The translations under genes were made by a program, and so were the position numbers. Below the pieces are notes generated by a model that saw only the letters and a list, made by a program, of their open reading frames with translations, searched no databases and had not been told where the DNA came from. From positions 1 through 36,521 of the forward strand of contig JALDAN010000006.1 in the NCBI GenBank assembly GCA_022729355.1: a DNA stretch of 36,521 nucleotides, written 5' to 3'. Each line of letters begins with the position of its first letter. Within the stretch, counting starts at the first letter, position 1. Source of the stretch: Candidatus Nanohalarchaeota archaeon. Its GTDB lineage: Archaea; Nanohalarchaeota; Nanosalinia; Nanosalinales; Nanosalinaceae. Shown piece by piece: positions 1 to 36,521 of the stretch.

Positions 1-2177
1 ACTACGCCGTCCTGTATTCTCTTGCATCCTGTGATCACGAATTCTTCTGTATGATTTGTCTCTGTCAGGTGTGTTCCTCCACAGGCCTCTATGTCTACGT
101 CTTCAATATCTATCAGTCTGATTGTATTTCCTGGAGGTGCTCCTCCCTGATAGATTCTGAATCCATATTTCTGCTCTGCCTTCGATTTCTCCATCTGCAT
201 AACATTGATCTCTGAATCTCTCTGTATAATCTCTCTGACAGAGGCCTCTATCTCATCCAGTTCTTCCTGCGAAGGCTTCTCGTAATGCGTAACATCGAGT
301 CTTGCTTTATCTGTTTTCTTGCTGGCTCCAGCCTGATAGATATGTTCACCGAGTTCTTCACGTGCTGCAGCGTTCACCATGTGTGTCGCAGAGTGGTGCT
401 GGGTTAACTGCTTACGTCTCTCACCGTCCACCTTCCCTGTCACGGAGTCACCTTCCTCCAGTCCATGTTCCGGGACGTGATGGAGTACTGTATCGCCCTG
501 TTTCTGTACGTCAACTACTTTGAGGCCTTCGATTTCCCCTGTATCATTCTTCTGTCCTCCGCCTTCAGGATAGAAAAGAGTCCTGTCAAGCACTATCCAG
601 TCTTCAACAACTCCTTCTACAGAGGCCTCGAATTCAAGGCCATACTCCTCCCTGTAAGGTTCCCGTCTCTCATAGTAAAGTTTCTCCGTCTCTGATATGT
701 CTTTCAGGTCGAATTTCTCTTCTGCCTGCGTTACTGCCTCTTCTTCGCTTCCCAGCAAGGTGTAGAAATCTTCTGGAACTTTGAATCCGTGCTCTTCCAT
801 CATCTCCGGGGATACTCCGTGGCTTTCGTACAGTTCAATCATCTTTTCAACTGAAGGCCTCTCATCGATTCCCTGAAGCTTCTCTTCTGCTTTCTCTCTT
901 GCCTTATCGTATTTTTCTTTCTCTACTTCCAGGATCTCCTGTATGGAGTCGATTGATTCAAGGAGTTCCGGGAACATCGGTTCAAGTTCTTTTGCGTTCC
1001 ACTGTGCTACTTCTGTCATCTCCAGATCCCAGTCATACTTTTCGATGAAGTCCTGTGCACGTCTGTAGATCATTCTCAGATTATGGCCTCCGCCGGTGTT
1101 ACTCGGTATCTTTCCATCAGCCAAGGCGAAGTTGAGTGCTCTTGCGTGTTCTGCGATGCTGTAAAGTGCAGCAGCCGGCTTGATCTCTTTCTTCAGTTCT
1201 TCAGGCCTTATCCCGATTTTTTCAGCTACTTCGCTCCATTTCTCATCGATATCTTCTACTTCGTCGATGTTCAGTTCGGAGCTGTGAGGCAGGAATTTCT
1301 CCCAGACTTCTTGATCGATTTCAAGGCCTGTCTGTTTCTTCATCTTCTTGATTGTTTTTGGCATGACGGATTCGTAGCTTGTTTCTGTGCCTCTGGAGAT
1401 CCATGTGATTCTTTCGTGTCCCATACCCATGTCCAGTACCTGTAAATCAAGTTCCTCGTATCCGTCAGGTGTCTGCTCGTAGAACATGTACACCTGATTG
1501 AACAGTTCTAGGCCGTCCACGAAGAACTCCATGCATGGACCCAGGTTTCCTCCTCCGCCCCATGAGTCTTCATGAAGTATGAGTTTCTCTTCGGGAATTC
1601 CCAAGGCCTCTGATGCAAATTCGAACATATCTCTAAAGTATCGATCCTGATCGTATTTCTCAGGTGGCTGGAAGCAGGTCTGCCCGATCATCGTGAAGTT
1701 AGTGTAGTGTCTTCCTGTGATGCCTACGTTATCCACGTCGTTGAAACGCAGTGAAGGCTGCGGGATTACAAGTTCATCCGCAGGTGGCTCTGCTTCCCCG
1801 GATACAACGTACGGCTGGAAGCAGTAAATACTTGCTCCTGTAAACTCCACGTCCTCTCTCCAGCGTGCAACTACAGGATAACGATCAATCGAGGCGTATC
1901 CTCGTTCCTCCATGAAATCTCTGAAGAGCTCCCAGGACTCTGTATGCGTCAATTCCTTTTCTGTAGGAGAGTTATTTATGAATGTGTATCCGTCTCCACA
2001 CTCTGGCTCTCCACATATCTCTCTTCCACAGTCTTTGCTCCAGAAATACATTCCACATTTCTTACAATGGCCTCTGCTGAATCCTTTCTCCCTGAGAACA
2101 TCTGTTGCGAAAAACTTCTCAGGATTTTCACTTGCTTCCTCCTTGATCTCTTTCTTCAGCTCATCGAGGCCTTTCAT
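1..2177 (-). CDS. alaS: Alanyl-tRNA synthetase, archaeal type (3' end cut by window)
   Basis: Charges tRNA-Ala with alanine in the cytoplasm. About 725 residues are visible from the ATG at 2177; the C-terminal part (most of the C-Ala domain) lies outside the window. The N-terminus shows the archaeal-type segment with a cysteine cluster (CKKC, then two more cysteines, residues about 38-60) before the class II catalytic core. The editing domain is seen as HHSATH near residue 595 and CGGTH near 697, the four zinc ligands that clear Ser-tRNA-Ala and Gly-tRNA-Ala. A TATA-like tract at 2199-2206 lies about 26 bases before the ATG, suggesting a leaderless message. No frameshift was seen. The archaeal subtype fits the rest of the window. 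Confidence 0.96.
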   Translation of the reverse strand, partial: MKGLDELKKEIKEEASENPEKFFATDVLREKGFSRGHCKKCGMYFWSKDCGREICGEPECGDGYTFINNSPTEKELTHTESWELFRDFMEERGYASIDRYPVVARWREDVEFTGASIYCFQPYVVSGEAEPPADELVIPQPSLRFNDVDNVGITGRHYTNFTMIGQTCFQPPEKYDQDRYFRDMFEFASEALGIPEEKLILHEDSWGGGGNLGPCMEFFVDGLELFNQVYMFYEQTPDGYEELDLQVLDMGMGHERITWISRGTETSYESVMPKTIKKMKKQTGLEIDQEVWEKFLPHSSELNIDEVEDIDEKWSEVAEKIGIRPEELKKEIKPAAALYSIAEHARALNFALADGKIPSNTGGGHNLRMIYRRAQDFIEKYDWDLEMTEVAQWNAKELEPMFPELLESIDSIQEILEVEKEKYDKAREKAEEKLQGIDERPSVEKMIELYESHGVSPEMMEEHGFKVPEDFYTLLGSEEEAVTQAEEKFDLKDISETEKLYYERREPYREEYGLEFEASVEGVVEDWIVLDRTLFYPEGGGQKNDTGEIEGLKVVDVQKQGDTVLHHVPEHGLEEGDSVTGKVDGERRKQLTQHHSATHMVNAAAREELGEHIYQAGASKKTDKARLDVTHYEKPSQEELDEIEASVREIIQRDSEINVMQMEKSKAEQKYGFRIYQGGAPPGNTIRLIDIEDVDIEACGGTHLTETNHTEEFVITGCKRIQDGV

Positions 2178-2198
2178 ACAAATGCCTGAGTAGAGAAA

Positions 2199-2206
2199 TT
2201 TTTTAT
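2199..2206 (-). promoter_or_regulatory. TATA-like element of alaS
   Basis: An A/T run read as ATAAAAAA on the minus strand, centred about 26 bases before the alaS ATG. The spacing predicts transcription starting at or next to the start codon. Confidence 0.5.
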
Positions 2207-2215
2207 CCTTAAGAT

Positions 2216-3460
2216 TCAACTCTCTACGTACTCTCTAAGACCTTCTAAATTAATGCTAGAGGGATCAACACCTTCGGGCGCATGCCTCTCAAGACTCCTT
2301 GCTATATCTACAGGATTATACTCTGAATCCAGTTCTGAATCTGAAAGTTCGCCTGCATACTTTTCTGAAATTTTTCCTATTAGAAGATCATCAATTGTTC
2401 CTTCCTTTTCAGCGTATTGTGTTACTTGTTGGAGGCCTTCTGCGTATATGTGGTCTTTTACGAAGCCTCCTGCTCTGTGTGCTCTGGTGGATATGCTCCA
2501 GGCTTGATCATGATTCAGGCCTTTTTCCCTCATTAGTGTATATGTTTCTCCGAAGTCATCTCCTTGAAGAAGTGATTCTGCTGCTAGCGCTCTAGCAGCG
2601 TACTTTCTCTTCAGATTGTTATCAGATAGGCCTGTTGCTTCTTCCATGAATAAGGCAAGGCCTTCTCCTGTTGGATGATATTCTGCTGCTCCAGAGCCTA
2701 GTATCTCGAATTCATGAAGGTATCCGTTTGCGCTTCTGAGTGCGTGTGTTCCTATTTCATGGATTACAAGCCTCAATATTTCGTTTTCTCCATACTTTCT
2801 GTTTTCTGGTACTCTTATTTCTCTTGAGGCGCCATTCACTGATACTACTCCTTTCTGTGTGTAATTCACTTTCCAATCGCTCATTCCTACTTCTTCGAGA
2901 GCTCCTTCAACGCTTCTACGCATATCTTCAGCAGAGAATTCTTTCTTTTCATCTGTTTCTGAGTCCAAGCTCTCTAAAGTGTCTTCTGCCCAGTTTAGTG
3001 CTTCTTCAGAGGGAGATCCATAGATTATTTGGGAGGCCTGTTGAACAGTTTCTCTATCTCCAACGTTTTCTACTATATCTATTAATGCCTCTAGTTCATC
3101 CAATGTGGAAAGATAAACGTTTTTTACGGTTTCAGATGCTTCAGCTCTTGAAACTACTTCACGCGCTTCTTCAAGACTTGCTATTTGACTACTGTAATCG
3201 GCTCCATCGGCATAGGCGAAATCAGGCTCCGGTAGATCAATGTTCCGCAAGTCTTCGGCTCTAATTTCATCGAGTGATACTTCCTGTGTAGCTTCTATAA
3301 CTTCATCGTCTTCTACAGGAACCAGCTGCTCCCTTATCTCTTGTTCAAACCTTCTACGCTCTATATCTTCATTTTGAGGAGATACAAACTGGTATATCGA
3401 CACATCTGAACGGATGGTCTGTGCCAGTTCATCAACCCAATCCAAATTTTTACCACTCAT
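2216..3460 (-). CDS. DUF1704 (MATCAP/QEGLA-type) zinc metallopeptidase
   Basis: Predicted cytoplasmic zinc metallopeptidase of 414 residues. The motif HEIGTH (about residues 235-240) followed by an EGLA segment (about 268-271) is the signature of DUF1704, annotated in prokaryotes as the 'QEGLA motif' family and in animals as MATCAP, which removes the C-terminal tyrosine of tubulin. The HExxxH histidines and the downstream glutamate are the expected zinc ligands. The first 170 residues are acidic and helical, without a known domain; no signal peptide or membrane segment is seen. The gene has its own TATA-like element (3483-3489) 26 bases before the ATG. It lies downstream of a membrane protein gene but is separated by a terminator-like hairpin. 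The substrate is unknown. The family call is firm, the reaction is inferred. Confidence 0.82.
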   Translation of the reverse strand: MSGKNLDWVDELAQTIRSDVSIYQFVSPQNEDIERRRFEQEIREQLVPVEDDEVIEATQEVSLDEIRAEDLRNIDLPEPDFAYADGADYSSQIASLEEAREVVSRAEASETVKNVYLSTLDELEALIDIVENVGDRETVQQASQIIYGSPSEEALNWAEDTLESLDSETDEKKEFSAEDMRRSVEGALEEVGMSDWKVNYTQKGVVSVNGASREIRVPENRKYGENEILRLVIHEIGTHALRSANGYLHEFEILGSGAAEYHPTGEGLALFMEEATGLSDNNLKRKYAARALAAESLLQGDDFGETYTLMREKGLNHDQAWSISTRAHRAGGFVKDHIYAEGLQQVTQYAEKEGTIDDLLIGKISEKYAGELSDSELDSEYNPVDIARSLERHAPEGVDPSSINLEGLREYVES

Positions 3461-3482
3461 AAGTTATAACTTTATCTCGAGA

Positions 3483-3489
3483 TTTAAAT
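3483..3489 (-). promoter_or_regulatory. TATA-like element of the DUF1704 gene
   Basis: TTTAAAT (minus-strand reading ATTTAAA), centred 26 bases before the ATG at 3460; it implies a leaderless transcript. Confidence 0.55.
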
Positions 3490-3512
3490 AATTTTTTGTC
3501 GAACCAACTCTA

Positions 3513-3551
3513 GAAATAAAGAAAAAAGAAGTGTGTAGGCCTTTTAGGCCT
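3513..3551 (-). terminator. Terminator built from paired AGGCCT
   Basis: On the minus strand two AGGCCT copies (3546-3551 and 3537-3542) separated by AAA can form a 6-bp stem, followed within nine bases by a T-rich run (complement of 3521-3530 and onward). The hairpin overlaps the stop codon (3544-3546) of the membrane-protein gene. Hairpin plus T tract at a gene end is the layout of an intrinsic terminator. Confidence 0.65.
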
Positions 3552-4302
3552 CTGGTAGTTCTTCTGTCAAGTAGTTCAGCAGGCTGAGTGTTGCTGCTGT
3601 GAGCACCGGACTTACTAGCAGTACTCCAATTGCTGCGATGAAGTCTGGTCCAAGTGTTCCGAATGCTGCGAATACTGCGTAAAGGCCTAGGTATGCAATT
3701 GCGATACCTAATAGTGCTATGAAAATGCTTGATCTGTGGCCTTTGGTTCTCTGTACGCTTTCATCCAGCGCCTGGAACAATCTTCTGTCGTCGATAGCTA
3801 CAAGTGGTTGCGCGATAAGAAGCACTACTGTTACGTAGAAGAATGCTCCAAGACCCATTATGCCTGCTAGTGCTGTGAGGGCGAGGACAGGTGCGCTTGC
3901 TCCTGCGACTGCGTCTGGTGATCCTCCTAGTACACCTATAAGTGCTAGTGCTGGAAGTGCAAAGAGTATTCCAAGCACTGTAGCAAATAGCGTTGAAGTA
4001 ATGTTGGCACCTAGAATACGTCCGTAAGGCCAGATAAGATTGCTTGTGAAGAATTCTGAACTGATTTCTTCTTCTCTAAATGATCTAAGCCCTCCGATCG
4101 TGGCTATTATTCCTACAAGTGCTGCTAGAATACTAGCTACTACTCCAACACCTACCATCGTGGCTGTACCTGTTTCCATAATCAGACCTCCTCCAATGTT
4201 CAATGCTTGAACAATGAAGAACAGGCCTGCAACTTTTTGGCCTACAGGTGTTTTCAAACTACCAAATGCGTGCTTCAAAAGGCTAAGTGCATTTAATGCC
4301 AT
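3544..4302 (-). CDS. Multi-pass membrane protein of unknown function
   Basis: A 252-residue integral membrane protein, mostly Gly/Ala/Val/Leu/Ile, with about six predicted transmembrane segments (near residues 23-45, 48-72, 100-125, 133-165, 190-215 and 218-242). Short hydrophilic loops carry charged patches such as RSFREEE (about 73-79) and the loop with DDRRLFQALDES (about 172-183). The general layout resembles the DUF4013/DUF7847-like membrane proteins common in haloarchaea, which often act as uncharacterised membrane scaffolds or transporter-associated proteins, but I cannot assign a family with certainty. A TATA-like TTTATAAT (4327-4334) sits about 29 bases upstream of the ATG, so it is probably its own transcription unit, ending at an AGGCCT hairpin terminator. 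No catalytic motif was seen. Confidence 0.75.
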   Translation of the reverse strand: MALNALSLLKHAFGSLKTPVGQKVAGLFFIVQALNIGGGLIMETGTATMVGVGVVASILAALVGIIATIGGLRSFREEEISSEFFTSNLIWPYGRILGANITSTLFATVLGILFALPALALIGVLGGSPDAVAGASAPVLALTALAGIMGLGAFFYVTVVLLIAQPLVAIDDRRLFQALDESVQRTKGHRSSIFIALLGIAIAYLGLYAVFAAFGTLGPDFIAAIGVLLVSPVLTAATLSLLNYLTEELPEA

Positions 4303-4326
4303 GTATAATTACTGTCACGTAAACTC

Positions 4327-4334
4327 TTTATAAT
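4327..4334 (-). promoter_or_regulatory. TATA-like element of the membrane-protein gene
   Basis: TTTATAAT, centred about 29 bases before the ATG at 4302. Confidence 0.5.
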
Positions 4335-4366
4335 TTTGCATATAGGTGTCCGTAAATTGTGTGATT

Positions 4367-4379
4367 AAGGGTCTCTAAA
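4367..4379. repeat. Left copy of a 13-bp inverted repeat
   Basis: AAGGGTCTCTAAA here is the exact reverse complement of 5588-5600. The pair brackets rpl12 and the HTH gene. No transposase or target duplication accompanies it. Confidence 0.5.
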
Positions 4380-4394
4380 AGGCTTAGTGAGCGA

Positions 4395-4437
4395 TAGAAA
4401 AAGAAAATAAGGATAAGTATGAGAGGAATTTCCTCTC
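4395..4437 (-). terminator. Terminator of rpl12
   Basis: GAGAGGA (4421-4427) and TCCTCTC (4431-4437) form a perfect 7-bp stem with a 3-base loop. Downstream on the minus strand is a T-rich stretch (complement of about 4395-4412). It lies 17 bases past the rpl12 stop codon and fits an intrinsic terminator. Unlike other terminators in the window it is not made from AGGCCT. Confidence 0.65.
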
Positions 4438-4453
4438 AATGATGTGAAGGCCT

Positions 4454-4762
4454 TTAGAACATGTTTCCTAGGCCTGCGGCAGCTTCTTCTTCGCTTGCAT
4501 CATCGTCTTCATCTTCTTCCTCTTCCTCTTCTTCTGCTTCTTCTTCGGCATCGTCTGCTGAAGCTGCTGGAGCTGCTGCTCCGCCTGCTACGGCTGTTTC
4601 CATTGCTTCCTGGATGTCGACGTCTTCAAGTGCTGCGACTAGTGCGGCAATTTCTGAGTCCTCTACATCGAGGCCTGCTGCGTCGACTATATCCTGTAAG
4701 TTTTCTTCATTGATTTCCTTATCTGCTTCGCTTAGTGTAAGTGCTGCGTAGATTAGTTCCAT
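4454..4762 (-). CDS. rpl12: Ribosomal protein L12 (archaeal P1 type)
   Basis: Stalk protein of the large ribosomal subunit that, as dimers on L10, recruits translational GTPases. It has 102 residues, a normal length for archaeal P1/L12. The N-terminal helical dimerisation domain (about 1-60) is followed by an Ala-rich hinge, a very acidic stretch (about 70-92) and the conserved hydrophobic end GLGNMF, which contacts elongation factors. A GGTGA Shine-Dalgarno sequence lies at 4773-4777, ten bases before the ATG. It is usually directly behind rpl10; here an oppositely oriented gene separates the two and rpl12 has its own promoter region (4763-4835) and a hairpin terminator (4421-4437). AGGCCT overlaps the stop codon region. 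Confidence 0.96.
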   Translation of the reverse strand: MELIYAALTLSEADKEINEENLQDIVDAAGLDVEDSEIAALVAALEDVDIQEAMETAVAGGAAAPAASADDAEEEAEEEEEEEDEDDDASEEEAAAGLGNMF

Positions 4763-4804
4763 AAAGTTGTTTTCACCAATAAAACAAATTATCTAAGACA
4801 ACCC

Positions 4805-4812
4805 TTAAAAAA
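4805..4812. promoter_or_regulatory. Shared divergent promoter between rpl12 and the HTH gene
   Basis: TTAAAAAA lies 27 bases before the ATG of the plus-strand HTH gene (leaderless spacing) and about 46 bases before the rpl12 ATG, which would give rpl12 a leader of about 20 bases including its GGTGA site. A second A/T-rich element near 4784-4792 could serve rpl12 instead. The whole divergent region is only 73 bases, so the two genes could affect each other's transcription. Confidence 0.5.
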
Positions 4813-4835
4813 CTCTACTGCATAGATTATTACAA

Positions 4836-5552
4836 ATGATTTCTGTTTCTTTCTCTGAGCTACCGTCAGAATTCAGAGTAAAATTATCAGATGAGGGAAA
4901 AGAAGAGTTGTGGCATAGAGTGGATGAGTTCGGCGGGGTAAAGTCTCTATCAGAGGCCTTTCCTTATTCTCAGTCCAAGATGTACAATTGGAGGAACAAA
5001 GATCTTGCACTTCCTGTATCTTTTGTGAGACAGGTGATGGGAGAAAACAACTCGGAGAATGTGGAAAAATTGAAAGGACCTGGAAGCAGTGGAGAGATCC
5101 GAAATCCTGTAATCCCATTTAAAATATCAGATGAGTTACTGACTCGTGTAGAGGCCTCTGTCAAAATTAATGCGGAGGGAATACCGTTCTATATCACATC
5201 GGAGAAGTCATTGACGCAAAGATTCACAGAACTTTTATTAGGCCTAGGAGATGTCGATCACAAGATTTATGAAAGAGAGTCGCGCTACGAAGTACGGTAT
5301 CCAAAGTTTCTCCATCAGCTGTTGACAGGCCTGAAATTCGATAGAGATATAACAGCTCTAGTGGACGAGAAAGGAGAATTCAGAAATGGAGAGATATTTA
5401 TCGAAAGTCAAGAGATCAATCCTGATGAAGTTGGCGAGCTCTACTCGCGTGAGAAAAGCTTTGAACTAGCTCTTCTTAGATGTGACTCTGATAAGATAGC
5501 AGAGTTAATGGCGGAAGAATCTGAAAAAGTGAAAGGCCTAGTACAGAACTGA
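4836..5552 (+). CDS. HTH DNA-binding protein with LAGLIDADG-like region
   Basis: A 238-residue protein, probably a transcription regulator. Residues about 20-70 look like a helix-turn-helix (segment with YSQSKMYNWRNK followed by LALPVSFVRQVMG). The middle, about 100-175, recalls the fold pattern of LAGLIDADG homing-endonuclease domains in the order 'PxIPFKIS', 'GIPFYITSEKSLTQRF', 'ELLLGLG' and 'YEVRYPKFLHQLL', but the acidic catalytic residues are not obviously kept, suggesting domestication for DNA binding (compare WhiA). The C-terminus is helical and acidic. It sits opposite to the ribosomal genes, between rpl12 and rpl10, with a TATA-like element 27 bases before its ATG. Family assignment is tentative; the position suggests a role in ribosomal-protein gene control, which is inference. 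Confidence 0.65.
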   Translation: MISVSFSELPSEFRVKLSDEGKEELWHRVDEFGGVKSLSEAFPYSQSKMYNWRNKDLALPVSFVRQVMGENNSENVEKLKGPGSSGEIRNPVIPFKISDELLTRVEASVKINAEGIPFYITSEKSLTQRFTELLLGLGDVDHKIYERESRYEVRYPKFLHQLLTGLKFDRDITALVDEKGEFRNGEIFIESQEINPDEVGELYSREKSFELALLRCDSDKIAELMAEESEKVKGLVQN

Positions 5553-5587
5553 AAAATAAGATATGAAAAAGATGATTTGGAGAAGAG

Positions 5588-5600
5588 TTTAGAGACCCTT
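5588..5600. repeat. Right copy of the 13-bp inverted repeat
   Basis: TTTAGAGACCCTT, reverse complement of 4367-4379. It lies between the convergent ends of the HTH gene and rpl10, beside an AGGCCT at 5603. Confidence 0.5.
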
Positions 5601-5621
5601 TCAGGCCTCGAAACGCTCTTT

Positions 5622-6578
5622 TTACTCTTCCTCCTTTTCTTCGTTATCTTCTGAATCCTCTGAAGAATCTTCCTCATCTTCGGATTCGTCGCCTTCGTTT
5701 AGCTCTTCTTTCGCTGTTTCTAGATCGACTTCTGCGTCAACTGATTCTGCAGCTGATGCTGCATAGCTGACTGCTTCTTCGATTGTTTCTTCTTCTGGGA
5801 GGCCTTCGCTGATTGCCAGGTTTCTGGCTTTCCGTACTGCCTCCTGAATGATTGCTGGCGCAGTTGTTTCGTTGACAACTCCTGCGTTGACTGCAAGGTT
5901 GAATCCTGCTGTTGCTGCGGATTCAATATCTTCTCTGTACTCCTCTGTGTCGATGTCAAGCTCTTCTGAAGTGAAGACTTCGCCTTCACTGTATGCAATG
6001 ATCAAATCAAGTCCGATCTGCAATGGTTCAATCTCAAGCTGGTTCAGGATTTCTGCATCATCTGCAGTAATTTCCTCTCCTGCTTCAACTATGACTGAGG
6101 CTTCCTGTACATGGATGGATCCATCCTGCACCTGCACCTGTGCTCCTGCTCCCTGAAGTTTTCCAAGCATAGGGCCAGGCCCTATTCCTGTATCCCCTTC
6201 AGGTATTTCAATATCGTTCGGTGCTATTTCTCCTCCGTCAGCTGCTGCACTGGTCTGATTAGCCTGGATAAGTGAGTACAGCTGGAAAGGGTCTTTAGTT
6301 GAGAAGATGAAAGCCGGCTGCATTGCTTCATCAGTATCCAGCTCTTCTATTCCTTCTTTATCTGTCTGTTCCAGTGCGATGTTCATCAAGGTCTTTCTAG
6401 ACATCTTGATGTCTGCAAACTCCTCGATCTCTGACTCAATCTCTTGAAGCTGTCTTGCAGGGAGGCTGTGCATATCAAGGATGCCGATTACGTCGTAGTC
6501 TTCAAGTGCTTCCTTGAACTCCTCTACTTTTGCCTCTTTCTGTTCACGGGTGAGGCTCTTCGGCTTTGGTTGCACCAT
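5622..6578 (-). CDS. rpl10: Ribosomal protein L10 (archaeal P0)
   Basis: Base of the ribosomal stalk: binds 23S rRNA with L11 and carries the L12 dimers. It has 318 residues. The RNA-binding N-terminal domain (1-105) includes the archaeal insertion region (about 106-180), followed by helical spines for L12 dimers (about 215-290) and a very acidic tail (about 295-318). The tail ends in EEKEEE and lacks the GLGxMF-type end that archaeal L10 and L12 proteins usually share, while L12 here keeps it. Start ATG overlaps the rpl1 stop by one base (TGATG) and is preceded by a GAGGTG ribosome-binding site. Last gene of the secE operon. Confidence 0.95.
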   Translation of the reverse strand: MVQPKPKSLTREQKEAKVEEFKEALEDYDVIGILDMHSLPARQLQEIESEIEEFADIKMSRKTLMNIALEQTDKEGIEELDTDEAMQPAFIFSTKDPFQLYSLIQANQTSAAADGGEIAPNDIEIPEGDTGIGPGPMLGKLQGAGAQVQVQDGSIHVQEASVIVEAGEEITADDAEILNQLEIEPLQIGLDLIIAYSEGEVFTSEELDIDTEEYREDIESAATAGFNLAVNAGVVNETTAPAIIQEAVRKARNLAISEGLPEEETIEEAVSYAASAAESVDAEVDLETAKEELNEGDESEDEEDSSEDSEDNEEKEEE

Positions 6579-7198
6579 CAGTTATCCACCTCTACTGTAG
6601 GACCCATAGTGGTCTTTATCATCACGTTCTTGATGTTGTTGTCTCCTTTTGGAAGATGTTCCTCTACAAAGTTCAGTACGGAGCTTGCGTTCCTTGAGAC
6701 TGCATTGATGTCGTGATTCTCCATTCCAACTTTCACCTGTAGAAGAGGCTGATCCTTTACCGTAATCCTGATAGTGTTCCTCAAGTCTTCAATTGTCTCA
6801 GTAGGATCACTTCCAGGAGGCGTCGGATCTGGCATCATATTACGAGGCCCGAAGACCTGTCCAAGATGCTGTCCAATCTTAGGCATCAGAGGAGCCTCAG
6901 CAATAAGGAAGCTGAACTCTTCCGCAAGCTGCTTAGCCTCATTAGGATTATCAAACATCTCCTCAAGCTCATCCTCGCTGACTTTTCTGTCCGCTGCTTC
7001 ATCATTCAATGAGTCGCCGATAACAGCAACTTTCGTATCTTCATCAGCCTTGTTAGGAAGCTTCAAGTCCTCATTAACCCTGTTATTAGGATCTGATAGG
7101 TCAAGATCCCTGAAGTTAATGATCATATCAATGCTTTCATCGAAATTCCTATCTCCTGAGGCCTCTAATGCGTCTTCAATCGCCTGTTCAAAGTTCAT
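6578..7198 (-). CDS. rpl1: Ribosomal protein L1
   Basis: Large-subunit protein of the L1 stalk, involved in release of deacylated tRNA; in many archaea it also represses its own operon by binding mRNA. It has 206 residues, near the usual 210. Recognisable segments are the N-terminal helix and strand, PMMPDPTPPG-type loop around residues 130-138 (read MMPDPTPPGSDPT) and the C-terminal 'KTTMGPTVEV' (about 196-205), a conserved feature of L1. A GAGGTGA Shine-Dalgarno sequence lies seven bases before the ATG. It is 15 bases downstream of rpl11 and overlaps rpl10. Autoregulation through a mimic of the rRNA site is possible but I did not identify that site. Confidence 0.96.
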   Translation of the reverse strand: MNFEQAIEDALEASGDRNFDESIDMIINFRDLDLSDPNNRVNEDLKLPNKADEDTKVAVIGDSLNDEAADRKVSEDELEEMFDNPNEAKQLAEEFSFLIAEAPLMPKIGQHLGQVFGPRNMMPDPTPPGSDPTETIEDLRNTIRITVKDQPLLQVKVGMENHDINAVSRNASSVLNFVEEHLPKGDNNIKNVMIKTTMGPTVEVDN

Positions 7199-7213
7199 TG
7201 TTTAGTCACCTCT

Positions 7214-7711
7214 CTAGAGGCCCTCCGCGGCCTCAATTCTGTCATCGTATTTTCCTTCGGAGACTTCTTGCTGGAAGTCGTAGGCGTCTTTTCCGTCGAT
7301 CTGCACTCCCATTGACTGGGCTGTTCCTGCAATCTCTTTGATTGCACCATGCAGGTCCTTGGCTACTAAATCGGATGCCTTCATACGTGCTACCTGACAT
7401 AGTTGATCGAAAGAAAGGTCTCCTACTTTCTCTCTGTTCGGCTCGGCTGCTCCTGACGCTATGCCGAGTTCTTCTTTGATGAGGCCTGCTGCAGGAGGTT
7501 TTCCTACTTCTATTTCGAAGTCTCCTGTTTCCTCATCTACTTCGACGTCTACAGGTACTTCCTGTCCCTCGAATTCTGATGTTTTTTCGTTGATTTTGCT
7601 GACCACTTCTCCTACATCTGCAGGGAGTGGTCCTAGTTCTGGTCCTAGCGGAGGCCCAGCTGAAGCTGATCCTCCTTCTACCAACATTGAAATGGTAGTC
7701 TTGTCTCCCAT
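7214..7711 (-). CDS. rpl11: Ribosomal protein L11
   Basis: Binds the GTPase-associated region of 23S rRNA next to the stalk. It has 165 residues, typical for archaea. The N-terminal domain begins with TTISMLVEGGSASAGPPLGP, the hallmark Pro-rich L11 segment (about residues 4-23), and the C-terminal rRNA-binding domain spans about 75-150 with GTAQSMGVQIDG near 128-139. The initiating ATG has a GAGGT site about 13 bases upstream. It follows spt5 by 23 bases and precedes rpl1 by 15, in the normal archaeal order. Confidence 0.96.
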   Translation of the reverse strand: MGDKTTISMLVEGGSASAGPPLGPELGPLPADVGEVVSKINEKTSEFEGQEVPVDVEVDEETGDFEIEVGKPPAAGLIKEELGIASGAAEPNREKVGDLSFDQLCQVARMKASDLVAKDLHGAIKEIAGTAQSMGVQIDGKDAYDFQQEVSEGKYDDRIEAAEGL

Positions 7712-7734
7712 AGTATTTTTTACCTCATTGAAAT

Positions 7735-8172
7735 TTAGTCTTGTTTTGCTTTTTTACGTACCATGTCGGCGTCTACAGTGGTTGGTATAGGTACTGCGGC
7801 TTCGAGTAGTTCTATTGTGACTTCTCTGTTTGTTTCGTCTACTCTTGTGATTTTTGCTTCTTCTCCTTTGAATGCGCCGCCTATGACTTCAACTTCATGT
7901 CCTACTTCAAGTTTGATATCTTCCTGTTCGTCGTCCAGGTACTTTTCAATCTTTTCTACCTTGACTTCGTCATCGATTATTCCGTTGATGTTTCTTACTT
8001 CGGATGCTAGATCTCTGATGTCTGATTCCTTGCCCTCTATGAAGATATATCCTTTCAGATCTGCTGGATGGAAAGCAGCCTTGATGTCAAGATTTTTGCT
8101 TCTAATAGCACTCTTCAATGCGTTCAGAGCTGTCTTTTCACGTCCTCTTGTTGTTCGGGCAGTAAGTATCAT
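7735..8172 (-). CDS. spt5: Transcription elongation factor Spt5 (NusG)
   Basis: Universal RNA polymerase processivity factor that binds the clamp and works with Spt4. It has 145 residues, the usual length for archaea. The NGN domain covers about 1-85 (IILTARTTRGREKTAL start in the form ILTARTTRGREK) and a KOW domain follows at about 92-135 (VGHEVEVIGGAFKGEEAKI segment). Charged KKAKQD tail. A GAGGT site precedes the ATG by eight bases. It lies between secE (11 bases upstream) and rpl11, matching the conserved archaeal operon. Confidence 0.95.
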   Translation of the reverse strand: MILTARTTRGREKTALNALKSAIRSKNLDIKAAFHPADLKGYIFIEGKESDIRDLASEVRNINGIIDDEVKVEKIEKYLDDEQEDIKLEVGHEVEVIGGAFKGEEAKITRVDETNREVTIELLEAAVPIPTTVDADMVRKKAKQD

Positions 8173-8183
8173 TCTTTATTACC

Positions 8184-8405
8184 TCAGATAAACATAGGAA
8201 TCAGATTTGCTACAAGGTGGAATACAAACCCTATGAATCCTATAAAAATGGTTCCTGCTACAGTTACCTTTGCAGCCATCATGTACTCTTCTTTACCAGG
8301 CTTCTCGGTAATCTTCAGAACCCTTTGAGACTCCTTTATGGTATTCTTCAGATCGTCCTTCTTTGCCAAAACCGCTTTTTTAATCTTTTTAGGCTTGAAA
8401 TCCAC
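8184..8405 (-). CDS. secE: Protein translocase subunit SecE (Sec61 gamma)
   Basis: Small tail-anchored subunit of the Sec translocon. It has 73 residues: a basic amphipathic N-terminal half (KPKKIKKAVLAKKDD) followed by a conserved hinge (RVLKITEKPGKEEY, about 28-41) and one transmembrane segment (about 45-68). The start is the GTG at 8405, the only start that keeps the normal length; a weak GGTG lies just before it. First gene of the secE-spt5-rpl11-rpl1-rpl10 operon, with a leader of about 115 bases from a TATA element at 8546-8553. Confidence 0.93.
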   Translation of the reverse strand: MDFKPKKIKKAVLAKKDDLKNTIKESQRVLKITEKPGKEEYMMAAKVTVAGTIFIGFIGFVFHLVANLIPMFI

Positions 8406-8520
8406 GTTTTACACCTTTACAAAAAACCCGGTTTGAACATTTTTCACATGAGAGAAAAAGCCATTAACCAGTAACTGAATTAACGGCTCCCTCCCACTAA
8501 AAGTGGTTCCAACGGGCCTT
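8406..8520 (-). promoter_or_regulatory. Structured 5' leader of the secE-rpl10 operon
   Basis: If transcription starts about 26 bases from the TATA element, the leader is about 115 bases, unusual in a window of mostly leaderless genes. Two hairpins can form on the minus strand: an 8-bp stem (8480-8487 with 8460-8467, one G-U pair, 12-base loop) and a 5-bp stem (8502-8506 with 8494-8498, 3-base loop). It does not fold as a tRNA. A regulatory site, for example for L1 or another operon product, is possible but not shown. Confidence 0.45.
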
Positions 8521-8545
8521 CTTAAACCACAATAAAATAGCAAAA

Positions 8546-8553
8546 TTTATAAA
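8546..8553 (-). promoter_or_regulatory. TATA box of the secE operon
   Basis: Symmetrical TTTATAAA, a strong archaeal TATA match, about 140 bases before the secE GTG and facing no other nearby gene on the minus strand. Confidence 0.6.
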
Positions 8554-8601
8554 CTGAATGAACAACGCCCTAAAAATCCATTATTGTACATGAAATTTTT
8601 T

Positions 8602-8943
8602 TTAGTACGAAGCTGTTCTTGAAGGACAATCCTGATGCTGTACGCTAAGCCCTTGAAGTCGAGAATCTACACCACTCTCAAAAGTCACGGTTTCTCCTCC
8701 CTCAGGCGTCTCAAACTCTTTAACAATACTCGCCTCGTTGAAGTAATTCCAGGTAACTGTAACGTTTCCAAACGAATCTCTACCCATATTAGCCACCTCT
8801 GCTTGCCCCCCATCTGCATCTATAACTCGAAGATGCATTGAGCTGCACGTAACACTCTGCTCACTTTCCTCTGACTCCTCAGCATCTATACACCCTGACA
8901 CAATTAATGTGAGAGCCAGTAGCAGGATTATGCGTCTATTCAT
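8602..8943 (-). CDS. Small lipoprotein with beta-rich extracellular domain
   Basis: A 113-residue secreted lipoprotein. The N-terminus has basic residues (MNRR), a hydrophobic core and the lipobox VSGC (Cys about residue 18 from the ATG at 8943), then an acidic linker and a small beta-rich domain (about 30-113) containing GNVTVTWNYFNE and closing cysteine CPSR. The pattern resembles FxLYD/CARDB-like modules of archaeal surface proteins, but no family is certain. A GTG one codon upstream (8946) is an alternative start. TATA-like TTTTTAAG is at 8971-8978. Predicted to be anchored outside the cytoplasmic membrane; function unknown. Confidence 0.75.
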   Translation of the reverse strand: MNRRIILLLALTLIVSGCIDAEESEESEQSVTCSSMHLRVIDADGGQAEVANMGRDSFGNVTVTWNYFNEASIVKEFETPEGGETVTFESGVDSRLQGLSVQHQDCPSRTASY

Positions 8944-9037
8944 CACTCAATTAGAAATATTGTGCTCTTCGTTTTTAAGCTCAAGGCCTGTATGAACAGT
9001 TATTCAGGCCTCAGATAAGCATAAAGAAGATGTTAAC

Positions 9038-9081
9038 AAGGAAAATAAAAGATATGTGGATTTAGAGGCCTCTGGAGGCCT
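9038..9081 (-). terminator. Terminator of ftsZ built from paired AGGCCT
   Basis: Two AGGCCT copies at 9076-9081 and 9066-9071, separated by four bases, can pair into a 6-bp stem immediately past the ftsZ stop codon. The minus strand then runs into a T-rich stretch (complement of about 9038-9052). Two further copies at 9006 and 8984 follow. Confidence 0.55.
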
Positions 9082-9083
9082 GT

Positions 9084-10175
9084 TTAGATAAATTCTACTC
9101 CAAGCTCTTCCTCGATTTCCTCTTCATACTCATCGCTGTGGGTCTTTTCAGGCCCGTAGATCTGTGGGCTGTCGACTCCTGTGACGATGATCATGGCCTG
9201 GAGCGAGTTATCCATGTCTTCTCGTACCTGTGCTCCCCAGATGATCTTTGCTGAGTCGGAGAGCTTGTCGCTTACTGTGTTGACTACTTCCTGTGCCTCG
9301 TTTAGTGACAGTGATGTGCCTCCTGTTACGTTGGCCAGAGCTCCTTTTCCGCCTTCGATATCTACGTCAAGAAGTGGATTGGATAAGGCCTTCTGTACTG
9401 CTTCTGTGGCTCTTGAGTCGGTGTCGCTTTGTCCCATTCCGATCATGGCGATCCCTCCCTCTCCCATGACGGCGCGGATATCTGCGAAGTCCAGGTTGAC
9501 GAGGCCTGGCTTTGTTACAAGTTCTGTTACGCCTTTGACTGCGTTTACAAGTATTTCGTCTGCAATCTTGAAGGCTGTGTTGAGTGATACGTCTGGAACA
9601 ATTTCCAGTAGTTTGTCGTTAGGGATTACGATCAGTGTGTCGACTACTTCCTCCATTCTTTCAAGTCCGTATTCTGCGTTTTCCTGTCGGCTTCTTCCTT
9701 CCATCTCGAAAGGCAGTGTAACGATTCCGACTGTCAGTGCATCCTGTTTCTTGGCCTGTTCTGCGATTACAGGTGCTGATCCTGTTCCTGTTCCTCCCCC
9801 GAGGCCGCATGTGATGAAGACCATGTCTGCACCGTCAATTGATTCCTTTACTTTCTGTTGAGACTCTTTTGCGGATTCCTCTCCAACTTTAGGATCGGCT
9901 CCTGCTCCAAGGCCTCCTGTAAGCTCTTTTCCGATCAATACTTTCTTATCGGCATTTGCATACAGAAGATCCTGTGCGTCGGTGTTCATAGCGATGGTCT
10001 CACATCCCTCAATTCCGACGTCAACAAGTCTGGAGATCGTGTTGTTCCCGGCGCCACCGGTTCCAACGACCTTTATATCTGCCTTCCTCTGCTCTATCAG
10101 GTCTTCCAGTTCACTGTCGATATCATGGTTTTGGTTTCCTGATCTACCAGCGTTTCGAGCCTCATTATTATTCAT
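9084..10175 (-). CDS. ftsZ: Cell-division GTPase FtsZ
   Basis: Tubulin-family GTPase that forms the division ring. It has 363 residues from the ATG at 10175; an upstream in-frame extension (to 10232) overlaps the promoter and is not used here. Motifs: GTGGAGNN near the N-terminus (about 39-46), the GTP-binding signature [10 protein letters not shown] (about 124-133) and the T7 loop NLDFADI (about 228-234) that completes GTP hydrolysis. The C-terminus is acidic and ends with [13 protein letters not shown], which resembles the short conserved tail of archaeal FtsZ1-type proteins. TATATAAAAA at 10216-10225 gives a leader of about 20 bases. Placement next to secE-spt5 is the common euryarchaeal arrangement. 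Paralogue class (FtsZ1) is likely but not proven. Confidence 0.95.
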
Positions 10176-10215
10176 ATACAAGCAACCCTTTCTATACAGA
10201 CTGTTATCACCAACG

Positions 10216-10225
10216 TATATAAAAA
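10216..10225 (-). promoter_or_regulatory. TATA box of ftsZ
   Basis: TATATAAAAA (minus reading TTTTTATATA), centred about 45 bases before the ATG at 10175, so ftsZ likely has a leader of roughly 20 bases. An AGGCCT at 10239 lies just upstream. Confidence 0.55.
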
Positions 10226-10344
10226 TGGTCAAAAAACAGGCCTAAAAATTCACTCAACAGTAAAAAATCATAGAAATAAAGGCATAATTCGATACTAGAA
10301 AAAACTGTAAAAATGTATTTAGAGGTCTTTTATCAAGGCCTTTT

Positions 10345-10986
10345 TTACTCTTTGATCTCGACTTCCTCGAAACCGGTGTAGTCAAGGATTTCCTGTCTGA
10401 TCTCGTCCTTCACGTTTTCCGGTAGCTCGTGATCATGTCCTTCGATATCGTGATCGATTATCACTTTGTCTCCGTCGAACTCTATGTCTCCGTGTCCAAG
10501 CCTGTAATCGAATATCTTCTCTGCTTTCTCTTCATCTCCCTCGACTTTTTCAAGTAATTCTACCTCGTATTCAAGATCTTTCCCTGAGAGCGGATGATTG
10601 AAGTCGACACGTACGCGTCCACTGCTGTTCGACAGAACACGTCCCTGCCTGTTCCCAACCATTACACGGTCTCCAGGCCTCACGTTAACATCCTGTTTCT
10701 TGAACTCCTTCTCCGGATACGTCTCGATATTACCTGCCTCACGTTTTCCGTAGGCCTTTTCTGCAGGAATCTCGACTTCTCTTTCTTCGCCGACTTCCAT
10801 GTCTTCAAGTACTTCTTCAAGGCCTTCTATTACGTAGCCCTCTCCGATAAGCACAGGGACTGGGCTGTAATCCATTTCTTCGCTGTACAGGCCTTCTTCC
10901 TTGGCTCTTTCTTCATTTGAAAGGTCGAAAATTTCTCCGTCTTGGCTGCCGACGTAGTCGATAAGCACGAGATCTCCTTGTTCCAT
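10345..10986 (-). CDS. FKBP-type peptidyl-prolyl isomerase, SlyD-like
   Basis: Catalyses cis-trans isomerisation of prolyl bonds and acts as a folding chaperone. It has 213 residues from the ATG at 10986; an upstream open frame is rejected because it runs through the promoter and lacks family homology. The FKBP core begins with DLVLIDYVG (about 4-12), contains VPVLIGEGYVIEGLEEVL (about 47-64) and GEEREVEIPAEKAYG (about 71-85), with an inserted IF/flap domain as in archaeal long FKBPs (about 87-145), and ends with an extra acidic domain (about 150-213) holding a GHGDIEF and EGHDHELP segment, possibly metal binding. Divergent from the coiled-coil gene across 59 bases. Confidence 0.92.
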   Translation of the reverse strand: MEQGDLVLIDYVGSQDGEIFDLSNEERAKEEGLYSEEMDYSPVPVLIGEGYVIEGLEEVLEDMEVGEEREVEIPAEKAYGKREAGNIETYPEKEFKKQDVNVRPGDRVMVGNRQGRVLSNSSGRVRVDFNHPLSGKDLEYEVELLEKVEGDEEKAEKIFDYRLGHGDIEFDGDKVIIDHDIEGHDHELPENVKDEIRQEILDYTGFEEVEIKE

Positions 10987-11008
10987 CTTAGACACACGTA
11001 AAGTTACG

Positions 11009-11023
11009 CGTTTAACATTTAAG
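11009..11023. promoter_or_regulatory. Overlapping divergent TATA elements, FKBP and coiled-coil genes
   Basis: An A/T segment with GTTTAAC and ATTTAAG lies about 26 bases from both start codons (10986 minus, 11046 plus). Both messages would be leaderless. Confidence 0.45.
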
Positions 11024-11045
11024 AGTGCTTTACCACGTGGACAGT

Positions 11046-11315
11046 ATGGGATGGATGGACAGTCTTCCGAACAAACTTCAGGACTCACTTGAAAAAATAC
11101 TTGATCAGACAAACAGAAACGAAGAGGCCTATATGCAGGCGGAAAACGCATCCGTTGGACAGCTATGGGTGGCGATCGCACATCTCAACGCAAAAGTCGA
11201 GAACCTGGAAAAACTGGCTCATGCACAGAGAAAGGCACTGAACAACATGGAGCAGGAAGTCAACGTCAATAAACACCTAGATGAAGATCTGGAAGAAAGC
11301 CTCAGAAGGTACTAA
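11046..11315 (+). CDS. Small coiled-coil protein of unknown function
   Basis: An 89-residue, soluble, helical protein. Residues about 5-25 form a hydrophilic helix and about 33-85 carry a heptad-like pattern (AHLNAKVENLEKLAHAQRKAL region) consistent with a coiled coil, probably dimeric. The ATG at 11046 is chosen because it lies about 26 bases after a TATA-like element; an upstream ATG at 11025 falls within the promoter, and another ATG at 11055 is possible. It ends 55 bases before the leuS stop, with a bidirectional AGGCCT hairpin between. No family recognised; similar short coiled-coil proteins with conserved 'QLWxAIAHLNAKVE' cores are plausible in related genomes. Confidence 0.65.
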   Translation: MGWMDSLPNKLQDSLEKILDQTNRNEEAYMQAENASVGQLWVAIAHLNAKVENLEKLAHAQRKALNNMEQEVNVNKHLDEDLEESLRRY

Positions 11316-11370
11316 AAGAAAAATTGTAAGGCCTCCGGAAAGAAGGAGGCCTCTCACCGATTTTCCTTAT
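11316..11370. terminator. Bidirectional terminator built from paired AGGCCT
   Basis: AGGCCTCC (11329-11336) and GGAGGCCT (11345-11352) form a perfect 8-bp stem with an 8-base loop between two convergent genes. On the plus strand it is followed by a T-rich stretch (11358-11372) and on the minus strand by TACAATTTTTCTTTT. It can therefore stop transcripts of both the coiled-coil gene and leuS. Confidence 0.75.
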
Positions 11371-14229
11371 TTATTCCAGTATGATAGCTGGCTTTCCTGG
11401 CACTGCTCTGGAGGCCTTTTCCTCGCTGCTTTCTTCTTCTGTCTCTATCGTTGTCCAGGAGTCGAACTCTTTCTCAAGGAATTTCTCATTCTCCTCAAGT
11501 AGTTCAAGCTCATCTCTCTGTGAGAATACTCTGTCCGGAAGATCTCCGGGAGAATCAAGATAATCCTTCAGATAGGATTCGATAGTTTCAGGCTCGGCAT
11601 CAGTTCTCTCGATCAACTCCTGCATGGCTTCGCCGAAGTCAGGCCTGTCCTCCACAACGTCTATGAGTTCTCTGAAGAGGCCTCTTTTCTCCTCTCCCGC
11701 CACTATAATCTTGATCTCTTCGTAGTCTCCTACTATTTCTGCAACTTCTCTTATGTCGCTCATCGTCTCCTGTACAAGCTGTTCGGAGGCCTCTACTTCT
11801 TCATCTACAAGTTCTTCATCGGCTTCAGGCCATTCTGCCTGTGAAGCAAATCCTTCGCCTCCGATTTCTGTCCATAGTTCCTCACATATGTGCGGTGTGA
11901 AAGGCGACATCAGTTTGATCTGTGTTTCCACAAGTTCGTTGACTATTTCCGTATTCAGTTCTGTGGAGCGGTTTCTGTACTGGTTGATTAGAGAGTTCAG
12001 CTCGAAGAAGGCGTTCAGTCCTGCTTTTCTTGTCTGGAACTCTTCAAGGCCTTCAGTAGCTTCTCTTATGATTTTCTGAAGCTTTGAAAGCGCGTATCTA
12101 TCAAGTCTGTTGAGTTCTCGTTCTTCTCCTGAATCGTATAGTTCTTTGCTTCGTGTGTAGAAGTTTCTGACTTTGTTGAAGTATTCTTCTACATCGTCCT
12201 CGTTCCAGTCGAAGTCCTGCCACGGCTCTCTTGAAGCAAAGATGAAGAAACGTGTCGTATCTGCTCCATACTCCTCTATAGCGTTGTCAGGAAGCTTAAC
12301 GTGTCCCTTACTGCTTGACATCTTCTTCCCTTCCAGTGTTCCAAGCCCCCATGTAGCGATTCCTTTAGGCCAGTCAGGCTGATCAAACAGGGCAGTATGG
12401 TGGTACATCATGAACGTCAAGTGATTCTGAATCAGTGGATAAGCTGATGTACGCCAGTCAAGTGGATACCAGTAGCTGAAGCTTTCACGTGCCTCCTCAA
12501 CTACTTCTTCATCAATCCCCGTCTTTTCAGCGATCTTTGAGGCCTCTCCTTCATCATTGAATACGTAATCGAAGAACTCTGGCTCCAGTTTTTCCGCTTC
12601 AACATCGCTGATGATGTTCCTGATAGTGTAGAATGCCATGTAGACTGTGGAATCGGATAGAGGCTCTACAACAAAATCGTCATCGAAAGGAAGCTTTGTA
12701 CCGAGGCCGAAGTTTCTGATAGCCGGCCAGCTCTCAAGCCAGCCAATTGTATGCTCGTAGTCCTCACGTTTCTCTTCAGGAATGATATCTATGCTGTTCA
12801 GAAGCTTCTGAACCTTGTCCTTCCATCCCTTATCATCATATTCAAGGAACCAGGACTGCTGCATGGAGACAATCACCTTCCCGCCTGAACGAGATACAAC
12901 TTCCTCTGAGAAATCGTAGAGTGAGCCAAAGTAACCTTTATCCTCGAAATCCCTGATAAGCACATCTTTAACAGAGTTAACGTTCTCTGAAGCGTACTCT
13001 CCACATGAACCGTTCAGCACTCCGTTATGGAACTCTTTCTCGTACACTTCATCAGTAGCCTCCTCCAAGGCCTCTTCATCCTGCTGTGACTCCACGCCGT
13101 AACTGTGGCAGGCCTCCTCAGCAGGAATATCATTGTAAAAATCCGTATTGATTATTTTCTTCGGCTCTATACTTCTGACTTCGTTCGGCGAAATCCCGTA
13201 CCGCTTCAGCAATGCCTCAGAATCCTTCAAATCCTGCAAGGAAATCCAGTCATACGGTGCGTGAGCAGGCACTGACATCACGAGGCCTGAACCGGAGTCC
13301 GTATCAACAAAGTCAGCAGGAAGAGTGATCACCTTCTCTCCTGTCACAGGATTTCTGGCGTAAAGACCCATTAAGTCCTCTCCAGGAACATCTTTCACAC
13401 TCTTCACTTCGTAATCCTGATGATCAATCTTGACAGAGGCCTCTTCGCTGACGATCCATTTCTCGCCGTCAACTTCCACAAGTTTGTACGTGGCTGATGG
13501 ATCTGCGTGTGTATGTGTTACTCCGAAAACTGTTTCAGGCCTCAAAGTCGCCATCGGAAGCACTACTTCATCTCCCTCGTACTCGGCTGTGAATTTGACT
13601 AGACTGTACTCCTGTTTCTCTGCATCCTCTCCTTCAAGTAAGTCGTGCGTCGTCACAGGGTTCTCATCTTTCAGGCAGTACTTGGTAGGATGCATCCCTT
13701 TCTTCACTAGGCCTTGCTCCCGCAGCCGCTTGTACTGCCATTCGATGAATCGGTTGTAATGATCGTCGTTGGTTGTGAATTCACGCCTCCAGTCCACTGA
13801 GAAGCCCAGATTCTTCATGTTCGGCTTGTAAGAGTTTTCGATAAAGTAATTAGCATAATCCATAGGCTCCTCCATCGCTTCAAGCTCCTCCTCAGGTACG
13901 TTATATACTTCTGTCAGTGTCTCCCACTGATCTTCCTCTCCTTCCTTTAAACGGTTCAGGGCACCGATAATCGGTGTTCCGGTTACGTGCCATGCCATCG
14001 GGAAAAGCACGTTGTAGCCCTGCATACGCTTGAAGCGGGCGAAAACATCAGGCAACGTATAAGTTCCGACATGTCCTATATGCATCCCGCCGCTCGGATA
14101 CGGATAAGCAACGGTGATGAAGAATTTGTCATCTTCATTGGGATCTGACTCAAAAACCCTTTCTTCTTCCCATTTTTCCTGCCATTTATCCTCAATCGAA
14201 TTCATTCTGGAGGCGAAATCCTCAGTCAT
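11371..14229 (-). CDS. leuS: Leucyl-tRNA synthetase, archaeal type
   Basis: Charges tRNA-Leu. It has 952 residues from the ATG at 14229 (a GTG two codons upstream is an alternative), full length for archaeal/eukaryal LeuRS. Class I motifs: HIGH at residues 50-53 within PSGGMHIGHVGTYT, and KMSSS near residue 635. The CP1 editing domain occupies about 190-400, with a T-rich segment and the conserved DSGSGLVMSVPAHAP-type region read as GSGLVMSVPAHAPYD. The anticodon-binding and C-terminal domains (about 700-952) are acidic. Divergent from minD with a TATA-like GATATAAATT (14249-14257) 25 bases upstream, implying a leaderless message. Confidence 0.96.
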   Translation of the reverse strand: MTEDFASRMNSIEDKWQEKWEEERVFESDPNEDDKFFITVAYPYPSGGMHIGHVGTYTLPDVFARFKRMQGYNVLFPMAWHVTGTPIIGALNRLKEGEEDQWETLTEVYNVPEEELEAMEEPMDYANYFIENSYKPNMKNLGFSVDWRREFTTNDDHYNRFIEWQYKRLREQGLVKKGMHPTKYCLKDENPVTTHDLLEGEDAEKQEYSLVKFTAEYEGDEVVLPMATLRPETVFGVTHTHADPSATYKLVEVDGEKWIVSEEASVKIDHQDYEVKSVKDVPGEDLMGLYARNPVTGEKVITLPADFVDTDSGSGLVMSVPAHAPYDWISLQDLKDSEALLKRYGISPNEVRSIEPKKIINTDFYNDIPAEEACHSYGVESQQDEEALEEATDEVYEKEFHNGVLNGSCGEYASENVNSVKDVLIRDFEDKGYFGSLYDFSEEVVSRSGGKVIVSMQQSWFLEYDDKGWKDKVQKLLNSIDIIPEEKREDYEHTIGWLESWPAIRNFGLGTKLPFDDDFVVEPLSDSTVYMAFYTIRNIISDVEAEKLEPEFFDYVFNDEGEASKIAEKTGIDEEVVEEARESFSYWYPLDWRTSAYPLIQNHLTFMMYHHTALFDQPDWPKGIATWGLGTLEGKKMSSSKGHVKLPDNAIEEYGADTTRFFIFASREPWQDFDWNEDDVEEYFNKVRNFYTRSKELYDSGEERELNRLDRYALSKLQKIIREATEGLEEFQTRKAGLNAFFELNSLINQYRNRSTELNTEIVNELVETQIKLMSPFTPHICEELWTEIGGEGFASQAEWPEADEELVDEEVEASEQLVQETMSDIREVAEIVGDYEEIKIIVAGEEKRGLFRELIDVVEDRPDFGEAMQELIERTDAEPETIESYLKDYLDSPGDLPDRVFSQRDELELLEENEKFLEKEFDSWTTIETEEESSEEKASRAVPGKPAIILE

Positions 14230-14248
14230 AATCACAACTACGGAGCCA

Positions 14249-14257
14249 ATTTATATC
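14249..14257 (-). promoter_or_regulatory. TATA box of leuS
   Basis: Minus-strand GATATAAAT, centred 25 bases before the leuS ATG. Confidence 0.55.
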
Positions 14258-14302
14258 AAATTAAGTCAAAAACCAGAGGCCTCCAATTTCTTCACGTATT
14301 AA

Positions 14303-14309
14303 TTTAAAT
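14303..14309 (+). promoter_or_regulatory. TATA box of the first minD
   Basis: TTTAAAT centred 26 bases before the ATG at 14332; leaderless spacing. Confidence 0.55.
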
Positions 14310-14331
14310 GATCGTAACTTAAGCTAATTGT

Positions 14332-15099
14332 ATGACTCGTTTAATCTGTGTGAGCAGTGGAAAGGGAGGTGTCGGCAAGACTACAGTAACCGCAAACCTC
14401 GGCGCCGCATTAACGAAGTTCGGTGCTGATACAATAATTCTTGATGCAAACCTGACGAATCCCAACCTCGGATTCCATATAGGCATCCCACTATACCCTA
14501 CTACGCTCCACGACGTCCTCAAAGGAGATGCACATATTACAGAGGCCATGTACATCCACGATTCAGGTCTCAGAGTAGTTCCTGCAGGCCTCTCAGTAGA
14601 GGATCTACGTGATACAACACCGGATAATCTTTCCGATGTACTTCTTGATGCTGTTGGAGAACCGGATTTCGTACTTGTGGATTCCGCAGCAGGCCTTGGA
14701 CAGGAATCAATCAGTGCTGTAGAGGCCTCTGATGAAGTACTTGTCGTAACTAATCCGAATCTTCCGGCTGTAACTGATGCCCTGAAGACTGTTGATATCG
14801 CAGAAGAGACAGGTACACAGGTGACAGGAGTTATACTGAATAAGATTAAGGATCACGATGCCGAGCTTTCTAAGGAGGAAGTCGAGTCGATGATCGGTTA
14901 CGAGGTCATGATGGAGATTCCTGAACATCAGAAAGTTGAGGAGGCCTTGGCGAAGAAGAAGCCTGTTGTACATCACGAGCCTGATCATCACGTTGCTGAA
15001 CGCTTCAACGTTATCGCAGCAGATGTAGCAGGCCTCGAATACGAGCCGCAAATCGGCGGTAAAGGCATCATCACTCGTTTACTGGAGAAGTTCAGGTAA
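14332..15099 (+). CDS. minD: MinD-like ParA-family ATPase, first copy
   Basis: Deviant-Walker ATPase that switches between membrane-bound dimer and soluble monomer to position cell structures. It has 255 residues. The P-loop is SSGKGGVGKTT (about 8-18), switch I includes the LDANLTNPN segment (about 39-47) and switch II is VLVDSAAGLG (about 121-130). The C-terminus, GGKGIITRLLEKFR, ends in a short amphipathic helix like the membrane-targeting sequence of MinD. A second copy follows 79 bases later. MinC and MinE are absent, as is normal in archaea, where such proteins place motility or division machinery; the exact role here is unknown. Confidence 0.9.
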   Translation: MTRLICVSSGKGGVGKTTVTANLGAALTKFGADTIILDANLTNPNLGFHIGIPLYPTTLHDVLKGDAHITEAMYIHDSGLRVVPAGLSVEDLRDTTPDNLSDVLLDAVGEPDFVLVDSAAGLGQESISAVEASDEVLVVTNPNLPAVTDALKTVDIAEETGTQVTGVILNKIKDHDAELSKEEVESMIGYEVMMEIPEHQKVEEALAKKKPVVHHEPDHHVAERFNVIAADVAGLEYEPQIGGKGIITRLLEKFR

Positions 15100-15146
15100 A
15101 AATTACAAGCCCATATTCTTGAATTCTTCCTTTTTCGATAGTCAGG

Positions 15147-15154
15147 TTTTTAAT
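15147..15154 (+). promoter_or_regulatory. TATA box of the second minD
   Basis: TTTTTAAT centred about 28 bases before the ATG at 15179, so the second minD is probably transcribed on its own. Confidence 0.5.
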
Positions 15155-15178
15155 GCGGGGAATCCCAATTACTTCTAT

Positions 15179-15940
15179 ATGACCAGGGTAATTTCTGTAG
15201 TCTCCGGTAAAGGCGGTGTCGGAAAGACGACTATGACCTCCAATCTCGGAGTAGCACTTGCAAAACAGGATGAAGACGTTGTGATAATCGATGGAAACTT
15301 CTCCGGAGCAAATATCGCACAGCACTTCGGAATGGGATTTCAGGAAGTATCCCTCAACGATGTCATGAACGGAGACGCATACATCACACAGGCCCTGGCC
15401 AAGCATCCTGAAGGAGTCTCTATTCTACCAGCATCAATACTTGAATTCGACGCAGACTCCGAAAACCTGAAGCACGCACTTATCGACTTCCTTGGAGACA
15501 AAGACTTCGTACTGATCGACGCAGCGGCAGGAGTAGGAGAAGAAGTCGAGGCAGCAGTAGAGGCCTCCGACGAAGTACTACTTGTATCAAAGCCAGAACT
15601 CCCGGCACTGACAAATGCTCTTGGAGCCAAGAAACTGGCAGAGGAACTTGAAAGAGAAGTACTAGGCCTCGTACTGAACGAGGTCAGAGGAGAAAAATCA
15701 GAGGTACGTAACGAGGATATCCAGGATCTTGTGCAGGAAGAGATTATCGGAGAAGTCCCTGACCACAAGCATGTCCGTGAAGCTATCGCACTACGCAATC
15801 CTGTCGTCTCACACAAGCCGAAAAGCCGTGTATCGCACGCCATCCACGACGTAGCGCACAGAGTAAAGGGGCAGGAGCCACCTGAAAGAGGCCTTTCAAC
15901 AAAGATCAGATACAAGGTAGAGGACATCGACCTATTCTAA
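15179..15940 (+). CDS. MinD-like ParA-family ATPase, second copy
   Basis: Paralogue of the preceding gene, 253 residues from the ATG at 15179. An upstream in-frame ATG at 15119 is rejected because the extra 20 residues lie across the promoter and precede the conserved start TRVISVVSGKGG. Walker A GKGGVGKTTMTSN (about 10-22), IDGNFSGANIAQHFG in switch I and VLIDAAAGVGEE in switch II. The copies share VEASDEVL and the overall layout, so they arose by duplication. This copy ends in STKIRYKVEDIDLF, without the amphipathic membrane helix of the first copy, so the two may differ in location. It ends before two T-rich runs (15949-15972) likely to end transcription. Confidence 0.9.
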   Translation: MTRVISVVSGKGGVGKTTMTSNLGVALAKQDEDVVIIDGNFSGANIAQHFGMGFQEVSLNDVMNGDAYITQALAKHPEGVSILPASILEFDADSENLKHALIDFLGDKDFVLIDAAAGVGEEVEAAVEASDEVLLVSKPELPALTNALGAKKLAEELEREVLGLVLNEVRGEKSEVRNEDIQDLVQEEIIGEVPDHKHVREAIALRNPVVSHKPKSRVSHAIHDVAHRVKGQEPPERGLSTKIRYKVEDIDLF

Positions 15941-15948
15941 TCCAACCT

Positions 15949-15972
15949 TTTTTCTACAGAGGTTTTTTTGAC
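15949..15972 (+). terminator. T-rich terminator after the second minD
   Basis: Two T runs (CCTTTTTTC and GGTTTTTTTG) directly follow the stop codon at 15940. Archaeal RNA polymerase can terminate on such tracts without a hairpin. Confidence 0.5.
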
Positions 15973-15975
15973 AAG

Positions 15976-15983
15976 TATTAAAT
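15976..15983 (+). promoter_or_regulatory. TATA box of the HIT-protein gene
   Basis: TATTAAAT centred about 29 bases before the ATG at 16009; leaderless spacing. Confidence 0.5.
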
Positions 15984-16008
15984 CCTCTTTTATCCAATAT
16001 TTGTAACT

Positions 16009-16530
16009 ATGACAGACCTGAAGCCTTACGAACAGTATCTGTGGAGTCCTGAACGTGAAGACTATGAGGCCTCTAAAGTGCCAGATGATATTGACTGTAT
16101 CTTCTGTGCACAGGCCTCCGGAGATGACAGAGTCACTAAGATGGCGGTGTATGAAGATGATTTTCTCATGGTGGAGCTGAATATCTTTCCTTACAACACA
16201 GGGCATCTAATGGTGATACCGAAAAGGCATGTCAACTCCATGGTGGATCTTGAAGATGAGGAGAGAAACCGGCTTTTTGCCATGGTGCAGAAAGTTGAAG
16301 AGCTTCAGAGGGAAGTCGTTGAACCTGCAGGAATCGATGTAGGAATGAATATCGGAAAGGCTGCAGGAGAATCGATTCCACATCTCCACGTCCAGCTTGT
16401 GCCGATCTACGAGAAGGACAGAGGATTCATGGAGACCAGCCTCGATACCAAAGTGATGAAGAAATCGCTTGAAGACATGAGAGAAGAGTACAGAGAGAAA
16501 AACGAGATACTAGAAGACTACTGGGACTAA
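16009..16530 (+). CDS. HIT-family nucleotide hydrolase/transferase
   Basis: HIT-superfamily enzyme of 173 residues acting on nucleotide phosphoanhydrides such as diadenosine polyphosphates. The CIFC pair (about 30-33) is a zinc knuckle typical of this group, FPYNTGHLMVIPKRH lies at about 61-75 and the active site is PHLHVQLVP (about 125-133), where the central histidine is the nucleophile; the Gln following the second His is of the type seen in Ap4A phosphorylase/GalT-like members, not the HHH triad of HinT. The rest is a C-terminal charged helix. Six bases ahead of the phosphohexomutase gene, so the two are likely co-transcribed. Substrate is uncertain. Confidence 0.88.
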   Translation: MTDLKPYEQYLWSPEREDYEASKVPDDIDCIFCAQASGDDRVTKMAVYEDDFLMVELNIFPYNTGHLMVIPKRHVNSMVDLEDEERNRLFAMVQKVEELQREVVEPAGIDVGMNIGKAAGESIPHLHVQLVPIYEKDRGFMETSLDTKVMKKSLEDMREEYREKNEILEDYWD

Positions 16531-16536
16531 CAATAT

Positions 16537-17871
16537 ATGACATCTTTCTTCCACACCTACGACCTCAGAGGCCTCCATCCCGAGGAAATCGACGTAGAAG
16601 AAGCAGAAAAAGTAGGGAAGGCCTTCGGAACCTTTGTCGATGCTGAAGAAGTCCTGATCGGGAGAGACGGCCGTAAACACGGCGAAAAAATACTTGAAGC
16701 ATTTATCAGAGGCCTCAAATCCACAGGTGCCGACGTAGCAACCTCAGGGATAGTTCCGTCACCGGTTATCTACTACGGACAGCGAAAACACGGTTTTGGC
16801 GCTGCAGTAGTTGTCACGGCATCCCACAATCCTGCCGAGTACACAGGATTCAAGTTCTGCCGTGAAGAAGCCCTAGCCATGTCAAGAGAAGGAGGCATGA
16901 AACAGATACAGGAAATATACGAAAAAGAGGCCTTCCAGAAAGGTGAAGGAGAGGAAAGAGAAATAGACCTTGTTGAAGACTACATAGAAGCTGTAAAAGA
17001 TACTATAGGAGCAACAGGCCTGGAACTGAAGATCAACTGCGGTAACGGAGTCACAGGAATGATCGCTGAAGAACTTTTCGAGGCCTTGGAATGTGATGTA
17101 TCAACGATTAACTGTGAAGTCGATGGAGAGTTTCCAAATCATCTGCCTGATCCGGGAAACGAAGAGGCCCAGGAAGCACTGTCATCCGGCATGGAGGATG
17201 AGGAGCTTGGCATAATCTTTGATGGAGATGGGGATAGAGCAGGATTCATACTTCCAGGCTACGGCTATATCCCTGAAGATGAAGTGCTGGCACTTTTCTC
17301 GGAGGAGGCCTTGAAGAAGAGGAAAGGCAAAGTAATCTACGACCTCCGGGCCTCTAAACTTGTTCCTGAAGTAGTAAAAGAGAACGGAGGAACGCCTGTG
17401 GAGACACGTGTCGGCCACACATTCATCTCAGAGGCCATACATGAAGACCCGGAAATAGTTTTTGCCGGAGAGCTTTCAGGCCACTACTACTTCCCTGAAT
17501 GGGACTTCCCGTTCGACGATGCACTTTTCGCAGCAGCACTCATGACACAGATAGCAGCAAAGACTGATCTAATAAGACGTCTGGAAAACTATCCTGATTA
17601 CCCTGTATCACCGGAACTCAGGATTGACTGCCCAAACGACGCCAAAAAGGAAGTAGTAAATAGAGTAGAGGCCTCGTATCCGGACAGAGAGATAACGGAT
17701 CTTGACGGCGCAAAGATACACTTCGAGAAAGGATGGGCCTTGGTCAGGCCTTCATCCACAGAGCCGAAAATGAGCGTAAGAGTAGAGGCAGATACGGAAG
17801 AAGATATGAAGAGAATACTGAGTGAGATAGAGGCCTGTGTACAGGAGGCTATAGAAGAGGCCTCATCCTAG
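16537..17871 (+). CDS. Phosphohexomutase (phosphoglucomutase/phosphomannomutase)
   Basis: Interconverts 1- and 6-phosphates of glucose or mannose; here it would join glucose-6-phosphate to glycogen and sugar-nucleotide synthesis. It has 444 residues and the four alpha-D-phosphohexomutase motifs: TASHNP with phosphoserine about residue 96, metal loop DGDGDR (229-234), sugar loop GELSGHYYF (311-319) and phosphate loop RPSSTEPKM (about 404-412). It begins with the family's TYDLRG. The last nine bases overlap the 3' end of the ADP-dependent kinase gene on the other strand. Substrate preference cannot be read from sequence; the neighbouring glycogen genes favour glucose phosphates. Confidence 0.92.
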   Translation: MTSFFHTYDLRGLHPEEIDVEEAEKVGKAFGTFVDAEEVLIGRDGRKHGEKILEAFIRGLKSTGADVATSGIVPSPVIYYGQRKHGFGAAVVVTASHNPAEYTGFKFCREEALAMSREGGMKQIQEIYEKEAFQKGEGEEREIDLVEDYIEAVKDTIGATGLELKINCGNGVTGMIAEELFEALECDVSTINCEVDGEFPNHLPDPGNEEAQEALSSGMEDEELGIIFDGDGDRAGFILPGYGYIPEDEVLALFSEEALKKRKGKVIYDLRASKLVPEVVKENGGTPVETRVGHTFISEAIHEDPEIVFAGELSGHYYFPEWDFPFDDALFAAALMTQIAAKTDLIRRLENYPDYPVSPELRIDCPNDAKKEVVNRVEASYPDREITDLDGAKIHFEKGWALVRPSSTEPKMSVRVEADTEEDMKRILSEIEACVQEAIEEASS

Positions 17872-19113
17872 CTCTGCTGTAAAGGCTGCGGAGGATATTA
17901 TGTCTCCGAGTCCTACAACTCTTTCAGGATCTTCATGGATGAGAGTAGGTATAGCAACAACTGTAATATCATTTATATCTGCTATACCAGTCTCTACAAA
18001 GTCTTCAAGACCTAGATGGTGTGCAAAGTCTTCAAGATCATCAAGCCGATGAAGATGCTTTCCTTCAAGCCCTAACTCACGTAAATCATCTGTGTCAGGA
18101 AGCTCTCCGGTATCTGCTGCAGCAATTGCACAGTTCTCGGCGTAAAGCATCGACTCCCGTATCTTCTCAGGCCTTATATCGTAATCATCTGCGAAGACAA
18201 CGTGATACCTGTAAGTATGAATATGCACTCTATCCACATCCTCCAGAAGCCTCTTTGACAGCTGGAAGGCCTCTCCTAGACTCAACTCGTCTTCAACGTC
18301 CATACCTTTTATCTCGGCGACTTCAAGTGCTTCATTTTCGTCCAGGCCTACGCTATCGAACTCCGGCAGAAGATCCCTCAGAATCTTCTTAGATTTTTTC
18401 TCCTGCATATCAACGTATTCAAGATGTGCAGGTGTATTCAAAAGGCCTATCTGTATCTCGGCTTTATCGATCTTGGCTGAGAAGTTTCCGTCTGCATCAT
18501 GGAAGCCTGAAAGTACTGCTGCGTCAATATTTCTGTCAAGAGTTTCGATTCTCTCCTCTATTCCTTTTCTGAAGTAAGGCCCGAAGCCCTCCAGTCTATC
18601 GGAGACGATCATTCTACATGTTTTCTCGCCGTCTATCTCCACTATCATGTTTTCCTTGGTTCTATCAGTATTTACAGCGTCTTTAATCCGCTTCAGCTTC
18701 AATCCGGAGTCAATTACAGGATATACGATCTCCTCGCTCATCATATCTGCCAGTTCCTTTGAAAGGAACGGTGTATAGAATATACTGTAGTTGCCTGTCC
18801 TGTTCATGAATTCTGCTATTATTCCTCCCTGGCCTCCAAGCTGACGATTGGCTTCAGGGAACTCCTTAGCCATGTAACGTCCAAGAACCTCAACGTTCTC
18901 ACCTGTTTCAACACAATGGCTCAAAACCTGCTTCAATTCTTCTGGGCCTTCAACACGTTCCATTAGCTCGCTTTCAACACTTTCAAGATCAACATCAATC
19001 GCATCAAAATCGTAGATATGATCAATATTCGCATTGAAGCCTGTCAAGACGCTTAACTCCTCTCTTTCAATGCTGGAGGCCTTCATGTATCTCTTTCTCC
19101 AGATATCTTTCAC
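17863..19113 (-). CDS. ADP-dependent sugar kinase (phosphofructokinase/glucokinase family)
   Basis: Uses ADP instead of ATP to phosphorylate glucose or fructose-6-phosphate in the modified archaeal glycolysis. It has 416 residues from the GTG at 19113, which overlaps the tpiA stop by four bases (GTGA); an ATG at 19086 is an alternative. The ribokinase-like fold shows GFNANIDHIYDF (about 25-36), the QLGGQGG loop (about 91-97), the NTPAHLEYVDMQ segment, HIHTYRYH (about 297-304) and the catalytic GLGDIISS (401-408, base Asp404). Third gene of the debranching-enzyme/tpiA operon. ADP-PFK and ADP-GK are hard to tell apart by motif. Convergent with the phosphohexomutase. Confidence 0.88.
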   Translation of the reverse strand: MKDIWRKRYMKASSIEREELSVLTGFNANIDHIYDFDAIDVDLESVESELMERVEGPEELKQVLSHCVETGENVEVLGRYMAKEFPEANRQLGGQGGIIAEFMNRTGNYSIFYTPFLSKELADMMSEEIVYPVIDSGLKLKRIKDAVNTDRTKENMIVEIDGEKTCRMIVSDRLEGFGPYFRKGIEERIETLDRNIDAAVLSGFHDADGNFSAKIDKAEIQIGLLNTPAHLEYVDMQEKKSKKILRDLLPEFDSVGLDENEALEVAEIKGMDVEDELSLGEAFQLSKRLLEDVDRVHIHTYRYHVVFADDYDIRPEKIRESMLYAENCAIAAADTGELPDTDDLRELGLEGKHLHRLDDLEDFAHHLGLEDFVETGIADINDITVVAIPTLIHEDPERVVGLGDIISSAAFTAELG

Positions 19114-19769
19114 AGGCCTTCACACAGGTTTTCAAGTCTTTCAACAGGTTTACGAGATTTTACAACTCCTGAAGCCACGAGGACTCCGTCACAACCAAGT
19201 TCTATACTTTTCATCACATCTTCACAGTCCTTGATGCCAGCACCTGTCAAAGTACCTACTCCTTCATCAGTTCGCTCCACAGCATCTTCAATCATTCCAG
19301 GTCGAGCGGTTGAAACAGATGTATCGCCGCCGATTAGCTCCGGCGGCTCAAAAGCCACGAAATCAGGGCCTAAATCGCTCAACTCCTCTACTTCCTGAAC
19401 TGTCTGAGCGCAGACAACCGTCTCAAGGCCTGCCTCTTTACAGGCCTCTAGCGACTGCCTGACTTCTTCCTTCTCCATTCTTTTCTCAGAGTGATTCAGC
19501 AACGTCCCTGACGCACCTGAGGCCTTCAACATCTCTGCAGTTATGTTGCCGGTGTGGCTCCCAGGCCTTACAGGATCAACATGCTGCCCATACACCTTGA
19601 CTCCTTCACCTGTAGTTCTGATTGTATCGATCAGGTCAGGAGCCACTATTATCTCACTTTCGGACTTTTCAGCTATTTCACTGAAGCTGTCCGCTAGTTC
19701 CTGTGCTTTACTTCCTGAGGCCTCGCTGTAGGCCTTGAAGTTTACGATTATTCTTTTTTTCTGTTTCAT
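19110..19769 (-). CDS. tpiA: Triosephosphate isomerase
   Basis: Interconverts dihydroxyacetone phosphate and glyceraldehyde-3-phosphate. It has 219 residues, the short archaeal form. Active-site parts: NFKAY (Lys12 region), GTLLNHSEKR with catalytic His (about 88-97), VAFEPPELIGG with catalytic Glu (about 138-148), and the phosphate-binding GAGIKD and LVASGVVKSR segments near the C-terminus. It overlaps the upstream debranching gene by four bases and the downstream ADP kinase by four, so all three are in one operon, joining glycogen breakdown to glycolysis. Confidence 0.95.
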   Translation of the reverse strand: MKQKKRIIVNFKAYSEASGSKAQELADSFSEIAEKSESEIIVAPDLIDTIRTTGEGVKVYGQHVDPVRPGSHTGNITAEMLKASGASGTLLNHSEKRMEKEEVRQSLEACKEAGLETVVCAQTVQEVEELSDLGPDFVAFEPPELIGGDTSVSTARPGMIEDAVERTDEGVGTLTGAGIKDCEDVMKSIELGCDGVLVASGVVKSRKPVERLENLCEGL

Positions 19770-21538
19770 TCAATTATCACTTCTATTTCCGGATCGTTCA
19801 GCACTTTGACATCGCCGTTTCTGAACTCCAGATCGACGGATGTATCCTTCACTTTCTTGTTTAGTCTTCTGCATGATATATTTTCCGGAGGCCTGACGAA
19901 TAGTTTTCCGTCCTCCACTTTCAGTCCCAGGAGATACGAGTCGATAACATGTACAGCCATTCCTGCGCTCCATGCCTGTTCGCTGCATCCCAGTACTTCC
20001 CCTGTTTCAGCATCTATGTTTTCAGGTAAAGCGCCGGGCTGATCCCTCTCCGAAAACATGGTGAAGTTCTCTAGCAGGTTTCGTCCTTCCACAGTCTTGC
20101 CGTACTCCATGTTCGCTGCCGCAGCCCAGCAAGTCGTCAATCCCCAGACACTTCCCTCGTGATAGCCGGAGGAGCTGTATCCGGGATCTGTCATAGAAAC
20201 AGTCCTTGCACCGAAACGTGAATTGAATTCGCCGTTAATAGTCTCAAGATACTTCTCTGCTTTTTCATCATCTACATGGCCAAGCATCAATGGAACAGCA
20301 GGATTGATTGTCCTCCACTCTCTTTCAATACCATCTAACATATATTCTTCCTGCATAAATTCTTCGAGGCCTTCACGAAGCTCTTCACTTCTTTCATCGT
20401 CCATTATTTTCAAGGCCTCAATCCAAAGACTCTGTATTTCCACTGCTTCAGGTCTCTCCCGTGTATCCATCCACGTACCACATGGATCGTTCTTGACAAG
20501 CTTATTCTCCAGTTCAAGGCCTTCCACGGCGTCCTCCATAGCTTCCTCTATCTTGTCGTTTATCATGTAGTGGCGAGCCAGTTTATCTGCTGCAATTATG
20601 AATAAAGGCTCTGTATCGTACTGTTTTGGCTCTCTCCTGTCATCTCCATCGATCACTATTTTGTCCGGGAGATCTCTCTTCGCAAAAGCCGTCAGAATGT
20701 CTTCGGCCAGTTCGAAATGCCCTGCATCTATCAATCCAAGTGTTGACCAGAAGCTGTCGCGCGCCCAGTAAGACTGAAACCAGGGATGGCCTGCCAGAAG
20801 GCCTATTGTCTCATTTCTGTCGTACACCATGTTTCTCAGACTGTCAAGAGCGCATTCAAATCTGTAGCCAAGTTCATCGTGCTCGAGCACCTGGTCTGTC
20901 TTTTCGAGGCCTCCAAATGATCCGTCAGGAGTTGAAAGCTCGAAGCTTATGGAGGCCTGTTCTTTTATCTCTGATCTGAAGGAGATTTCTCCTGGTATCA
21001 GGCACTCCTGTTTCTCTCCGGGGTAATGTTCTTTCAGGTAAGGCTCTCTATCCACAGTGAATTCTGTTTCGCTCGTGAAAAGTAGTTTAAGGTTGTTTCT
21101 GTGAATTGATAGTCTTCCTGGTCCTTTATCTGTTCTGTATTCTGTTCTGTCTATGTCTGTGTCTTTGCTTCGGATGTCGACTCCGAGTTCGACTCCTGTC
21201 TTCACTGCTTTTGGCTTATCTGTTCTGTTCTCGATTTCCAGCTCTATCTCTATTCCGGGAGCAGTTTCTGGTGCCTTTATTCTTTCTGTTATGTTCAGGC
21301 TGGATGTTGTGTGGTGGTGGATTATCTTGTCGCCGTACTCTGTGGCTTCGACTGTTTCCGGGCCCAGCCACTCTCCGTTGATCTTTATGGCGTAGTAATC
21401 AAGGAACTTGTATGGTGGAACCCAGAGGCCGCTCCACTTCGTCTTGAACCCTGTATCCAGATGCCTATTCAGAAAGCAGTGAAGGTTCGAGATCACTCCT
21501 TTCCGGGTTTCAAGGTTTTCGCTGAAGTGGTGCTCCAT
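19766..21538 (-). CDS. Glycogen debranching enzyme-like glucosidase (amylo-1,6-glucosidase family)
   Basis: Predicted to hydrolyse alpha-1,6 branch points (or to act as a glucoamylase-type enzyme) on glycogen. It has 590 residues from the ATG at 21538; a TTG two codons upstream is unlikely. The N-terminal beta-rich domain (about 1-220) begins with the pattern RKGVISNLHCFLNRH, resembling GDE_N. The (alpha/alpha)6 catalytic barrel contains GHPWFQSYWARDSFW (about 250-264, with conserved RD), WIEALKIM and the late LPENIDAETGEVLG with EQAWSAG. No signal peptide, so it acts inside the cell. Heads an operon with tpiA and the ADP kinase. Divergent from the glycogen synthase across 113 bases. GH133-like is favoured over GH15. 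Confidence 0.85.
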   Translation of the reverse strand: MEHHFSENLETRKGVISNLHCFLNRHLDTGFKTKWSGLWVPPYKFLDYYAIKINGEWLGPETVEATEYGDKIIHHHTTSSLNITERIKAPETAPGIEIELEIENRTDKPKAVKTGVELGVDIRSKDTDIDRTEYRTDKGPGRLSIHRNNLKLLFTSETEFTVDREPYLKEHYPGEKQECLIPGEISFRSEIKEQASISFELSTPDGSFGGLEKTDQVLEHDELGYRFECALDSLRNMVYDRNETIGLLAGHPWFQSYWARDSFWSTLGLIDAGHFELAEDILTAFAKRDLPDKIVIDGDDRREPKQYDTEPLFIIAADKLARHYMINDKIEEAMEDAVEGLELENKLVKNDPCGTWMDTRERPEAVEIQSLWIEALKIMDDERSEELREGLEEFMQEEYMLDGIEREWRTINPAVPLMLGHVDDEKAEKYLETINGEFNSRFGARTVSMTDPGYSSSGYHEGSVWGLTTCWAAAANMEYGKTVEGRNLLENFTMFSERDQPGALPENIDAETGEVLGCSEQAWSAGMAVHVIDSYLLGLKVEDGKLFVRPPENISCRRLNKKVKDTSVDLEFRNGDVKVLNDPEIEVIIE

Positions 21539-21561
21539 AAACAACTTCTTCGCTCTGATAC

Positions 21562-21570
21562 AGTATAAAG
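21562..21570 (-). promoter_or_regulatory. TATA box of the debranching-enzyme operon
   Basis: AGTATAAAG (minus CTTTATACT) centred about 28 bases before the ATG at 21538. Confidence 0.5.
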
Positions 21571-21616
21571 CCTTCTTTTTAACCGTTTGGTGGCAAACAG
21601 GAGTCTTTGACAGGTG

Positions 21617-21624
21617 TTTTAATA
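21617..21624 (+). promoter_or_regulatory. TATA-like element of the glycogen synthase operon
   Basis: TTTTAATA centred about 31 bases before the ATG at 21652. Confidence 0.45.
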
Positions 21625-21651
21625 TTCCACGAAAACGTATTCTGTAACATT

Positions 21652-23397
21652 ATGGCTGGAAAACCTGAAAACTTCATAGAGGTATCTTACGAGGTCGCCA
21701 ACAAGGTGGGTGGAATCCATCAGGTGCTTGAATCAAAAGCCGGAAAGATGAAAGACTTCTACGGGGAAAACTACATCACAGTAGGCCCCTACATCAAGGA
21801 ATCAGCAAGACAGGAGTTCATACCAAGAGAAAAACACTCTTATCAGGAAGAGTTCAGAAAACTAGAGGAAGAACACGGCATCAAACTACATTATGGAGTA
21901 TGGGACATCGCAGCCAGCCCCAAAACTATACTAGTAGAATATGAAGGCCTCAACAAGTCTACAGACGAAATAAAAGAGGAACTATGGAACAGGTACGGAA
22001 TCGACTCTCTCAACGCTCCTGAGGACTTCAACGATCCTGTGAAATGGAGCTACAGCGTAGGCCTACTTATAGGAGAACTGGAAGACTGTCTAGAAGGTGA
22101 AAGTGTTGTACAGCTACATGAATGGCTTTCGGGCCCGGCTATTACAGGATTTGAGAGTCCTTCGGTCTTCACGACACATGCTACAGTTCTTGGAAGAGCA
22201 CTTTCCAGCTCCGACTTCGATCTCAATGAAGCTATAGATTCAGGAGGCCTAGATCAGTCTCTGGCAGATGAATATGGTGTCAAGCCGAAGCATCAGGTGG
22301 AGAAGATGGCTGCACAGGAGTCAGAAGTATTTACGACTGTGAGTGAGACTACAGGGAAGGAAGCTGAGGCTGTACTGGAGGAAAGGCCTGATGTAATACT
22401 GCCGAACGGTTTCAATGTTGAGGAGTATCCGAGTCTTGAAGAGTTATCTTATAATCATACTAGAAAGAAGGAGGAGATGAAGGAGTTCTTGCAGGCCTAC
22501 TTCGAGCCGTACTACAGTGTAGATCTGGAGAGTGATCCGAGAATACTGTTTATATCTGGTAGATACGAGTTCCATAATAAAGGAGTGGATATGTTGATTG
22601 ATGCACTGGCTGAAGTGAATGAGAGGCCTGGTGATGATTTCTACGTGTTCTTCTTTATTCCTTCTGAAGTTGAGGGAGCTAGGATGGATGTGCTGGAGAA
22701 CATGTCGCTTTACGATGAGTTGGAAGGCTATGTGGACTCTGTTATGCCGGATCTGAGGAATAAGATACTGAACTCTGTTACTTCCGGTGATACGCCGGAG
22801 GATCTGGAGAATGTGCTTGATAGCTCTACAATAGAATCGCTTTCAGCTGATTTCCATGAGAGGGATGGCAGGCCTCCACTCTGCGCATTTGATTTGGCCT
22901 ATCCGGATGATAATATAATTTCATATTTGAAGGAGAAAGGCCTCAATAATGCAGAGGATGATAGGGTAAAAGTGATTTTCTATCCGACGTATCTTTCTGT
23001 AGGGGACAAATTGCTTTCCATGGATTACAATGATGCCATTGTGGCTTCTTCAGCAGGCATCTTCCCTAGCTATTACGAGCCATGGGGCTATACGCCTGTG
23101 GAGACAGCTGCCAACGGAGCACTCTCCGTAACAACAGATATGGCAGGCTTTGGAAAGTTCCTGAAAGAAAATACTGGTGAAGAAGAGAGGAAAGGAATCA
23201 AAATACTTGAAAGAGAAGACAAAAGCTACGAGGAGGCCTCTCTGCAGCTTGCTGACTTTATTTCAGATATAGTTGACTACTCCAAGACTGAGATAACCGA
23301 GAGAAAGCATAATGCACGCAAGCTTGCACAGATGACTTCTTGGGAGAAACTTGGCAAAAACTACGAGAAAGCTCACATAGAGGCTGTTGAGCGATGA
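21652..23397 (+). CDS. Glycogen synthase, GT3 (eukaryotic/GYS) type
   Basis: Elongates alpha-1,4-glucan chains from a nucleotide sugar. It has 581 residues from the ATG at 21652 (an in-frame ATG at 21607 overlaps the promoter and lacks homology). GT3 markers: EVSYEVANKVGGIHQVL at the N-terminus (about 10-26), VFTTHATVLGRAL (about 171-183), GRYEFHNKGVDMLIDAL (about 303-319), and PSYYEPWGYTPVE with catalytic Glu (about 480-492), then TTDMAGFGKFL. This is the eukaryotic/Bacteroidetes-like family rather than the GT5 synthase usual in archaea. The C-terminus lacks most of the arginine cluster used for glucose-6-phosphate activation in yeast and animals. First gene of a four-gene operon with ATGA overlaps. 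Confidence 0.92.
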   Translation: MAGKPENFIEVSYEVANKVGGIHQVLESKAGKMKDFYGENYITVGPYIKESARQEFIPREKHSYQEEFRKLEEEHGIKLHYGVWDIAASPKTILVEYEGLNKSTDEIKEELWNRYGIDSLNAPEDFNDPVKWSYSVGLLIGELEDCLEGESVVQLHEWLSGPAITGFESPSVFTTHATVLGRALSSSDFDLNEAIDSGGLDQSLADEYGVKPKHQVEKMAAQESEVFTTVSETTGKEAEAVLEERPDVILPNGFNVEEYPSLEELSYNHTRKKEEMKEFLQAYFEPYYSVDLESDPRILFISGRYEFHNKGVDMLIDALAEVNERPGDDFYVFFFIPSEVEGARMDVLENMSLYDELEGYVDSVMPDLRNKILNSVTSGDTPEDLENVLDSSTIESLSADFHERDGRPPLCAFDLAYPDDNIISYLKEKGLNNAEDDRVKVIFYPTYLSVGDKLLSMDYNDAIVASSAGIFPSYYEPWGYTPVETAANGALSVTTDMAGFGKFLKENTGEEERKGIKILEREDKSYEEASLQLADFISDIVDYSKTEITERKHNARKLAQMTSWEKLGKNYEKAHIEAVER

Positions 23398-24548
23398 GCT
23401 TCGAAGTAGAGATTTCAGGCCTTGAAGGAACTGATGAAGAAATCGATCAATCTCTCCCCGATTTTACAGATGTAAGACCGGATTTTCACTCTTTGTATGA
23501 GGCTGCGGATCTAGATGGTTATCGGAATATTGTTTTGATAGGTAACGGTGGCTCTGTTACAAGCTTCCGCGCACTTTATTATAGCTTCATATCTGAATCC
23601 GATAAAAACGTCCGTATAGTTACTACTATGGAGCCTGACTTTCTCCACAGAGTATCGAGAGATATGGAGGCGGAAGACACTCTTGTAATTCCGATAAGCA
23701 AGTCAGGATCTACAGTCGGAGTAATAGAGGCCTTAATGTACTTCATGGAGAGGAATTACGATGTCCTTCCTGTGACTTCTGACAATAACGGAGCTCTAAG
23801 ACAGATAGTTGAAAGAGAGGATCTAGACTTCGTTGAACATAGAGATGTGTCCGGAAGATTCTCGGGTTTAACGGAGACAGGCCTTTTCCCAGCAGAAGTT
23901 ATAGGCATAGATTCTCGTGAAGTACGAGAAGGCGCAGAAGAAATGTATGAGGAACTTGAAGAGGAAGATAATGAGGCCTACAGGCTGGCTTCCGCACTCA
24001 GAGAGGCCCAGAATAGAGGATACACAGAGATACTTAACGCGATATATTCTACCCGGCTTTATGGGTTCAAGCCTTTCTTCGTCCAGCTGATCCATGAAAG
24101 CGCCTGTAAAAATGGGGAAGGCGTGACTGTGTTCGGCGATCTCGGGCCGGAGTTCCAGCATCATACGAATCAGAGACTTTTTGGAGGTAGAAAAGATGTA
24201 TTGCCTTTATTCTTTCGCTCTGAAGCCAATGAAAAACGTAAAATAAAAATCGGAGACGAAATTGGAGATATTGATATAAGAGGAAGGAGACTAGAAGATT
24301 TGGAAAATCAGGATCTATCACAGTCTCTTAAGTCTGAATACACAGGTGTAAAGCAGGCTCTTGAAGATGAAGGGATGCCTTACGTTACTCTTACTTTAGA
24401 GGAACATTCTCACAAATCAATAGGAAGGTTGATGGTCTTCCTACAGATAACAGCTGTCTACTTCGCTCGATTCCAGCAAGTAGATCCATTTAATCAACCT
24501 GACGTGGAAAAAAGCAAGCAGGAAGGCTTCGAGGCCAGGTTTAAATGA
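23394..24548 (+). CDS. pgi: Glucose-6-phosphate isomerase
   Basis: Interconverts glucose-6-phosphate and fructose-6-phosphate. It has 384 residues, a short SIS-domain PGI. Motifs: GNGGSVTSF (about 50-58), ISKSGSTVGV (about 101-110), the DVSGRFSGLT segment (about 148-157, a version of DVGGRFS), QLIHESACKNGEG (about 228-240), GPEFQHHTNQ (about 250-259) and FNQPDVEKSK near the end. These are the sugar-phosphate and catalytic loops. It overlaps the glycogen synthase stop (ATGA) and the next gene start (ATGA), so synthesis of glycogen and entry into glycolysis are co-expressed. This is not the cupin-type archaeal PGI. Confidence 0.93.
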   Translation: MSFEVEISGLEGTDEEIDQSLPDFTDVRPDFHSLYEAADLDGYRNIVLIGNGGSVTSFRALYYSFISESDKNVRIVTTMEPDFLHRVSRDMEAEDTLVIPISKSGSTVGVIEALMYFMERNYDVLPVTSDNNGALRQIVEREDLDFVEHRDVSGRFSGLTETGLFPAEVIGIDSREVREGAEEMYEELEEEDNEAYRLASALREAQNRGYTEILNAIYSTRLYGFKPFFVQLIHESACKNGEGVTVFGDLGPEFQHHTNQRLFGGRKDVLPLFFRSEANEKRKIKIGDEIGDIDIRGRRLEDLENQDLSQSLKSEYTGVKQALEDEGMPYVTLTLEEHSHKSIGRLMVFLQITAVYFARFQQVDPFNQPDVEKSKQEGFEARFK

Positions 24549-25150
24549 CTCACGTGCTTATTCTCTCAAAGCAGATAAAAGACGGGGAGCCTGTCTCCGA
24601 ATACGTCAAATCGCTGGCCTCACATCTCAATGAAAAAGGCTTTAAAGTATCAATAGTGTCTTTTGATGATGGATCATACTACTCTTTAGATGACGAGATC
24701 AATGTTCACAGGTTTCCACTACATTTCAATGGCTCTAATATCTTTAACTGGTCAATGATGATGAATAATGAGCTTAAAGGCCAGGTAATGGAGAACATAG
24801 ATGTGGAGTCTGTTGATATCATCCATGCAAATGACTGGACAACTGTACCAGGGGCTATATCACTTTCGAAACACCTGGAGAGGCCTATGGTGTTCACTGT
24901 ACATTCTACAGAGCATGAGAGAGGATTCGGGACTGAGAATTCTGAGATGATTTCTGAACTGGAGTGGAAAGGAGTTTATGATGCAGAAACAGTTATAGCC
25001 AACAATGAGGGCACTTACAATTCTCTAATTCATGATCTTGATACACCGGAAAAAAAGATAGAGGTTATAAGGCCTTTGAGAGAAGGTTGGGAGTCGAGAG
25101 TTTTAAAAACGTATAAAGAACACGTAAAACTAGAGAAAGAGGTGAAATAA
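24545..25150 (+). CDS. Half glycosyltransferase: GT4 N-terminal domain only
   Basis: A 201-residue protein homologous to the first half of the next gene: both share HANDWTTVPGA / HAHDWMTVPGA, RPMVFTVHST / LPMVFTVHST and a following LEW..VY/TYEA..VI stretch. The protein lacks the GT4 C-terminal donor domain, including the E-x7-E motif, and the N-terminal GGI loop. After KIEVIRPLREG it goes straight into WESRVLKTYKEHVKL, which resembles the final crossover helix of GT4 enzymes, as if the donor domain were deleted internally. No frameshift explains it; it has a clean start overlapping pgi (ATGA) and a stop six bases before the next gene. Catalysis alone is improbable. A partner or regulator of the adjacent GT4 or glycogen synthase is plausible, not shown. 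Confidence 0.8.
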   Translation: MTHVLILSKQIKDGEPVSEYVKSLASHLNEKGFKVSIVSFDDGSYYSLDDEINVHRFPLHFNGSNIFNWSMMMNNELKGQVMENIDVESVDIIHANDWTTVPGAISLSKHLERPMVFTVHSTEHERGFGTENSEMISELEWKGVYDAETVIANNEGTYNSLIHDLDTPEKKIEVIRPLREGWESRVLKTYKEHVKLEKEVK

Positions 25151-25156
25151 TTTTCT

Positions 25157-26299
25157 TTGAGGCCTTTGTTCCTGACATGGGAGTATCCTCCATTCAAAGC
25201 CGGAGGTATAGCAGCACACTGTGAAGACTTAGCCACTACTATGGCATCTCAAGGCCATGAACCAGTAGTGATAACTTACGGTGAAGATGAAGGCGTCGAG
25301 TATCGTGATGGCGTTGAAGTTCACAGAATCGCGTCAACAGGTTCTGCCTCCAACACAGTTTCCTGGTCGATGCAGTTTGGCCAGAGAATGGAGAATAAAG
25401 CAATTGAACTATCGAAAAATCAGGATTTCGATCTCGTACATGCACACGACTGGATGACAGTACCGGGAGCAACAGGTATCAAAAACACGCTTAACCTGCC
25501 TATGGTCTTCACAGTTCACAGTACACAGAAAGGCCGCGATGGAATACACTCAGACTACCAGAGAACAATCCACGATCTCGAATGGTACGGAACATATGAG
25601 GCCTCACAGGTAATCACTGTGGGAAGAGAGTTCTCAGAAGAAGTAAAGCACAACTACGAAGTACCGGAAGAAAAAATAAACTACATACCTAACGGAGTTG
25701 ACCTAGAGAAGTTCGATGATCACTCCAGCAACCTGAACAGAGACAACTATGCGCTGGGCCACGAACAGATCATATTATTTGTTGGAAGGATGTACCCACA
25801 GAAAGGCCCGGGCCACTTAATCGAGGCAATGCCACATATACTTGAGCAGAGGCCTGAAGCCAAGTTCGTGATGTGTGGCTCCGGAGCTACAGAACACTAC
25901 AGAGGCCTGTCAAAGAAACAGGCCGGAGAGAAAGTTCACTTCCCCGGCTACGTGCCTGACAGAGAACTTATCTCACTGATGAAGGAGGCTTCCATGACTG
26001 TAGCACCGTCTGTCTACGAGCCTTTCGGCATCGTTCCACTGGAGGCAGCAGCATGTGAAACACCGACTATAGGAAGCTATACAGGGGGTATGAAGGATAC
26101 TATTGTACACGAGTATACAGGCCTCCACACTTATCCTGCTGACTCGAACTCTATCGTTGATCAGGTTACAAGAGCCCTCAATGATCCGGGATGGACTGAC
26201 TGGCTGGGAGATAACGCACGTGACCGTGTGGAAGATAATTTCCGCTGGGAGCAGATAACAGCATGGACAACAGGCATATACAACAAGGCCTTGGAGTAG
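25157..26299 (+). CDS. GT4 glycosyltransferase
   Basis: Retaining GT-B glycosyltransferase of 380 residues, probably acting on alpha-glucan or a related glycan. It starts with TTG at 25157, required to keep the conserved PLFLTWEYPPFKAGG-type beginning; the start is immediately followed by AGGCCT and has a GAGGTGA site 11 bases upstream. The N-terminal domain holds GGIAAHCEDLA (about 16-26) and HAHDWMTVPGA (about 95-105). The donor domain holds VGRMYPQKGPGHL (about 209-221) and the E-x7-E motif in PSVYEPFGIVPLEA (about 290-303). It ends directly abutting the stop codon of the convergent hydrolase. Last of the glycogen synthase operon. Confidence 0.9.
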   Translation: MRPLFLTWEYPPFKAGGIAAHCEDLATTMASQGHEPVVITYGEDEGVEYRDGVEVHRIASTGSASNTVSWSMQFGQRMENKAIELSKNQDFDLVHAHDWMTVPGATGIKNTLNLPMVFTVHSTQKGRDGIHSDYQRTIHDLEWYGTYEASQVITVGREFSEEVKHNYEVPEEKINYIPNGVDLEKFDDHSSNLNRDNYALGHEQIILFVGRMYPQKGPGHLIEAMPHILEQRPEAKFVMCGSGATEHYRGLSKKQAGEKVHFPGYVPDRELISLMKEASMTVAPSVYEPFGIVPLEAAACETPTIGSYTGGMKDTIVHEYTGLHTYPADSNSIVDQVTRALNDPGWTDWLGDNARDRVEDNFRWEQITAWTTGIYNKALE

Positions 26300-27007
26300 T
26301 CAGTCAATCCTTTGCAGCCACCAGAACATCTCATCCAGAAGATTCTCCTCAGCATCGTCACTCATCGAATGCTTCTCACTCTTTAACTTCTTGAGAAAGA
26401 CATCTGCCTCGAACTCTTTGACTGCATCAGCAGAGCTCTCAAAATGCACAGTGGAATCTTTCCCGCCGTGGAATACGGCAACAGGCACATCAACTTCTTC
26501 ACAGGCCTCATCGAAACTGTAAGCATCAAAATCCTTAAAGAAACGCTTATCTATAGTTTTATCGCCGAAATGAGTGTAAGTTCCTTTCTCCTCCACGACG
26601 CTGCGGAACTTATCCATCTCCGAGTTGTAAAGCACAGGAGATTTGAACACGAGGCCTTCAGTGTCTAAATCCTGATTTGCATGAAGAACTACTTTTCCAC
26701 CGAAGCTCATACCAAAAAGGAATACGTTTTCAGGCTTGAAGTAGTCTACACAGGCCTTCAGATCTCTTATTCGAGATGAAAGACTCTGATCTATAAATTC
26801 TCCGTCCGAGTCTCCGTTTCCACGGAAATCAAATCTTACAGCGTTGAATCCTTCCTCTACAGCTTTTTCACATCTCTTTCTGTAGCTTCCTTCTTTATCA
26901 GATCCGTATCCATGACAGAAAAACACCCATTTGTCTGAAGAGGCCTCGTGGTGTGCCGCTGATATTTCCTCTCCGTTCTCCACTTCTATTTTTATTTCAT
27001 TTGTCAT
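26300..27007 (-). CDS. Alpha/beta hydrolase
   Basis: Serine hydrolase of 235 residues, with the oxyanion-side FCHGYGSDKEG (about 30-40) and nucleophile elbow GMSFGG (Ser101), acid Asp184 in GGKDSTV and His213 in EKHSMS, a complete triad in order. RFDFRGNGDSDG (about 58-69) is typical of dipeptidyl-peptidase-like or acyl-ester hydrolases. Soluble, no signal peptide. Substrate unknown. It has its own TATA-like element (27030-27037) 26 bases before the ATG and diverges from the HD protein. Confidence 0.88.
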   Translation of the reverse strand: MTNEIKIEVENGEEISAAHHEASSDKWVFFCHGYGSDKEGSYRKRCEKAVEEGFNAVRFDFRGNGDSDGEFIDQSLSSRIRDLKACVDYFKPENVFLFGMSFGGKVVLHANQDLDTEGLVFKSPVLYNSEMDKFRSVVEEKGTYTHFGDKTIDKRFFKDFDAYSFDEACEEVDVPVAVFHGGKDSTVHFESSADAVKEFEADVFLKKLKSEKHSMSDDAEENLLDEMFWWLQRID

Positions 27008-27029
27008 AGATGTTAATTCTATTCCTTGA

Positions 27030-27037
27030 TTAATAAC
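27030..27037 (-). promoter_or_regulatory. TATA-like element of the alpha/beta hydrolase gene
   Basis: TTAATAAC centred about 26 bases before the ATG at 27007. Confidence 0.45.
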
Positions 27038-27098
27038 TGCTGTTGGAGGCCTCTACGTAAAGTGATTTTTATCTCTTAGGTTCTACAGTTACTTCTGG

Positions 27099-27707
27099 AT
27101 GACAGAGACACAGGAATCATACAACAAGCTTTTCATCCCGAGTGATGGAGTGTACTTTGATCCAGAGAATCCGGATCCTGACAAGATGAATATTGATACT
27201 ATCGCTCAAGGCCTTGCGACAGAGTTCCGCTATGGAGGTCACTCAGATCCTCTGGTGACGGTTGCACAGCACGCAGTTGATACAGCAGAAGTACTTAGAG
27301 AGCTCGGATACGATGCCGAGATGCAGTTCTACGGGCTACACCATGATTCTGCGGAGGCCTATCTTGGAGATGCACAGAAGCCGAACAAGGAAGTGACTCC
27401 AGGAATCGATGAGATGGAGGAAGTATGGCAAGAAGCAGTCTGGGAGTTTCTGGACGTACCGACTCCAACAGAGCAACAGTACGGTGCGATAAAAGAAGTT
27501 GACTACAGACTTTATCTTCACGAAGTGTTTGAACTATTTGAGAACGGAGCGCATGCAGAGGCCGTCCAGGAGAGCTTCGAGCTAGATGACTGGAGCGTAG
27601 ACGAGGAGATGCCGGATATAGATGAATTAGTGGAGCTCGGAACACCTATGCAGAAGGCCCGTGCAGAATTCCTGAACACTCACGAAAGACTCTCAAACGA
27701 AATCTGA
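27099..27707 (+). CDS. HD-domain phosphohydrolase
   Basis: Metal-dependent phosphohydrolase of 202 residues. The HD residues are visible as His58 (TVAQHAVD), His82-Asp83 (LHHDSAEAYLGD) and Asp135 (KEVDYRLYL). The pattern with AYLGD is shared with YfbR-like 5'-nucleotidases and phage HD proteins that act on deoxynucleoside monophosphates; that function is inferred. A TATA-like TTTTTATC (27066-27073) lies about 29 bases before the ATG. It runs up to six bases from the convergent APH-family gene. The acidic C-terminal third is typical of a haloadapted protein. Confidence 0.85.
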   Translation: MTETQESYNKLFIPSDGVYFDPENPDPDKMNIDTIAQGLATEFRYGGHSDPLVTVAQHAVDTAEVLRELGYDAEMQFYGLHHDSAEAYLGDAQKPNKEVTPGIDEMEEVWQEAVWEFLDVPTPTEQQYGAIKEVDYRLYLHEVFELFENGAHAEAVQESFELDDWSVDEEMPDIDELVELGTPMQKARAEFLNTHERLSNEI

Positions 27708-27713
27708 AATCTC

Positions 27714-28622
27714 TCAATCGTATATTTCCGACAGTCTTTCAAGCCGATCTTCCAGAAGGCCTCTATGCTTGTCTTCGCCTTTAGCAACTCTTTTAGCCGC
27801 CCAGATCATATCGTTGAAAGCCAGGAACTTTGGATAAAGCTTCCGAGCCTTATCAAAGGCCTCTCCCAAATCTCGATGTCTGCGGTACTCCTCCAGAAAT
27901 AGTTCCTGTTGTTTTTGATCTAGATCTGCGTGTTCAAAGAAGTAAAGAATCTCATTTCCCGGATAGTCTATTCTGGCAAACTCCCAGTCTATAAGATAAA
28001 TTCCATCACTATCTCTCCTACAATTAAAACCTAGATCACCATGCGTGAAGGCCTGATTAACCTCAACATCAGGAATTTCACCAACAAGTTCTTCATGTTT
28101 TCTGAAATAATTTTTGATCACATCTCTAGGATCATCAGCAAGCTCAAGATACTCTTTATAGGGCCTCCAACCCCACTCACAGAAATCTCTCATAAATAGC
28201 TCTCTAAGGCTCTTACTATTATCCATGTTACTTCCGTTGGCAGAGTTATATCTTTCAACAGAGATACAATGTATCTCTGCTACTAGTTTAGCTAGCCTAA
28301 TTAGTTCAGAAGAGGTGTAATCTCCTTTTTTGATATCTTCAGATCCAACGAAGTTCTCAACGAGCACAGGCCCTAAATGCGTATTATTTTCGAAACAAAC
28401 AGGAGAAGGAATATCTTCAATATCTTCGGAGGCAAGAAAACTTAAGGCCTCGTATTCATTCTGTAAACGGCTTTTGGAGACTTCTTTTGATACTCTGGCA
28501 ACGTATCTCTGGTCCGCATCTACAATGAAGTTCCTGTTGCCCTCTCCTTCCTGGATATCAACTATTTCAGGATCACTAATGCCTGTATTTTCCTCCAGCC
28601 AGGCCTCCAACTCACTTCTCAT
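27714..28622 (-). CDS. APH-family phosphotransferase
   Basis: Kinase of the aminoglycoside/choline-kinase fold, 302 residues. ATP-site strand with GEGNRNFIVDADQRYVARVS (about 27-46) includes the Lys-equivalent region, THGDLGFNC (about 198-206) is the catalytic loop (family form HGDxxxxN), and YLIDWEFA (about 214-221) holds the metal-binding Asp. The true substrate is unknown. It is 17 bases downstream of the GH57 gene on the same strand, so probably co-transcribed, which makes a sugar or oligosaccharide substrate plausible. Homologues also phosphorylate choline, ethanolamine, aminoglycosides and fructosamines. No resistance function should be assumed. Confidence 0.85.
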   Translation of the reverse strand: MRSELEAWLEENTGISDPEIVDIQEGEGNRNFIVDADQRYVARVSKEVSKSRLQNEYEALSFLASEDIEDIPSPVCFENNTHLGPVLVENFVGSEDIKKGDYTSSELIRLAKLVAEIHCISVERYNSANGSNMDNSKSLRELFMRDFCEWGWRPYKEYLELADDPRDVIKNYFRKHEELVGEIPDVEVNQAFTHGDLGFNCRRDSDGIYLIDWEFARIDYPGNEILYFFEHADLDQKQQELFLEEYRRHRDLGEAFDKARKLYPKFLAFNDMIWAAKRVAKGEDKHRGLLEDRLERLSEIYD

Positions 28623-28639
28623 AAATTTTTCACGAAGTT

Positions 28640-29851
28640 TCAGGAATTAAGTTCTTTCTCTACCTGTTTCTGGAAGTCCATGAGGTGTTCTGTGATCACT
28701 GCGAAGCCTTCATGAGGGTGATCGAAGTATGAGAAGTAGTTATGTACGCTTCCATCGTCGTAAGTCTTTGTTGCGATGTGATGCAGATGATCTGACGTGA
28801 GGAACTTCCTCCAGACATCTAGGTAGGCCTCGTCTTCCAGTTTCTTGACTTTTTCCTCAAGCTCCTGCATCTTCTCGAATAACAGCTTCTGCATAGGATT
28901 GCCCAGCCAGGCAGATGCATCCATCTCCTGATCCGCCCAGCTTACAGTATTGTATTCGAAAGCGTCAAACTTCCCGACAGCATCCTTCTCAGCAACTTCT
29001 GAAACAGTTGCAAACTTAAGATCATCTTGTTTCAACACCTGTTCCGGCAAATCTTCCAGGAACCAGAGGATACCCGTGCCTTCCCAATGATGCTCTCCAA
29101 ATGTCTCGTAATCCATGAAAAGATTCAACATATCTCCTTCAACCTCTGAAAGCCATGCAGCGTACTTCTCTGCAGTAAGCGGATACTCGCTCCACCACTC
29201 TGCGGAGAAGCGGTATCCTACATCATCAGTCAGCTTCCTGTTCCTCAAAAGTATATTCGTCCCATCCTCCGTTACGAACTCAGGCTGCTCGTATGCATGA
29301 TTTGGTGAACGCCATCCAAGTATCCTCGGCACTCCTTCAGTAAAGATTCCCTTGAATCCTTCCTCAGCTGCTATCTTCCCTATCTCGTTATGATATATAA
29401 GCTCTGTATTCGTCATGACTTGAGGCCTCTGCCCGAATTTTTCTTCTATCAAATCGCTGTGCTGATTCACCTGCCATCTGAACTCCTCTTTGTCGTGGAA
29501 TAGGCCTGCGAGTGAGTGGTAGTGGGCCTGTCCGATGAAGTCGATAGTGCCTTCTGGGAACCTGTTCAGCATGTCGATAAGCTCTGGATGGTATTTCTCT
29601 GCCTGTTGGAGCCAGCTGCTTGAAATCGAGAAATTTACCTTAAATTGGCGATCATCCTCAAATTTTCTGGCTGCTCGCAGAAGCCTTTCTGTAGCCGGAA
29701 AGTAACAGTTCTCTGCCACATCCCGGAAAAAGTGCTCGTTCATCTCATCATCAAAATATCTGTCATACAGCGTATCGGCATCTTCTTTAACTCCGTCAAC
29801 GCGCAAACGATGAGGCTGATGTACTTCAAAACTCAAAGTTACAGGCAGCAT
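28640..29851 (-). CDS. GH57 alpha-amylase
   Basis: Retaining glycoside hydrolase acting on alpha-1,4-glucan, 403 residues. GH57 regions: VHQPHR (10-15), the QAHYHSLAG region (about 108-116), GIFTEGVPRILGW (nucleophile Glu172) and FMDYETFGEHHW (acid Asp247). No signal peptide, so intracellular; it would cut glycogen or maltodextrin, supplying substrates to the glycogen enzymes. TTTATAAT at 29874-29881 lies 26 bases before the ATG, with an AGGCCT between. Followed by the APH-family kinase. Whether it is a hydrolase or a 4-alpha-glucanotransferase cannot be decided from sequence. Confidence 0.93.
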   Translation of the reverse strand: MLPVTLSFEVHQPHRLRVDGVKEDADTLYDRYFDDEMNEHFFRDVAENCYFPATERLLRAARKFEDDRQFKVNFSISSSWLQQAEKYHPELIDMLNRFPEGTIDFIGQAHYHSLAGLFHDKEEFRWQVNQHSDLIEEKFGQRPQVMTNTELIYHNEIGKIAAEEGFKGIFTEGVPRILGWRSPNHAYEQPEFVTEDGTNILLRNRKLTDDVGYRFSAEWWSEYPLTAEKYAAWLSEVEGDMLNLFMDYETFGEHHWEGTGILWFLEDLPEQVLKQDDLKFATVSEVAEKDAVGKFDAFEYNTVSWADQEMDASAWLGNPMQKLLFEKMQELEEKVKKLEDEAYLDVWRKFLTSDHLHHIATKTYDDGSVHNYFSYFDHPHEGFAVITEHLMDFQKQVEKELNS

Positions 29852-29873
29852 AACCAGTATAGGCCTCCCCTTG

Positions 29874-29881
29874 TTTATAAT
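29874..29881 (-). promoter_or_regulatory. TATA box of the GH57 operon
   Basis: TTTATAAT centred 26 bases before the ATG at 29851; leaderless spacing. Confidence 0.55.
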
Positions 29882-29957
29882 CAGACACGTTGCTACCGTG
29901 CAACGAAAAACAGATTTTTCAGAAAGTTAAAAAACACTCCGTTATCCATCTCAAAAC

Positions 29958-30188
29958 ATGAGCATCCAAATCACGGAAGAAGACGGCACATACCTCATAC
30001 AGATACAGACCGAGGAAAAAGCCGCCCTCGCAGCATATTTCAACGGAGAAGAAAGAATATACCTTCCAGAGGCCTCCGGCAGCAACACCACGTACTACAC
30101 GGAAACAACAGAAGCACTAACACCTACAGAAAACGGATACACTCTCAGAACAGAGAGAAAACCTGAAAAACTCTGGATTATAAACTAG
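29958..30188 (+). CDS. Small conserved-looking acidic protein of unknown function
   Basis: A 76-residue soluble protein, beta-rich with a YLIQIQ strand, an ERIYLPE segment (about 32-38), a STYY-like block read as NTTYYTETTEALTPTENGY (about 43-61) and a terminal LWIIN. The pattern recalls short haloarchaeal proteins of the type with '(R)IYLPP..YYxP...LxxTxxGY', though I cannot name a family. GTTAAAAAAC at 29926-29935 is 28 bases before the ATG, so a leaderless message is likely. Its stop codon TAG shares the palindromic CTAG (30185-30188) with the stop of the convergent GT4 gene. Confidence 0.6.
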   Translation: MSIQITEEDGTYLIQIQTEEKAALAAYFNGEERIYLPEASGSNTTYYTETTEALTPTENGYTLRTERKPEKLWIIN

Positions 30189-31225
30189 AGGTCTCTGTAA
30201 ACATCCATCAGCTCATCTACCATATTATCCCAGCTTCTCGTATTCTTCAGCTCACTGAAGTCTTTTTCAAGGCCTTTACTGATGCCTTCACAGATCGAAT
30301 CAGAATCAGGATCTATACTGGTAATATATTCTTCGCTTATTAATTCTTTTACGCCGTTATCTGTTGCTGCTACCGGCGTACCAGCATTCAAGGCCTCTGT
30401 TATAGTTAATCCGAAAGGCTCGTTAATAGAAGGAGAAACAAAGAGATCTGCGGACTGGTAGTAGTCTCCGAGTTCATCTTCAGGAATAAATCCTGTGAAA
30501 AAGACTTTTTCTTCTATTCCAAGGATTTCAGCGAACTCTTTCAGGCCTTCAGTCATGTGGCCGCTCCCCCCGATCACTAGGGCTGCCTCATTTTCTTCAA
30601 TATATTTTTTGAATCCGTAGATCAGATGTTTGAGGCCTTTCTGCTCTGCATGTCTGCCCACGAAAAATATCATGTCCTCATCGATTCCAAGATCTTCCTT
30701 CACGTCTCTTCCTGTTTCTGAGGCTTCCGAGAATCCGTTCCGAATTACTTGAGGTCTGTCACTGTACTCTTCTTCTATCTCGGACGCCAGTTTACTGCTT
30801 ACGGCTAGAGCTACATCACTTTTCTTCACAGCTACTTTCTCAAGTCTTTCCACTTCGCTATGAGTATTTCTGTTTCTGGAACTGCTGAGAGAGTGCATTG
30901 TAGAAACCCATTTCATGTCTCCGTACTTCTTGCATTTGTATCCGGCTTCTGCTCCGAACCAGTCGTGTGTATGGATTAAATCGTAGGCCTCTGACTTAGC
31001 AGCTATCTCTGCGCTCATCTTCCTCGCCATCTGTATCATGTCGCCTTCACCAGTCTCCAGACCTGTCACCTCCTCCATATCTGGAGCATTTTCCTCAGGA
31101 AGAAAAAGCTCTACATCAACACCTCTCTCCTTGAGGCCTATGAAAAGCTCCTTGACGTGAATATCAAGGCCTCCATCAATATGAGGAGGATACCCCCATC
31201 CGACTAAAGCAATTTTACGGTCCAT
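30185..31225 (-). CDS. GT4 glycosyltransferase, second full copy
   Basis: GT-B glycosyltransferase of 346 residues. N-domain: ALVGWGYPPHIDGGLDIHV (about 6-24), with the GG-loop, and IHTHDWFGAEAG (about 84-95). Donor domain: VGRHAEQKGLKHLIYG (about 188-203), FTGFIPEDELGDYYQSADL (about 244-262) and PSINEPFGLTITEALNAG (E-x7-E, about 266-283). Possibly glycogen- or glycan-synthesising; the close presence of GH57 and GAPDH supports a carbohydrate storage role. CTTTTACC (31251-31258) is a weak TATA-like element about 29 bases before the ATG. Paralogue of the GT4 at 25157, but distant. Confidence 0.88.
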   Translation of the reverse strand: MDRKIALVGWGYPPHIDGGLDIHVKELFIGLKERGVDVELFLPEENAPDMEEVTGLETGEGDMIQMARKMSAEIAAKSEAYDLIHTHDWFGAEAGYKCKKYGDMKWVSTMHSLSSSRNRNTHSEVERLEKVAVKKSDVALAVSSKLASEIEEEYSDRPQVIRNGFSEASETGRDVKEDLGIDEDMIFFVGRHAEQKGLKHLIYGFKKYIEENEAALVIGGSGHMTEGLKEFAEILGIEEKVFFTGFIPEDELGDYYQSADLFVSPSINEPFGLTITEALNAGTPVAATDNGVKELISEEYITSIDPDSDSICEGISKGLEKDFSELKNTRSWDNMVDELMDVYRDL

Positions 31226-31262
31226 GTAAGAGTTTTTAGAACTGCCAACTCTTTTACCTTAC

Positions 31263-31280
31263 TCAAGAAAAAAGAAGGAA
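31263..31280 (-). terminator. T-rich terminator after GAPDH
   Basis: On the minus strand a T-rich run (CCTTCTTTTTTCTTG, complement of the A-rich tract 31263-31278) follows the GAPDH stop by about 22 bases. It lies upstream of the GT4 promoter. Confidence 0.45.
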
Positions 31281-31300
31281 AGTTGTGTGGCTGAACTAGT

Positions 31301-32326
31301 TTACTCTATTCCGAGGCTATCGTTTGTTTTCTCTATCGAGGCCTCTTTGCTTTCAAGCTCGAACATCGCTCTGATGGCGTCAACGCTGTCAGGTACTACT
31401 ATTGACTCTTGGTGCACCATGTGAATCCAGTAAAGTGTTCCGTCATCTACAGTCACTGTCTCCTCCCATACAGCGGCTTCAGGCATATCGCTTCTCTTCC
31501 TTCCAAGATCACGCATCTTTTCGTGAAGCTTCGCAGTTGAGTCAAATCCTTCTCCTGCACTTTCGATATTCACACGTGGCTGGTCTCTGAAGGCCTCCAG
31601 CACGTCTTCTTCAGACGCCTCATTCTCCAGCTCCACAGTCACCATGTGCACATGTCCATAAGTCACAGGCACCTTCACTGCAAGCGTCTTGATGTCGAGA
31701 TCCGGCATCACCGCCTGAACATCAGGCCCGTGATGACTAGGCACCTCAGTAACAGGAATAGTCGAGTTGACAGGTCCACGACCGTCCTGAGGGATATCTC
31801 CGGCTCTACGGACAAGATTAGCTGTTGCTTCATCGACTCCAAAGGCCTCATCCACTGCACTCATCGTTCTTGAAAGACTTGTCGTGTTACAGGACACAAC
31901 TTTCACGAAGTCCTCTCCCACTGCTTCACTGTAGTTGGCATCGGCATTGAACTTAACTTCAGCAATATCATCTGGCGCACCGCCCTGAAAAATCGCCTTT
32001 ACACCGTGAGGCCTGTAAAGATTCTCTTTGTTCGATTTATCTATGCCTGGCGGAGTACAGTCCACTACAACATCCACTTCATCTAGAACATCCTCAAGGA
32101 GGCCTTCCACGTGCATTTCATCTTCTTCAAGCTGTTCTTTGCCTTCACTGTTTGATGCGTAGAGATCTGTTCCGTGAAAACCGCCTTCTGGAGAGAGGCC
32201 TGTCCTCAGTCCCTGTCCGGCAGAGACATCTGAGACTCCGTAAAGCGTCATATCATCCTGTTTTTTGACAGCTTCTGCCACTCTTTTCCCGATAGTCCCG
32301 ATACCGTTCACAACAACATTTACCAT
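31301..32326 (-). CDS. gap: Glyceraldehyde-3-phosphate dehydrogenase, archaeal type
   Basis: Oxidises glyceraldehyde-3-phosphate to 1,3-bisphosphoglycerate (or the reverse in gluconeogenesis) with NAD(P). It has 341 residues from the ATG at 32326; the longer open frame upstream to 32425 crosses the promoter and is not used. NGIGTIGKRVA (about 7-17) is the dinucleotide-binding loop, DCTPPG (about 81-86) follows, and VVSCNTTSLSRT (about 137-148) holds the active-site Cys. Archaeal class II lacks the sequence of bacterial GapA, as here. CAATAAAAAG at 32351-32360 is 29 bases before the ATG. Divergent from nnrD. Confidence 0.95.
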   Translation of the reverse strand: MVNVVVNGIGTIGKRVAEAVKKQDDMTLYGVSDVSAGQGLRTGLSPEGGFHGTDLYASNSEGKEQLEEDEMHVEGLLEDVLDEVDVVVDCTPPGIDKSNKENLYRPHGVKAIFQGGAPDDIAEVKFNADANYSEAVGEDFVKVVSCNTTSLSRTMSAVDEAFGVDEATANLVRRAGDIPQDGRGPVNSTIPVTEVPSHHGPDVQAVMPDLDIKTLAVKVPVTYGHVHMVTVELENEASEEDVLEAFRDQPRVNIESAGEGFDSTAKLHEKMRDLGRKRSDMPEAAVWEETVTVDDGTLYWIHMVHQESIVVPDSVDAIRAMFELESKEASIEKTNDSLGIE

Positions 32327-32350
32327 AATACAATGTAATACGTTTTCTCT

Positions 32351-32360
32351 CAATAAAAAG
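32351..32360 (-). promoter_or_regulatory. TATA-like element of gap
   Basis: CTTTTTATTG on the minus strand, about 29 bases before the ATG; an AGGCCT (32364-32369) lies just upstream of it. Confidence 0.45.
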
Positions 32361-32413
32361 ATAGAGGCCTCCATCCGAAAACGATAAACAGCCATTCCAC
32401 GCAACATAGTTGT

Positions 32414-33199
32414 ATGAATCATCAAGAACTTGCGGAGAAGCTGGAAAGGCCTGAAGATAGCTACAAAGGGATGAACGGAAAAGTAGGTGTCATCGGCGGT
32501 AGCGTCGACTTTTCAGGGGCTCCAGCACTCAACGCCGAAGCCGCTTTAAGAACAGGAGCTGATCTTGTCAAAATCCTGACGTCGTCAAAAGTACGGGATA
32601 CTGTAAGAGGCTACTCTGAAAACTTCATCGTGGAAAGCTACGAAAGCAGCTACTTCGACACAGAATCTCTGAAGAAAGCCCAGAAACTTTCTGAATGGTC
32701 TGATGTAATAGTTATAGGCTCAGGCCTTTCAAAGCCGGATGAAGAAGCACTGAAGAAATTTGCAGAGGCCTCGAAATGTCCTCTAGTCATAGATGCGGAG
32801 TCGATCAAGCCTCTGATTGAACTGGATAATCTTGATGCTGTTTTCACTCCGCATAATCAGGAGGCCTCAATCATGAGGGAAATTTATGGTTCCGTTAAGA
32901 TGTTTTCACGTGAGAAGAATTGTTCTGTTGTTGTGACGGGTAGTGTTGATGAGATCTTTGTAAACGGTAAAAAGTATTTAAATACAAGTGGCTGCTCTGC
33001 GATGACTGTAGGAGGTACAGGGGATGTGCTTGCAGGAGTCGTCGCTTCACTGGTTTCTCAAGGCCTTGAGCCGAGAGAGGCATCTCGGTACGGTGCTTGG
33101 CTGAACGGGAAGGCGGGAGAAAAAGCTGCAAATCGTAAAGGTAATGGGATGCTGGCGACTGATCTTGTAGAGGCTATTCCTGAAGTAGTGAATGAATAG
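32414..33199 (+). CDS. nnrD: ADP-dependent NAD(P)H-hydrate dehydratase
   Basis: Repairs hydrated NAD(P)H with ADP. It has 261 residues, the dehydratase (C-terminal, carbohydrate-kinase-like) domain without the epimerase half often fused in bacteria. Motifs: GKVGVIGGSVDFSGAP (about 22-37), RTGADLVKI (about 46-54), VIGSGLSKP (about 99-107), TPHNQEA (about 145-151) and the catalytic GGTGDVLAG (about 198-206). An A/T-rich element (CGATAAAC, 32382-32389) is about 29 bases before the ATG. Convergent with nadM across 12 bases; both deal with NAD. Confidence 0.92.
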   Translation: MNHQELAEKLERPEDSYKGMNGKVGVIGGSVDFSGAPALNAEAALRTGADLVKILTSSKVRDTVRGYSENFIVESYESSYFDTESLKKAQKLSEWSDVIVIGSGLSKPDEEALKKFAEASKCPLVIDAESIKPLIELDNLDAVFTPHNQEASIMREIYGSVKMFSREKNCSVVVTGSVDEIFVNGKKYLNTSGCSAMTVGGTGDVLAGVVASLVSQGLEPREASRYGAWLNGKAGEKAANRKGNGMLATDLVEAIPEVVNE

Positions 33200-33211
33200 A
33201 AAACAATTCTT

Positions 33212-33775
33212 TCATTTTTCTTTGCTATCGTCTACTGTGTCGTGGTATGCGTTTTTTCTGGCCCAGCCTGGCTCGAATTCGTACTTTACTCCTGACTTCT
33301 TGATCTCTTCAAGTTTCTCGGCTATTTCTTCTTCAGCACATTTCGGTACAAGATATCTCCACTCTTCTCCGGCCTTGATACGCCGCCTCACAGCTGTTCC
33401 GGAATAAATATCAGGATCATGCATCTCCTGTTCCACAAGCTCCATACTAGAGTACTCTTTTACAAGCCTCTTAACTAGAGGATTCTGGGAAACAGCTTTA
33501 TCCGCACCTGTCTCTGTCTCTATCCTCTGAATCCATTTTTTGTTACCTTCTTCATCTCTTGACTCATCTTCCACAGGAACAACATTTAGATCCGGGTAAC
33601 AGGCCTTGATTATCTTCTTACGCTCATCAAAGCTCAGAGGATTATCTTCTGTCCGCTCCTTATCTGCACTACCGATAACCAGCTCGAAATCGTCGAATTC
33701 AGGCCTGTAAGTATCTATAACTTTTTTATGGCCTCTGTGAAGCGGCTGAAAACGTCCAATAAGTATTCCTTTCAT
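33212..33775 (-). CDS. nadM: Nicotinamide-nucleotide adenylyltransferase
   Basis: Joins NMN (or NaMN) to ATP to form NAD. It has 187 residues, normal for archaeal NadM. The nucleotidyltransferase HxGH motif is HRGH (13-16) in GRFQPLHRGH; the C-terminal substrate loop is YSGTAVRRRI (about 122-131), the archaeal version of ISxTxxR. Its ATG overlaps the stop of the upstream gene by four bases (ATGA). The three-gene minus-strand unit is redoxin, unknown gene and nadM. Convergent with nnrD. Confidence 0.95.
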   Translation of the reverse strand: MKGILIGRFQPLHRGHKKVIDTYRPEFDDFELVIGSADKERTEDNPLSFDERKKIIKACYPDLNVVPVEDESRDEEGNKKWIQRIETETGADKAVSQNPLVKRLVKEYSSMELVEQEMHDPDIYSGTAVRRRIKAGEEWRYLVPKCAEEEIAEKLEEIKKSGVKYEFEPGWARKNAYHDTVDDSKEK

Positions 33776-34350
33776 TCAAAGACTTCTTCACCTGCCTCAA
33801 CGATATCTGATTTACGCAGATCTGTAAACTCCTCTAAAGAATGATTTTCTGAAATCTTATTCCCTAGATACCATTTCAGCTGCCAGGAATAGTCAAGCTG
33901 AACTCCTTCATCTATAAAATCTGCCAGCACATCCTTCAACTCCTTCCATTCTTCAGTAAACTCTTCTGCGCCGGCTTCGGGCTCTCTTCCATCGACCTGC
34001 TGTTCAAGAAACATCAAACCAAAGCTGTCCACCAGTATCTCTCTCCACACAAGCCCTGAATCCTCGGTCTTCTCGTACAAGTATGATTTACCGTAGGCCT
34101 TGTAGGCGACTTTCTCCAAGTCAGCCTTCCATGAATCCTTTTTGGGCCTCACGTAGAACTGTGCTGTTGTAGGCCCAGAAGTAAATCCCTGTGCGCCGTG
34201 TTCTCTATCTGGAGAAGAAGGAGCTGCTCCAAGACTTACTTCAAGAACCTCATCTTTCTCCAGTACATATTTACAGGCCTCCATGACTCCTTCCACTGTC
34301 TGCCGGGCCTCCCGTATCTCATGAGGCTCAGGTCTCAAAGTATAACTCAT
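33772..34350 (-). CDS. Conserved-looking protein of unknown function in the nadM operon
   Basis: A 192-residue soluble protein. It has no recognised domain. Visible parts are a helical N-terminus with an REARQTVEGVMEA segment, a central segment with GFTSGPTTAQFYVRP (about 55-69), a KAYGKSYLYEK segment (about 83-93) and a helix WREILVDSFGLMFLEQQ (about 101-117), then a helical acidic end. The middle recalls the placing of metallopeptidase helices in DUF2268-like proteins, but there is no HExxH motif, so no enzyme is claimed. A GGAGG ribosome-binding site inside the end of the redoxin gene precedes the ATG by ten bases. Co-transcribed with nadM. Confidence 0.7.
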   Translation of the reverse strand: MSYTLRPEPHEIREARQTVEGVMEACKYVLEKDEVLEVSLGAAPSSPDREHGAQGFTSGPTTAQFYVRPKKDSWKADLEKVAYKAYGKSYLYEKTEDSGLVWREILVDSFGLMFLEQQVDGREPEAGAEEFTEEWKELKDVLADFIDEGVQLDYSWQLKWYLGNKISENHSLEEFTDLRKSDIVEAGEEVFE

Positions 34351-34355
34351 CTATC

Positions 34356-34901
34356 TCAATCCTCCTTCCACTTTATACTGCATCCAACACTTGAAGGCTG
34401 TTCCTCAGGAGGCCTCTTACTTTTCAGCATCTTCTGTATCGCCTCCTCCATGTAGTACTCAGAGGCCTTATCTCCCGGCTTCTCCACATCTGTAAGTCTG
34501 CCGTGATAGAATACTCTGTGCCTCATATCCAGAAGGAACGGGTCTGGCGTGCATTTGGCGTCGTAGGCCTCTGCTACTTTCTGTTCCGGATCTGAAAGGT
34601 AGTGGAAATCTATATCTTTTTCCTCTACGAACTCCGGCATCTTCTCCGTGGAGTCCATAGGATGTGTCTCAGCGTTTGGATTGATTCCAACTACTGCAAT
34701 CGAGGAGTATTCTTTATCTAGTCTTTTCAGTTCTTCCAGATTGGCGTGGACGAAAGGGCAGTGATTGCACATGAATACGACTAGTACACCGTCGTAATTG
34801 TTCAAATCTTCAAGTCCTAGTTCATCACCTTTGTAGTTTTCCAGTGTGAACTCCGGGGCCTGTTCTCCTACTTCCAGTGTTTCAGATGACTCTGTCTTCA
34901 T
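34356..34901 (-). CDS. Thioredoxin-fold redoxin (PRX-like)
   Basis: A 181-residue thiol-redox protein of the AhpC/TSA-like, PRX-like1 group. GEQAPEFTLENYKG (about 12-25) is the typical beginning, the CxxC is FMCNHCPFV (Cys45-Cys48), VGINPNAETHPMD (about 72-84) and the cis-Pro region is CTPDPFLLD (about 117-125). The rest includes YHGRLTDV and an acidic or basic C-terminal tail. No signal peptide, so cytoplasmic. Role is probably thiol-disulfide exchange or peroxide reduction. First gene of the redoxin, unknown, nadM unit with a weak TATA-like element at 34927-34937. Confidence 0.88.
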   Translation of the reverse strand: MKTESSETLEVGEQAPEFTLENYKGDELGLEDLNNYDGVLVVFMCNHCPFVHANLEELKRLDKEYSSIAVVGINPNAETHPMDSTEKMPEFVEEKDIDFHYLSDPEQKVAEAYDAKCTPDPFLLDMRHRVFYHGRLTDVEKPGDKASEYYMEEAIQKMLKSKRPPEEQPSSVGCSIKWKED

Positions 34902-34994
34902 AATGAATTCTTTTTGTGTATCAACTTCTTTAACTCTGCATCCGAAGCGTTTTTCAGCTTCACTCAGTAAACTCTTTGTAGAGGCCTTCCAAAA

Positions 34995-35204
34995 ATGACT
35001 GAAAGAAAATACGGCGTCCCTGCTATAATCTCTTTACTTGTTCCAGGACTGGGACAGATAGTAAAAGGAGAGATATTCAAAGGCCTCGGCATAATGGCTG
35101 CTTTATTTATTAGCGGCCTGCTGGCGATCGTGCTTATCGGATTTATAACAACTCCTTTGATCTATTTCTGGCAAGTGTACGATGCCTACAACGCCGAGCC
35201 TTGA
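34995..35204 (+). CDS. Small two-helix membrane protein, TM2-like
   Basis: A 69-residue membrane protein with two transmembrane helices (about 8-24 and 30-58) separated by QIVKGEIFKG, with the motif LLVPGLGQI near the start, typical of TM2-domain or DUF5683-like proteins. An AGGCCT lies 13 bases before the ATG. Role unknown. It precedes the aldolase by 43 bases, with the aldolase having its own TATA element. Confidence 0.7.
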   Translation: MTERKYGVPAIISLLVPGLGQIVKGEIFKGLGIMAALFISGLLAIVLIGFITTPLIYFWQVYDAYNAEP

Positions 35205-35217
35205 AAAGCGCAAATAG

Positions 35218-35225
35218 TTTAAAAC
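35218..35225 (+). promoter_or_regulatory. TATA box of the aldolase-FBPase operon
   Basis: TTTAAAAC centred about 27 bases before the ATG at 35248; leaderless spacing. Confidence 0.5.
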
Positions 35226-35247
35226 ATGAGTCGTAATACTTCGTAAT

Positions 35248-36075
35248 ATGAAAGATGTTGAGGATTCCCGGATCATCAGAAACGGAAACTCGCTGATTCT
35301 TGCATACGATCACGGCACGGAACACGGGCCTGTAGACTTTGAGCCGATGCCAAAAAGTGCAGATCCTACACATGTGTTTGAAGTTGGAAGGCACGATGCA
35401 GTGACTGCTATCGCTTTACAGAAAGGAAATGCAGAGTACTACAGACAGTGGGAGCAGGAAAAAGGTATTGAAGACGGTGCTCCGCTCCTCGTCAAGATCA
35501 ACGGGAACTCAAACCTGGCTAAAAGAGAGGACTACTACAGTCCGAAACAGTGTAGCGTGAAGTACGCAGTTGAAGAGCTTGATGCAGAAGCTATTGGCTA
35601 CACGATGTACGCAGGAAGCATCCATGAAGATAAGATGTGGGAGGACTTCAGAGAAGTACAGGAACAGGCCCGCAGATACGATATACCTGTAGTCATGTGG
35701 AGCTATCCAAGAGGAAAAGGCATACAGGAAAATCCTGACTACTCCGGTCAGAAGGATCCAGAAGTAGTAGCGTACGGAGCAAGACTGGGCCTTGAACTCG
35801 GCGCAGACATGGTAAAATGCAAGTACCCGGGGACACCGAAGGACTGGAACCGGCTTGAGGAAGTAGCTGGAGATATGAAAACAGTCATGTCTGGAGGATC
35901 AAAGAGAAGCGACAAGGCCTTCCTTAAAGACGTCCATGCAACAATAGCTGAAGGAGCAAACGGACTGGCAGTAGGAAGGAATATCTTCCAGCGTGAAGAT
36001 CCAAGTAACTTACTTGATAGTCTTGAAAAAGTCATATTCGAAGCTGAAACACCGGAGGAGGCCTTGAAGGATTAA
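35248..36075 (+). CDS. Fructose-bisphosphate aldolase, archaeal class I
   Basis: Cleaves or forms fructose-1,6-bisphosphate via a Schiff base. It has 275 residues, close to other archaeal DhnA-type aldolases. The start AYDHGTEHGP (about 19-28) is characteristic, VMWSYPRGKG (about 149-158) follows, and the Schiff-base lysine lies in MVKCKYPG (Lys190 or 192). MSGGSKRSD and LAVGRNIFQRED near the end are phosphate-binding loops. The stop is two bases before the next ATG, so it is co-transcribed with the FBPase, joining triose phosphates back to hexose. Confidence 0.95.
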   Translation: MKDVEDSRIIRNGNSLILAYDHGTEHGPVDFEPMPKSADPTHVFEVGRHDAVTAIALQKGNAEYYRQWEQEKGIEDGAPLLVKINGNSNLAKREDYYSPKQCSVKYAVEELDAEAIGYTMYAGSIHEDKMWEDFREVQEQARRYDIPVVMWSYPRGKGIQENPDYSGQKDPEVVAYGARLGLELGADMVKCKYPGTPKDWNRLEEVAGDMKTVMSGGSKRSDKAFLKDVHATIAEGANGLAVGRNIFQREDPSNLLDSLEKVIFEAETPEEALKD

Positions 36076-36077
36076 TC

Positions 36078-36521
36078 ATGGATAAAGACAGAGTAACTGA
36101 AAAAGTATTCCAGAAAGTCGCAGAAGTAGCTCCACATATATCTTCAGGCCTGCTGCATCGAAGAGAGTATGTCGGAGAAGAGAATCCAAGTGATGAAGAG
36201 CAACTGGAGGCTGATGTCTGGGCTAACGAATTCCTGAAAGAGGAGATAACTTCGATTGAAGGAGTAGGCCAGTACGCCTCCGAAGAAGAACAACGTATAA
36301 CTGAGTGTGGGGAAGGCATATCCGTGACTGTCGATCCGCTTGACGGCTCATCCAACATACCTACAAACAATCTGGTAGGAACAATCATCGGAATCTACGA
36401 CGATGAATTACCCTGCAAAGGCCGTAACATAATCTCGGCCTTTTACATTGCCTATGGACCCTTGACAACAGTTATGCGTGCGGAGGACGGCACAGTAAAC
36501 GAGTACGTTATCGAAGAGAAG
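36078..36521 (+). CDS. fbp: Class I fructose-1,6-bisphosphatase (3' end cut by window)
   Basis: Converts fructose-1,6-bisphosphate to fructose-6-phosphate, the committed gluconeogenic step. The first 148 residues are visible. The metal-binding motif DPLDGSSN (about 89-96) of the inositol-monophosphatase/FBPase superfamily is present; other features are the helical N-terminus and a GTIIGIY strand (about 102-108). The strong linkage to the aldolase suggests FBPase rather than inositol monophosphatase. The rest of the gene, including further metal ligands, is outside the window. Confidence 0.88.
   Translation, partial: MDKDRVTEKVFQKVAEVAPHISSGLLHRREYVGEENPSDEEQLEADVWANEFLKEEITSIEGVGQYASEEEQRITECGEGISVTVDPLDGSSNIPTNNLVGTIIGIYDDELPCKGRNIISAFYIAYGPLTTVMRAEDGTVNEYVIEEK

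What the first reader, a model, noticed from the sequence alone, without database searches (positions are those of the whole stretch)
11329..11352. Paired AGGCCT forms a bidirectional terminator between convergent genes
A perfect 8-bp stem (AGGCCTCC / GGAGGCCT) sits between the stops of the coiled-coil gene and leuS with T-rich runs on both outer sides. This parallels the use of inverted uptake-sequence pairs as terminators in Neisseria and Haemophilus, and suggests that the repeat has been recruited to end transcripts.
Basis: partly seen in the sequence, partly recalled or inferred. Interest (0 to 1): 0.6.

Follow-up and report, generated by a model that had tools for sequence, protein, structure and literature searches.

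The report
Repeat-pair hairpin between convergent archaeal genes
In a tiny salt-loving archaeon whose genome is packed with about 3,600 copies of the six-letter palindrome AGGCCT, two neighbouring copies form a hairpin where two genes meet tail to tail, and genome-wide statistics suggest that such pairs have been recruited to stop transcription.

Summary
The hairpin is real: AGGCCTCC-GGAAAGAA-GGAGGCCT at 11329-11352, -16 kcal/mol, midway in the 55-bp gap between the stops of a conserved coiled-coil gene and leuS. T-rich stretches lie on both outer sides and are stronger on the leuS side. The genome is a nanohaloarchaeon. AGGCCT occurs 3,601 times in 886 kb and fills 71-78% of all codon contexts that permit it; a sister species without this enrichment fills 10-15%. 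Close pairs are about 11-fold enriched within 40 nt of stops (26 seen, 2.4 expected). At gene ends the excess is confined to spacings giving 3-9-nt loops (2.5x over independent placement, p=0.001); in coding sequence the same spacing is depleted (0.3x). Close pairs at gene ends are followed by T-rich DNA; wide pairs and single copies much less so. Hairpin-plus-T-tail structures occur at 6% of gene-end views here, nearly all with AGGCCT arms, and at under 1% in two relatives lacking the motif. Recruitment for 3'-end formation is therefore well supported, though without transcript data. The DNA-uptake analogy fails as membership: no ComEC, a palindromic 6-mer, no extended motif. No C5-methyltransferase explains the motif either.

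The parts
11329..11336 (.). left stem arm AGGCCTCC (AGGCCT copy plus CC)
11337..11344 (.). 8-nt loop GGAAAGAA
11345..11352 (.). right stem arm GGAGGCCT (GG plus AGGCCT copy)
11353..11372 (+). interrupted T-rich tract downstream of the hairpin, read from the coiled-coil gene (CTCACCGATTTTCCTTATTT), running into the leuS stop codon
11311..11328 (-). T-rich tract downstream of the hairpin, read from leuS (TACAATTTTTCTTTTAGT)
11046..11315 (+). 89-aa coiled-coil-like protein, no Pfam match; convergent partner of leuS in G001, G004, G005, G013 and G017 too
11371..14229 (-). leuS, leucyl-tRNA synthetase (tRNA-synt_1, Anticodon_1, editing domain)

Best explanation
AGGCCT is a highly iterated palindrome driven to near saturation in this nanohaloarchaeal genome by an unknown genome-wide process. 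Because the unit is its own reverse complement, any two copies 3-9 nt apart make a GC-rich hairpin. Where this arose just past stop codons in front of a T-tract, selection kept it, and in coding sequence selection removed it. The pair at 11329-11352 is one such recruited hairpin. On both strands it gives a stem followed by a U-rich tract, so it most likely helps to end, and perhaps to stabilise the 3' ends of, the leuS and coiled-coil transcripts and limits read-through into the opposing gene. Shown: sequence, structure, placement, spacing bias, tail association, absence from relatives. Inferred: that RNA polymerase (with aCPSF1) actually stops there, and in both directions.
For: Close pairs (start distance 9-22) within 40 nt past stops in G000: 26 (9 tail-to-tail, 17 tandem) against 2.4 expected if uniform; head-to-head 2 against 3.1; G003 shows 7 against about 1. 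Relative to independent placement at the observed local density, the excess at gene ends is only at start distance 9-15 (loop 3-9): 25 against 9.9, p=0.0012; distances 6-8, 16-22 and 23-36 give 0.20, 0.75 and 0.97. In coding sequence 9-15 is depleted, O/E 0.31. T fraction after pairs at gene ends is 0.56 (convergent) and 0.48 (tandem) against 0.33-0.34 at matched motif-free ends; singles 0.40 and 0.36; pairs exceed wide pairs (p=0.0006 and 0.01) and coding pairs (p=6e-18). Hairpin-plus-T-tail structures: 27 of 437 gene-end views in G000, 23 with an AGGCCT arm, 0 in the coding control; G001 2/281, G004 1/211. Most orthologous ends compared in G001 and G004 have pyrimidine-rich tracts but no comparable hairpin. 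At the leuS junction itself the sister species G001 has an unrelated 9-bp hairpin, -14.1 kcal/mol.
Against: No transcript data. Archaeal RNA polymerase terminates at U-tracts without needing a hairpin (PMC8716108), and aCPSF1 is present here. Single AGGCCT copies, which form no hairpin, are also enriched past stops, including in short operon-like gaps. Stem extension beyond the hexamers is not significant, although this site has it. The focal start distance (18) falls in a bin that is not enriched in itself. At other relatives the leuS junction has no hairpin. G010, with a lower motif density, shows little pair enrichment.
Confidence: 0.62

Rival explanations
1. Incidental: AGGCCT is so common and so dense just past stops that pairs and hairpins appear by chance; termination is done by the T-tracts alone.
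For: Pairs between consecutive genes are only mildly above independent placement when all spacings 9-22 are lumped and strictly intergenic positions used (8 vs 5.5, 15 vs 10.5). Termination at U-tracts without hairpins is the archaeal norm (PMC8716108).
Against: The excess is specific to hairpin-compatible loops; T-tails go with pairs, not with singles or wide pairs; the same spacing is depleted in coding sequence.
Confidence: 0.2
2. The hairpin is a 3'-end stabiliser or exonuclease barrier, or an RNA-processing signal, rather than a terminator.
For: A GC-rich hairpin close to the stop codon fits; the sequence evidence cannot separate this from termination.
Against: The T-rich tract directly after close pairs is what termination predicts and stabilisation alone does not require.
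Confidence: 0.12
3. Single AGGCCT copies at gene ends bind a protein that blocks polymerase; pairs are just double sites.
For: Singles are enriched 3-6-fold just past stops, beyond the general level in the genome. A protein roadblock has been suggested for the AGATC termination motif of Haloferax (PMC7237163).
Against: Copies in genes (3,188) would block transcription too; singles have little T-tail association; the spacing rule matches hairpin geometry.
Confidence: 0.06

Closest known systems
Paired DNA uptake sequences (DUS/USS) used as intrinsic terminators in Neisseria and Pasteurellaceae (Kingsford et al. 2007, PMC1852404; PMC2397512)
   Same: A highly repeated genomic word; close inverted pairs concentrated in tail-to-tail gaps and past stops, rare in genes, with T tails.
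   Different: The unit is a 6-bp palindrome (no orientation, no extended motif) at 4 per kb; no ComEC; archaeal polymerase with aCPSF1; a smaller share of gene ends.
HIP1 (GCGATCGC) and other highly iterated palindromes of cyanobacteria (PMC4390886)
   Same: A very abundant short palindrome spread through genes and spacers, patchy between related genomes.
   Different: HIP1 is linked to orphan methyltransferases and occurs about once per 1000 nt; here no C5 MTase is found in motif-rich genomes and the density is about four times higher; gene-end hairpins are an added feature.
Haloarchaeal termination sites (Haloferax volcanii, PMC7237163)
   Same: T-stretch motif in spacers; hairpins upstream of a subset of sites, one confirmed in vivo but weaker than a T stretch.
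   Different: There the hairpins are not built from one repeated genomic word.

Membership tests
Intrinsic (hairpin + U-tract) terminator | GC-rich stem of about 7-8 bp or more, short loop | tested here: met
   8-bp stem, 8-nt loop, -16 kcal/mol
Intrinsic (hairpin + U-tract) terminator | U-rich tract directly after the stem | tested here: met
   leuS strand: T5 starting 5 nt after the stem, T fraction 0.61; the + strand is weaker (0.44, T4 starts 8 nt after the stem)
Intrinsic (hairpin + U-tract) terminator | Transcripts end there, dependent on the stem | not testable with these tools
   no transcript data held
DNA uptake sequence (DUS/USS) | Competence machinery (ComEC) | tested here: not met
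   PF03772 in 0 of 19 family genomes; control search positive in 10 of 14 named genomes
DNA uptake sequence (DUS/USS) | Oriented 9-12-nt motif with extended flanks | tested here: not met
   palindromic hexamer with only weak flank bias in the window
DNA uptake sequence (DUS/USS) | More than 1,000 copies; close pairs at gene ends | tested here: met
   3,601 copies; pair enrichment past stops
Highly iterated palindrome (HIP-like) | Hugely over-represented short palindrome in genes and spacers | tested here: met
   3,601 copies; the next palindromic hexamer has 467; saturation of permissive codon contexts
Highly iterated palindrome (HIP-like) | Cognate orphan DNA methyltransferase | tested here: not met
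   PF00145 absent from all motif-rich genomes; PF01555 gives only a weak sub-cut-off match in G000 and none in G003; other MTase families not searched, G000 is 90% complete

The most novel reading that the evidence does not exclude
AGGCCT is the footprint of an unknown, apparently methyltransferase-independent genome-wide drive or reader in some Nanohaloarchaeota, and its copies were exapted in an archaeal lineage into hairpin terminators, independently repeating what happened to uptake sequences in Neisseria and Haemophilus.
Probability: 0.35. Interest if true: 0.8.

Novelty: new variant of a known kind. Interest (0 to 1): 0.6.

Why it matters
It gives an archaeal, natural before-and-after comparison. 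Close relatives with and without the iterated palindrome share orthologous gene ends, so one can ask how repeat-derived hairpins are added to ends that appear to rely on U-tracts alone, and whether archaeal polymerase makes use of them. The same motif poses a sharp open question: what drives one hexamer to occupy about three quarters of all permitted positions, with no DNA methyltransferase or uptake machinery in sight.

Tried and rejected
Rejected: chance hairpin. Rejected as membership: DUS/USS. Rejected for now: HIP-type methylation explanation by C5 or classic N4/N6 MTases. Neutral-spacer explanation of the post-stop enrichment considered: motif density relative to base composition is about 25-55x in long spacers but 115-245x in short post-stop gaps, so relaxation of coding constraint alone does not explain it. 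Stem-extension test: no significant excess. General folding excess at gene ends: clear in G000, weaker in G003/G010, weak or absent in G001/G004. Rfam: no RNA family in the window. Literature: no paper found on AGGCCT in nanohaloarchaea.

Full report
OBSERVATION. The window (G000:C26) contains AGGCCTCCGGAAAGAAGGAGGCCT at 11329-11352, an 8-bp perfect stem with an 8-nt loop, folding at -16.2 kcal/mol on the + strand and -15.3 on the - strand; 2 and 1 of 200 dinucleotide shuffles do as well. It lies between the stop of an 89-aa coiled-coil-like protein without Pfam match (11046-11315, +) and that of leuS (11371-14229, -). Both outer sides are T-rich when read outward: 0.61 T in 18 nt on the leuS side and 0.44 on the coiled-coil side, against 0.33 at matched motif-free convergent ends. 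The simple terminator scan calls it on the leuS strand only, and its total number of hits in 1-20,000 equals the shuffled mean.

ORGANISM AND MOTIF. The genome has 886 kb in 48 contigs. The proteome is strongly acidic (D+E 19.6%, K+R 10.1%). The family member G009 matches in motif counts, size and position the record NHA25 'Candidatus Nanohalarchaeota archaeon', so the window is from a nanohaloarchaeon. AGGCCT occurs 168 times in the window (8.8 expected) and 3,601 times in the genome; the next palindromic hexamer has 467. In the same family G003, G010, G016, G017 and G018 are also rich, G012 is intermediate, and the other twelve, including both same-genus species G001 and G002, are not. In G000, 78% of Arg-Pro pairs and 71% of the permissive Gly-Leu and Ala contexts are spelled with AGGCCT; in G001 it is 10-15%. 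In alignments with G001 most copies face near-miss sequences without gaps (115 one-mismatch, 121 two-mismatch, 23 gapped), so copies arise by substitution in place, not by insertion.

GENE ENDS. With a simple codon-based gene caller (1,012 genes, 91% coding) single copies are at about 4/kb in genes and rise to 11-29/kb in the first 40 nt past convergent stops and 10-13/kb in the first 15 nt past tandem stops. G003 repeats this; G010 shows it weakly. Relative to base composition this is 115-245x in short gaps, against 25-55x in long spacers, so relaxed constraint alone does not explain it. Short operon-like gaps are raised too, so single copies cannot be read as terminators.

PAIRS. Part of this follows from the higher single density; a first test lumping all spacings gave only a mild excess. 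With finer bins, extending 10 nt into the genes, the excess over independent placement is restricted to start distance 9-15, that is loops of 3-9 nt (25 vs 9.9, p=0.0012); loops of 0-2 nt are depleted and wider spacings are neutral. In coding sequence 9-15 is at 0.31 of expectation. Hairpin geometry is thus favoured at gene ends and disfavoured in genes. The focal pair has start distance 18, but its two extra C-G pairs shorten the loop to 8.

TAILS. After close pairs at gene ends the next 18 nt hold 0.56 T (convergent) or 0.48 (tandem), against 0.33-0.34 for matched motif-free ends and 0.40/0.36 for singles. Pairs differ from wide pairs at gene ends (p=0.0006 and 0.01), from coding pairs (p=6e-18) and from the wrong side of tandem pairs (p=0.016). 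A generic search for stem >=6, loop 3-10 and T-rich tail finds 27 of 437 gene-end views in G000 (23 with an AGGCCT arm), none in coding controls, 2 of 281 in G001 and 1 of 211 in G004. Convergent regions are viewed from both sides, so these counts are not all independent.

RELATIVES. The convergent leuS/coiled-coil order is kept in G001, G004, G005, G013 and G017, with gaps of 5-28 bp. None has the AGGCCT pair; G001 has an unrelated 9-bp hairpin (-14.1 kcal/mol), and the G004 and G017 gaps barely fold. At other G000 ends with AGGCCT pairs, most orthologous ends recovered in G001 and G004 have pyrimidine-rich tracts without a comparable hairpin; one G004 end (the orthologue of C27:15980-17110) has a different hairpin followed by T6. 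The AGGCCT hairpins therefore look like lineage-specific additions to ends that rely on U-tracts elsewhere.

MECHANISM. aCPSF1 is found in all 19 family genomes. Published archaeal termination relies on U-tracts with aCPSF1, without strict need for a hairpin (PMC8716108), but hairpins lie upstream of a subset of Haloferax sites and one terminated in vivo, less efficiently than a T stretch (PMC7237163). The most likely role here is a hairpin-assisted U-tract terminator acting in both directions; 3'-end protection is the main alternative that sequence cannot separate.

COMPARISON. In use it resembles paired uptake sequences in Neisseria and Pasteurellaceae (PMC1852404): same bias to tail-to-tail gaps and same tails. 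It fails membership: no ComEC and a palindromic hexamer with weak flanks. It also resembles HIP1 of cyanobacteria (PMC4390886), but no C5 methyltransferase is present in any motif-rich genome and no convincing N4/N6 one in G000 or G003. What maintains AGGCCT is unknown.

LIMITS. Gene calls are my own; G003, G010, G001 and G004 were read for 400 kb each; G000 is about 90% complete; some p-values come from several related tests without correction; no transcript data.

Noticed in passing
whole genome G000 (window G000:C26): AGGCCT occupies 71-78% of all codon contexts that can spell it (10-15% in the sister species); copies arise by point substitution; no C5 methyltransferase or ComEC is found in motif-rich genomes. 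What drives it is unexplained.
   Followed up: partly
L031:5581-15407 (G000:C15:45581-55407): The longest motif-free stretch (9.8 kb) is essentially one 3,103-aa open reading frame with DUF2341 and Big_13 matches, GC 0.38 against 0.45, next to a tRNA-Leu gene; perhaps a recently acquired giant surface protein.
   Followed up: partly
family f1 genomes G000-G018: Motif enrichment is patchy: G000, G003, G010, G016, G017, G018 rich, G012 intermediate, all others including both same-genus species not; repeated gain or loss is implied.
   Followed up: partly
L062 / G040 (Methanophagales MAG AOM70-1): Only 10 AGGCCT in 1.5 Mb against 126 for the reversed control, that is marked avoidance; the same MAG carries two leuS homologues on different contigs (46% and 34% identity to the window's).
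   Followed up: no
G000:C23:26888-26903: An AGGCCT pair lies 10 nt past a stop codon just downstream of the aCPSF1 match (C23:25015-26871), so the termination factor's own gene appears to end in such a hairpin.
   Followed up: no
coding sequence of G000: AGGCCT copies repel each other: start distances below about 36 are under-represented (0.03 to 0.64 of expectation), beyond what hairpin avoidance alone would need.
   Followed up: no
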